A stretch of DNA of 64,000 nt from Beroe forskalii (taxonomy: Eukaryota > Ctenophora > Nuda > Beroida > Beroidae), in contig WFMF01000345.1 in assembly GCA_011033025.1 (NCBI GenBank), positions 62,001 to 126,000 on the forward strand. The letters are read 5' to 3'. A model generated the notes under the pieces. That model was not told where the DNA came from, made no database searches, and worked only from the letters and a program-made list of their open reading frames with translations. The position numbers and the translations under genes were made by a program. Positions 1-64,000 of the stretch are shown in pieces (position 1 is the first letter of the stretch; every line of letters begins with the position of its first letter).

Positions 1-361
1 AAAGCTTTTCGACAGAATCAATCATTCTTGTGACGACAAATGAATTAACTGTGTCCTTATTCTTCGTTTGAAGTGCCTTTCCACATGCAACTGATATCAA
101 TAAATTCAAAACAGCTGCTGAAAGTTAACTATGTTTCAATTACAGCAACAATGGACCTAAAAGCCAAGAAATTTAAACACAATAGGAAAAGAAATAAAAT
201 CATTTGTATCACTTAATCACAAAAGTGACAGGACATCAAATACTTATTACTCTATTATCTAAGTAGAAATAATCTCATATTTATTATACACTATAAAATA
301 CATTTCTTTCAGAAACACAGGAAACACAGAAGCAAAGTACTAACAGTGCGAAATTACTCAC

Positions 362-1976
362 GTTTTTTCTTCTGAGATGGCACGATTTTGGGAATTTCAG
401 ATATTTCTCCACTATTTAGTTTCATTGTACCTATCAACAACCCTAAATATTCGTCTGTGTCCACACAATGCATCTGTGCTGCGAATTTGGCATCAAATTT
501 TTCTGCTAACAACACATTCAGGAGTCTGACTGAAGCTTCAGCAATTGGTTTTGGTGAATCCTCAATTTTCTCTTTGAAAAATACTTTGAACTGAATGCTT
601 TTCACTTGCCACTGGTTGATTATAACTTCGTCAAAAAGTATAGGAAATACATTGGTATGTTCAAATGCGACCGTTTTGTTGCACGATTTCCTACTGACCA
701 TTGTTTCACATTCTTTTTCATCACCAAGGGGAATATCATATTCCACAAAATAAGAACCTTGCTGTAACTTGTTATCAAAACGTAACTCATCTATAAATAG
801 TTTGCATTTATTCACTCTTCCAAGTGCTGTTATTTTGTTGAGACTGAGAGTGAAACTTTTTTCTTCATTTGCAATAGCAATTGATTCATCAAACTTAGAG
901 ACTTCATCAGGAACGTTTCTCATTTTATTAAGCTGTTTTGCATCTTTAGACAAATCTTCTGTTTCACTGTCAGAGGAAACTGGTGAATAACATTTTCCTC
1001 GATTATAAAACAAGTGTTCTATCAAAGATTCATCATGAATTGAACTGGAGCTTGAATTACTTGACATGCTAACATCAAGTCCATGCTTCCTCAAGACCGA
1101 ATTGACATGTTCCTTACCAAATAAAAAGTCTAAAGTATTATCAACAAGGTTTTGCTCAGATTGTGCTCCATGAAAGTCAACTTCCTGTATACACTCAGGT
1201 GATATGGTATCTATGTTTTCTTTAATTTGCTCTTGAACATTTTCTATACAATCTTGTTTTTCTAATTGTGCCATGACCAATTGTTGTTTTAAATTTCTAC
1301 TTTTTTGTAGAACCTGGCTGATAATATCGTCAATGTTGGATTTCTGGATGTTCTTTGATGGTAAAACATTCTCTTTGTCACTTACAATTCTGATAGGAGA
1401 TGAAGTGGACACTGGTAACTTTGGGGGACTACTTATTGCAGTCTGAGTCACTGGTTCCTGTGGTTTTGGATCGACATGTACTTTTGGTGCAGGAACTATG
1501 TTCATTTTAACACTAATCTTCCCAATAACACGATTTGACATTGGTATGGTTATTGTAGCATCATTCAAGATAAGATTATTTTTGGACAACTTCATAACAT
1601 CAATCTTGGCTTCACCTTGAACCTGATATGTGGCTACATCAATGAAATCCAGAGTAAGGATCTTCATATCACTCAAATAAGAAGAAAATTGTCTAGGGCC
1701 ACATTTTATAGCATACTTAGCAATTCCAGGTAGCTTATCTGAGAAGAACATGGTTCCCTGAGATTGTTCACCCCACCATTTGGCAACAATTTTCATGTTT
1801 TTCTTCACTTTTCTTCCAGTCCAAGTAAATTTATCTAGTATGAGCATAAGATAGCATCGCAATTGCCCATGAACATCTGGAGGTAAATCAGTATACACTG
1901 GAACATTTGGATTCAGGTCCTTTCTCTTTCCAGGAGTTTCACGTTTTCTCTTTGCAATAGGCTTCTCTTTTGACAT
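362..1976 (-). CDS. C2CD3: C2CD3-like centriolar protein, first coding exon (partial gene)
   Basis: C2CD3 is a C2-domain protein of centriole distal ends, needed for distal appendages and ciliogenesis. The N-terminal ~150 residues match what I remember of the family: an LPP..GQLRCYL motif, then WWGEQSQGT, then YAIKCGPRQFSSYLSDM, forming a degenerate C2-like domain. A second C2-like stretch lies near residues 375-510 (KCKLFIDELRF ... QWQVKSIQFKVFF). The middle is polar and probably disordered. I start at the ATG at 1976 (MSKEKPIAKRKRE); the frame is open upstream but has only a TTG. The frame stops at 354, but the bases there read AAC|GTGAGTAAT on the minus strand, a strong splice donor. I therefore end the exon at 362 and infer that the remaining exons lie beyond the left edge; vertebrate C2CD3 is over 2,000 aa. 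Identity is from remembered motifs. Confidence 0.75.
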
Positions 1977-2601
1977 CACTGTAGAGTTTAGGTAAGAAAT
2001 TACATCAAATAACAGTAAAATTACCAAAATTAAAAAATGAGGATATTGTATCCATTAAGAAATAAATCAAATTAGTAAATTTGAATTTAAAAATTTGTTT
2101 GTATAACCTGTAAAATTTATTATTCAGATTATTTTTCCTAACCCATATATGTTACATTTTGGACCAATTATTAAACCATGGATATAGGCCACAGATGTCA
2201 AATTTTTGACAGTTAAATTGATATTCGATAAACTGAAATTTATTAAAACAAAATGAAATCCATCAAACATAATCAAAAAGTTTTGATCACTAAATTACCT
2301 ATCAGTATTGTTACAAAAAATACTTCCTGGAACTTTCGAATCATTCATTTCACACCAAAATTGAATTTATAACTGTAGTTTTGGAGGTACAGGTCATTGA
2401 AATATAATTTGAAATTATGACATGCAAGATTAATTTTCATATAAAAAGTAAAAATTAAGTTGGAGTTATTCAGATTATTGCATAAAGACACAAATTTCCT
2501 GCACATGCATCTTCATTTGGGCAATCTGCACACATTAATACGCAATCTTACAATGTGTATATTGCATGTGGGATAATTTTCAAACTAAGGCCAAACTAAG
2601 G
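1977..2601. other. AT-rich 5' flank of the C2CD3-like gene
   Basis: No coding sequence is visible. AT-rich DNA lies between the C2CD3-like start codon and the fold-back element. The bases just upstream of the ATG (minus strand CTCTACAG|TG) could be a splice acceptor, so a 5' non-coding exon may exist further up. Confidence 0.5.
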
Positions 2602-3140
2602 AGTCAAAACACAATGGGCGGGAAGCGGAGTAGAAGAATAAACTTGAACACAAAATAAAAAGCCGTCATTATAGGGATATTTCGACATATGCTTTATGCC
2701 ATTTTCAACCTGAATTTAGATTTATTATACAATGCTAACAAGCGAATATATAATTGTTATTGCCTACAAGCACGCTGAAGATGATCTTTTAAACTGGTAA
2801 ATTTAAACTAGACGACCTTACACACAAAATCACAAAATATGTTACATAACGTAGCAAACCAACAAGAAATTAATAAATTATTATCTTATGTAATCACTGA
2901 TGAAATGTACTAGATAAAGTGTTAAAAACCGATACAAAATCAATGCATTCATACAAAGCAGTACTTAGAAAATGTTGAGCGGAATCGACCACTCCTGCGT
3001 ATTAAGTGTCTGTTTTCTACCTAATTTGAGCATAATACTCTCCATATAGCGAAGCCGAAGATCGTGTGAACATCTTCCAAGGATTTCAGTGTCCTTGAAG
3101 TCAAATTCACACTCGGGATCACCCGTTTCGGATATGTAAA

Positions 3141-3398
3141 TCTGGAGTAATATATTACACTAAATGTAAAAAATGTGGGCCGAGTGCGGCTTATTTGGGT
3201 AAAACCAAAAACACAGTTTACGAAAGATTTTACGGTTCTAACGGTCATCTTAATGCTAGGACTAAGAATAGTGCCCTTCATTTGCACATATCCGAAACGG
3301 GTGATCCCGAGTGTGAATTTGACTTCAAGGACACTGAAATCCTTGGAAGATGTTCACACGATCTTGTATATGGAGAGTATTATGCTCAAATTAGGTAG
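3141..3398 (+). pseudogene. GIY-YIG endonuclease C-terminal fragment of a Penelope-like element
   Basis: An 86-codon frame ends in TAG at 3398 and has no start codon of its own. It reads GVIYYTKCKKCG, then AYLGKTKNTVYERFYGSNG, then a histidine-containing segment (ALHLHISETGD), then FKDTEILG. The GVIY ... YLGKT ... ERF order and the CxxC knuckle are the GIY-YIG nuclease fold as found at the C-terminus of Penelope-like polyproteins. The upstream RT is missing, so this is a non-autonomous relic. The end of the frame is also present in inverted form in the left arm, where the bottom strand repeats the same peptide. Family assignment rests on motif order only. Confidence 0.65.
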
Positions 3399-3729
3399 AA
3401 AACAGACACTTAATACGCAGGAGTGGTCGATTCCGCTCAACATTTTCTAAGTACTGCTTTGTACGAATGCATTGATTTTGTATCGGTTTTTAACACTTTA
3501 TCTAGTACATTTCATCAGTGATTGCATTGGATAATGGTTTATTAATTTCTTGTTGGTTTGCTACGTTATGTAACGTATTTTTGTGATTTTGTGTGTAAGG
3601 TCGTCTAGTTTAAATTTACCAGTTTAAAAGATCATCTTCAGCGTGCTTGTAGGCAATAACTATTATATATTCGCTTGTTAGCATTGTATAATAAATCTAA
3701 ATTCAGGTTGAAAATGGCATAAAGCATAT

Positions 3730-4333
3730 CGTCACCTAAATATAGAAAGGGCCTATGTTAATATAGGCCCTTTTAATTTGTTTTGACATTTTCAGAATCC
3801 ACATCAACATACCTATCATGTCCCAAAATATCGAAGATATTTGACGTAAAATACCGACCCTTGATTTTTTAAAAAGGGCCTAAGTCAACATAGGCCCCAG
3901 AATTTTATGTCATTATACCATCCCATGAAACTTAGAAAAGGGGCCTATGTTAACATAGACCCCATATTTTTCGTGGTTCAAGTTTGTTTCATTGCGTAGA
4001 AAGAGAAAGGTCCTAAGTAAATATAGGTCATATTTTTTCAGTATAATTTTTGAAACATTAAAAGGGCCTATGTTAACATAGGCCCCCAAAATATTGGAAA
4101 ATTGGATAATTTGTTGCGTAAAAAGGGCCTATATCAGTTTTTAAGTCCCCACCAAAAATTCTACAAAGACATCAATGGTTGCAAATCATCTAATATCAAT
4201 GCTTTAGACACTGAAGAAGTAATATAATTCAAATTCTGACCTAATTTCCGAACATTGTGGCCAATATTCAGTTTTTATCGATTATCTCAAAACACGTTTT
4301 TTCGACATAGGCCCTTTCTATGTTTAGGTGACG
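3730..4333. mobile_element. 604-bp MITE with 29-bp TIRs and internal palindrome array, nested in the fold-back element
   Basis: The ends are inverted copies: CGTCACCTAAATATAGAAAG at 3730, and the reverse complement at 4333, with one mismatch in 29 bp. ATAT at 3726-3729 and 4334-4337 flanks the element and occurs once in the undisturbed left arm (AGCATATGTCG), so it is a 4-bp target duplication. The interior carries about six variants of the palindrome GGGCCTATGTTAACATAGGC (near 3750, 3878, 3941, 4009, 4064 and 4125), and the TIR itself contains half of it. No ORF of significance is present. This looks like a non-autonomous DNA transposon; the superfamily is unknown to me. Confidence 0.8.
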
Positions 4334-4465
4334 ATATGTCGAAATATCCCTATAATGACGGCTTTTTATTTTGTGTTCAAGTCAAAACACAATATTGTTC
4401 ACAATGTATGAAGCCATCTAGAATCGAAAGTGAATAGAGTTAGAGCCAAAGCCTTATTATTAACT

Positions 4466-4591
4466 GTGTGTCACAAGAATCAGATTTAATTCTATATATG
4501 GCACTCTTGGTACATATACCTTTCTCGTTCAACGAGATATACCAAGAGTGCCATATATAAGTATATAGAATTAAATTTGATACACACGGCG
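4466..4591. repeat. Short fold-back hairpin
   Basis: Arms of about 35 nt (around 4478-4513 and 4538-4577) are reverse complements. The core is TATATGGCACTCTTGGTA facing TACCAAGAGTGCCATATA, with TTTAATTCTATATA outside it and a loop of roughly 25 nt. The outermost bases (CTGTGTGTCA and its partner TGATACACACGG) also nearly pair. It is probably a small MITE or foldback element. Confidence 0.7.
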
Positions 4592-4646
4592 GAACATAGC
4601 ACTGTTAGCCACATATATAAGCGATCGAGAATTGACTGAAAGTAGG

Positions 4647-4717
4647 GGGAAGATAGCTCAATTGGTAGAGCACTGACCGGCAATCAGAAGTCGTGGGTTC
4701 AAGCCCCACTCGCCCTG
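4647..4717 (+). tRNA. tRNA-like sequence (anticodon position GGC, Ala-type); probably a degenerate tRNA or SINE head
   Basis: A clear A box (TAGCTCAATTGGTAGAGCA) and B box (GGGTTCAAGCCCC) are present, with a perfect 5-bp T stem (GTGGG/CCCAC) and D stem (GCTC/GAGC). The anticodon arm has 4 pairs plus one mismatch. Its loop CCGGCAA puts GGC at positions 34-36, which would read the Ala codon GCC, but position 33 is C instead of the invariant U. The acceptor stem (GGGAAGA/TCGCCCT) has two mismatches. These defects argue against a working tRNA. No intron or terminal T-run is obvious. It lies about 400 bp from the 3' end of the AlaRS gene, which I take as coincidence. Confidence 0.5.
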
Positions 4718-5120
4718 CTCATTTTCAGATCACCAAGTTTGTATGTGTGACTAGAGGCAGGGTGAATTACAAATGTCACAAGAATCTAGTCCTAAAACTA
4801 CAAAAGTCTATCATGAACGGTGAAGTACCACATTTTTGACATTAAGTTTTTAAAGTTTTAAGGAGGTGGATTCTATATTTTGATTAAAAATCATTTGCTG
4901 GTTTAATATATAACTATTAAATTATCGAGAGTCACTTATAATTCATTGTGATCATAGTGCAGTTGGTATACTTGTATAAATATGGAACTAACAAATGCCA
5001 TGAAAAATTTAGAAAATAGATTATTTAGGTCACACATAAATGAATCACAATTTTAAATGAAAATTTAAATAAATAGCCATGGAACAGCATTTTCAACAAA
5101 CTACTTCAATATGAATGGCA
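4718..5120. other. AT-rich 3' flank of the AlaRS gene
   Basis: No coding sequence is seen. The minus-strand gene ends at 5121, so its 3' untranslated region should lie here. Confidence 0.4.
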
Positions 5121-8100
5121 TTAGTGGAGTTTACTTTCAACGAATTGTTTTGCAATATTTTTGATCTCTTCAAGTTTTGCAGCACCTTTTCCACTGCCTT
5201 GTGCATATAGATCCTTTCCCCCACATTTTGCATTGATTAAAGAGGAAAATGAAGATAAACATTCATCAGCTCTGAGAGAATGTGCAGCAGATACCTTTTT
5301 AGGTACTAAACAGTGGAAAAATATGTCATCATCATTCAAGCCAAATATTACAGCAACTGTATCAGGTGATTTCTTCCTCATTTCTTTCAGCCCTTCTGAT
5401 ATCCCTTTGCTTGTTCCCTTGGATGATAAAATCTCAACAATAAAAGGATCCCCCTTTTTCTCTTTGATAAGATTGCTAATTTCAGCAGAATTTTGATTCA
5501 CTAAAGCCTTGTCAGATTCGAATTTCATCTTATCAAGCTTAGCTTTTATACCAGCAATTGCATCCCTTATCTTATCCCTTCTCCAAGCTGGAATAGTTGC
5601 CTTATCATTCTTTTGTATCATAGAATTAATAGACAATATGATATCACTATATTCATATTTTCCACTATTCACATGGGATATTATTTCATCAGCTTCCTGT
5701 TGTAAGACATTTCCCTTCAAAATAGCTGCAATGGCCTCATCTCCAGTAACTGCAATTATACGTCTGACTCCATTACTAATGGGCTTTTCACTTATAACTG
5801 TGAAATTTTCCATATGTCCAGCCCTAAGCAAATGAGTCCCTCCACAAAATTCAACACTAGTTACACTTCCTGCAGGGGCTGTAGGATCAGCAACTAGCTC
5901 TTTAACATCTATTCCAACAGAAACAACACGTACTGGATCAGGGTATGTCTCATCAAACATAGCACGAAGTCCTTGAATCTCTCTAGCAATACCCAGGGGA
6001 GCATTTTTAGCATAAACAATACCATTCTTATTGATGAAATCATTAACCACAATATCTACACCTTCCAGTTGCTCAGTTGAGAGAGGTGTTTTGTATGAGA
6101 AGTCAAAACGTAGTCTATCATCAGTAACTAATGACCCCTTTTGGTCAGCATCCCCACAGTGCTTACGAAGAGCAAAGTTCAGCAGGTGGGTTGCAGTGTG
6201 ATTGTTCATGATCTTTCTTCTTTTTGGAAAATCAAATGTTACTTCAACTTGGTTCCCAACAGCTATGTTCCCTTCAACTATACCTTTATGAAGAATATAT
6301 CCAGCTTTCACTTGAACATTATTAACCAGGATCCCAGAATCAGAATCACAAATAGACATGAAACCAGTATCATAAATTTGACCTCCTTGCTCAGCATACA
6401 TACAGGTTTTGTCAAGAATTATTGCAGCTCTATCTCCAGATTCAGCAGATTGGACAAATTTCCCTCCACATCTGATGGCTTTTATAGTTGCCGTTACATT
6501 TTCAAAAGTATATGAACCATTGTCATCAGCTGTGTAACTATATTTATAGATGTCATTGGTTGGGCTGATGCCAGATTTTTGAAGTTCACTTATCCCATGT
6601 ACATCAATATCTGTTTTATCATCATCTATTAGTCCTCCACAGCGAGACATATTTTGAGCTTTTTCCTTTGCAACTTCATAACCTTCACAGTCAACTTTGA
6701 GTCCTCTTTCTTCTGCCATTAAACAGGTCAGATCAAGAGGGAATCCAAATGTATCATAAAGTCTCCAAACAACATCACCTGGCATAGTTTGTCCTTTGAG
6801 GGAATCTGCAGTCTTATCAAATAATCTTTTCCCATAATTCAATGTCTTAAGAAATTGTGCCTCTTCTCTATTTATAATGTCCATTGTATACTGGGGATCT
6901 TTCATTAGTTCAGGGAATTCAGCCTTAAGAATTTCATTCACAACTGGAACTAATGAGGCAAAAAATCCAGGTCTTGCATTAAGCTTTTCTACAGCATACC
7001 TCACAGCACGTCGAAGTATACGTCTTAGAACATAACCCCTTCCAACATTATCAGGCATGCCACCATCACAAATTGCAACAGTGATAGTTCTTGCATGATC
7101 TGCAAGAACCCTATAAGCCATATCAATCCCATCAACATCATCAGCCCCAACTTTTCCTGTATATGGACGGGCTTGGGTACCTTTCTGAATAGCATCAAAA
7201 ATAGGCATAAAGAGGTCTGTATCATAGTTTGAGGACTTTCCTTGTAATACTGACACAATTCTTTCAAGGCCAAGACCAGTATCAACATGCTTGTCTGGAA
7301 GAGGAGTAAGGGACTGATCAGGTTCTCTGTTATATTGGATGAACACTAAATTCCAAACTTCTAGTACATCAGGATCATCCATGTTAACAAGATCAGCAGC
7401 ATTCCTATTACCTATTCTATCATAATGGATTTCAGAACAAGGACCACATGGACCAGTATCACCCATCTCCCAAAAGTTATCTTTGCAATCAAAAGGCAAA
7501 ACTCTTTCAGGAGGTAAACCCTGTTCAAGCCAGTAATTCTTAGCTTCATTATCTGGTTCTAATCCTAGTTTTTCATCACCACCAAAGTATGTGACATACA
7601 TACGATCCTTCTCAAGTCCCCAAACATTTGTTAACAAATCCCAAGACATTTCAATAATGCCCTTCTTAAAGTAGTCTCCAAATGACCATGTTCCCATCAT
7701 CTCAAAGAATGTGTGGTGATAGACATCTTTCCCAACATCATCAAGATCATTATGTTTTCCTCCAGCCCTGATGCATTTCTGAGAATTGGCAACACGTTTC
7801 CATTTTGACATGTCACTGTTTGGATCTACTGTTCCTAAAAAGATAGGCTTAAACTGATTCATTCCAGCATTAGCAAACAGTAGAGTAGGATCATCATGAG
7901 GTACAACACTAGAAGAGTGAACTTCAATATGATTGTGTTTGTCTTTGAAGTAGTCAACAAATGATCTTCTTATTTCACTAGCAGTTCTTGGAGTTGGCTT
8001 GGCAAAATATGGCATTCCATTGCTTTGCATATATCTGATATGACTTGCCCATCGCTTCACATGAACACCATCACAGCTAGAAACTTTTGACAATGTCTGA

Positions 8101-8183
8101 TCATCATCAAGGCTATAGTGATATCCACTGATATAACTCCTTGTAGCAAGATATTTATTAAGATCCTTGATTGTTGTAGCCAT
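5121..8183 (-). CDS. AARS1: Alanyl-tRNA synthetase, cytosolic type, with N-terminal eEF1B/GST-C-like extension
   Basis: Charges tRNA-Ala with alanine, using ATP. The uninterrupted frame gives 1,020 aa from the ATG at 8183; another ATG at 8219 adds 12 residues (MRLFVQHLGCKK). Visible parts in order: an extension of ~60 residues (DLNKYLATRSYISGYHYSLD ... VKRWASHI) resembling the N-terminal GST-C-like helical domain of eEF1B; the class II catalytic domain (RRSFVDYF, LLFANAGMNQFKPIFLG, TFFEMMGTWSFGDYFK, GCTGPCGPCSEI-type loop); the editing domain with zinc ligands (NHTATHLL and CGGTHL); and the C-Ala domain ending in GGKDLYAQGSGKG. Human cytosolic AlaRS is 968 aa and lacks the extension. No introns are seen, unlike its multi-exon neighbours. 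The upstream ATG could supply a different N-terminus, for instance for organelle targeting; this is speculation. Confidence 0.95.
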   Translation of the reverse strand: MATTIKDLNKYLATRSYISGYHYSLDDDQTLSKVSSCDGVHVKRWASHIRYMQSNGMPYFAKPTPRTASEIRRSFVDYFKDKHNHIEVHSSSVVPHDDPTLLFANAGMNQFKPIFLGTVDPNSDMSKWKRVANSQKCIRAGGKHNDLDDVGKDVYHHTFFEMMGTWSFGDYFKKGIIEMSWDLLTNVWGLEKDRMYVTYFGGDEKLGLEPDNEAKNYWLEQGLPPERVLPFDCKDNFWEMGDTGPCGPCSEIHYDRIGNRNAADLVNMDDPDVLEVWNLVFIQYNREPDQSLTPLPDKHVDTGLGLERIVSVLQGKSSNYDTDLFMPIFDAIQKGTQARPYTGKVGADDVDGIDMAYRVLADHARTITVAICDGGMPDNVGRGYVLRRILRRAVRYAVEKLNARPGFFASLVPVVNEILKAEFPELMKDPQYTMDIINREEAQFLKTLNYGKRLFDKTADSLKGQTMPGDVVWRLYDTFGFPLDLTCLMAEERGLKVDCEGYEVAKEKAQNMSRCGGLIDDDKTDIDVHGISELQKSGISPTNDIYKYSYTADDNGSYTFENVTATIKAIRCGGKFVQSAESGDRAAIILDKTCMYAEQGGQIYDTGFMSICDSDSGILVNNVQVKAGYILHKGIVEGNIAVGNQVEVTFDFPKRRKIMNNHTATHLLNFALRKHCGDADQKGSLVTDDRLRFDFSYKTPLSTEQLEGVDIVVNDFINKNGIVYAKNAPLGIAREIQGLRAMFDETYPDPVRVVSVGIDVKELVADPTAPAGSVTSVEFCGGTHLLRAGHMENFTVISEKPISNGVRRIIAVTGDEAIAAILKGNVLQQEADEIISHVNSGKYEYSDIILSINSMIQKNDKATIPAWRRDKIRDAIAGIKAKLDKMKFESDKALVNQNSAEISNLIKEKKGDPFIVEILSSKGTSKGISEGLKEMRKKSPDTVAVIFGLNDDDIFFHCLVPKKVSAAHSLRADECLSSFSSLINAKCGGKDLYAQGSGKGAAKLEEIKNIAKQFVESKLH

Positions 8184-9146
8184 TTTCTTGCACCCTAGAT
8201 GCTGAACAAAAAGTCTCATCAAGTTTTCATAATACTTTCAATCTCAAAAGCAAACATTTCAATTGCTACCTGTTCAGTAAATTTCATGAAGAATTGTTAA
8301 ATGTCAGAAAGGGAAATTATGTTTTTACATGGATAGTTGCATCACAATGAATTGGATAACATGCATTTTTAATCATTGCTTGCATTTTCTGTATTGCTTT
8401 GAATTTATTAAAAATCTCCTGGGAGTGTCAAATTTCCGAGGAGTGTCAAATATTATTTTTTGCAAAAGCACCAAACATTCATAATGGATAGCATAATAAA
8501 TAAAAAAATCAATTATTTCATCTGAAGAATATCTCTGCAGAACAAGGGATTTAAATAGTAAAATAAAATTTATAAAAAGTCCTGAGTATTGTAGATGAAC
8601 CTAATGGGAGTGGACCAGGCTCAAAAAGCAATCACATACAGAATAGTAGCTCCAACCAATGTCTATAGCAAATCAACACAGGCATGCATACTCAAAACTG
8701 AATCTGGCAGGTGGCACAAATGAAATCAAAGGCTATTTTACTATTTAATTTAGGACAAATGAACCTTTTATGGTTAATGACGTGCCTTATACAGTTTTGA
8801 ATTCTCTTGAACTTCATAATGTAGCACAATAAATAATAAATAAATAGCAATAATGACCTAATCCAATGTATTATCTATAGAGGTTGCTTCAGTGGGGTTA
8901 TACTCAAGAGTCACATTGTTTGAAATTGATTTGAGTAAATTCTGATATTTCTCTTATATTGCGAATTCGTTTAGTGAAACAAAGAGTTATTAATCAAAAA
9001 TATGGTCGACATCATCTATCATGTATCAGTTCTGAAATTTAAAATTAGTTATTCAAGAGGCAAAATCGGAAAATTATCAAAATATACATTAAATTATTGG
9101 TAAGTCTACGTATACAGTATACTATGTTACAAATACTTGTCTGGCG
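8184..9146. other. AT-rich 5' flank of the AlaRS gene
   Basis: No ORF or recognisable RNA gene is seen. The AlaRS promoter should be near 8230-8500, but I see no defined element. Confidence 0.4.
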
Positions 9147-9960
9147 TTGACAGACCCTCTCGAGAATCAGCGCCGCGCGCGCAGCCGCGGCGCTGATTCT
9201 CATCGCGGCTGGCGTCAGCGGGTTGCTCTAACCAGATCCCTAGTTTTACGCGCGCGCCGCGCCTTGCTCCGACACCCCTGGTTAGGGGAAGTCAGCGGGT
9301 CATACATCGTACGACATGGACAAGTTACTCCATGTTACGGAGCCTTATTTTGCGCGCGCGAGCGCGCTTCTTCAAGCTCGCGAACAAACAGGGACACGTC
9401 GTAACATGTGGTAAAATACATGTCAGACATTGTACAATCAAACATTGAAACTCTAAACATCAACATGACAAAGCATACATAAAAGGCAACTTAATAACCT
9501 ATTTTGCGCGCATGTTTAGAGACTTTTCGAAGAAAACACCCCGCGGAACGCCATTGGACCCGCGCGCCATCGCGTGTGCGACTGCAGATGACTGGTCTCA
9601 CTTCAAATTGAAGCTGTTTCTCATGATATTTCTCAATTTCTTACATTTTTAAACCAAAAGAAAAAAGAATAGTTGCAGATTGTTTTCTTTTTTGTTTCAT
9701 GAAATTTCATAAAATGGTGCGCGCGCGGCGGGCTAACAATGCTAGAAATGGTCGCGAATTGATGCGAAAATTTCCTCCAATCTTTCAGACAAATCGGATC
9801 ATAACTTTCTTATCTTTTGGGTTTGAAAAATTTGGCTATTACTGTCCGAAGCCGCATAAAATTTTCTTTCGTTTGGTGAAGATTTCAGTGAGCCGCGCAC
9901 TCAAGTTTGTGATATCTCGATGTACAACCGCGCTTGCGGAGTAAATGTTTTGTCTGGTAA
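9147..9960. repeat. CpG-rich dispersed repeat, copy 1
   Basis: Islands of GCGCGC in otherwise AT-rich DNA. The tract contains a perfect hairpin (9162-9177 pairing with 9186-9201) and the phrase GCGAACAAACAGGGACAC (near 9380), which recurs at about 26645 in another CpG-rich tract. Similar tracts occur near 25430, 26580-26830, 41645-42010 and 42540-42990. No convincing coding frame is present. It is probably one repeat family that has kept its CpGs. Confidence 0.55.
9162..9201. repeat. Perfect 16-bp GC-rich hairpin
   Basis: GAGAATCAGCGCCGCG is followed after 8 nt by its exact reverse complement CGCGGCGCTGATTCTC. It may be the terminus or a structural element of the CpG-rich repeat. Confidence 0.9.
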
Positions 9961-10970
9961 AATGCGTACGCGTACCGTATGCATAGCATCTCGTTTCCTG
10001 CTGTTATACGTACGTCGTTTTGCTCATCTTTCGACATCAGTACATCAGATGCGATGCAATGCCTTTTGTTGTCTTTGGTCACTTGATTAACTTTCGAGAC
10101 TTCATTCACAAGTGAGTGGTGATTTATTGCTTATTTAATTACATTTCAGTTTCACTTCTCTGAATCATTATTTGAAAGTAAACGGAGGCTTTAATATCAT
10201 TATCAGAATGACTTTCGAAAACATTGAAAGAAAACTTGTTTGCTTAGGTTCAGCCATTTATTTCCAGCTTATTAGGTATAAGTATCATATAATCATCTCA
10301 GAATTTTATATCTTATCATAACTATTTTATCCAGATTCCCGTCTTCAACTGTTAGTTGTTACATGCCCTGCTGCTGACACGTGAAGATATCCCTTTTCTC
10401 AGCTGAGTTAGCAAGGTTTGTGCTCTTATCAACCATACAATGCTTCAGAAGTATTGAATGATTCAGAAGTATTGAATGATTTGTGTCCATAATTTAAGTA
10501 GTATAATAGGGTGCCATGTTTCCGTCGTTTATGAAAATTCGCCACTCAAGAAAAAGTGGATTGGGACAGGGACAATTGGGAAAAAGTGACAGAGATAACT
10601 GGGCTCAAATGATTGTGTTTTTGAGCGGCAGTTTAGTGTCTCACAGCCTGGTACATAGCGGCACTTCCTGCACCACCGTCTTTTTCCTTTTAAAAAAGTA
10701 AATTGGGACAGTGACATTCCCCCCTATAGTAGGATACTGTATTTTAGAAACAAAAGGATACGACACAATTTTGATATTTTTGTGAAGTTCAATATAAAAT
10801 ATACTTGACAGACGTATTTTAAGCAAACAATAACAGTTAGAGTTTGAAAGTATAAACTAGAAGTTTAGTTATTGTCGAACTTTTTCAGTTACCTATCCAA
10901 GAGTGTATCGTGACAATCCTGACATCATGACCCTGATCGGTAGCACACTGCTGCCTGTCCCCCAATCCTC
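9961..10970. other. Non-coding stretch with TTGGGACAGTGAC-type repeats
   Basis: No gene is recognised. The motif TTGGGACAG(G/T)GACA occurs at about 10560 and 10700 and again near 36225-36250 beside GGCCCCAATAGGGG-like sequence, which suggests a small dispersed repeat. The short ORFs here have no recognisable content. Confidence 0.4.
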
Positions 10971-10971
10971 A

Positions 10972-11345
10972 TGGGACACACTCCTTGATCCAGGGACATA
11001 CTCCTTGATCCAGGGACACACTCCTTGATCCTGGGACACAATCCTTGATCCTGGGACACGCTCCTTGGATCCAGGGACACACTCCTTGATCCAGGGACAC
11101 ACTCCGCCCTTGATCCAGTGACACACTCCTTGATCCAGAGACACACTCCCTTGATCCAGGGACACTCCTTGATCCAGGGACACACCTTGACCCAGGGACA
11201 CACTCCTTGATCCAGGGATACACTCCTTGATCCTGGAACACACCCTGATCCAGGGACACACTCCTTGATCCAGGGACACACTCCTTGATCCAGGACACAC
11301 TTTGACACTTTGATCCTGGAACACACTCCTTGATCCTGTCGATGT
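10972..11345. repeat. ~20-bp minisatellite (ACTCCTTGATCCAGGGACAC)
   Basis: About 18 imperfect copies of ACTCCTTGATCCAGGGACAC run head to tail, with occasional 1-3 base indels. Because units vary in length and contain few minus-strand stops, overlapping frames of 100-150 codons appear (VPGSRSVSLDQGVCPWIKE-like). I read those as artefacts of the repeat. Confidence 0.9.
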
Positions 11346-11689
11346 AAGTTTCAACTTTTCATCCGTGTTTGCTTTGATAGAAGCCTGTGACTTTGAGGCA
11401 AAACCTCACACCTGGTTTCGTCCAGAAGCATTATAGTTGAAAGTTGTGTGAGAAAAAGTTGTTACTATTTCTATAAATGACATTTTTCTGCTAATTTGAT
11501 TTGTGGGGGTGCAAAATGAGTCGATCAAGGTCGTTGAAACATTCGAAATTTGCCCTTGTGCTTGCAGAAGGCCAAAGCTCCATACGTTTATAAATGCTGT
11601 TTTATGTTGCCGAAATCAACTTTTGAAAGTTGCTTATGGTCTAGGATATGTAGTTTTAACCTTCGATAAGTTCAAGTGTAGACCATCCC
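11346..11689. other. Non-coding stretch between the minisatellite and a MULE relic
   Basis: I see no gene, RNA or repeat structure here that I can name. Confidence 0.3.
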
Positions 11690-11890
11690 TACTGCAAAGT
11701 TTGACCCTCCGACATTACATCCCCCAACACTTGATCTATAAGACATGTAGTCGTAGTCAGGAAGCTGTCAGCAGTAGGTCTGGAGTAGTTCCCGATAAGG
11801 ATCTGGATCCTCTCCTTCCTCCTGGTTTCTAGGGCAGATGGCTTGAACACATCTCCTCTGGTGACATGGAACATCTTGGCTCAGGAGAGG
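11690..11890 (-). pseudogene. MULE transposase relic A (C-terminal piece only)
   Basis: The minus strand reads MFHVTRGDVFKPSALETRRK, then ERIQILIGNYSRPTADSFLT, closely matching the end of the longer relic at 12944-13420 (MFRVTRGDVFKSSALERRR ... NYSRPSADTFLT). Only the last ~60 residues remain; upstream sequence turns into repeat at about 11890. This is a truncated, dead copy of a Mutator-like transposase. Confidence 0.6.
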
Positions 11891-11919
11891 TTTTTCCTAC
11901 TAATAAAGACCTTTAATAA

Positions 11920-12340
11920 GCTGCGGATCAATGCGTTTGATCTGTGTTGATTCATCAAGGAATGTTATGTCAGGGGGGGGGGGGTCAAATGTCACAGCAA
12001 TCCTCGAACTGTGATGTTTGATCCCCCGCTATCCTCTACAGATTTGCTGTACTGAAGCAGGGGATGTAATGTTGGGGGGTCAAGTGTCCCTTTACCAGTT
12101 TAATGGTGCTCTGGGCAGAGGAAGCACCTGGTCAGGGTGGATTCCCCTTTGCAGAGGTATACGGTGACAGTGAGACTCTCATTAACCAAAGAGTCTCCAA
12201 TGATAAGGTGCCTATAATGGATAGATAGAGGGACTATCTGGTTAAGGTAGGGAGGTGGTAAGGTAAACTTTGGCAAACGCTTCCACTTTTTTTGAGTTTG
12301 CCAAAAAGTGTTTGCCAAAGTTTGCCATAGTTTGCCAAAA
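11920..12340. repeat. Dispersed repeat, left copy (pairs with 22310-22775)
   Basis: It shares a colinear series of landmarks with 22310-22775: GTTTGATCTRTGTTNATTCATC, a G-run followed by GTCAAATGTC, a short inverted piece (GTCGAACTG ... CAAATGTCRCAG), GGGGGGTCAAGTGTCYCTTTAC, and finally TTTGGCAAACGCTTCCACTT followed by GTGTTTGCCAAAGTTTGCCA. Both copies are in the same orientation, about 10.4 kb apart, with the LINE between them. Confidence 0.75.
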
Positions 12341-12520
12341 TAGCCTCCACTGTGGAGGCTTATTAGCCTCCATTAGCCTCCACTAGCCCCCACTGAAGAA
12401 TTAGCCTCCATTAGCCTCCACGGAAACTGGAATATAACATTTTCGTGGAGGCTTAAGCTTTAATATGAAGGCTATTTGGAGGCTGAGTGGAGCCTTAATC
12501 AATTAGCCTCCATAAAACGA
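12340..12520. repeat. GCCTCCA-rich simple repeat
   Basis: Many copies of TTAGCCTCCA and its inverted form TGGAGGCT alternate, giving several small palindromes (CCTCCACTGTGGAGGC near 12346). A related but more regular array (CCTCCACTAGGCTCCAC) lies at 22540-22690 next to the right copy of the flanking repeat. Confidence 0.75.
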
Positions 12521-12634
12521 AATGTTTTGCTGAAACTGGTAAAATGTGCACTAATTTAGTAATTTGAAAAACAATTTATAGATTCAAACTTTCAGAGAGC
12601 TCTAACTATCCTTCACTTAGCCTCCACTAGGAAA

Positions 12635-12720
12635 GTGCGACATTTGACCCCCCGACACTTGACCCCCCGACATTACATCCCCCGACATTACATCCCCCGA
12701 CATCTGACCCCCCGTAGTTA
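12635..12720. repeat. Short tandem array of CCCCCGACATTACAT
   Basis: About five units alternate CCCCCGACATTACAT and CCCCCGACACTTGAC. The inverse phrase ATGTAATGTCGGGGG is arrayed at 22440-22540. Together with 11690-11740 (CGACATTACATCCCCC) this marks one repeat family around the MULE relics. It may be the subterminal repeats of that transposon (inference). Confidence 0.7.
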
Positions 12721-12943
12721 CTAAAAATGTGATACTGATAGACAGGATTTGGATATTGCAATAATGTTATAGGAATTTTTTTCAAGGAATTTTTCAAGGA
12801 ATTTTCAAATATAATTTGTAACAAATGCATTGTTATTCAAATCATACATACTCAAAAGCATGTTATACACTTATAGTGTATAAGTGTATAGAATAATTGT
12901 TTATCACACAAATTTTTTCACACAAAATATCGAAAAACACTCT

Positions 12944-13420
12944 AAGACATGTAGTTGTAAGCAATTCCAGTCAGGAAGGTGTCAGCAGAAGGTCTGGAGT
13001 AGTTCCGGAGGAGGTTCTCGATCCTGTCGTTCCTCCTTCTCTCCAGGGCAGATGACTTGAACACATCTCCTCTGGTAACACGGAACATCTTGGCTCTGGA
13101 GAGGTTCTGCTGCGTCTGTTGTGTCTTGAGAAGGGTCCAGATGGAGGGGTGGTGGCAGGACAGCAGGGAGTTGAAGGAGTGGTGGAATGACTCAAGGGCG
13201 TTGGTGGTGCGGGCAGATCAGCCGAAGCTCTGTGACAGACGTTCCACATGTGGAGAGGGAAGATCGGGGGAAGTAGTCGTCCTCCAGCTGGAAGTCCGAT
13301 CCAGGTCCTCTCGAAGTAGGCCAGGATGGGAGCTCATCTGTCAGGAAGGTGATGGAGAGGGACTCGAAGGAAGCCACAACATCCGCAACAGGGAGGAAGG
13401 CTCGTTATAGATAGGGTTGA
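12944..13420 (-). pseudogene. MULE transposase relic B (frameshifted C-terminal half)
   Basis: Three minus-strand frames joined by frameshifts spell a Mutator-like transposase end: AFLPVADVVASFESLS, then a YFERTWIG-type segment, then LWNV-like LHMWNVCHRASADL, then NALESFHHSFNSLLSCHHPS followed by IWTLLK, then KMFRVTRGDVFKSSALERRR and SRPSADTFLT. The FVP..DV..aFe, TWIG and NN.lEsfH...HP..W order is typical of MULE transposases. The N-terminal DDE domain and DNA-binding domain are not seen. At least two frameshifts make it a pseudogene. A shorter copy lies at 11690-11890 and a more diverged one at 40890-41372. Confidence 0.65.
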
Positions 13421-14280
13421 AGGGTTCATGTTGTTTGACACTACGTCTCAGCTCAGTCGATGGTGCGACACCTGAACCCCCGTTCCCAAGCACAGTTGCA
13501 TGGGAGTTTACTGTGCCTATAGAGGGGGTTTACAAGGTTTACAAGGTTTACAAGGTTTAAATGTTAATAAAAACCAACTGACGTTGGTTGTTATATTTTA
13601 CAGAGTCACTAAACAACAAACATCCTTTATTATATTAATTCAAAATATTTCATGTCCCGCATATTTTCGCAGTTGATATCATGAACTCAAACTCTAAAAA
13701 AGTAAGTGTAAATTCACTATCAACTCACATTGTTTCCAAATCAAGTTCGCTCAAACTGTATATAAAAGGCTTTATGAGATTATATTCAGTCTATCCATAA
13801 TAGTCAGTACACAATTGTCACTTCCCAATTGATTCAGCTCTTGCTTTCAAATTGAAATGATTGATTATAGGAAGTTTTCTCATGATATTTACCAGATGAT
13901 CTGTTGGATCTATTCGTGATGCCCACCAGATCAGTTGTATCATCATGAATAACACACTTTCCAGTTAAATCTCAAGTTATGCAAAATAATTAAGTGATTT
14001 CTCAATTAGCTCACTTCAGTTGTTTGGTTGAATAATGACTTCTCAGCGCAATGTTTCGTTCACCTGTTTTGTCTGCATTAGTCTTCTCACAGGGTTATAG
14101 GATGATAAGTTATCATAGGGCACTTCTATGCTGAGGTGTTACCGATTTTTGGGACATAGGCTGTGAATAAGTGAGGCCCATTTATGCAGGATACTCCATC
14201 ATAGTTGATTTGGCAGTGAAATCGAGCCGATGTAAATGTGTGAGTGTAAGGTATGATAATTATTGAATCAGCGCATAGGT
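13421..14280. other. Non-coding AT-rich stretch, possible 3' region of the LINE
   Basis: A minor tandem repeat (GGTTTACAA, ~4 copies) is seen at 13530-13558. The rest has no ORF. The LINE 3' untranslated region may extend into this stretch, but I cannot see its terminus or a target-site duplication. Confidence 0.35.
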
Positions 14281-14308
14281 GACAGACTGTGACACGCCAT
14301 TTTTACCT

Positions 14309-14990
14309 TCATTTTAGTTTTGTGATATGCCATTTGCTATGTAAATAGTGAGTGTGTTTGCTCGTTTCTCTTTTTTCCTTTAACTCGTTCATATATTTGC
14401 GTCTGGTTTCAATGACATGACATAGAAATGTGCACATGCAGTTGATTATATATTCACGTCTTTGACTTAGTGAGATATCCTCGTCACTAGTGGCTGTGTG
14501 ATGGTCGTTGAATGCAGTATGATTGTCCAGGTTGGTGGAGACATATGGTGATAGGAGAGTGTGAAAATTAGCTTTGAGTTGAGATTGATCAATAGGCGTG
14601 TCAGATTGAGGTCCTAGAGCTTTATTCAGTCTCGTGATAAGCTTATTGCGCAGGACACCATACAGGTCACAGTCATTGATTGCGTGAAGTTCATCTTCTA
14701 TCACGTTAACACCCATTGATGTGTTACACCATGAACAAATACGCGCTTCTCTCGGTATTTTATTGTATCTTCCACATTCAATTTCCAGATCGTGAGAACT
14801 AATTCTGAATTTGGTTGTGTTATATCTTCGCGAAAATCCCTTTGATATATCTAAATATGGTTCTCTTGCAAATTTTTTCTTGCACGCGTGATAGAATGAT
14901 AGTTTAGACGATTCGGATTTTTCATATTCCCAGCAATTAGTCAAGTGTTCAGTTAGTGACTTTACTATTGTCTGTACGCGGAATTTGCAA
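14309..14990 (-). pseudogene. LINE ORF2 C-terminal domain, out of frame with the RT
   Basis: The frame is open from within the end of ORF2 and has no ATG where it should start. It reads SESSKLSFYHACKKKF, then RRYNTTKFRISSHDLEIECG, then RICSWCN and a conserved His/Cys pair (DELHAINDCDLY), i.e. C-x2-C ... H-x4-C. This region normally continues directly from the LINE RT domain (family knowledge). Here it is in the -1 frame relative to ORF2, which stops at 14965. The bases CCAAAAAGTC around 15028 are where the two frames could be joined. It is either a 1-bp mutation or, less likely, programmed frameshifting. Confidence 0.75.
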
Positions 14991-17900
14991 CTTGGTAGCG
15001 GTTGAATTCTTGATTGACTTTTTGGCGTATTTTTGGTTTGAACTGTGGATTTTTCAACACACGCGACGCAGTAACGTGATCTTGGTGATAAATATCATCC
15101 AGTTTTAGAAGAGGCTCAATGTTTTTGTACCAGGGGAGATTTAATGCTTTTTGTTCACACAGGGCAGCTTTGATAAATGTGCTCTTGGGGAGTTTGGATA
15201 TTCGTTTGAAATAATTAAGTGTAAGACGAATTGCTTGATAAATCAGAGGGTATCTTCCACTCTCACCCCAGACACCCACATTAGAGGCTTTGCGATGCAC
15301 ACCTAGGGCCCACTTGAGGAATGAAAGATGAACTTTTTCAGACGGCATACGGTTGATTTTCGAGATGAAATTCCTAACATTGAATGGGCTATGTTCGACA
15401 TGCTTGATCATACCTTTGTTGATAGCGCTAGTTGGTGTCCAGATCGGTGCTCCATAGAGTGCTATAGGTTTTATGAGTGAGTCGAATAGTGTGTTTAGTG
15501 CTCTGAATGATAATTTTGAGCGGATCACTGTGCGTTTCAGGCCAAAGAATGCTCTCATGGCTTTTGTTTTAAGTATTGATTGAGCTGTTGATAGTTCACC
15601 AGTATTGCGAAGTGTTATTCCTAGGTAGCAGTAATTTTCTACTACTTCCAAGTTTGTGCCGCCAAGTTTAAATTCTAAATTTTGATCTGAGTTACCATTC
15701 TTTCCAAAAATCATGACTTTTGTTTTAGTTTCATTCACTTCAATACCCCATTCAGAGCAGTAGTTCGCAAGAATGTTGAGCTGTGCTTGGCATGTTTTGG
15801 GGTCGAGTGACAACATGATAAGATCGTCAGCCCATAGAAGATGACTTATTTTGAGGCGTGATAGTTTAGGTCCACAAAATGTTTCTAAAAGCGGTGAGAG
15901 GTCACCTATGAAAATTTTGAACAGATCTGGTGAGAGAGGGTGACCTTGCTCTGTACCCTTTGATATATCTATACGCTTACTATGATGCCCAGAAAGTTTG
16001 ATGAATGCATATGAATTAGTGTACATATACTTAAGGACACTGAAAAATTTTCCTGTCACACCCATTTTGGCTAGTTTTTGAAATAACGCTTGGCGACAGA
16101 CAGAGTCGAATGCTTTCTTGAAGTCCACAAATATTGCGTAGACGGGTTTATGCATCTTCCTATACTTAGCTGCAATAGTTTGCATGGTTAGTATGTGATC
16201 GTACGTTTGTGCACCCTTGGTGAATCCAAGTTGGTTAGGGGGGTCAGGGCAATTTTCACTTTTGAATATTTTCAATCGCTCTAGTAAAATTGTTGAGAAC
16301 ACTTTGCCTATTACACTACTCACAGCAATTGCTCTGTAGTTATCAGGGTTAGAGACATCCCCCTTTTTATGAAGAGGGGTAATTATACTTTCGTTCCATG
16401 GATAAATACTGTGATCAAGGCATAAGTTAAAGAAGTTAGTTAGGAAGTTGATGTGATTAATGTCTAAACATTTAAGTAATTCATTGCTTATCATGTCGGT
16501 CGATGAGGCTTTACCTGATTTGAGTGACTTGATGGTGGAGCTCACCTCCTGAATGCTTATGGTTTTGTTAAGAGTGTCTGGATGTGTTGATGTTCTGTTA
16601 ACCTCGTCCGCTGTTTTCAAGAGTTCGTCTTTCTGAGTTTTGTTGATTGTTTTGTGATTGTCACTGTATAAGTCACGGAAGAAGGTCTCGAACTGTTTCA
16701 TGTCAGTGCTGTCAAAATCAAGCTTATTAGTTTTGTGTTGTTTGAGTTTCTTGAATGATTGCCAGTTCAACACTTTCCCATCCTCTATATCCTTGTTCAG
16801 ATGTTCAAAGTACTCTTTCTCACACTTTTTCAGTAATCTCTTGTAGTTTCCCTTCACTTTATAGAATTTTTCACGAATTAATGTACTTGATGGAAATTGA
16901 GATGTGATACTTGTGGCCTTACGAAGCTCCCGTTTAGCATTTCTTGCTTGCCAGTTGAACCAGGGGTTATTCTTCTGTTGACGCTTTGCTTGAGTTTTGA
17001 CTTTGGTCTGTTTAAATGCAGCACTAGCTAGTGATCGAATGTGTTCTGTGAAAGAGTCATTAAGGTCTCGCACTGTCTTGTTAAGTGTTTGAGAAGGTGG
17101 AGTGAGAGTTAAAGTCTCAATATTAGCGTTAAGTTTGTTGAGGGCATCAGTTGCTGAGTCACTGCTCAGGGAATCTGTGAATGTTGTCCTCGTTGTCTCG
17201 TTAAAGATAAACCTAGGCGATGATTTCTCATACACTTCATGAAGAGGCTTAGATGGTTCAACTTTAATAGGAGGACTGCGTAATTCCATAACTAGTGGTC
17301 TGTGGTCAGAGTACATTGTGAGGTCCTGAACTTTCATGAAATTCACGTGATTACGGAGTTTTGATGAGACTGTGAAGTAGTCTATCACACTACATCCTCT
17401 CGGTTGGATGCTCGTAAATTGGCCCCTGAAATCACCTAAGGTACAGCCGTTGAGTATTTGAAGTTGATTATTTGATACCAAGTTTATGAATTGCTTACAA
17501 AAGCTATTTTTCACTGGGTCCTCTGAGTTACGAGTTTTATGAATGTCGGGCTCATAGTCCTCAGGCATTGGTAAGAAATCGTTAGTTTCACTCTCTATTG
17601 TGCCTGTCTGATTTGCTATTCTGGCGTTGAAGTCACCACATAACACCACTTCACCCTTCGGCCGCAGGTCATTCACTATTTCTTCAATTTTTGACATCAT
17701 TTCACGTCCACTGTCAGTTTTTGATCCACTTGAGTTATGAGGTCTCACATAGGCATTTACGATAAAAATGTCTTCTGCCTGTCGGAAGAATGCTTTCTTC
17801 AGTCTGCATACCAAATAGTCTGCATGATTTTTGTCTTTAATGAATTCCACACCTTGCCTGTACTCGTTCTTGACCAAAATTGTGACACCGCCGCATTTGT

Positions 17901-18147
17901 TGTCCTTACGATAGTTGCACTCAGCCCTGTAACCTGTAAGATGAACTTCCCGTCTGGTTTCTTGTAAACATATGAAATCATTGCTCTGTAACACCTTCTT
18001 GAATTCTTTAATTTGAAATTTATTACCTTCTGTCGTTGATGGAGCTTGAATATTCCATGATATAAATTTGAGTGAGTTCCTGGTGACAGACACTGATTCG
18101 TTCTTTTTGTCCTTACTGACTGTTAACTTCTTTTTATTCTTTGTCAT
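14965..18147 (-). CDS. LINE ORF2: AP-like endonuclease and reverse transcriptase
   Basis: 1,060 aa from the ATG at 18147. Endonuclease, residues ~25-290: FISWNIQAPS, FICLQETRR, VVLCGDFNARI and YSDHRPLVMEL carry the Asn, Glu, Asp/Asn and Asp-His catalytic positions of the exonuclease-endonuclease-phosphatase fold. RT, residues ~500-800: ITPLHKKGDVSNPDNYRAIA, NQLGFTKGAQTYDHI, YAIFVDFKKAFDSV, KGTEQGHPLSPDLF and LLWADDLIMLS, the last being the catalytic box with WADD in place of the more usual Y/FADD. The enzyme nicks target DNA and primes reverse transcription there. The Cys/His C-terminus is displaced by a frameshift, and the frame ends early at 14965 (TAG). Confidence 0.92.
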   Translation of the reverse strand: MTKNKKKLTVSKDKKNESVSVTRNSLKFISWNIQAPSTTEGNKFQIKEFKKVLQSNDFICLQETRREVHLTGYRAECNYRKDNKCGGVTILVKNEYRQGVEFIKDKNHADYLVCRLKKAFFRQAEDIFIVNAYVRPHNSSGSKTDSGREMMSKIEEIVNDLRPKGEVVLCGDFNARIANQTGTIESETNDFLPMPEDYEPDIHKTRNSEDPVKNSFCKQFINLVSNNQLQILNGCTLGDFRGQFTSIQPRGCSVIDYFTVSSKLRNHVNFMKVQDLTMYSDHRPLVMELRSPPIKVEPSKPLHEVYEKSSPRFIFNETTRTTFTDSLSSDSATDALNKLNANIETLTLTPPSQTLNKTVRDLNDSFTEHIRSLASAAFKQTKVKTQAKRQQKNNPWFNWQARNAKRELRKATSITSQFPSSTLIREKFYKVKGNYKRLLKKCEKEYFEHLNKDIEDGKVLNWQSFKKLKQHKTNKLDFDSTDMKQFETFFRDLYSDNHKTINKTQKDELLKTADEVNRTSTHPDTLNKTISIQEVSSTIKSLKSGKASSTDMISNELLKCLDINHINFLTNFFNLCLDHSIYPWNESIITPLHKKGDVSNPDNYRAIAVSSVIGKVFSTILLERLKIFKSENCPDPPNQLGFTKGAQTYDHILTMQTIAAKYRKMHKPVYAIFVDFKKAFDSVCRQALFQKLAKMGVTGKFFSVLKYMYTNSYAFIKLSGHHSKRIDISKGTEQGHPLSPDLFKIFIGDLSPLLETFCGPKLSRLKISHLLWADDLIMLSLDPKTCQAQLNILANYCSEWGIEVNETKTKVMIFGKNGNSDQNLEFKLGGTNLEVVENYCYLGITLRNTGELSTAQSILKTKAMRAFFGLKRTVIRSKLSFRALNTLFDSLIKPIALYGAPIWTPTSAINKGMIKHVEHSPFNVRNFISKINRMPSEKVHLSFLKWALGVHRKASNVGVWGESGRYPLIYQAIRLTLNYFKRISKLPKSTFIKAALCEQKALNLPWYKNIEPLLKLDDIYHQDHVTASRVLKNPQFKPKIRQKVNQEFNRYQVANSAYRQ

Positions 18148-18186
18148 GATTAATGTTTGTATTTAGTTATGAGAGCTGAATAATAC

Positions 18187-20847
18187 TCACGTGGCTACAC
18201 GGGATGAGGATGGTTGAGCTCTTCTGTACATCACATCTGGGTGGCAGTTCTTCCTCATCCGATGGATCTGGTGCCTGAAGTTCCCCAAAATGAGATCCTT
18301 GCCTCTGTCAGAGAGATGAATCCCGTCGTCACTGTGCAGCTCTCTCTTAAATTTCTCGTCCTTGATGAAGTTGCCGTTGGGATTACACCAAAACTTCTTG
18401 AGTCCTGCAGCACGTGGCACCTGGTCCATGAACTCATCCACCAACTTCTCTAGGTGAGATCTGAAGGTGAGGATCTTCCTGTTGTCGTCTGCATCTGATG
18501 TAAGGAGCGGAAGGGAGATGATTACTTGAGTTCCATACTGGTGCTCCAGGAACTTCCGGAACTTGATGAAGTTATGCAGTGTCTCCCTCAGAGGTATCCC
18601 ATGAAGAGCATCGTTCACCCCGAGATGAATGTACACGTAGTCAGGGCGCATCTGCTGGATCTTCTCTCTCAGGTCGTTGTCGTTCAGGCCTCTGGTGTTC
18701 CTCTTGTTGATCTGAGTGACCTCGTAGAGAAGCCCTAGTGATGAGATGTCCTTGATGTGCCTCATGATGGAGTCTGTTATCAGCACCACTGAGCTGCAGC
18801 TGCGTTCATCTGATCGGGAGACTACTCTGGTCCTGGTGGCTCTAGGAGGCTCGGTGATGCCCACTGTAGTGATCTTCGGCAGTGGTGCTCGCTGTCCTGC
18901 TTCAGTCATCGTGAACCCAGCTGCTCTCCTTGACACTGGTTTGGAAACGTGATTCGATGTTTGAGGTGGCAGAAGGGTTCTCTTTCCTGAAGGTCTAGGG
19001 GGTTCATCTCTGCGAAGTGATGCTTGGATGTTCTTGAAGTCTTTCTGGAGCCTGCTAGGGTGAAGGTCTGACCACACGGGATGATCCTCAAAGTTCCAAT
19101 TTTCTTCTTTTTCTTCTTCTCCGTCTCGTTGAGCCACGTCCCCTTCTTGTGCAGCTGGAACCTCACTCTCTCTTCTGATGCTTTGTGGTGGTATTGGGGT
19201 CTTCTGAGATCTTTCTTCGACTATCATCTTGTGAATGTTCTTGATTAGAGTCGAGTCTTCACGGAAGAATGCACTGTTGTGAAAGCGCTCCAGGTCAGTC
19301 ATGAAGTTTTCGATGTTGTCTTTGATGGCATCAATCTTCACTTCTTGTACTTTGATGTCGTCATAGTTCTTCTCGATGGCCTTCTTCGTGTTGGATGTGA
19401 AGATCATGCTCTGCTTCCACAGGTCTTTGAGTTCAATCACCTGTTTAGTGTGCTTGGTGATGTCACACGAACCACTGCTCTTTGTGTCTTTCAGGTCGAT
19501 CTCCCTCCGAAGAGATGCCACTTCGTCTCTCAATGCCAGAAGCCCAGTCTTCAGTTCGATGAGGGTCTCTTCGACGATTGGCATCAGTTGGCACTGGGTT
19601 GATCTTTGCGGGAGACTCTCGGTGGTTTCAGGTGGGGGGCTGGGCTTACTGATAGTCACTTTAGGAGGGGGTGAAATGTGATTCCTCTGGATGACAGTCT
19701 GCTCGAAATCTTCTTGAGGCTCCTTGATGTCTGGTGGGGCGTCTTCATACCTTTCATCTTCAATTCCGTCAGCTTTTAGGATGTCTGAGACCCGTTCGTC
19801 AGTGATGTTGAGTAACTGAGGTGGATTGACAGGACCATCGTCTACAGCAGGGGCATCTTCGCATGGTGTCAGAATCACACGGGGGAGTGAGGTATCTAGG
19901 ATCGACATTTCCTGCACAGCACAGCGCGGACTGTCCCCCTCCTCGACGTTGGACTCAGTCTCAGTGTCATGCTCTGTCTCGCTGGCAATGGGTCTGGCTG
20001 ATGTGGAGGACATCTCACTCTCAGTGTCCACATCTGAGACGGTGTTGGGTGATCCTATGAAGAGCACTAGGATTTGCTCACTGTTGTTGTCACTTTCTCC
20101 TCTGAGGATGGAGAAATTGTAGTCCTGACTGCATTTCCCTGCCATCGTGCTGAGTGATCCCGGGTGTAGAGCGACTTTGTGAGTGACTCGAGATCCTTTC
20201 TTCAGTGCGAGAGTTCTTGGGGCTCCGAGGGAAAGAACAGTGATCACTGGTCTGTCGCCGTTATCTTCTTTCCCGCTGAGACTGCCATAGGGAATGTGGT
20301 CTTTGAACGTTGGGAGGCGTCTGATGATGACTTTGAAGACGGTGGATGTGACATCGAAGCACTGTTCGTTGGAAGTGTTGACCTTCTTAGCCAGGAACGT
20401 CAGTTGCTCCATCAGGTTATCATCGTCACACGTTGAGAGCTCCGTGAGATGAAGGGTGAGCGGGTCAGTGGAGTCTGTGTCCCGTTTTGATGACTTGAGT
20501 ACACTTGACTGGAGGGTTAAGAAGAGTTGATGTGCCTCCTCGCAGCTGATGAAATCCTCTATGTAGATTGACTTGGCCGAGTAGTCCTTCTTCTTCTTCG
20601 GCTTTTCCTCCTTGAGTTTCCCCTTGCCTTTGTCTGATCCTCGTGAACTCGCACGACTCCTGCAGCTGACATCACTCTGCTCCGAATGGCGACGGATGCG
20701 ATTAATCAGCTTCTGATCCGGTGTGAGGCTCAGGTACTGTTGTACAGCTGGCTGGCTGCTGCTCGCGAAGGATCGTGTGACACGCCGATTTGAAGCTAAG
20801 GGGGTCCTGTACACTTCTCCTTCTCCAGAGTCGTCCTTAGTAGCCAT
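18187..20847 (-). CDS. LINE ORF1: coiled coil plus SGNH/GDSL-type esterase
   Basis: The likely start is the ATG at 20847 (MATKDDSGEGEVYRTPLASN), giving 886 aa; the frame is open further upstream through the 5' repeats, but that part is not protein-like. The N-terminal half is polar and low in conserved features. A coiled coil follows (ETLIELKTGLLALRDEVASL RREI). The last ~200 residues are an SGNH hydrolase: VVLITDSIMRHI (Ser block, TDS instead of GDS), YIHLGVND (Asn block) and DGIHLSDRG (Asp-x-x-His block). Esterase-bearing ORF1 proteins occur in CR1-type LINEs, where they are thought to act in the ribonucleoprotein. The stop at 18187 is followed 39 nt later by ORF2. Confidence 0.85.
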   Translation of the reverse strand: MATKDDSGEGEVYRTPLASNRRVTRSFASSSQPAVQQYLSLTPDQKLINRIRRHSEQSDVSCRSRASSRGSDKGKGKLKEEKPKKKKDYSAKSIYIEDFISCEEAHQLFLTLQSSVLKSSKRDTDSTDPLTLHLTELSTCDDDNLMEQLTFLAKKVNTSNEQCFDVTSTVFKVIIRRLPTFKDHIPYGSLSGKEDNGDRPVITVLSLGAPRTLALKKGSRVTHKVALHPGSLSTMAGKCSQDYNFSILRGESDNNSEQILVLFIGSPNTVSDVDTESEMSSTSARPIASETEHDTETESNVEEGDSPRCAVQEMSILDTSLPRVILTPCEDAPAVDDGPVNPPQLLNITDERVSDILKADGIEDERYEDAPPDIKEPQEDFEQTVIQRNHISPPPKVTISKPSPPPETTESLPQRSTQCQLMPIVEETLIELKTGLLALRDEVASLRREIDLKDTKSSGSCDITKHTKQVIELKDLWKQSMIFTSNTKKAIEKNYDDIKVQEVKIDAIKDNIENFMTDLERFHNSAFFREDSTLIKNIHKMIVEERSQKTPIPPQSIRRESEVPAAQEGDVAQRDGEEEKEENWNFEDHPVWSDLHPSRLQKDFKNIQASLRRDEPPRPSGKRTLLPPQTSNHVSKPVSRRAAGFTMTEAGQRAPLPKITTVGITEPPRATRTRVVSRSDERSCSSVVLITDSIMRHIKDISSLGLLYEVTQINKRNTRGLNDNDLREKIQQMRPDYVYIHLGVNDALHGIPLRETLHNFIKFRKFLEHQYGTQVIISLPLLTSDADDNRKILTFRSHLEKLVDEFMDQVPRAAGLKKFWCNPNGNFIKDEKFKRELHSDDGIHLSDRGKDLILGNFRHQIHRMRKNCHPDVMYRRAQPSSSRVAT

Positions 20848-21704
20848 GTAGACATGCAGTGAGGGGTGCAGTGCCTCCGTCATCCATGACACGTCCTTTC
20901 GTTGGTAGAGCTTGAACGGGGCTTTGATGCAGACTGGATCAAGTAGACTGGTACTGGCAAGAAGAACAAGCAATTCAAGAACACAAAGAATCGGAATTAC
21001 TGACGTGTACCACGTGATATTGTAAGATCTGCTGTTGAAATGCGCTCGATTTCCTTTCTCATTTCGCGCTCGATTCGATATTGCTTCGCTCAGTGAGGGC
21101 ACAAAATTTGGGCGCGGCGCTTCAGACTGTGACCTGGAGACCGTGCGGTTGTGAGTGGGGTCGTGCCGTGCTGTGTGCGGTGTGGGTTTGAGCCGTGCTG
21201 TGTGTAGTGAGGAGTGATTGAGATAATCATGCAACACCTCAGCAGAGTTAGCACCTGAAAAACTGTAGGGGATAGGGGACGGGGTGACGGGTGTCTTGTC
21301 CTGAGAAGTCATTGTCATTGAAAATAGTTCCCAGCTATACATTCCACATAGATTCACAGCATAATACTTCATGTGCCCATGTATATTGTATAAAATGTGT
21401 ATTGAAATTGAATGTATAGTTCTCCAAATTGACACACATATACCATTGAGAGGATTGTTCCTGTACGCAGTAATTAGTTCATTGAGGCGTATCAAATTAC
21501 ACGCATGAGCTGTCAGATTGTTAATTAGCGAGTTCATTATGCAAAGAGTGTTATGTGTAGCATTGTAGACTGCGTGTAAAAATGCCAATAGATAATTGTC
21601 ATTGTTCACCTCACTAATAATCCAGTGTAGTGTCTTGTGATGTTGAGTTGCTGCGTTGTCCCCTGCCTTGTACCGTGTGTTCTTCACTTCGTTATCGATC
21701 GTCA

Positions 21705-22090
21705 GCACCCGTCCTCCGTCATGATCCCACCCACCAGCATCCCGCCTCCTCCGTCGCACACCACCCGTCCCACCAGTCCACCCAGCACCGTCCAGCTCCT
21801 TCACACTGTCCAGCTCCGTCACACCGTCCCCAGCACTCCACAGTTCGAATTCGAGATCTTTCTTCGTCAGAAATCCTCCGTCATGATGTTGCCATCCAAT
21901 CCCGAGATCCCGCCTCCTCAGTCGCACAGTTCCTGTCTGGGCAAGCCATCCCATAACATCCTGATCCATCCCAGTCCTCCCGTCGCTGGAGATCCATTGT
22001 CCAAATCTGTCATTCGCTGCCCTCCCGTCGTGATCCACCCGTCCAAGATCCCGCCTCCTCAATCGCACAAATCCGGTCCAGTCACCCCAT
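21705..22090. repeat. Tandem repeats in the LINE 5' region
   Basis: Three units spaced roughly 150 bp apart share CGCCTCCTC(A/C)(A/G)TCGCAC and an upstream CCTCCGTCATGAT- or CCTCCCGTCGTGAT-type phrase (at about 21712, 21876 and 22021). On the transcribed strand these give RLRRRDLG ... DHDGG repeats. This suggests promoter monomers at the start of the element. Confidence 0.65.
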
Positions 22091-22309
22091 CCCACGCTCA
22101 TGAAATCCATCACACTGCTCACATCATCCCAAGTGATCCAATCCACTGCTGCTCCTTCTGGTAATCCATCAACTCCAATGTGGTCAAAAGGATTCCTCAC
22201 ATGTTGAAGGTTGGTTCCAATTCCCACAAAAGGGATTAGTAAAACGATTAAAGGTAGCAGCGCGCAAAACGTTACGAAATCAAATGTGTAAATGTGTAAA
22301 ATGTCGCAC

Positions 22310-22775
22310 TTAGACACCTTGGTCAAGCCGCGTTTGATCTATGTTTATTCATCGGAGGATGTAATGTCGGGGGGTCAAATGTCGCAGCAATCGTCGAACT
22401 GCGACGTTTGACCCCCCCAAACCTTTTCTCTATAGATTTACAGTACTGTAGTAGGGGTGTAGTGTCGGGGATGTAGTGTCGGGGATGTAATGTCGGGGGT
22501 GTAATGTCGGGGGGTGTAATGTCGGGGGGTCAAGTGTCTCTTTACCTCCACTAGGCACCACTCAGCCTCCACTCTGCTCCACCAAGCCTCAACTAGGCTC
22601 CACACGGCCTCCACTAGGCTCGGATAAACAGCCTCCACTAGGCTCCACACAGCCTCCACTAGGCTCCACTAGTGGAGGCTGAGTGGGGCATAGTGGAGCA
22701 AACTTTGGCAAATGCTTCCACTTTTTTTGGAGTTTGCCAAAAAAAGTGTTTGCCAAAGTTTGCCATAGAGGGATA
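22310..22775. repeat. Dispersed repeat, right copy (pairs with 11920-12340)
   Basis: The same ordered landmarks as the left copy, with an added array of ATGTAATGTCGGGG units (22440-22540) and a regular CCTCCACTAGGCTCCAC array (22540-22690). It ends in TTTGGCAAATGCTTCCAC, a T-run, and GTGTTTGCCAAAGTTTGCCA. Confidence 0.75.
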
Positions 22776-23589
22776 GATCTGTGTGCAGCAAGAGGGTGTG
22801 TTGGTGGTTTCTGCAGTTCAATCGATTGGGATGGACAAGGAATCCATTGGGAAGGGCCAGGGGTTGCAGGACAGGATGAAAAGACTGAAGAGGAACTGAG
22901 TAGAAGACTCAGAAGTTGATGAGCAGTGACAGATCATGAGAAGTTGAGGGAGGCGGCTAAGGTACCAAGGCGAGACAAGGCTGAGGAATCCATGGTACTA
23001 TAGTGTGAGGAACTGAGGCAGGGAGACTAGTTGGGCAGAAGCACTTTTAGCCCTGAACGTGCCCCTGTCCAGTCTGGAAAGAAGTACAGTGAAAGGATGG
23101 AGTCAGGAGGTGACGCTGAATGAAGCACTGGTGTTGAAGGAGGTAATATTAGTTGTAGAAAGGTGATATTATTGGTGGAAAGGCCCCGGAAGTGGAAGCA
23201 GGAGTGGATTTTACTGTTTGCAGGGCCTTGAGGTTGACAGAATTCTGGGAAGCCATCTTTAGCTCAAATAGTCTAATGTCAGGTTGAGTGATTCTTACAG
23301 GACTCTGTGCCGCAGTCTTACATTTTTGCAAGCCCATTCATCAGAATTAAGGGACCCTCATGCGAGGAGATTTTCCTCCAGTACTTTCCCGGCCACTGGA
23401 ACATATTCAATACCTCTTGGTGAACCTATTGAGATGTTAACAGTAGGATGATCCTGGTCTATGAGTTGTTAAAAGTACTAGACTGTACGCAAATGGGCTA
23501 AATTATCTAAATTAATATCAGAGTAGGGTGTAACAGAATTTCCCGACTTTGGCATTTCAAAATGTCAGAATGAAAACCTAAGTTTCTGA

Positions 23590-23705
23590 AACCAGTAGAA
23601 TCGAATCAAAGAATCGAATCGAAGAATCGAGTTCAAGAATCGAATCCAAGAATTTAGTCCAAGAATCGAATCCTAGAATCGAATCCAAGAATCGAATCGT
23701 TAAGA
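23590..23705. repeat. AAGAATCGAATCC minisatellite
   Basis: About eight units of 13-14 bp (AAGAATCGAATCC and close variants) in tandem. Confidence 0.9.
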
Positions 23706-23919
23706 ATCCTCTGGTCAGTATAGGAGTCATTCATAAAGGACTTTCGCAAAATTTCAACCCTCCCCAACGTCCACAAACTGTGATTTTTAAGGCAAAATTA
23801 ACACTAATTTCCACATTGCCCAAGCCCACTACTCCCTCGACGTGGACGTCCTTCAACAACCCCCGTCGTCTGTATCTCACAATCTCTTATTTATAAGCAT
23901 CGAAACGAGTTGAGGACAG

Positions 23920-24030
23920 CTATATTGTTCCAATCACTTTACAATCACTTCGCGATCACTCTCACATCTTTTACCGATCTTTTACCCATCTTTCTCCAAT
24001 CACTTTCCAATCACTTTCCAATCACTTTCG
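23920..24030. repeat. CCAATCACTTT tandem array
   Basis: Units of 11 bp (CAATCACTTTC) recur about six times, broken by TCTTTTACC(C/G)A variants. Confidence 0.8.
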
Positions 24031-26569
24031 TGGACAAACTAAAATCCGCGTACGAGCCCAAGTACGACAGGGTGCCTGCTCAGAATCATCCCATAGTAAG
24101 GCTTTATTAACACTTTTGGGGATAATTATTGCCATTGAAATTTTGTGCAAGATTTTTCTGTACCTTCTCAAACTAATCGGTCACTAGCATGGGGAAAAAG
24201 GGTTTTCAAATTTTCTCGTGATGTTATTCTGAATCAGCAGACTTTTCAGATCCAGAATAACCTCATCTGAGCCCTAACATGATCTTGATTTGCCCATACC
24301 AACACATTGAAATAATTCCAGATAATTAGTCATCACCCGTTATGTAGCTCCTTATACTATGCTGTCTTATTGGTACGAAATGCAATGAAATATACTTTTT
24401 TCAGTTGTCAGTGAACCGAAGTGAAGATAACAGTGCTCTACACTCAACAGCACTACAACAGACCAAATTCGACTCATCTTGATATAGCGAAGGTAAGGTG
24501 CCAAGATAAGATAAGACTTACTTCATAAATTCATTTCAAAGTTTGGAGGTTCATCTTAAGGTATACTGACACAAAGGAGCCTGAAATTTCCTGGCCAGAT
24601 CTTCCTCAAAACTCAAAATTGAAACCCGATCATAACTGAAACCTAACGTCGGGTGGGCGACGGGCATTTGTGTGACAGGATACTTTGATTTCTTAGCTTC
24701 TTAGATTGAATCCGATGTCACACTGTTCCCGTAACATTTTCGTATTCTCAACCTATTCTCATCCTTTTTCAAAGATGTGCTCGGCAATTAAAGGAGCATT
24801 CCAAGTTTCATGATTCATCATGAAATTGTTTTTCTGTAAACACTGCCACTCTTAATTATTTGCCAATTACCATTGAATTTCACTGCTGAGGACTCGGGTC
24901 ACATCAGGACATTCTTTGATGAAGCAGAGTGGAAAAGTGTAGAAACGGTAGAAAGTTAATGATAATCATACACCTCAGCTCTTGGAGTCAAGTATAAAGC
25001 GGCATTAGCGTGGAACAATAACCTTATCCATTTGTTTTTCAGTAATCCAGTTCTGCCCGCACACATCAAGTGACTCTGACACAGGAGATAAACTAATAAT
25101 CTTCCGAGGTAAGGTTTAGTTCTGCATGGGTGCCGCAAGACAATTTACATGGAAATAGCTAATTTGAAAAAATTTCGGGCAAAATGTCGACATATATTCT
25201 CTGCTATCGAACGGTTTATGAAATTGACCTAAGCTAGGTTTAATTGGTTTCGGAATTGAATGTTTTAAGCGAAAGATAGTCGGTTTAATAGACAATATGT
25301 CTACATTTTGTCCAAATTTTGGTACAAGTTTGGCAAAATATCGTATAAAAGGTCTTCTTATGGGCTAGAATTTCTTTCAGATCGCAGGGAAAGCAATCGC
25401 CGCATTTTAATTTAAGCACTGAAAGATTCGACGCGCGCACGCCGCGCAAATTCTTGCTGCTTTCGAAACGAATATCTTCATTGTTTTACTATAAATTCTT
25501 ACTTTTTAACCCATTTCAAACTCTGGCCCAGTGAAATTTAGTATTAAAGACTCAATCTAGCTAGTGGTTACACATTCAATTTCAGAATTCATCACTAGAC
25601 CCCACACATACTTCATCCAGCGCCTCAATCCAGCACCTCTTGTTGACGATTGAGGTGACCTCAGCTCCATTATTGATTATACTCCTTGGGATACGTTGCC
25701 AGTTAATTCATCTTAAAACCTGTTGACTCTAGTCCGTATCTTAACCTTTGCCTATAGTTGAAATATCATGAAGTGTTACTGTTAACTAAACTGTCGTGAG
25801 GTAAAATGCCCCTTCCCATTGTAAATGTAATGCTTTTGCTTAGCTCATCATATAATTTGCTTTGATTAACAAAACTATAATACATTTTCAGTTATTGGAA
25901 GCATGGAGTCTTCAACATGGAACATCGAGTGGGGGGGGGGGGGGGTTCGTCATCACGTCTCTCAGACTTGTGTGTTGTGGAATTGTCCTACGTACGATCT
26001 TGGATTTTACTGGTTCTCTTGGATTTCTTAAAACTTCACTGTTTATGATTAAGACTTCATTCTAAATCACTGAGTGATCTGGTTGAGAACTATCAATTAT
26101 AATAAAATCAACATATGCTATCGCCGATTTATCTTCACACTCCCTGTATTAATCGTATTCAAGTTTTAGTTTAACTCTTGCCAATGTTTAAGCGACTGAA
26201 TCACACGCGTGCAATGAATACTTATGATCGTCTTCAGTTGTACAACGAAATCTCTTGTTGTGAGCCTCGTTGAACCAAACTTTTTGCATCTGTGTGATCA
26301 CAAAGGTTTCTACCATCGGACTATAATAGTCACGATTTGATCAAGTCATTTTGTTAAAAGTTTTGTTCATTTTTGTTCCTAATTTTCATGCGTAAATTTA
26401 CGTGTTTTATTACCTTCTAGTGATTGATCTGTGGTGCTACGGCGGCATATAATTGATAAATGCCATAAATCTTATATCAAAATGAAGAGTAGACTTTCTG
26501 CTTTCATGCTGTCAAAAAATCAGAACCATCAAACTTTTGTTCTTGAAAATTTCGTCTTTGATATTAAAG

Positions 26570-26830
26570 GATGTCTTACTTCCACGCCGCGCGTCAGCTT
26601 TCCGGGTCCAATGGCGCGCCCCGGGGTGGAAAAGGTGCGCGCGCGCGAACAAACAGGGACACATATAGCATTGAGCATGTGGCAAGCGCGAGTGATCCAA
26701 CATAAAATGTCTGGCAAGCTTTCGCGCGCATCAGATCCCTATTCCATAATTCTACGCGCGCGGAAATTCAAATTGATTGGATGCTCTTTAGTTTTTACGG
26801 CATCGAAAAATTTCAATCAGATCAAAAGTT
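26570..26830. repeat. CpG-rich dispersed repeat, copy 2
   Basis: GCGCGC-rich tract containing GCGCGCGAACAAACAGGGACAC-like sequence shared with ~9380, and ending in ATCGAAAAATTTCAATCAGATCA, which resembles ATCAAAAAATTGCAATCAGATCA near 41765. A shorter CpG patch lies at 25428-25450. Confidence 0.5.
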
Positions 26831-27089
26831 ATTAGCAACGAAATGGAAACAGCATTAAACATTCAATTTTATGAAGGAGCAGAGTGAAAAATAGTTTGTC
26901 AGAAAGTTGGCACCAGTGTTCAAAGATGTGTTTTTTAATGGAAGCCATTGATTTTGAATATTCAAATGAATTGTGATGGTTGAATACCATAATAATTCAA
27001 AAATTCTATGTTATGTTATGTTAAGTTGGGGGGGGGGGGCCTAAGTTGTGCTTAACCATGTGAAATCTGTTCCTTTTTGATTGCAAAAT

Positions 27090-27322
27090 TTTGATTGCAA
27101 AATTCATTTAAGAGTAATTTGGAAGTTTTTAAGAATGAATGTTTGCATGAGAATGATAATAATTATTGGCATGTTTCAAAACTTATATTAGATAAGATTG
27201 AAGGAAAACATTATCTAGAAAACAAATCAAAGTTTAATAACTTTTTAATGCAAAATATTTTTATTGCAAATAGGAAAAAGGTATTAACACCTATGTCGAA
27301 CCAAGTAGTGTTGAATAGTTAG
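27090..27322 (+). pseudogene. Possible retroelement or transposase relic (unidentified)
   Basis: An open stretch of ~75 codons with unusually protein-like composition (LHENDNNYWHVSKLILDKIE, then GKHYLENKSKFNNFLMQNIF). No ATG of its own is supported and I cannot name the family. It is flanked by AT-rich sequence, and a G-run lies just upstream. Confidence 0.2.
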
Positions 27323-28974
27323 CAGGTGTTTTTATAATTGTTTATTGACAGTATTTTTTAATTTATTTTAAATTCAGTTTCGTTATTATCTTGGATTCTA
27401 ACTATGTCCATCAGTTATTTATTTCAGTCTTATTTATTTATCATACCTACTTTATCTTATTTTAAGCAGGCTCCATTAATTTTACTCATATTTTTCATCT
27501 TCAATTATATTTTATAATTCTGACCTTAGATTGGGGTACCTTGTGAAGGTATGTAATAATAATGAAGTATTTTGATTGCCGATTTTTATTATACTTTTTG
27601 GACACCTTGGATATAGGGTGTGGAATCGAAGGATGAAGTTTTGTTAGCTAATTTTATAGAATGAATCGTGTTACTTGATAGTAAAATTGTTATATTATAT
27701 TATTATTAAAATGATGTTAGTTCTGAAAACTGATTCTCATACTGACATTGGACAATTTTGTTTTGTTCACATTTATCCAGGCTATGAACTGCTTCTGTAT
27801 TCTGCAACTTCTGGATGGCATGGTGGCTCAACTCAAGGGTAGTGGGCCTGTGTGACTCAAAGACTTGGTTCGCCAATATTTGTTTTATCAGTTAAAAATA
27901 CCTTCTTTGTAGAACAAATACAGTCAAAAATACAGTTAAAAATACATCTATAAATAAGTGGAGTATAATCATATCAGTGTAAAATCTTGAATATAATTTT
28001 CAATGGCACCCTTTTTGAACAAATTTTAAGATCTTTGATATATCTGAGTACAGGTAGAGAGAATTAGTACTGAAAGGACTCAGCCTTGCAGATTAACTGA
28101 ATAATAAAGTTGTTGATTTGCTAAGTTAAGGCAGGGTTGAGATTAATCTGGATATTAATCTGGGGATGATTTGGAGGTTGTGGGGGAATAACAAAAAAAA
28201 ATTGTGAGTAGATGTTTCAGGCTCTAGGGTAGGATTAGTGATCTCAGATCTTGACTTCTTAATTGAATCCTTCTAGTCTAGGCCTAGGTGTCTAAAATAC
28301 TTATTCAGCATGCAGGAGATGCCCTGATGACTTAATTAATCCAATAATTCTGGCAATCACAATTCAGTATATTATTTTGATAGTTTCAACTTTTGGGTGC
28401 TAACGGATGCTTCAGTTAAACCTGTTATCACTGACTCAGCAGTTAGCTTTGATCATCGACCGACCTTTGCAGCAGGTTTATGAAAAATATCCATCTAGAA
28501 TGTCCTCCGTTATTCAAGTTATGTCCAATCTCCATATTGAGATCTTGAATTTGAAGTAAAGAAAACATCAAATTTTCAAATCCTTCAGCACAGCAATTAA
28601 CAGATAGTAACGTAATGGAAAGCACTCTCAAAGAACTGATTATAATCTGCACATGCACAAAATTTAGTCTCCGTAGCAACAGCACCAATATGCCACTCTT
28701 AGCCTTTCGTTTATCTTGATAATTTCATTTATCTTGATAATAAGACTCATTATTGTGATATGTTTCAGTTCAATTGCAGTAAAATGTAAATTTTTATTGT
28801 TTTATTATCATTAGCCTCAGAGGTGTAAGCTGTGAGGGGATATGGTGGCCCAGAACCTATCCATTTTTTCCTTGACACCTGCTGATTAACAAGTTGTTTG
28901 CATCATAAATGACATAGAGGACCTTACATTAGTAGGGTAACTGCTGTTGATTCACTGTTCAGATTCCTACTTTG

Positions 28975-29128
28975 TTTTTGTATCAATCATTAAAATAGAA
29001 AATCTATATGCTGTATTTCATGATGTTTATCATATACCCATACACCCTTACGTTTTGTATCAATCATTGAAATTGAAAATCTATATGCTGTGTTTCATGG
29101 TTTTTATCATATACCCATACACCCTCAT
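28975..29128. repeat. ~77-bp tandem duplication
   Basis: TATCAATCATTAAAATAGAA ... CATATACCCATACACCCT occurs twice head to tail with a few substitutions. Confidence 0.85.
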
Positions 29129-29388
29129 AGATAAGAAACTGAAATGTAATTGCATTCCTTGTGGTAGATATGATAGATAACATAGACATATTTTAGTTTA
29201 TATTTTATTGGTTGTATCTTGTTGAATCTCCCTAACCAAACCCTCCACATTCCTTTAATTGCATGCATCCAGAAAATTGTAGAAAATATAGACTGTTTAA
29301 CAACTTTCATCTTGATGACAAAACAGAATGACACTCATAATCGATCTAGATTTGATGAATTCCAAAAACAAGTCCAAAATCAGATATA

Positions 29389-32300
29389 TTAGACAACCTC
29401 TGCAAAGGAGGCATCTGTAGCAACCCCACAGTTATTTTCCTCTCTGCTCATGAGAATGTAGCCAACATTCCCCCAGTTAGTGGTCCAATTGTTCCTCACA
29501 ATCCAGTAGGGCTTGCCGTGGAGTTCCCCATACCCTACTGCCACTACTGCGTGTAGTAGGTCATCCTTACCATTCTCTGAAATGCAGGACAGTTGAACAA
29601 TGGACAACAAAGGCAAAATGATATCTTATATCAATCATTCCTGTTAAACCTTAAATTTTATGTGCAGCAAGTTATTTTTTGCTGATTTTTGATAAATCGC
29701 CCAAAATTTCAGCCATGAAATTGATTTGGGATCCTTAATAACATATTATGTAATCACGTAGGGGGGGGTTTCCGAATGATTGCGTTACATGCTATTGTAA
29801 CAAATACAACTACTGTAAACTTGATTACGAGGGAGAGGGGGGGGTTAAAATCTGCCAAAAATTGATTATGTTATATGTGAACAATCCCTTTCAAATTGTG
29901 TACATTTCGTGATTTTGCTTTTATGTATGTTCAATGGAGACAAGAGTAGTGGCACTGCTTCAGGTAGACAAAGGACCTTCATCCCATCCTGAGCCTTGAG
30001 AAATTTTTCCATGATTAAAGTATTAATAAACAAAACTAGGGATCGTTCACATATTACACAATCAATTTTTGGCCATTTTTCCTTGACACTCCTATGCTAT
30101 TAACCAAGAATTTTCTTGCAAGAGGATTTGAAATGCAAAAATAGTTTTACCACACAATTAATCCATTTTTAAGAAAATGAAAAATTAGCACCCATGGAAT
30201 TATATGGTTTTGAAAATTTGTCAATGTTCATCATGATGGAATGACAGAGCTGGAACCAGCTTTATTTGGTTTTTGGAGAGCTAATGCCATTTTATGCTCA
30301 GATTTAGAAATAAGAAGTAATTGAAATAACTAATGGTGACTCACTGCAATTAGGTTCATAGTAGATACCACTCTCGTAGAACCTGAGAGACTTGTGTCCA
30401 GAGTCTATGTTGACAGCTACAGCGCCCTTGGTGAATAGAGCCAACTTGAGGTTCTCTTCTCCTGACACATTATAGTATGCCTTCACTTGGACACGATGAC
30501 GAGTTTCGTTGTGATGACACAAACCTTCCTGTCAAGATATCAGACTAATATAAGCTATGTGATTTATCAGTTTGTATCATGATCCATTGTAGTGATCTTC
30601 ATTTATCACCACTGAAAACCCAAAACAAGTATTTTATTTAATTCGAATTATTCAAAGGCCAGTTAATAAGATTACATTTATTATCGGGCATTATTTAGTC
30701 ACCCAATTTCAATCATTTTGAAAAGAATCAATTTTTGGCATCTATTTTAAATTTGTTAAATTTATATTGTTCCAATTAAATAATTAGTACTTAATCTGAT
30801 ATTGAGGCAGGAAATATTGCCAATCAAACATACCGCCATCAGGTAGGGTCCATATTCGTGATCAAAAGCAACCCCACCATTATCAATTATCCACTCATAA
30901 GCTCGCCATTCATCACCTCCATCACAACCAAAGTTACCATAACCCCAGGAGCAATCGATCAAACTGGTGGAGTGATCCATTAGGTAACAGTATTAAATTC
31001 AATAAAATCAGCAGTAGTTACATTTTAAATCCAATGCCACAATTTAAGATAATGTAAAACTTATTCCAAATATCATTCATCATAGAGAAGGGATTGTCCT
31101 ACTGCATCATGCATGACTCATTGACTCACTTTTGTTCCGAAAGTTTGACATTGTAGCCATATTTCTTGAAGAAGTTCCCTTCAATCGCTGCCACGGAGGC
31201 AAACGCCCAGCAAGATCCACACATAGCTTGGTCTGGTACAGCATTCACTCCACCTTGTGCATTTTGATGAGCAAAATGTGGCTGCAATTATGCGAAAAAG
31301 AATCTGCATAGTTCTACCACTTAGAATAATCTTAGAATCTAATTTGTCCTAATATAAGATTTATCGATAGTTTAGGACAGATTTTATCATGATGTCAAAG
31401 CAAGTTGACATTCTGAATTCGTTCACATTCTGAATTTGTGTTATATTTTGATTTTTTCGTCACAGCTGCCACCCTCCCTTGACACCACTCAATCACTCAT
31501 ATTTAAACACCGTTCCATCCCTCACTTTCAGCTGACGACGATAATTACATGATTTTCGAAAGCTTCTGAATACAATTCTCTCGTAACAGTTATTTTGTTT
31601 AAACTTCGAGTTCGTGAGTCTACTTACCCTCTATTCTGAGATCTAGCTGATGTGGCAGTTGCACATCTGCCATATCTTCCTCTTGATTTCCTGGGAAGGG
31701 GAGAGCATTGCCAGATTCCGTGTCACTAGACAACACACACCTCCTGGGAAAGAAATGGGCATTACAAGACGTGGTTAAATCAGCTAAAAACAAATTGTGA
31801 CTACAAGTTTTTAAAAGAAAGGATAGCAGGTTTTTGCACGTGGTAGCGATGCTAATCATGCTCTTCGAAAACAATTTATTTTTACATTTAAAACATTTCA
31901 ATGATTTGATGCAGACATGCAGAAGCTTACGTTGTTGTGTCTTGCCCAGGTAACTCGTCAGCCAGGTGATTGACTGCCAGCTTGTACGAGAGCCCTTGCC
32001 TGTTCTTAGAGTTGATATACCTGGGGACAAGGAAGGGGGTTTTATTGAGGTTTATGAGTCAAAAGTGGATGTTAAATAATAAACGTGGAGATTGAAGCCT
32101 TTAGATACTTAGATAGAATTAATAGAGTACCTAATAGATTCTAGTTTTCACCATATTCCCCACTTTACCTCCGCAACTGACAACTGTCAATGATTCAAGA
32201 AATATTCTAAACCATTAAAAAACCCTCATGACATCTCTAAAGCCCCTAAACCCCATGATGTTACCCCATGTCAATATATTGATGCCATTGCAGACCTTCC

Positions 32301-35284
32301 CACTCGCGATCCCACCTGACGTTATTGCGGTAAGCAGCAAAGCGATCGCTGTGCTCCTGAGCAGAGTCATACTTCTTGTTGTGCTTACTGTGAAACTCTG
32401 CAAAGTTATTCTCGTGCTCGTGCGTATCACTTATGATATCGCCAAATAAGTCATTCTCTGCTCCTGATCGAACGTGAGAGAATCAAAGTTATTAGCACCT
32501 AGGATAAAAGTATTTATTGTATCATAATAAAACTTTAGAATTTAAATACTATACTCAATTGAGAGCGTCCACATCTAATTTTCGCTTGGAACTTTAGAAT
32601 TCCGTGAAAATACCTGCGTGTTTTCCTGTCTCAGTGAAATCGGTACAGTCCAACCCATGGTATGCGGTCATGAAAACTGCAGGGTTGATGTCTTTCACCT
32701 GAAATATAATATGCTGTTAGCCTATAATCTGCAATGTTTAGAGTATCCAGCAAATTATCGTTGATAATTAAGGAATTAAGTAATTAACAAGAAGCTGTTT
32801 GCAGTTAAAAGTCTAGGTAGGTATATCTTCTGTGGGGCAAGATGCGTTTATATCAAAGTATCAATAACAATTTTAATTTCATTTGAAAGTACTGAGTATC
32901 AGAGTACAGCACTTCTGTATTGTGGTTTCGTTTATAAAAATACCTCTTCGAATTGGAAGTAGTCGATGATGTATTTATCATTGTGGTACTCTGCTACAAT
33001 ATTACGACCCGCCATGACCAGTTTGACAGGAAGCTGATCTCCATAAACGTACAACGTATAGAAGGGTTAGCGAGATAAGGGGAAAGCTGGGGAAGAGTTT
33101 CGTGAGATAAGGGAAAAGCTGGGGAGGAGATTTGTGGGATAAAGGGACAAGCTGAGGTAAATATTAATGAGATAAAGGGGCATTTAAAGGGTTAGTGGGA
33201 TAAGAGTTATCGAAGTTATACGTGAGTCTGTTTGACATGGTGTTGGCACGTTACTTACGTGTAAGTCTGGTTGACATGGGTGTTGTTGCCACGTTACTTA
33301 CGTATAAGTCTGGTTGAAATGGGTGTTGCCACGTTACTAACGTATAAGTCTGGTTAACATGGGTGTTGCCCCGTTACTTACGTATAAGTCTGGTTAACAT
33401 GGGTGTTGCCCCGTTACTTACGTATAAGTCTGGTTGACATGGGTGCTGCCCCGTTACTAACGTGTAAGTCTGGTTAACATGGGTGTTGCCCCGTTACTTA
33501 CGTATAAGCCTGGTTGACATGGGTGTTGCCACGTTACTTACGTTTAAGCCTGGTTTACATGGGTGTTGCCCCGTTACTAACGTATAAGTCTGGTTGACAT
33601 GGGTGTTGTCACGTTACTAACGTATAAGTCTGGTTGACATGGGTGTTGTGGCCACGTCACTTACGTATAAGTCTGGTTGACATGGGTGTTGTTGCCACGT
33701 TACTAACGTATAAGTCTGGTTGACATGGGTGTTGCCCCGTTACTTACGTATAAGTCTGGTCGACATGGTGATGGGTGTTGCCCCGTTACTAACGTGTAAG
33801 TCTGGTTAACATGGGTGTTGCCCCGTTACTTACGTATAAGCCTGGTTGACATGGGTGTTGCCACGTTACTTACGTTTAAGCCTGGTTTACATGGGTGTTG
33901 CCCCGTTACTAACGTATAAGTCTGGTTGACATGGGTGTTGTCACGTTACTAACGTATAAGTCTGGTTGACATGGGTGTTGTGGCCACGTCACTTACGTAT
34001 AAGTCTGGTTGACATGGGTGTTGTTGCCACGTTACTAACGTATAAGTCTGGTTGACATGGGTGTTGCCCCGTTACTAACGTGTAAGTCTGGTTGACACGG
34101 GTGTTGCCCCGTTACTTACGTATAAGTCTAGTTGACATGAGTTTTGTTGCCCCGTTACTTACGTGTAAGTCTGGTTGACATGGGTGTTGTTGCCACGTTA
34201 CTTACGTATAAGTCTGGTTGACATGGGTGTTGTTGCCACCAGGAGAGGAATGGTACTCCCACTTATTGCACATGATTCCGTCCACTTCTTCTTCCCCTAC
34301 TAGCTTGAATGGCGTTGTGTCAGGTAAAACACTCTGAAAGAGGAGGCTTCACAGTGATAGGGAGTTTTGGAAATAGTGATGGTGCATTCGTCGGGTTACA
34401 GTATTGTGCACTTAACTCTTTTGATATGTGTACAATAATTATACCGTGGTGGGGTATTTAAAAATCACATGTACTAGATAGGGAACTGGGGCTACCAAAT
34501 ACTAAGTATACGGGTGGCCAGACTAAGGTTTTCGATGTGATGAATTTACCCTTTATAATTATTTGTAGCATATAAACGAATCGAATTAACACTGACATTT
34601 GTCTGAAATATTTTAGAAGCTATTGGATAGGAATATCAAAATACTAAAATATAACCTGGGGAGACAGCGGATTCAATGGATCGAAGTCAGTTCTGAAACA
34701 CGTTTTTACGTTCAATGCTGTGTCGTTTGTGTAAGGGCAGATTTTGAATGACGCCTGTTGTTCTGTGTCTATGATATTCGTAACCATGCCACCGTAGAAA
34801 TCTGCGATTCAAAATAAAAATGGATTAAATCTATTAATATATCTTGACAGTACCTAAGGGTTTTTATTAGGGCCAACAGACAACAGCATTAAAACCGAAG
34901 CGGTTGCCATGACTCTAACACGATATCACACAACTACAAAATTTGTGAAGTTGAATACTGTTTAGTAGAAGCCATGTCATCAGTTGTAGTAATCCCGGGA
35001 ACGGATGCCATGTCCTTATTAGCTTATTAATAACTTAATAAACCTTCACAAGTTGAATTAAGATACCTCACACCGTAGAAATCTATCCTACTTTTGCCGA
35101 GAGTGGAGGAATACCAAGCCTGGAATGGCTCGTCTATCTCAGCATACGGCATCTTGACAGATCCAGTTGCTTTGTAGTTCTTAAACAAGTCGAGGACGGC
35201 GTCCTCCGTCCTTCCTTCCCGTCCCTCGTCTGTGATGACACCACCTTGACACCACGATACCAGCAGGAGAAGGAGGGGTGTCAT
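29389..35284 (-). CDS. Secreted papain-family cysteine protease, 26/29-kDa-protease type (12 exons)
   Basis: Spliced length 551 aa, close to ~550 aa for insect 26/29-kDa proteases. Exons (high to low): 35284-35074, 34801-34656, 34333-34206, 33055-32944, 32698-32614, 32457-32316, 32020-31931, 31743-31628, 31253-31130, 30963-30834, 30528-30345, 29576-29389. Phases agree throughout. Exon 1 gives a signal peptide ([14 protein letters not shown]) and [15 protein letters not shown]. Exons 2-5 form the family's N-terminal domain. Exons 6-8 carry the I29 inhibitor ([27 protein letters not shown]). Catalytic residues: [11 protein letters not shown] (Gln, Cys), [13 protein letters not shown] (His) and [11 protein letters not shown] (Asn; NNW in place of NSW). 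[16 protein letters not shown] is diagnostic of the subgroup. A lysosomal or digestive role is inferred. Odd points: a repeat-filled intron 3 without an AG end, and duplicated bases at both sides of intron 1. Confidence 0.9.
33204..34240. repeat. ~41-bp minisatellite derived from an exon end and splice donor
   Basis: About 24 units like TATAAGTCTGGTTGACATGG then GTGTTGCC(A/C)CGTTACTTACG fill intron 3 of the protease gene. On the gene's strand each unit is AACACCCATGTCAACCAGAC, TTATAC, GTAAGTAACG: the last ~26 nt of exon 3 plus its 5' splice site. Some units have GTTAGT instead of GTAAGT. A higher-order duplication of about 332 bp (33473-33665 repeated at 33804-33996) is visible. A second, looser array (AAGCTGGGGA..AGATAAGGG) sits at 33060-33200. 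Confidence 0.9.
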
Positions 35285-36571
35285 TGGGAAGAGCTACTGG
35301 GGAAGAGGATAATGTTACGGCATAATGAAATGGAATCAAAATTAAAGATGTTTGAATAATGTATATTTAGGTGGGTAGGTGGACTTAATAGCTAACGGAC
35401 TTTATACTTTTATAGCTAAACCGGTCACAATAGCTGAATTTGATATCGTTCGCAGTTCGGACTATTTAGCTAAATCTTCCTCCTCCTATCCCCTATCAAA
35501 GCGAAGGCTGGAGGGAAAGTTTCATAAACACCTAATAAGTAATAGTTATCATTGGTAAATGACCATGTTAAGATGTTAGTTTTGCCGCGAATACACGACT
35601 GACTGACTGAGTATCTCAGTAAAAATGAACTGAAACACGGTGACAACAATGATAAACACCAATAGAATAAATTGCGTGAAATAGTAAACCGTAAAAAGCT
35701 ATGATTTTATATATCAGTGCTAAATCAATTCACATTTAGGTCTTGAATCAATGGTCTGCTATGATGTTTCTCTGAAAAAGGCCACACATGTGGTAAATTT
35801 ATTTGTTATGGTAATTGTTTGAGGGTAATGTATTTTCATGAAGGACAGGTGCAATAACATCAGAAATGAGTTTAGCACTCGGATAACAGCTCAATCTCCA
35901 TCCATGTATTCATATTTCACAGCATAGAAAATATAATGAATAAAAACTTTCGTCTGAAAGTGCAATCCCGTTCATCAGATCCTTACATATAATTGCATAG
36001 GTAAACTTCTATATATCTAAACCTAGATTACGCTCATGCATTTTGAATTTTGGACAAACTGATGAAGAAATAATGGGGATGAAAATGACAGCAGAAAAAT
36101 CTTTGCAGTTTTAACACCACTTTTTAATATTTCCGTTATAAGATAATAACCAAATAAAGTTACAAGTTTTTTTTGCTTATTTTTTCATTATTCAATAAAC
36201 CAGTCCATAACTCGAAAAGAAATAAATTGGGACTGGGACATTTGGGACAGTGGCACTAAACACTTCCCGGCCCCAATAGGGGTTTAAACATTGAAACCAT
36301 TTTACATAAAAGTGGGAATTTATTTTCTTTATTCTGGGTCTCTACGACAGTACGACGCCATTTCGACACAGTCATGCTCTGGCCACACCCATTTTATCAT
36401 AACTCCCAAAAAGTCTGAACCGACGGCAAAAATATGTTTCATCTGCTGGTTTTGACGTATGATCATGATTCTAATTCTCTATTAGTGACCCCTGGGCCCT
36501 GACCCAATAGCCAGGAATAACTGATTAGATCAATTGACCCTCTCAAATTTGAGCTAGGAAGTGATGATACA
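35285..36571. other. Intergenic stretch between the protease and epoxide hydrolase genes
   Basis: No coding sequence is seen. It should hold divergent promoters for the protease (minus) and the epoxide hydrolase (plus). A TTGGGACTGGGACATTTGGG phrase (36226) echoes one near 10560. Confidence 0.4.
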
Positions 36572-39500
36572 ATGATTTGTTGCGCAGTTGCTGTTGGGCT
36601 GATTGCCCTAATTGCATCCCTGATTTTTTATCAAAGATCTCGAAGATATTTGAGACTGAACCATCTGGTTGAAAATCTTAAAAGCCAGGCAGATTCATGG
36701 AAGGAAACAGAGATAAATGAGTTTGACGTCACAAGTTTTATTGGTGATAATGAATCGGAAAATTTGACAGGTTTGTCTCCTATTGTTATAATATTCTAAT
36801 CATCTTTTAATAACTTTTTAATTTTGATCAAATTTAATCAAGTTGTTTAATGCGATCCAACCCACACACTATAGGTACTTATATCTTTATATATCAGTAT
36901 TCTACTGACAGTTTCTAGATAACTAATTAATAATTGGACTAATAATTGAACTAATCATTGAAGTAACTTAGTAATGTTAATAATTATTAAAGATAAGTAC
37001 CTTTAAGTATTGGATCAACAGGATAACAGCCTGAAAAATATAATGTTTGTTTCATAACACTTGAATAACAATGTTAAAAACTGACTTCTACCCCCAGCTG
37101 TTCATAGCTCTTTGAAAGGATGCAGTCACACTTTACAAATTTTATGCAATTTGTTTAGGTATTTATCAGTTTATCAAACACTCCTCAGCTATCTTTTCGT
37201 TTGCAATCTTCACCGAAATTTTCTTCTCTCCTTTCTTTCCAATCTTATTCGACATTTTCTGCCATTCGGAAATCTGCTGAGATTGGTTCAACTGCTGGGA
37301 ACATCTTCAGAATTTTCATTTTCAGTTCTCTTATTTTTCTTTGTACAGGTGCAACCAAAATTTCAGTAATCTTCGAGTTTAACACGAGTGGATTTATAAC
37401 ACTGTTCATTGGGTTAATGATTAATGTAAATATCTGATAGTATTTCGTGGCATCAAAAATCCCCATTGTATGTAGAAAACATAGGAAAATGAATGGAATC
37501 CAACATGCAAAATCTGTTGATACAATCACTGTAACTTTTCTTTGTACTGTGACAGATCTTTTCTCCAAAACCTTGTTAGTGTGTTTGTCAGCCACCTCTA
37601 CCACGTTTTGACTAGAGGCCCTTAGTATTGAAATGTATGCTACTGAAATTAATAGAAAAGCAACAATTTGCATCATATGTGTCACCCAAACAAATATCAA
37701 CTGAGGATCATTGCCTTTCACGAAGTATTTGAATACACAGACATCATCATTTCCATAGAACTGAAGTTTCATATGGTCTATGCCTTCGTAATCCCTGGAA
37801 AACATTTCAGATGATAGTTTTCTTATCATTTCCCAACTAAGTTGAACTGCTCCCAATCTACCATAATAGGCCTCTAAGACTTTCTTATGGTCACTTTTAC
37901 TAGATGGGCCTATGAAGAGGGGAACCTGTGACCCATGGTAAACATCGTTCACAAAATAGTCCTCAAATCCGTCAGCCAAAGGTATTATTGCCACAAATGC
38001 TGATAAAAATATTACCATTACACTGGTGGACAAATTCTGAAGCAGTATCTTCCTTGAAATAGGGACAGGTATTCGAAGGTTTCTGGAAATGTTCGATGCT
38101 CTGATTAAGCTAAGTGCAGTCATTGAAAAAACAGAAATTGAAATACCAAATGAATTCAGTATACCAACAACAGAACACGGTGAACTGATCAGCCATTCCA
38201 ATTGCTCTCGGCAATAATCTGTACCATAGTACACATTGAAAGCAGAAATGGTACACATGTATACCCCTACGAGAAGATCGCCTAAACTTATCAGGAAAAG
38301 GAATGTGCGGTTTGTGAACCTTTCACTTGTTTTACACTTCAAAACATCTTTAAGTGTGACTGGAAGAGTAAAGATGTTAAAACCTACAGCTAGTATCCCT
38401 AACACCCAGCAGAAAGCTTCAATCCAAAGATTGTGTATCATTTTCTTTCCACAAATATCATTGCATTCATCTGAAAGGTCTAAACAATTTATTTGGCCAT
38501 CACAAACTTTGGTTATTGGCGTGAACGCCTTAGTGACTCGGCACTGAAAATGGTTTGTACAGTTTATCTCATCTGATCCATCACCACAATCATCAACAAG
38601 GTTACACACTTTGTCATAACTTACACAATTTCCATTACTGCAAGGAAATATGTTATCATGGTGATATGTACCATGCCTTCTATCCCTAATTAAAAAGGTT
38701 AATCTTGAGTTATTGGAAAGACTGAATACTCTATCTTTGTATTGACCTTTGCATGAATCGTGCATTAAGGGTTTTGTTAACACGCAAGGTGACTGAATGC
38801 ATTTGTTGAGGCAGCTTAAGTAAACATAAGATGCGCCATATATATGATTGCAATCCTTTGTCCAACTGTGGTCAGAAGGTAAAATGAGGTTGATGTTAGG
38901 CGTCTCTCCTAATGTTTGATGATTATCTAGAGAAAACAATGCCTTTGAGCAATGTGCTCCTATCTGGGAGTCCAATTCACCGATACCTTTCAGGCAGTGC
39001 AGAATACTGACCTCTTCTCCCCATTTCACAGGTGAAGTAAAAACTTTGCTGAGTTTCCTTGACTGTTGACAGACATAATTTTCATTTCCACAGGTGTCTT
39101 TACCATCGCACATTTCATGAAACTCAACAAACCCCTTGAAGCAGAGATAAACCTCCTTACATGTTAAATGCATTTTAATCCGCTCAGTTTGCCCTTTTCC
39201 GCATGTAGGCCATTCGCTATCTTCATCTTTTTGGTTGACACAGTCAACTACGTCGTCATTAATCCAATTCATGGGTATGCTACTAGGTTTCCTAGAAGTA
39301 CTATAGCCTGATCTTTCGCAATCTGTGGTGACTAAATTAGAGCAGAAGTTCTCATCTGTTCTGTCGGTGCAGTCCACTACACCATCACAGATCTGATGTT
39401 TGTGTACCCAGCAAGAGAATGAGACTGTGACACACTTTACATCCATCCCATTGTCACAGAGTGCATTTCTGTCTCTCATCTTGGGATTACATATGATTTG

Positions 39501-42500
39501 TTTTGCTACAGTTGAAGGGTACCCATCCACATCACAAGACAATCCAATGCGTTCCACATCCGAACAGTTAGTTTGTTCCTTGTACGCAACACAGATTGGA
39601 GAGTATGAAACTTGCACATCCTTTATATTAAATCTTTTATTAACACGTCCAATCGGGCCACATCTAGTGAAATTAAATATTGGAATAATAGTACCATCAC
39701 TGTAATCTGCTGCCTCACAATAGCCTGTTATGTTGCCACTAGAGCATAAATCTTCGTCAGCACCATTTAGACACAAATTGTTATGCCATTCTTGGGTGCA
39801 ATGGAATGAAAAACTGATACTTTGGATCCCAAATGTTTCACCTGTATCACATAGAAAACCATAGGTAAAACCATTGCAGTACATCTCAGAGTCTAGTGAA
39901 GAATTATATTCCTTCATTTGCCACTGCTCAGAAGTAACTATGCCATCACATAAAATTTCCGTTGAATGACATTGCTTTTCCAGTTCGTATTCATCTTCTA
40001 GTTCTATGCCACAATCTTCGGGCGTCTGTCCAAAATCCAGATGGCATATCTTATCCTCGAGGTTGGTAACATGTTGAAAGTTGTATAAACCCGTTGAACT
40101 CCTAATATGGCAAATGTGACCACATGGAGCGTTGCCTGTTTCAAATGCAAAATGGGAATCTGCCATAATATGTGAATTGTGATCCACTTTTGAATATTCA
40201 TCTAACCCACATGACTGATAGGATAGAGGGTCATTCCTACAGGACTTGTCAACTGCAATGGGAACCTCCTGGTCTCGTCCTGCTGGCGTGTTGCGTATTG
40301 CAGTATATCGCACGTCAGAGTTGATGCATTTGAAATATGGTTCACTTACACCAGGGTCCTTGCACACGATCTTCATGAAGCTTTTGAACTCGGTGACAGA
40401 ACAAGTTTCTGAAATTTTATACTAAAATTATAAAATTATACTTCAATTCATTTAATTCAAATAGTTAAAAATTGCAGGAAACCTCTACCATTATACTGTA
40501 AAGCTTGGTAAATCGATTGCCGCACTATATAGACTATAGAGACAGCGCACTATAGAGATAAGCCGTTATGGTGCCAGACTACCCATTCTATATATAGAGA
40601 CAACACACTTTATGGAGACAAGCTTTATAAGTTTATATTATACACTATCGTATTAAGCTTTTCTCTTATACGCTAAATCTCTCGGTTAACCCTGATAACG
40701 CCTAACGGACCCCGGATAACTAGTCCAATAATGTGACCCGCTGGATCATTGCTGGGACACTGAGGGACTCACAGTACAGGATTACAGGGTGCCATCATGT
40801 GATCCGCCTGATCGAGATCGTAGCTGACACTATCCAATACCGCCTGTTGTCTGATGGACTCATATCTCAAGCCATCAGATGAGAGGAGGGTGATCTGCCC
40901 TTGTCGACGGATGCCACTTCCACATCTGCCAGGCAGTCCTGAGAACCCCTACAAGCCTTGGCTACAAGACACGGGTACGAGACTATCCCTCTTTCACACC
41001 TGGGTCCACAAACTGATAATGCTCGCCATGGTTCCAGTTGCCGATGTCCCTGACGCGTTCTCCACCATCACAGACGCAATTCCTGACACCGAGAGAGGAC
41101 TTTGGTCAGCGGAGTCAGTGGCAGCCGGGCACGCTCCCCTCCTGAGACCTGGAATCATACGGTCAGAGACCAGAGTGGAGACCGGGATGAACAAAACCAA
41201 GAACTTCTGCAATTCCTCCAGCGAGTCCTTCAACAAGACCTTCTTGGACGCTGTGGGACACTCCAACCCCACCATCTACAACTTCCTGTCAGCAGTGCAG
41301 TTGGGGCAGTCGTCAAAAGCTCAAAAGAGGGAAGACCGCATTGTACCTGATGTCATTGTACTTACTAATTAATCAGCGAAGCAAGTAATTAGAGTCCTAT
41401 ACCTGACACCATTATCTGATTATCACTCTTCGAATGCCAGTTGATGGAAGGTTGAGTGGGACCAATGCAATGTGACCCTCTACCGTGATCACTAATAAGG
41501 CTCGCTTCACGCTTAATTAGGACGTGTCTCTCTATATAGTGCGCTTTCACTCGAAGTTTGTTCGGAACATTCATTATCATATGGTCGACATTTTGTCTCT
41601 ATGTACTTATATAGTGAGAAAAAAAACGACAGTGCACTTTATAGAGAAACTAGCTGGCCCATTGGGCAATGGGCCTGCATATACACAGCTCACTCGGCGC
41701 CCATACACAGCACCTCGTTCGCAAATTTTAAACCCCACAATTCAAATTGACATAATATTTTTTACCACATCAAAAAATTGCAATCAGATCAACAAGAATT
41801 GCGCCTGCCAGCACAATTCTTGTTATCCATTGTTCCCGTATGCAGGCGCTTAATTTCCCTCCCCAACATACGAAAATTATAAATCACGAGGATGAATAAC
41901 AGTTAATCAAAGTTCCTCGCACCGTATACGCATAACTTTGTGGCGGCGCGTAGGTTTCACGTGTGATCATCAGTTCACGAACGCTGCGCGGCGCATGTTT
42001 CGTAGGTTCGTTGTAATTTGAGATTTCGCGCAAAGCCTTTATTTCCTTTTATGTAAGTTTTGTTACGTTAGAATTTTGTAGACTCCTGCGTACGCATTTG
42101 CCTATTTATGATTACGCTGCTTCTTTGATATGATTATAATGGTTTTTACTCCGAGATGATCCTTATGATTTAATGATTCATACTTTTCAATTTTCATTGG
42201 AATTGGTTCAACATATTTCTTCGAACAGAACTTAGACGATTGAGTAGCCAACTCTGTCAAATGACCTCAATTTATTGTCTTCATGTTGCAGCATCATTTT
42301 TCCTGAAATAGTTGTTGCCTACTTTTGTTGTTTAAAATGTCAGTAATAAAGTTAGAAATGAGTTTTTAACTAAATTATTATTAAGTTCACTCCTCGGCCT
42401 TATGTTGTGAAGTTGTGATAGCCGCAGGAGTCAATGACTGATATTCTGATAATTGCTCTTCAGGCAGCTGATTGCTGCCCAAGTCAGGAATGACTTGGGC

Positions 42501-45500
42501 CGAATTCAGCCACGCATATTATATGATACATTTCTGACAAAGGAAGAAATTGGACATAATTTGGCACGGACGCCGGCCGTGGCGCGCGCACGTGCAACGT
42601 GAATACTGCCTCCTGATTGGTTGTTAGCATGGTTGCCACTGTTGAGGTAGTATGTACAAATTTTCCGGGCACTTTCTGAACTTGTCCATTGCCAACCCTC
42701 TCATTTGCCTTTTTGTATACACAAAAAGGCCAATGGGGAGGGAAAAATCTACGGATCAACACATTCAAAACAGCATTAAATAGAAATGAACGTGCACGCA
42801 ATTAATCTGCACGTGCAATTTCCACCCTTGCGCGCATGTTACCATGGGGCGTGACGTACAAAGAAACTACACAATTTGCGACTTCATAAGTAAAAAGACT
42901 AGCAGGCCCGTTGGGCCTGAATATAAAAAGCTCACTTGGCGCTGCTACGCAGCACCACGTTCACAAATTTCAAACCACACAATTCAAATTGACTAAAAAA
43001 TCAATACTTTTGAGAGATGCATAGGAGCTGACTTGACAAGGTCGAGTCATTTGTGCTGCTCGAAAAACACTCGCCTTGAGTGATGAGTACAGTAATAATT
43101 CGGCATTTCCTTGTGCAACTACAGCAACAGTGCCACTATGCGCTGTTAGATTACCATATCTAATGCCCGAAATCGCGGCACTCTTTGATGAGACCATGTT
43201 TCATAGGCACACAACTGCTTGTACGTGACTTGTCGGTATGTGACAACCTGCATTTCAGTTGAGTGCACATTACCACAAACGAACATTGCTATTAGAGAAA
43301 TCATCAGAGTAACAGATGCGCTCTTTTCCTCTGGCAAAAATGTTATTATCATTTTAGGTTACCTAAAACTACCAAAATTTGCTGGGGTAACTATAGCTTA
43401 GGCGCACATGGCCCGAAGCATGACACTTTGGGGAGATTGGGTGAGTCCCATTCCCCCCGAGTTGACTATCCTTGTACATCAGAATAAATCATGTTCACCA
43501 ACCTGTACTTTCCTGTGCAACGCTAGTCCTATCATTGGGGTGCATTGTCGATAAAAGGAAGAAAGTGACAGCTACCAAAATCATATTCCAAAAATCTGGT
43601 CAAGCTTTCTAAAAATCTGAAAAATGGTTCTCAAAAACTAGAAAATTCGGGTTCTCAACCGCACTTATGCTCTTTTATACTGATCTTTACAAAGAGATTG
43701 TCTAAATACTTAAATAGTCACATAAAAGCATTAAAAAGCATTAAGTGGATGCATAGAGGGCTAATTTTTGTCTTGGTGCCATCAATTATAAATCATACTG
43801 TGCCACATTGTCATCCATTCAACCGAAAACTTTGAGTTTGTAAATAAATTCAGATTGACCGCAAATCGCATGCCTCAAAGGCATGAGTTCCCAAAGCACA
43901 GGGGCTTTTAATTTACTGGGGAGACAGTGGTTTGGAATCGGGAACCACTGAACCAGGGAGCTAGTTTCTTGACTGAGGTAGCTCATTGCAAAACATTATA
44001 CAGTACTGTATCTAATAAATATCAAAGATAATATGCAAAAGTAAAATCAAAGTTAATATCTAGTAAAATCAAACAAATGATTTTTCATTTTTGGCACCTC
44101 GATAAAAATTACTGCCCCTTTCATGCACTTAGATTTTTTTAATTTGACTATTTTGATAATATTGCTACAGCTGAGGTATTTTATCGCGAGTTTATTTACG
44201 ATGATAGTGCTGGTCAGTATAATGAAAGAATCAAGTACGATTGAGTACTGGTACACCGGTACACGAACCTCAACCGTACTTATTGATTAACAATGATATT
44301 TATGGCATACTTGGCCATCGTTCTAACGAGATTTTCATATTTTGTTATTAAATTGTGTTCGCGTTACGAGTAAATGACCTTGTGACAGGGTCTTTATTAA
44401 AATCATTCATATCTATCCATATTTATTTCTATTTTATATGGCATTACAGAAAAGTACTGTGGCATTGTATACTTGTATGTTTGTATGCTATATTACTATT
44501 TCTACGGAACTTTCTTCCTTTTAAAGATTTAAGCTTTTATCGAAGATTCACCCTAATGAAAGGCGAGAGTATAATTTTTGTATTTTTTCATATTCATGTC
44601 TTTGAATCTAGCAAATGGTCCTATAGATGTATGCTAAAAACCTACAATCATATTTGTATTGATTGTCCTTACATTTTGCTTCGCTCAGACCGCCTAAAGC
44701 AGAGGATTGTGAAAGATAGTTTCGCTGATTCTGACGTTTCTGGCCATCTTTATGGATCACCTGTATGGTATATCAACTTTGTTGCTGATTACATTGTCGA
44801 CAATTTCGACTTCCAGATCCTGAAAAACAAACTTAATCAGTTTAGACACTTCAAGACAATTATCGGTAAGTTAATCAACTTACTTGTAAGAACGTGACTG
44901 CTTGCTTAATATAAACAACACGACATTATACTATTATATTCCTGCTTTCCTGCTCAATATCTGACTACTTTTTCAAATCACACAATATTCAGATCACACG
45001 CCTCACCAGACCACGCTATCAATCATAGCCATACTAAATTAATAAATTGATCCTGCAGGTGATGTCAACCTACATTTCATCCATATGGCTAAAAATGAGA
45101 GTTGTGTGCCCATCTTACTACTTCATGGGTGGCCCAGCACTGTATGGGAATTTCAGAAGTCAATTCCTATCCTTTTAGAGCAAGGTCTGAAAATAATATG
45201 TTCATTCAAATGATTTCCATAGCTTTTATTATATAAGAGTTAAAGGGATACATTACATTTATTACGTCATCACTTAAACACCCTCCCTTTTTTGTCAGCA
45301 TCAGTCATCATTTGCTGACTCAGTGACTCCCTCCCCCATGCTGCACCGTTTTCCATCAATTTCTTCTCATGAATTTAATAAATTCGAAGTATGCCACAGA
45401 TGATGGTACCGTACCCATATCCCAGGTTATAGTGTGGTTGTACCAAGCCTCCCAGGACATGGTTTTACGGAGGGTCCCTCTGTATCAGGCATATCTCCTT

Positions 45501-48460
45501 GTGTAATAGCAAGTATCTACCACAAACTCATGCTGAAACTTGGATATAACAAATATGTGGTCAGTTTGGTTATTTTTTCATCATTTACTCACTCAATTTT
45601 TGAATTTAAAAAGCAAAAATGAGTTATTCGTCAAATTAAGAAATTGTTATCTACTGTAACTAAAATACAATATTTGCAGATTCATGGTGGCGATTGGGGA
45701 GCTATCATAGGATCTGTTATGTCCTCTTTATACCCAGAAAATGTTGTAGGCTTCCATACCACCATGAACCCACCAGCATCTGGTAAGCTTATTTTCCCTC
45801 CCCCAATCACTTTATTATTACAAAAAGGGTTAGCAGAGATGGTGGTTCATGGAGGGTTGTGTGTGTAATATTACATCTTGAAAAATTGGGCCTTAAAAAT
45901 TTAAAGGTTATGTAAAGTTGAAAGGGAGCTGAAAAAAGGTTTTAAAGTAAGCAGTGACATGTCGAAGTGGTGTGCATATTCTGTAACTTACACGGTCGAG
46001 GCGACTGCCGAGACTGTGTAAGGTGGATGATGGACAAGGCGTGCCGAGTTCATCATAAAAAGTCTATTATATACACATATACGGTCACAGCTGAGATCAT
46101 AGAACCGGATTATAACCCGACCAGAAATAGCAAGAACCAACTTTACTCCGAACAAGAACAGTATTTCCTTCCACTTGTGTATGACTTCTTCCGATATCCG
46201 CTATGATATATTATATACTGTTATTATACTCATTAGGTTGGAGGATTGTGCTGCAAACTCTTATCGGGGCTCTATTCCCATCTCTTGTCTATACCACGGA
46301 GCAACAGAAAAGTTTTATGCACCCTATTGGTTCCTTTCTTCAAAGGTAATTGGTAATTACTGAAACTGATGACTCCGTAATGTCGAGTCCACATCTACTT
46401 GATTATATCTATGAACAATTTTTCTGGATTCTATTACTAATTTGTAAAGTTCTCTTATTAACATACCTACTTCTCTACTTGTCAGTTTGTTTGTTTCCGA
46501 TTTAGAGGGATTGAAAAGTAGTTGAAAACGTATGAAAGATATTAGACCATTTCATGAAGAAAACTGTGAAGTAGTGAATCAGGTTTATACGTGTAATGAC
46601 ACTATTTTGATAAAGGTTTTTGTCCTCACTAGGATCTACATAAAGTTTGCGTACTTCCATGTGCAATCATGCATTCCAGATTGCTATAGCTATGGCATGG
46701 TGGACTCCCCTGTTGGCCTCATTGGATGGATAGGTATGTTAGGTCTTGAAATCTTGGGGATTTATATTTTATAAAGTTCATCCATTCACTATTATCTTAT
46801 TATATCATTTGGCGAGACAAAAAGCGTGTAATAACTTAATAGGCATGTAGTAACTTAATGAATGTACTATTTGACACTTTCTTAGGTAACTTCCTAAGTA
46901 TACAATGTGGTAATAGATAAGTAGCTAGACATCTTGGTAGTAAGTACTCTGAGAGATTAGTGATGTGATTGTTCTAAACCATATATAAACGTAAAAAATT
47001 TCAACTGTTTAAGCTTTTAAAAATTATTATTTATTTCCTAGCTCTGATCTTTTCAGGGTATGTGTTTGCTGTAGCCAGTGGCGGAAAGTTTGATTTGAAA
47101 GATGGAATTAAAAACTTTGGCATTGATAATATCTGCTCAAATATTACTTTGTTCTGGATAACAAAGAGTGCCCAAACCAGCATGAGGTAAGAAATTCTGA
47201 AGCGTGTTATGAACTTTCCTAAAACTCTAAAAGATTTGTCCACATAGGTTACTTTGGCATAAAGTTGAGGCATATGTATCTATGACTTATATTTAGCTAA
47301 TACTTGACGTCTAAGGTGATTTGAAGGAGCAAGCATAACTTATGGAACTCTTCTAGAGTTGGTATTGACTAAATTGCTTTATTGATATCAGATATGCTGC
47401 ATTATAGTACTGCAATCCAAGCAGGGACTCGTACATACTTTTACGGTTGTTACGTGACGTACGTAACACTGCTCGAAATATCATGTGAATAAATGCTTTT
47501 TTGCATTTCCTTCGTACGAGTACAAATCAATAGAACAGTACCACTGTTTGGCCTAACTAAGTATTAGTGTATTTGGTCAAGTGTGTTACCACCAGTATCA
47601 GTTGTCTCCGCTACGGTACTAATTTTCATGGGGGTTGTATCATAAGTTAATAACGTTAAAAACTAATTACATACTAACTATATAATTATCGCTTCCCCGC
47701 AGGATTTACCACGAGTATGTGTGGGGTAACGATATAGAGCTTGTCAGCAACCTTACTGTGCCTGAGACAGTCCCCGTGGCCATTTCCAACTTCCCCAATG
47801 AAATAATGCACATGACTCAGTTTGTTTCGAGACAGCGTTACAAGAACATCAAGCAGTAAGCAATTCCTTATATGATAAATGTGATATGATCACAAAGTCA
47901 TAATTCCTGATTCATGCACTCCCTTTAGCTAGACGTAACTTGATAGGCAGTCCAAAAATGGTCGTTAGTTATAAGCTTATTATAGACAAAGTCATGTTTT
48001 CCTAGATGAAGGGTCTGCCAATCTAGTCTTTTGCATGTTAATGATAAATTAAATTTTTGGCCTTATAAAGTGATGATCAATTACGCCTTTGGCTAAGAGA
48101 TTACGTGATCAAAGTGATCAGAGAGCACACGTGAGGCCCATTAGCCCTAAGAAAATGGTTGTTCAGTTGCGGCAAAAGAATATTGTTTGGCATTGGAAAA
48201 TTTTCTTGTAGGGCACTGACTAAGCCCTATGGCCTTTACTTTTATAAGTTTACTATTCAAATCCCTGTCATTGTTATCAAATCCACCTTAAATCATCATC
48301 CACTGGTTTTGATATTTTACCTTCATTAGTTCAATAAATAATTTGATATTTTCACAGGTTCACTTACCACGAAACTGGTGGTCATTTCTCTAACATAGAC
48401 AACACTGAGGGAGTTACAGGCGATCTCATCGCTTTCATTGAAAATCATGTTACTACTTAA
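36572..48460 (+). CDS. Microsomal-type epoxide hydrolase, copy 1 (10 exons)
   Basis: Alpha/beta hydrolase that opens epoxides to diols, anchored to the ER by an N-terminal helix. Exons: 36572-36770, 44689-44865, 45059-45184, 45426-45559, 45680-45782, 46237-46345, 46633-46733, 47057-47186, 47703-47855, 48358-48460; 444 aa, all phases agree. Exon 1 gives the anchor (VAVGLIALIASLIFY). Active site: HGWP oxyanion loop, nucleophile Asp in IHGGDWGA, acid Glu in SNFPNEI, base His in ETGGHFSNID. The cap exon (46237-46345) and DSPVGL match EPHX1/juvenile-hormone epoxide hydrolase as I remember them. Exon 1 is 7.9 kb upstream of exon 2; I join them because phase, donor (GACAG|GTTTGT) and content match copy 2, but exon 1 could be an orphan. 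The gap contains the LDLa GPCR on the other strand. Confidence 0.85.
36771..37244. other. Intronic/intergenic sequence between epoxide hydrolase exon 1 and the GPCR end
   Basis: AT-rich, with short direct repeats of CTAATAATTG(A/G)AC. No coding content. Confidence 0.4.
37245..40408 (-). CDS. LDLa-domain rhodopsin-like GPCR (large exon, N-terminus incomplete)
   Basis: The frame contains 1,043 codons from an internal ATG at 40376. It runs upstream in frame to a splice acceptor (ATTTCAG|AAACTTG) at 40408, so a signal-peptide exon is missing. The Cys-rich ectodomain (~650 residues) has at least two canonical LDL-receptor class A modules (CSNGNCVSYDKVCNLVDDCG then DGSDEINC; ICDGVVDCTDRTDENFC) and several degenerate ones. 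Seven membrane helices follow: first WIEAFCWVLGILAVGFNIF, last near IINPMNSVINPLVLNS, a variant of class A NPxxY. A long Cys-containing second extracellular loop is present. The architecture recalls the LDLa-bearing glycoprotein-hormone/relaxin-type receptors and snail GRL101, but no leucine-rich repeats are seen. Ligand unknown. It lies antisense within the inferred first intron of the epoxide hydrolase. Confidence 0.85.
40525..41650 (+). mobile_element. Degenerate MULE-type transposon with CACTATAGAGA-like ends
   Basis: The transposase relic at 40890-41372 is bracketed by related inverted phrases. On the left are GCACTATATAGACTATAGAG and GCGCACTATAGAGATAAGCC (40520-40565); on the right CTCTATATAGTGCGCTTTC (41528-41546), plus GCACTTTATAGAGAAAC (41634-41650) in the opposite sense. 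They look like short subterminal repeats of a decayed element. The exact ends are not resolved. Confidence 0.4.
40890..41372 (+). pseudogene. MULE transposase relic C
   Basis: One frame reads CHFHICQAVLRTPTSLGYKT, then a frameshift leads to LIMLAMVPVADVPDAFSTIT, DAIPDTERGL and SSESFNKTFLDAVGHSNPTI followed by YNFLSAVQ. The C.FH..Qa..R..., aLA.VP..DV..aF and sEsF....GHs.P.iy.Fl order is that of Mutator-like transposases. Family knowledge puts the DDE Asp/Glu residues upstream, and these are absent. The frameshift near 40985 and the truncation make it dead. Confidence 0.6.
41645..42010. repeat. Dispersed repeat, copy 3 (CTCACTYGGCGC family)
   Basis: ACTAGCTGGCCCATTGGGC, AGCTCACTCGGCGC, ACAGCACCTCGTTC, CAAATTTTAAACC and CACAATTCAAATTGAC match, in order, GACTAGCAGGCCCGTTGGGC, AGCTCACTTGGCGC, GCAGCACCACGTTC, CAAATTTCAAACC and CACAATTCAAATTGAC at 42899-42993. 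CpG-rich sequence follows at 41940-42000. Confidence 0.75.
42011..42539. other. Non-coding stretch between CpG-rich repeats
   Basis: No gene or repeat structure is recognised. Confidence 0.35.
42540..42995. repeat. Dispersed repeat, copy 4, with CpG-rich segment
   Basis: A CpG-rich part (42565-42600 and 42785-42835, with GGCGCGCGCACGTGCAACG and CACGTGCAATTTCC), then the segment shared with 41645-41750. An inverted repeat CCTTTTTGTGTATACAAAAAGG is present around 42710-42730. Confidence 0.65.
42996..44688. other. Inferred intron 1 sequence of epoxide hydrolase copy 1
   Basis: No confident exon. A minus-strand pair of frames (43352-43146 and 43197-42970) has a hydrophobic start (ISLIAMFVCGNVHS) and could be a small secreted protein, but nothing else supports it. 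Confidence 0.3.
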
Positions 48461-49434
48461 ATGTTTCTGGTTTAAAGCAAACATTAGATTACTGTACAAG
48501 CAGAGAGAAAAAATCTAACACATTGGTTAATTAATTGTTTTTATTGATATCAGATATTCAGTGATTTTGCTGTGTGATAACTTTTTATAACTATTTTTAA
48601 TTCTGATTTTTGATTATTGCTTAATTAATGACTATGATGCAAAGACAATATCAGCTTATTACTTTAGTACTTTTATCTTTTTATAATCTAGATGATCATC
48701 TAGTACTTTTAGCTTTTTATTATCTAGATGGTCAATCGGTTAAATTGAATTTATATTGCATGACTTTCTCACAATTTAAGAATTAATTCAAATTTTTCAA
48801 TTCTATCAAAAAACCTGAATGTTTATTAATTTCTTTTGAAGTGTCTGTTTTCAATTAATTGGTATTATTAACATTTTATTCGATTATATCTAGATTTGTA
48901 CTGTGTATATTTCTGCAAAAAATGATGAATTATGAAAGAGTTTGAGTGTTTATCCACGCATCATAGATCGTTTGATTCACTTGTTGATTAATAAGAACAA
49001 TAATTCTGTTCCTTTGCAAATTCCTGCTACTTTACATACTTACATAGATTCGATTGATTTCATGGAGATACTGAGATAGAGGAAGTTCATAACAAGTTTA
49101 ATGGTAAGATGTGAGAAGCGTTGTTTATTGTTTCATGATTTCAAGGTGACTGATAAAAGGATAAAATTGAAAATTGAATATGTTGTGGGAGAAGACTAAG
49201 ATTGGCAGACTTTTAACTATAGCTGAATTCAAGCATTAGAAATTATAACTTTCATTACACTTTACTCATAATAAGTTTGATAGCACCAGCTCATATTATC
49301 ACGTGGTACAACAACAAAAGTTTTTATGTAACAGCATCAAGAATATTTTTTACACAGTTTCAATCTTAACATTCATCTCATAGACGTGTGAAACTTTATC
49401 AAAGAGATTCGAATCGAGAAAAACTGAATCATCA
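48461..49434. other. 3' flank of epoxide hydrolase copy 1
   Basis: AT-rich and non-coding. A short duplicated phrase (CTAGTACTTTTA..TTTTTATAATCTAGATG) occurs at 48663-48730. Polyadenylation sites are not obvious. Confidence 0.4.
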
Positions 49435-49810
49435 GACTGGTGTCAGTGATATGTCAAACTGATGGTTTTGATACGTCAGGATGGTGTCAGTGATATGGCA
49501 GACTGGTGTCAGTACTCATTGATGAGTAAGATTGATGTTATTAATGAGTTCTAATGATTCTATGATACATCAGACCTGTGTCAGACTGGTGATGGTAAGA
49601 CTGGTGATGTTCAGACTGGTATCGGTGATAAAGCAGACTGGTGCCATTGAGATTCCAGGCTGAATGATCATTAATCAACTCCAACAGTATCACTGACACC
49701 AGTCTGACATACCACTGACACCTGTCTGACGTACCACTGACACCAGTCTGACGTACCACTGACACCTGTCTGATGTACCACTGACACCAGTGTGACTTAT
49801 TCCTGACACC
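49435..49810. repeat. Inverted pair of minisatellites (CACTGACACCAGTCTGACGT)
   Basis: The right half (49685-49800) has about six ~22-bp units of ACTGACACC(A/T)GTCTGACGTACC. The left half (49435-49640) carries diverged units in the opposite sense (CAGACTGGTGTCAGTGATAT). The two halves can fold on each other. Confidence 0.85.
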
Positions 49811-50010
49811 AGAGGACAGCTACCTTGCACTGGTATTCTACCTAAATATATCAAAAACATATCATTGACGCTGGTCCGATGCATTGCACGTACACCAATC
49901 AGATGTATCATGATCAATTATTGATATCGCGACTATTAAACTTTAAATATAGAGAACACAGTGCTTAGCGAGGAGGTAAGAATCAGCTGTGCGGTGTAAA
50001 ACTTGTCTTT

Positions 50011-52266
50011 TCAAATGATTATGGAAGTGACACACGCCACCCCCTCTGCCAGAACGACCTGCAGAACTAGCACCGTGTCAACTACACCGTGTTCGTACAG
50101 GAAGCTAAGCATCACTTCTGGGTTGCAGAGCTTCAACCCCGATAATATGCCGTCTAATTGCTGCATCCGTTGCATCTGTTTCAGCCCCAAGACAGCGTTG
50201 TAGGTCCGTCTCTTGTTCTTCACACTGAGGAAGTAAGCAACTATGGCCATGTCGTAGAGAAACTCCACCAAGCATTGGGCTAGTGTTGTTTTGATGTTCT
50301 TCAGCCTGTTTGCGTTCATGCTCGGGCCGTGGAGCGACCGGTAGGCTCGCATAAAAGCAACGAGGTATATCGAGCACACTGCCATGGAAAACAGAAAACC
50401 AAATATCCCTAAATACAGCAGGGACTTTTTCCAAAGTTCAGCTTGTCTGAGGGCTAAAAAGCATCGGTTTTCAGTGAAGTAAAGAATGTATATTGCCCAC
50501 ATGCCAAACAAGCTGTATGTCATTAACCATAGTATTAGGATTGAGTAGAATAGCATGTTGCTGAGAAGGTATTTTTTCTCTCTAAATAGGAATGGCTTCA
50601 TCACCATGATTATTTGAAAACAATAAATGCAAATAGTTTTCAGCTTCAGGGTCACCAAAACAACCTGCAAAATAATTAACGGCAATATTGTAATGTGGCT
50701 CAGGGTAAACAAGCTTATTGAGATGGGAAAGTATGCCACTACAAGTCCGGTAACCTCCGGGACCATCAGCAGCATTCCAATGTACATGAACACGAAGTAA
50801 CATGCACGTCGTATGACTTTCACCATTTTGGGCACATCTCCATTGCGGAGCCTGTATATTTGGGTGATGCCAAGCGCTGTGGTCAGTATGCCAATGGCTA
50901 CCATGGCCATACAAAGCAGCATAGATCCAGCGCCCTTATGGGTTGATATGACTATGCCCATAGATTTCATGTGAAATAATGAATTATTCATGGAAGTTGC
51001 CAGGGTTGCCATGTCGTCATCAGTCAAGTGTTTCTCTGCTATGACAGGTTCTATCCAAGTTATATTGAAGTTGGTATCAGCGGTCTCGTTCTTGTATTCT
51101 ATGTTAGCGATCCCTGAATTCTTGATTTGTTCCAGTAAATCCTGGGAGAAAAGATATCATCTGATTATTGAATCTAGCACAACTTTTTCATCGTAAATAA
51201 AGAAATAAGTATTATTTAAGTATTAAGTAAATATGATAGGTACTAGGCCCTTCGGTGATTAGTTTTACTGTTCTAGTACATTTAACAGACGTTTTACATG
51301 TGTAAGTTACTGTTTGCAAGGACACTCGTGTCTTGTCGATGCTTTGATTAGCTTATTCATTGTTCAATGGCACGTAATTCTGTTGATTTCATGGCAACAA
51401 ATACTAACTTACCCATGTTTCTATTTTATGTCCGTCAATTGTAAGTATCGCACTGAACAGAGAATAATCTGGTATTTCTTCCAAGTCTTCATCATTTATC
51501 ATGTGCTCCAGTTCATTCAGCCAGCTCATATCGTGCACATCCATTGTTTCTCTATGATCTACAAAGAAATTGATAAGTGAAAGCGAATTTGGTTGCTGAT
51601 GCTAGAAATAATTAATTGAACAGGTAAACGATCTCCTGTTGAAATTAAAGTATCAAGAATCAAGCAAAAATGCAGATCCGCTGATATTTTAATAATATGA
51701 TAAATTGGTAACGTATTTTCGCTGCAGAGGTAAATGTAACTATTTCTGCGATCTTATGCTGCATGTGTAAACTATTAAAGTATTTAACTGATAAAACAAA
51801 TATTGGCGAAGTGGCGAACCAGGTCTTTGAGTCACACACTCACACAGGCACACTACCCTTGAGTTTTTAAATTATTTAACAGCAAAGACTTTGATTGCAC
51901 GATGTGCTTCAATGAATGAAGCTGCTTCATTCACTGCACTTAACATTTTGGAAAGAATTATTTCATCATGTATAATATGATACCTAATTTGTTTATTATA
52001 TGCTTACAGTACACCTCTTGTAGAGCTTTAGGAAATGGCCCTTCTTCGGGACGATGGTGCTCCAGTATATTATGAATTCCCGGAGGCTGAAGTAACAATA
52101 TAACAGCAACATCTTTTAGTTGACTACCAGAGTACCATAACGGATTAGACATCCTAGGAGAGCTACCTTCTACAGCAATCGGCTGCGATCTCGAAACAGT
52201 ACAGCATAAGTGATGGAAAGTCCGCCTTAAATGGTTCATGGTGCAGTCATTTGCAATGTATGCCAT
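50011..52266 (-). CDS. Unrecognised multi-pass membrane protein (3 exons, 519 aa)
   Basis: Exons 52266-51984, 51558-51413 and 51141-50011, with clear donors (TTAG|GTATCA, CATGG|GTAAGT) and acceptors (TTTGTAG, TCTCCCAG); phases add up to 520 codons. The first ~170 residues are polar with candidate N-glycosylation sites (NETA, NITW) and no obvious signal peptide. Six or seven hydrophobic helices follow, e.g. MLLCMAMVAIGILTTALGI, YFVFMYIGMLLMVPEVTGLV, LPLIILQVVLVTL, FYSILILWLMTYSLFGMWAI and YLGIFGFLFSMAVCSIYLVA. The topology suits a seven-helix receptor-like protein, but I see no class A, B or C GPCR signature and do not recognise the family. It lies tail-to-tail with epoxide hydrolase copy 1 and head-to-head with copy 2. 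Confidence 0.65.
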
Positions 52267-52871
52267 TCACTAAATGATGGAAGGTATGTTGACTTCTCGA
52301 TTTCTCATTAGATCATTACATTTAGCATTTAGAACTTTTAAATAGTTTTCGAATTTGATGGTCAATTAGGCTTTATTAATCTAAGGATTTCCTTTTCAAT
52401 CGTGAAATTCGTTTATATTATTACTTCGTTAGCAGGTTTTAATTAGTTATTAGATCTCCTATTTCACCAATTGATTTTTAAACGTGTTTGATGATCAACG
52501 TATTCTAATGAAGGTTTTATTACTTAATTTGTCCTGAGCAAATTAAAATTTATCCAACCAAATTTGATACTGCTCATTAACAAAGAGCAATTTCCTTATC
52601 GAAATTTAATCGAATTATATCAGTATATCATTTTATATTTAAGTATACCTTCATTATCGTCTCACAAACTGTCGTGCTTTTGCTGCTTTATTGACTATTG
52701 TGTATATAAGTACTATGATTTTTTTAAATTCAGCCTAGATTTTTAGTTTATCACCTAGATTTTTGTTCAATCCTTAAGGCTATACTGCATGAGGTACATA
52801 GTACCTTATGTTGATTTGTCATTTCAACTTGTCACTTGATACTTAAAGTTATTAACCTATTTTGACAGGCA
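52267..52871. other. Divergent promoter region
   Basis: About 600 bp of AT-rich DNA separates the start codons of the membrane protein (minus) and epoxide hydrolase copy 2 (plus). No specific element is seen. Confidence 0.45.
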
Positions 52872-55800
52872 ATGTGTTGGTTCCTTATTCTGGTCGGGGC
52901 ATGTCTCATACTTATTCTAGCGCTGGTGGTTTCTAAGCAGTTGAAGGTATCTAACATGATGGCAAGTAAGACAACCAAGCTCAAGGCCATGGCAGATTCG
53001 TGGTCTTTGGACGTTCCGATGGTGCCATTCGATCCAAGCTCCAGGATTAATTCAGAAGCCTTTGAAGACATGAGAGGTAAATGAATGTTTCCTTCCATTC
53101 ACTTGGCACATATTAGATCCAATCTCTGAGAATTGAATGTTTGGCGAATTCACGACTCCTTTCTTTTTGTCAAATTACCCAAATTTTCTTCATGATTTCC
53201 AATTATGCATGTGCCCGTTGCACTAGAGCAATATATACCTAATGATTATGTCAGAATGTCAATATGCACTCTAATATGAACCTGTCATCAGATCGGCTGA
53301 AGAGACGGATAGTAAATGACAACATGGAAGACAGTGAAGGTATTCCCTATGGGATTCCCCCGAGTTTCATCAACACCGTATCCGATCACCTCGTGGACGT
53401 CTTTGATATTTCCTACGTAAACAATGTCCTCGCGCAGTTCAAGCACTTCAAAACTGTTATAGGTGAGTTGAAAATCTATAATCGGAAAGGCGATTCGGCG
53501 ATTGCCATAGTCCATTGGAGCCCAAAATTAGCTCGCGAGGTGACTTTCAACTCAAGCGCTGATATGTCAATGAAATGGAATAAATTAAAGCATTTCCTTC
53601 TAATTTTAAGTCTACTTAGTGGAACCACTGGACCAGTTCTTTCTCTCAATCTCTCACGGTGCGCCACGGTCCTATAATAAACTTATAAATCATGCTCTCC
53701 TGCAGGTAATATCAACCTACACTTCATCCACATGGCTGGAAATGAAGGCTCCGTTCCAGTCTTACTACTTCATGGGTGGCCTGGAACCGTGTGGGAGTTC
53801 CACAAGTCAATCCCTATCCTTCTAGGGCAAGGTTCGGTGATCTGTACACTCACAAAATATAACAAATTCCTGTGTTTAGCAGTATTTAAAATTTGTTATC
53901 TGAATTCACGATACAATTATAGATGACAATATAGTGATGCAGTATCAAATACACTTCGAAATATCGAAATTGCGGCTTAATCGCTATAAGTTTATTATCA
54001 GGATATTAGGTTTTCTTGTGACTTGCCCCGTGCCCGGCCATTTTTACAACTCTACCATGACATTTGCCCCAGTTATTGCTGAATGGCCACCTGCAATACA
54101 GATGATGGTACCTCACTACTTTTAACTAACTCATATCCCAGGTTATAGTGTGGTTGTGCCAAGCCTCCCAGGACATGGTTTTACGGAGGGTCCCTCTGTC
54201 ACTGGGACCTCTCCTTGTGTCATGGCCTGCACCTTCCACAAACTCATGCTCAAACTCGGGTACAACAAATACGTGGTGAGTTGTGTTCACTGTGGCTTCC
54301 CCAAGATTAATGAGATAAACTAATCTTTGATTTTGTAAACCATTGCTTTCATATTATGATTGTATAAAAGCTCTAAAGTATAAACTTTCCATATCTTTAT
54401 TTTAGATTATTTTCAAGGCTTATTACAATGATGACCTTTTCGACAGGTCCAAGGTTGTGATCTTGGAGCTCTGATCGGAGCAGTGATTTCCTACATTTAC
54501 CCTGAACACGTGTTGGGACTTCACAACACACTGAACCACATTCACTTTGGTTGGAGACCTAGACATACCTACGGAGTATGGGGTATAGGTGGCTTACTGA
54601 AACATTATCATCTGTGTACCTGCCTGAATTATTAACTGCCTGAGACAAATCGTTCAATTGCTAAACCTTTCCCAAACTGGTTGGAGACAAATCGTTCATG
54701 TCTGGCATGGTCAGGTAAACATTTAAGAGGAGGCGTTTATCAACCCCATATCTGGCATGGAACTCAGGTAAATTTACATGTAAGAAAGTGAGAGGAGACA
54801 TCTTTCAACCCCATATCCGGCATGGAACTCGAGGTAAATTCACATGTAAGATAGTAAGAGGAGGCGTTTATCAACCCCATATCACTTATTAGGCATGGAA
54901 CTAATATAAGGAAAATGTGCCCTGACTACTGAACTCAGGACAGCCCGGAGGTTGGTTATGTCAGATTTAGGTTACAGCCAATTCTTCATTTCTTCAATGG
55001 TTTATGCTTTTATGAGTTTATGGTCGATATTCAAAATAACATTGTGCAATGAAGGTACGAAGATGGGGCATTGGCTGTATGGATCTGGTAATGGATGAAC
55101 ACAACACAAATTTAATTTCGAAAAATTGAAAGTCGTTGATTGCAGACGTTTTTAAGGCATGCTTCGAAAAGCCAATCAAATTATAGCTTGTGCAAACCTT
55201 TGTTTGCATTCAGTTCATGGAAATTGGAGATGTGCCACTACATAATAGGAATGCCGTGCTCATTATTGGTAATTGAACCATTGGTTTTTGCCGGTTCTAG
55301 GCTTCACTGTTTCAATAATGCGGTAATGACCAAACAAAGAACTTTAAATGGTCCCTTTCATTACTATTGTGCAAACTCGTCCTCTCAGAGCCATGGCTGA
55401 GTTTCTCTTTCAAGATTCGCTCGTTTCAGTTTACATTAACAAAGGCTTTTTATTATTGCAATTATATTGACACAGAAGAAGTACTGCTAATTGATCCTAA
55501 CCCCGTACTTGCAAAGAAAGAAGGAACTGTCCCTTTGTGCAGGGCGTGGCCAGGGGAAGGCGACAGAGGCGCCTGTCTCCCCCTTTTTGGACGGACAACG
55601 TAAAAATTTTGTTTGGGACTTTGGCTTAACATTATATTACTTAATCATTTTAACTTACACCCCAACATGATATCGTGTCCTCAGGATGTACAAGAAGTTT
55701 GCCTATTTCCACGTGCAGACGGTCATGCCCGACACCCTGGGATACGGACTGGTGGATTCACCAGTCGGACTCATTTCCTGGATTGGTGAGTGTAGACACA

Positions 55801-56978
55801 TGGGAACTATTAACGGTTACCAAAGGGCTTGTGGGTATATTTGTTAAAAACAAGGACTGCTTCAGAGTAAAACATGTTTACTATCCTGCAAGAGCTAGAG
55901 GAGGCCTAGACTTAAGACTTATCTACTACCTACCCATAGAAGTAAGAACTATTCTTTTATGTGCATGTATGGTACAGACGTTTTTGGACCTTCATGGTTT
56001 TATGCGACTTGCCGACTTGTCTAGAATCTTCACACCCAGTATATCTAATTCTATACTTCGATACAAATAGCAACCGATTAATTTGCTACATTTTCCACTA
56101 AATCTCCCCATGGCAGGATCCCCACTTGTGCTGATGAGCGCCAAGAACAACTCCCCTGCTCACTGGAGACAAGGACTGCAGAGTTTTGGGATAGACAACG
56201 TCTGTGCTACGCTAGTCATCTACTGGGCCATGAGAAACGCACAAGCTTCAATGAGGTACTGTGCAGTTTCTGCACTCTGCAATTTGTTTATATCTTACTT
56301 TTATAGCGGTTATTGAATTCTAATCATTGATTTAAACTAACTTGCTGGCCCAATTCACTAATTCACGTAGCCCATCTAATGGATACTAAGTCGGAGTTTG
56401 CCGACCCACTCTCTGACTCCCCACTCCTTAACTAGTTAACTCCCCACTCCCTAACTCCCACTCTCTAACTCCCCACAGACTCCACTACGAGTTCTACTGG
56501 AACGACCGTGAGTACCTGGAACACTTCACCATACCCCATGTTCCTGTTGCCATCTCCAACTTCCCTAACGAGATCATCCACCTTACCAAGTTCACTTCCT
56601 GGAGGACCTTCAACAACATCAAACAGTGAGTCACTCCATTCTGGGGGTTACTACTCAAATCCAGCTGAACTATTGTTCTATTATGTCGTTTAAAACCAAC
56701 CCTCAGTTTGCTCTACGATCTACTACTTACTTGCTTTAACTTGATTTGGAATCGTGTTATCCATGAATTGTTCCAAGATTAAAAACGGATTACTGTCACA
56801 CGTCAGCCAAAAAGCTTCAGCTTGGCTGGCAATGACAACAGAGTCCATCTATTGATTTCTTATTTGCAGGTTCACTTACCACAAAGAAGGCGGACACTTC
56901 CCTCACCTTGACAACACTGAAGGAGTGGTTGGGGATCTCATCTCATTTATACAGCACAACGTATCAAATGACAGCTGA
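52872..56978 (+). CDS. Microsomal-type epoxide hydrolase, copy 2 (cap exon not found)
   Basis: Tandem paralogue of copy 1 with matching intron positions. Exons: 52872-53076, 53292-53462, 53706-53831, 54142-54275, 54447-54549, 55685-55785, 56117-56255, 56479-56625, 56870-56978. An N-terminal anchor (WFLILVGACLILILALVV), HGWPGTVWEF, SNFPNEI (acid Glu) and KEGGHFPHLDNTE (base His) are intact. Two defects stand out. The nucleophile loop reads QGCDLGALIG instead of GGDWG, keeping Asp but losing the neighbouring Gly and Trp. The ~109-nt cap exon expected between 54549 and 55685 is not recognisable; joining the flanking exons directly breaks frame. After 54549 the genome continues GTTGGAGACC, like the start of copy 1's cap exon, and soon reaches a stop. 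It may be a pseudogene, or may use a diverged exon. Confidence 0.7.
54660..54905. repeat. ~65-bp tandem repeat in the place of the missing cap exon
   Basis: Three to four copies of GAGGAGGCGTTTATCAACCC, CATATCTGGCATGGAACTC(G)AGG, TAAATTTACATGTAAGA-type units. They lie exactly in the interval where the cap exon of epoxide hydrolase copy 2 is expected. Confidence 0.85.
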
Positions 56979-58030
56979 TAGTGAGGACAGATCATATCAG
57001 ATCCTATCTACAGATAGCTGATGTCAGATTCTCAGATTGTCAGAAATCGCTCAGCATACCTACCTTATATGAGTGGAGATTCATGAGATCTCATATTCTC
57101 ATTTGACATTGATATTTCCAAATTAGATGATGATTGATGAATGATGAAGAATCCATAGAATCATTTTCAAATCGATGATGATAGTGTTGCATCCATTCTT
57201 TCATACCTTGGTTTTGTTTCAATTTCAGTTTTAGTTTCGGGTTTCATGTAATAAATTTTTGACAGTAAATAAGCAGAAGTTTATAGTCATCACTCACTGT
57301 ATACTTTACTGTAAACTAAAAGACTAGTATGCTGACCCAGCAGCTGTTGAGTTATTGTACTATTTAAGTACTATTTAAGTATTTGAAATTTATTAGAAAA
57401 CGAGAGAATTTGATTTCTTTCAATGAACTTAATTATTTGTTCTGGAACAGTATAGTATATTAATTTAAATGCTGTTTATTGTTTTGCTTGCTATCTACCT
57501 TATTAATTGTTTTTGGGGGTCATACAAGCTTTTGATTTTCTTCTTGGATCATGACGTATAATTCAAACTTTCAAAATGTTTAAGTAGTAAAATGTTTGAT
57601 GTACGAATAAACTTATGAAATTAAAAAATGTCGAATCTAAATAAGCGTAACTTTATGAGTACATGGGTCATGGTTAACTCGTGAAGTTGTGAGGAGGGTT
57701 AAATTATGAAGCCTGAATGTTCACTGTTCAGTGTCGCTGCCATATTAATTCTGATCAATTGCACCGAGTTTTCAAACGGGGAGGGAATAAGTGGTGCGGA
57801 ATAAGGGTTAATATTTGTAGTTAAGGGAATGAACCGTCAGGATATGTTTTTTCTATGTCTTTATTGCAGCGGCGCAGTGCACCCTGTACTGATATGAGGG
57901 AGATTTGCTGTTAAAAGAGTTTGAATTTTTGATTAATAGCCAATATTATCTGTCTTGTAATTTGGGATTGGAAATTTGAAATAGAGTTTATAAAACAACA
58001 TCTAACACTCCCAATGTCAAACTAGTCAAT
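56979..58030. other. Intergenic stretch between epoxide hydrolase copy 2 and the P450
   Basis: AT-rich 3' flank with a possible AATAAA poly(A) signal near 57252. The P450 promoter must lie before 58031. No further genes are seen. Confidence 0.45.
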
Positions 58031-59904
58031 ATGTTCGTAGCGCTGTTGATAGTGCTCCCCCTGACAGCCATCTTCATCCTATGGTTCTACCTGTTCCGCA
58101 ACAACACTGGCATACCTGTGTCTCCTGGTGCAAAGCCCCTCGTCGGACACATGCACATGTTCTTTGACGTCACTCCAGAAACTATCCACTTGTACGTGGA
58201 CTGGTAAATGTGTTGTGTGTGAACCTTTGTTTTCTAGGCAAAGTGATCATTTGTTCTAATTCTGATGGTTACCATAAATAAAGTAATAAGTTATTAGTTT
58301 GATCCAAATCAAAACTTGACGATTGCTGTTATCAATTTATTGCTTGTCGGTTAGTATCTCATCAGAAATTATAGTAATTTTGAAAGAGGTTTCATTAAGA
58401 TTTATCATCTTTCCTAGATTTGAACAACGCTATTTTGAGGCAACCAACCCTAAGCACGGTCCCATTTCTCACATGAAGTTCTTCTTCACCACCAATCTGT
58501 CTTTGAACACAGTTGAAGCGGCTGAGCCTCTTTGGAAGTCTAACACGAACATCAACAAGTCTTTCCAGTATGATGCTTTTGATTGGTACGTAGGCTGGTG
58601 AAGCTATGGGTGGCATTAATTTTCTGAAGATCTAAGTGTTCCTATGAACCTTCTATTCATCGAAATTTAAAAAAGCCTATTAGCATTTTAGCAATTCATT
58701 AGTTATTGTTATTGATAAGGTTTATTAAATCACTGCAGTTGACACGTAATAATAGATATTTGTTCTTAGGTGGATAAAAGACAGTGTTTTGGTTTTGCCT
58801 GGTAAGGAATGGCAGAAAAGAAGGCATTTACTGACCCCTGCTTTCCATTTCAACATTCTGGATGACTTTGGTGTGACCATGAAACGAGCTGGTCGGATGC
58901 TAGTGAGGAATGTTCTTAATAATCCTGACAAATCCATTGTTGATATTGTAGAAGAGAGTATCTTCATGAGCCTCTGTGAGACTTCCTTCGGAGTTGATTT
59001 CAAAGAAGAAGAAGCTAAAGAATATCTGGCCATCATGTCGAAAACAGTCCTAGCATCTATTGAAAAAACTAAAAATATCCTGAACAATTGGAATTGGTAT
59101 TTCTTGAAGACTGCTGCTGGTAAATCGATGAAGGATAGCATTCAGGAAATGAATGTTAAACTGATGGGTCTCATCAACGATCGCAAGCAAGACATGAAGG
59201 AAGGTAAGACTGTTCTTCACAAAGGTAAGAGAGGATTCCTTGACCAGCTGGTGTATGAGCAGGCTGAGAATGGGGAACTGACAGATGAGCAAATCCTAGC
59301 GGAGTGTAACACTATCATGTTGGCTGGAAATGGCACCACGCTTGGAACTGTTTCCTTCAGCATCTACTACCTCTGCAAGCATCCTGACATGCAGCAGCGA
59401 CTCTTTGAAGAGATCCGAGACCATCTGGATGGCAGGGATATTGACGAGATGGACTGTGGCAGCCTCACCTACCTCGGAATGGTTATCAAGGAAACCCTCC
59501 GGGTTCAGCCTCCTGGTTCCGTTGTTGGTCGGCGTCTCTCCGAGCCAATGGATGTGCTGGGTCATCGCCTTCCAGCTGGCACTAATCTGGATATTTCCAT
59601 CTGGTGGATTCACCGAGACCCCGAACACTGGGAGAACCCTGAGGTATTTGATCCGGAGAGGTTTACTTTGGAAAACTCCAAGAACAGGAATCCATTTGCT
59701 TTCGTGCCTTTTGCTGCTGGAGCCCGCAACTGCATTGGACAAAGATTTGCCTTGTTGGAGGCGAAGATAATGTTGGCCTACCTTGTCTACAACTTTGAGA
59801 TGTCCACCGAGCAGGAGCTGGGTAAAGACCTTTACAGGAACATTCATAATGTGGCCATTTCTCCAGGACCCAACTTCAAAGTGAAGCTGCAACCAAGATT
59901 CTAG
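58031..59904 (+). CDS. Cytochrome P450, clan 4 type (3 exons, 487 aa)
   Basis: Haem monooxygenase; clan 4 (CYP4-like) members commonly hydroxylate fatty acids and related lipids in the ER. Exons 58031-58191, 58418-58585 and 58770-59904. I use the donor CACTT|GTACGT because the alternative (GACTG|GTAAAT) would create an in-frame stop. N-terminal ER anchor: [20 protein letters not shown]. Then [20 protein letters not shown] (C-helix WxxxR), I-helix [11 protein letters not shown] (~residues 293-303), KETLRVQPP (ExxR), FDPERF and the haem loop [17 protein letters not shown] with Cys431. The I-helix has Gly298 where the family usually has Asp/Glu before the Thr pair (GHDTT/GHETT), which may alter oxygen activation. 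It lies downstream of two epoxide hydrolases on the same strand. Confidence 0.93.
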
Positions 59905-60859
59905 AATTGGCATGGAAAAGAAATCAAGAAGTCAAGAGCACGTGATCTTGTTCGGTTGGGATGAAGAGATATTTCACTATTTCAGCAACCACTACTTACT
60001 TTGATTTTTCAATGACAATTTCAACATTATACTTAGCTAATTAGCAAGTAACGAGCATTTCAGCCATTTTATAATTCATGTTTAGTGTATATAAGTAATT
60101 ATGTGTTCATAAATAAGTCACTATCATCAACTTCACCTTCAGAAGAATTTTTCTTGATTGGTTTTTAGAATATCATCAGAATTTTTTAAAGCAGTTTAAT
60201 AGATAATTTTCATTTTCTTGACTATCATACATTCATTCACGGAGTTTATCCTTAAAAAGTTAAAAGACTCATTAAAATACAACTTAAAAACACTTGTATC
60301 AAGTGCTGGGTTGACAAAATTGTATTTTAAAACTCAGTTTCTTATTGACTTATAGTTATTTCATACTTATTTCTTATTTAGTTATTTCATAATGATAATT
60401 CAGGCTCAGATGATGTACCTTTTTACAGTGTATTTGTGGAACTGAACTTTTCTCTGAGTATCGCAAAATTTAAAACCAGCGTTTATGTTCGATGTATTTA
60501 TGTATGTTTTAATTTAAAAAAGAGATTAATTTATCATTGACATTATCTGAAAAATATTAAAAAGGGACGTTTTAATTATTTTATTATTTGACTATCATGA
60601 TGGTACTCAATACTTCAATATAAACATATCAGTCTTCAGTCCTTTGAGAGTCTGAGTTACGCAGGGTACGCATGCATGTTGGATACCTATCAGAGAGCCA
60701 GAGATTTACTGCTATGGAAAGCCGTTTTAACTGGTTAATAGATTTATTGTTGTACTATCATTATTGTAAGAATAGCTTTGTAGATTAATAAATTAACTGT
60801 CTAATTGTCTTATTGTCTAGTGTGTTGATTTTCAAACTTCCACACTTTTTGAATTTTAA
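59905..60859. other. 3' flank of the P450 gene
   Basis: AT-rich and non-coding; it runs into the degenerate edge of the satellite near 60860. Confidence 0.45.
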
Positions 60860-63800
60860 CATGGTGATTTTGTAAGCATAGCGGTGACAGGGCTACGATA
60901 CAGTTATGTGGCACGACGTTATGATAGGCACATACAGTTATGATTGAAAGTACACGACATAGCGGCGATAGGGCAATATCACAGTTAGTGATAGGCACAT
61001 TACATAGCAGGATGAAAGTGTATTGGCGATAGCAGGACAGGCACAAGAATATAAAGGTGACAGGCACACGACATAGCAGGACAGCAATATCATTGTTATG
61101 GGCAGTACACGACACAGCGGCGATTGGTGCGGCAATACATAAAGCAGGGCAGGCACAATTGACAAAGCCATATGACAGGCGGTTACGATTACGTTATGAC
61201 AGGCAATACGACACAGTTATGACAGGCAATATCATATGACAGCACACGCATAGCGGCGATTGCGGTTACGCACAGCAGGACAGGCACGACACAGTTATGA
61301 CAGGCATACGCTGGCGACAGGCAGCATTACATAGTTGCGCAGGCAATACGACACAGCGGCGACAGGTACAATACAGTTATGATTGCGCGTCACGACATAG
61401 CATATAAAAAGTACACGACACAGTTGCGGCAGGCACACGAATACAGTTGGCGACAGGCACATTACATACAGACATAATATCACATTGCCAGATTGCGCAA
61501 TACTCACAGTTATGACAGGTACAATGACATACAGTGACAGGCGCCACGATACAAAGCAGTGATAGTAATACGACATTGTTAAGTGATAGGGCAATAATGA
61601 CATGTTATGGTGGCATGACGGCCCACAGCAGTGGCGGAAAAGGCATGACACAGCGGCGACAGGCATGACATCAGCAGATGCGCCACGACACAAAGGCGAT
61701 TGCGCACACGAATATGTTATGATTAGGCAATGACGTTATGACAGGCAATATCACACACCCTCGCGATGGCACACGACACAGTTGGCGATTGCGCAATATC
61801 ACATAGCAGGACAGGCACACGATTACAGTTATGACAGGCAATATCATTGAGTTGGCGATTGCGGCGCCACGACACAGTTATATGGTGTTAATGACATTGT
61901 TATGACAGGCAATATCGGTTGACAGTTATGACAGGCAATAACATTACGTTATGATTGCGGCGCCACGACACATCAGACAGGTTACGACACAGTTATGATT
62001 GCGCGCTACGACGACAGCAGGCAGGTACACGACATTAGTTGCGATTAGGCAATACGACAGCAGGACAGGCAAATACTAAATATTGGCGGATAGGCGGCCA
62101 CGACACAGTTATGACAGGCACACGACATAGCAGTGACAGGCAATACGACATACAGCAGGCAATATCAAGAGCAAAGCAGGGCAGGCACACGACACAGCAG
62201 ACAGGCAATAATGACATTGTGCTATGATTAAAATACGACGACAGTTATGACAGCATTACAGCAGGGCAGGCACAGTTATGATAGGCCACGACACAAAGCA
62301 GGATAGGCACACGACACAGTTGCGACAGGGCAAATATCACATTGCTGGCGGATTGCGCGCTACCACACAGCAGCGGCAGGCGGCCACGACATTAAGCGCG
62401 ACAGGCCACGACACAGTTATGATTGCGGCCACGACATGAAAGGCGACAGGCCACGACATGTTGCGGCAGGCACACGACACAGCAGGGCAGGTACATGACA
62501 CAGTTATGATAGGTACATTACACAGCAGGGTGCAGGCGCTAATAGGTACATTACATAGCAGGATAGGTACATGACATAGCAGGATAGGTACATGACATAG
62601 CAGGATGGGTACATTACATAGCAGGATAGTACATGACATAAGCAGGATAGGTACATGACATAGCAGGATAGGTACATTGACATAGCAGGATAGGTACATT
62701 ACATAGCAGGATAGGTACATGACATAACAGGGTAGGTACACATGACATAGGAGGATAGGTACATGACATACAGGATAGGTACATGACATATGGGATAGGT
62801 ACATGACATAGCAGGATAGGTACATTACATGGCAGGATAAGGCATTAAATAGCAGGATAGGTACATGACATAGCAGGATAGGTACACTGACAAACGGGAT
62901 GGGTACATTACATAGCAGGATAGGTACATTAAATAGCAGGATAGGTACATTAAATAGCAGGATAGGTACATGACATAGCAGGATAGGTACATTACATAGC
63001 AGGATAGGTACATGACATAGCAGGATAGGTACATGACATAGCAGGATAGGTACATGACATAGTAGGATAGGTACATGACATAGCAGGGTAGGTACATGAC
63101 ATAGCAGGATAGGTACATGACATAGTAGGATAGGTACATGACATAGCAGGATAGGTACATTACATAGCAGATAGGTACATTACATAAGGTAGGTACACAT
63201 GACATAGCAGGATAGGTGCATGACATAGCAGGATAGGTACATGACATAGCAGGATAGGTACATTACATAGCAGGATAGGTACATTACATAGCAGGATAGG
63301 TACATGACATAGCAGGATAGGTACATGACATAGCAGGATAGGTACATTACATAGCAGGATAGGTACATGACATAGCAGGATAGGTACATGACATAGCAGG
63401 ATAGGTACATTACATAGGATAGCAGGATAGGTACATGACATAGCAGGATAGGTACATGACATAGCAGGATAGGTACATGACATAGCAGGATAGGTACATG
63501 ACATAGCAGGATAGGTACATGACATAGCAGGATAGGTACATGACATAGCAGGATAGGTACATTACATAGCAGGATAGGTACATGACATAGCAGGATAGGT
63601 ACATGACATAGCAGGATAGGTACATGACATAGCAGGATAGGTACATGACATAGCAGGATAGGTACATGACATAGCAGGATAGGTACATGACATAGCAGGA
63701 TAGGTACATGACATAGCAGGGTAGGTACATGACATAGCAGGATAGGTACATGACATAGCAGGATAGGTACATTACATAGCAGGGTAGGTACATGACATAG

Positions 63801-64000
63801 CAGGATAGGTACATTACATAGCAGGATAGGTACATGACATAGCAGGATAGGTACATTACATAGCAGGATAGGTACATTACATAGCAGGATAGGTACATGA
63901 CATAGCAGGATAGGTACATGACATAGCAGGATAGGTACATGACATAGCAGGATAGGTACATGACATAGCAGGATAGGTACATGACATAGCAGGATAGGTA
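60860..64000. repeat. 21-bp satellite array, running off the right edge
   Basis: From about 62520 the unit GGTACATGACATAGCAGGATA repeats nearly perfectly, mostly alternating ATGACATAG and ATTACATAG variants. Left of that (60860-62520) the same phrases appear scrambled: ACAGGCACACGACACAG, AGCGGCGACAGG, GTTATGACAGGCAATA. Because 21 is divisible by three and no minus-strand frame of the unit has a stop, long frames of (CYVMYLS)n and (MSCTYPA)n arise; I read these as artefacts. Such gradients are expected at satellite margins, but consensus errors in the assembly could add to it. Confidence 0.95.

Follow-up and report, generated by a model that had tools for sequence, protein, structure and literature searches.

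We asked whether the alanyl-tRNA synthetase (AlaRS) gene of the ctenophore Beroe forskalii encodes, ahead of its catalytic core, a module related to the N-terminal GST-C-like domain of eEF1B-beta, and to which partner such a module might connect the enzyme. Within the window, the whole stretch of 64,000 nucleotides of contig WFMF01000345.1 analyzed here, the open frame 5121-8222 on the reverse strand encodes a complete AlaRS from an ATG at 8183, and 0 stop codons separate the N-terminal extension from the core; the frame and coordinates agree with a preliminary description made from the DNA. The protein scored 814.2 bits against TIGR00344 (alaS; cut-off 457.05) and covered profile positions 1-847 of 847, as required for a full-length AlaRS; PF01411, PF07973 and PF02272 all exceeded their cut-offs, bringing catalytic, editing and C-terminal domains together in one frame. 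The translation also contains the motifs HTATH and CGGTH, which we take to function in the editing domain. Only one AlaRS locus was found in the genome at E 0.001 or better. Homology to AlaRS begins at about residue 67 counted from ATG 8183 (P0001 residue 80 in the alignment to 5knn), so that some 66 extra residues precede it; in an alignment to 4xem the match extends as far as residue 61, though the added part pairs with tag residues belonging to the 4xem chain. The gene and its extension are laid out as follows.

5121..8183, reverse strand: AlaRS gene, 1020 amino acids from ATG 8183, single open frame
5136..5450, reverse strand: DHHA1 C-terminal domain (Pfam PF02272)
5757..5933, reverse strand: part of the editing domain (tRNA_SAD; Pfam PF07973)
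6231..7976, reverse strand: tRNA-synt_2c, the region for catalysis and tRNA recognition of a class II AlaRS (Pfam PF01411, 689.9 bits)
7986..8012, reverse strand: short linker, residues 58-66, where GST-C similarity has ended and AlaRS homology has not yet begun
8013..8183, reverse strand: eEF1B-beta/GST-C-like module, residues 1-57 (MATTIKDLNKYLATRSYISGYHYSLDDDQTLSKVSSCDGVHVKRWASHIRYMQSNGM), from phmmer against PDB, profile and shuffles, and a five-sequence alignment

To place the similarity, residues 1-72 were compared with PDB chains by phmmer, which returned human eEF1B-beta (5dqs_D) as the best match (E 3.4e-4), followed by AIMP3 (E 0.0068), with EPRS reaching only 1.4. A profile built from four human GST-C domains scored the extension at 28.9 bits, a value attained by 0 of 20,000 shuffles (best 12.0); the MARS domain gave no match (0.6 standard deviations). 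Run against 6,398 frames, the human-only profile picked the whole AlaRS ORF (E 2.1e-4; 0.0017 for the domain), and in a search of the whole genome with human EEF1B2 the extension was the best, if weak, match for the N-terminal domain (E 0.14). Taken together, these comparisons confirm that the extension resembles eEF1B-beta beyond chance, and the earlier proposal of an eEF1B/GST-C-like domain fused to AlaRS is borne out at the level of sequence. Pfam models did not recover the similarity: with the extension as sole query, none of them reached its cut-off (Arc1p_N_like 17.0 bits versus 27, with no GST_C match listed), RAWUL, an unrelated model, scored nearly as well (16.5 bits versus a cut-off of 33.5), and no GST models were listed for the whole AlaRS protein. 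We do not claim the extension as a member of the Pfam GST_C or Arc1p_N_like families. With E allowed to rise to 10, no match to the EF1_GNE exchange domain (PF00736) was listed for AlaRS. Codon usage of the extension was neutral: among 5000 stop-free stretches drawn at random from the window, 1315 scored as high. A search for relatives of residues 1-83 in prokaryotic genome and viral contigs produced 53 and 9 pattern matches, respectively, 0 of which were confirmed.

The similarity is limited to the C-terminal half of the GST-like domain, indicating a short form that lacks the thioredoxin half, a call based on the presence of only 18 open codons 5' of ATG 8183 and valid barring an upstream spliced exon. 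This ATG lies in a context that is good for a start under the start-context rule, and two features adjoin it.

8184..8237, reverse strand: further open part of 18 codons upstream of ATG 8183, containing the alternative in-frame ATG 8219
8202..8213, reverse strand: candidate 3' splice acceptor, read by eye as CTTTTTGTTCAG and lying 18 bases 5' of the ATG, which would belong to a 5'-UTR intron or a trans-splice site

Initiation at ATG 8219 would add MRLFVQHLGCKK to the AlaRS N-terminus, and use of the candidate acceptor at 8202 would remove the open part 8184..8237 from the mRNA. Initiation at a later in-frame methionine, M58 (residue 57 in module numbering), would yield AlaRS without the module.

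Across the five-sequence alignment L8, L12, Y17, G20, D27, R44 and W45 (AlaRS module numbering) are invariant; the last two mark a site of their own.

8049..8054, reverse strand: R44-W45, where the helix-7 arginine that belongs to interface 2 in GST domains falls (from the alignment; meaning of the arginine from PMC10813123)

R44-W45 aligns with the arginine that human eEF1B-beta, AIMP3 and EPRS carry, whose role in interface 2 is described in the relevant part of PMC10813123, and with the sequence VNVTRWFDTIV adjoining PF00647 loci on contig C110. Exons taken to be eEF1B-gamma, apparently in two copies, share the helix-7 arginine with the AlaRS module and a module on PheRS-alpha. The helix-5 capping box phi-S/T-x-x-D-phi corresponds imperfectly to Y23-S24-L25-D26-D27-D28, in which S24 and D27 are present and D28 is not hydrophobic. 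A close known counterpart, and the best PDB match, is the eEF1B-beta domain itself (human EEF1B2, 5dqs chain D): both are short, without the thioredoxin half, and share the pattern LN.YLA..SYI.GY..S..D ... RW..HI. They differ in that eEF1B-beta's precedes a nucleotide-exchange domain in place of AlaRS, and in the stretch between the conserved D and RW, which is 3 residues shorter in AlaRS.

The module on PheRS-alpha was found in the same genome, on an exon of contig C780 (616451-616679; E 0.0087 for the genome) that runs in-frame into PheRS-alpha through a phase 1 junction (GATGATACAG/gtaatt ... atttcag/ATATGTCC), with Pfam PheRS domains recognized downstream. The two modules are 31% identical across 58 aligned columns (E 2e-10 when this pair is compared singly), and the best PDB match of the PheRS-alpha module is AIMP3 (2.7e-4). 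It is of the same kind as that of AlaRS and is likewise N-terminal on a class II synthetase, but on a separate exon, whereas the AlaRS module lies within one continuous frame. PheRS-alpha seems to be an independent second case, and the AlaRS fusion is no one-off; identification of the AlaRS module draws on protein homology together with this recurrence.

Further GST-C loci were met in the genome. AIMP3-like exons, so named by eye, lie on C359 and C860 (E about 5e-7 with the human-only profile; under cut-off with PF21972). In the CysRS gene (C190) the two halves of the GST-C module occupy successive exons, preceded by a long basic leader that by eye resembles a mitochondrial signal. In MetRS the GST portion appears degenerate (L046; profile E 1.4). 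Another GST-C exon on C514 (608494-608652) matched AIMP3 in PDB (1.4e-4) with Arc1p_N_like over cut-off; it opens with its own ATG and closes at a possible phase-1 donor, and a hexamer scan (L049-L051) of about 23 kb downstream revealed no clear gene. On the strand of this exon, some 14 kb upstream of it, there is a match to a class Ia synthetase. C610 and C196, two of the three places besides AlaRS returned by the genome search that found C780, were rejected as module sites by eye and gave nothing better than E 3.5 with the human-only profile; matches on C366 and C1 were set aside, judged by eye only, and C437, also dropped, is a GST-like open frame (PF00043 1.3e-6). Synthetase searches yielded 4 class II (PF00587) and 12 class Ia (PF00133) matches. 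An eEF1B-beta gene combining GST-C and exchange domains was found at none of the 3 PF00736 loci (all on C314) or the 8 places matching human EEF1B2, and a GST-C search of L019 and an additional 29.7 kb from C314 found nothing better than E 0.89; this absence carries little weight, because introns within the domain or assembly gaps could hide such a gene.

Where GST domains on synthetases are compiled, in the 2024 table of PMC11580382, the hosts are CysRS, GluRS, MetRS and ValRS, all class I; AlaRS and PheRS, which are class II, are absent from that table. On the basis of this compilation AlaRS and PheRS-alpha look like new hosts of a GST-like domain, and the preliminary remark that no GST-C module was known on AlaRS agrees with the literature consulted. 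A close arrangement is CysRS, which as a human splice form, as here, carries GST-C ahead of a synthetase, but of class I; according to the section of PMC10813123 on these proteins, eEF1-gamma interacts with ValRS and spliced CysRS, and EF1-beta domains lack the thioredoxin half. The GST-like domain of ValRS joins it to eEF1 in the vertebrate eEF1H complex, but is a full GST domain on a class I enzyme and possibly deuterostome-restricted (as outlined in PMC4394549). AIMP3, EPRS, MetRS and yeast Arc1p likewise assemble synthetases via interfaces 1 and 2 (parts of PMC6760448 and PMC4394549), with full two-part GST domains unlike the short AlaRS module. AlaRS is not among the human or yeast multisynthetase complex members named there; for the T. 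brucei enzyme a loose association is possible (passage in PMC4394549).

We consider it probable that AlaRS gained an N-terminal eEF1B-beta-type docking module, a GST-like domain shortened to its helical half. Against this reading stand the Pfam scores under cut-off, the EPRS E-value of only 1.4 and the lack of a MARS match, the 3 residues missing before RW, the imperfect capping box, the codon usage and the later start at M58. The opposing idea, a chance resemblance within an untranslated open 5' leader, accommodates the neutral codon usage and the sub-threshold Pfam scores shared with an unrelated model, but is very improbable given the shuffles, the PDB E-value and the recurrence on PheRS-alpha. 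A real module might instead date far back and occur widely, though unannotated, in the AlaRS of an animal group, rather than be a lineage innovation. The single AlaRS locus fits the statement in PMC4558845 (section 12) that AlaRS formed one lineage at the origin of animals, but the alignment of human AlaRS (5knn) starts only at P0001 residue 80 and the 2024 table holds no GST on AlaRS or PheRS, and we regard this reading as possible but somewhat doubtful.

As to function, the module is most likely a docking tag for eEF1B-gamma, or else AIMP3/EPRS. That the tag docks AlaRS on a multisynthetase complex through interface 2 of AIMP3 or EPRS, and not on eEF1B-gamma, is possible but less likely: AIMP3 ranks next in PDB for the AlaRS module and best for PheRS-alpha, and AIMP3-like exons are present, but the AlaRS module has the short eEF1B-beta form with eEF1B-beta as its best match, and no ordinary eEF1B-beta was found to occupy eEF1B-gamma, though introns could hide one. 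Self-association of AlaRS, or a role confined to letting one AlaRS serve mitochondria as well, with no link to translation factors, appears unlikely. The single locus and the CysRS leader would suit it, but the cases described in the relevant parts of PMC10813123 and PMC4394549 mostly pair with a different GST-like partner, and by eye residues 1-57 show no apparent mitochondrial signal, with the 12 upstream residues poor as one.

Under the docking reading, the module would pair via interface 2, by stacking of the helix-7 arginine, with a GST-like partner. The likeliest one is eEF1B-gamma, which holds eEF1B-beta this way in other eukaryotes; otherwise it would be AIMP3 or EPRS. Such pairing would keep AlaRS and PheRS beside eEF1A and give charged tRNA a shorter route to the ribosome, the role proposed for vertebrate ValRS within eEF1H. 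AlaRS would then reside within a synthetase or elongation-factor complex, and the presence of modules on both enzymes suggests that AlaRS and PheRS-alpha are tied into a larger protein-making complex. A bolder and rather unlikely extension is that eEF1B-beta-type tags were exon-shuffled onto synthetases of both classes (AlaRS, PheRS-alpha and CysRS), with eEF1B-gamma, left free because its usual partner, an ordinary eEF1B-beta, is missing, serving as the scaffold for several synthetases beside eEF1A; if true, synthetases and elongation factor would form a supercomplex different from the multisynthetase complex of vertebrates. AlaRS and PheRS-alpha with a GST-like tag would demonstrate that unrelated class II enzymes can take up the tag, would offer a natural test of whether elongation-factor tethering is what such tags serve, and would show a translation complex rewired through the movement of one small exon.

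The minus-strand frame that the preliminary description assigned to alanyl-tRNA synthetase (AlaRS), with a start codon at 8183, proved to be open throughout and complete, with TIGR00344 (alaS) matched end to end at 814 bits and PF01411, PF07973 and PF02272 all above the Pfam cut-off. The ATG lies in a favourable context (AAAATGG) and yields 1020 residues. By eye, an AG at 8202 closes a pyrimidine-rich stretch shortly upstream, and could be a candidate splice acceptor of a 5'-UTR intron or of trans-splicing. Of two candidates scored in the 216 Mb genome, one AlaRS locus reached E 0.001 or better. The window holds the following features:

5121-8222, minus strand: AlaRS gene, frame without a stop along its whole length
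14965-22326, minus strand: LINE-like element (by eye)
37245-40376, minus strand: frame of 1043 residues, without introns, in which LDL-receptor-like repeats and a seven-helix receptor region can be recognised by eye
62337-63982, minus strand: minisatellite, open frames of the short repeated unit MYLSCYV

The LINE-like element comprises an endonuclease and reverse transcriptase frame (14965-18147) and an adjoining frame (18187-22326) whose end resembles an SGNH-type hydrolase by eye. More repeat-made frames occur near the MetRS gene (fetched stretch L046). The intronless 1043-residue frame, together with AlaRS and MetRS, suggests that the genome is intron-poor in many genes.

Homology to human AlaRS begins at about residue 67 from the ATG (5knn is aligned from residue 80 of P0001, the same protein in an offset numbering), and is preceded by 57 residues of the pattern LNKYLATRSYISGYHYSLDDD...HVKRWASHI and a linker of about 9 residues. 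A search of PDB chains with residues 1-72 returned nine sequences at E up to 10, led by human eEF1B-beta (5dqs_D, E 3.4e-4), followed by five AIMP3 sequences (E 0.0068 to 0.12), CG18548-PA (E 0.81) and EPRS (E 1.4 and 1.7). A profile built from four human GST-C domains only scored the extension at 28.9 bits, a value reached by none of 20,000 shuffles (top shuffle, 12.0), and gave E 2.1e-4 for the whole AlaRS ORF among 6,398 frames of fetched DNA. In pairwise comparisons over 300 shuffles, the extension scored 13.7, 12.4, 10.3 and 0.6 standard deviations against the human eEF1B-beta, AIMP3, EPRS and MARS domains, respectively, and 15.8, 7.6 and 4.2 against modules of its own genome (PheRS-alpha, the C514 exon and CysRS). 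No Pfam GST-like model exceeded its cut-off on the extension, the top one, Arc1p_N_like (17.0 bits), standing barely above the unrelated RAWUL (16.5 bits); codon usage was uninformative, as 1315 of 5000 random stop-free stretches scored equally high. The PDB match and the shuffle comparison support, at the level of sequence, the earlier proposal of an eEF1B/GST-C-like domain on AlaRS.

A whole-genome search with the extension found three places besides AlaRS, the best (E 0.0087) on contig C780:

C780:616451-616679 (L020 5952-6180): eEF1B/AIMP3-like GST-C module on the predicted first coding exon of PheRS-alpha (PDB and genome search)

This exon begins MNPDELDNFLSLRSYINGFSYSYADLALFNKIKEGF...NISRWFGHIK, and its donor (GATGATACAG followed by gtaatt) and the next acceptor (atttcag followed by ATATGTCC) are both in phase 1. 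The predicted splice would join it in frame, one codon ahead of a methionine at the position where PheRS-alpha usually begins, whose domains score above cut-off downstream. In the PDB, the module matched AIMP3 (2.7e-4) and eEF1B-beta (9.7e-4), and its alignment with the AlaRS extension spanned 58 columns with 31% identity. Given the predicted splice, one genome would hold two class II synthetases, unrelated to each other, that bear a tag of this type at matching ends, and a chance resemblance becomes hard to uphold.

Related modules and eEF1B genes lie elsewhere in the genome:

C190 (L044 7676-8104): CysRS gene, GST-C module over two exons
C514:608494-608652 (L049 about 6495-6653): GST-C exon that starts at an ATG and may end at a phase-1 donor
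C110:1135088-1146057: EF1G (PF00647) exons, two sets about 10 kb apart
C314 (L019): three eEF1B exchange-domain copies within about 6 kb, delta-like by eye
C359:187407-187583 and C860:4436-4588: AIMP3-like GST exons, one on each contig, almost identical to each other

As in other species, CysRS carries its module ahead of the core, with the halves LLNAHFAKSSYVEGSRSQKDR and SYPHLSRWYCHV on successive exons whose junction is putative. Ahead of the module, and in the same frame, runs a long leader, basic and rich in serine, which by eye resembles a mitochondrial signal and has an internal ATG, an arrangement that may provide dual targeting through alternative starts. No clear gene was found within about 23 kb downstream of the C514 exon, and some 14 kb upstream of it there is a match to class Ia synthetases. 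The C110 sets are apparently two eEF1B-gamma copies, and adjoining exons containing VNVTRWFDTIV are taken to be their GST part. One C314 copy has internal stops. Searches of the genome with PF00736 and with human EEF1B2 found no ordinary GST-C-bearing eEF1B-beta, for whose absence introns or assembly could account. The C359 and C860 exons may have arisen by recent duplication or may represent two haplotypes.

AARS Online (PMC11580382) tabulates GST superfamily domains for CysRS, GluRS-E, MetRS and ValRS, all class I, and PMC4394549 indicates that the ValRS domain could be deuterostome-restricted and that T. brucei AlaRS could belong loosely to a synthetase complex. Within the open-licence literature, as far as its excerpts extend, neither AlaRS nor PheRS was found to be described as naturally carrying a GST-like domain, which agrees, as does that table, with the earlier remark that such a module was not known on AlaRS. 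On this basis, the module appears to be a known one on new hosts, AlaRS and PheRS-alpha.

PMC10813123 describes EF1-beta domains as short, lacking the thioredoxin half, and reports an interaction of eEF1-gamma with ValRS and with a spliced CysRS. The AlaRS module is of the short form and retains R44, at the position of the helix-7 arginine of GST interface 2; its helix 5 capping box is imperfect and the loop preceding RW is short, so weakened binding is possible. Because of the short form, R44 and the RW-bearing exons beside the PF00647 loci, we infer that the module most likely serves in docking, through which AlaRS would be held on eEF1B-gamma, with AIMP3/EPRS as the next candidate partner.
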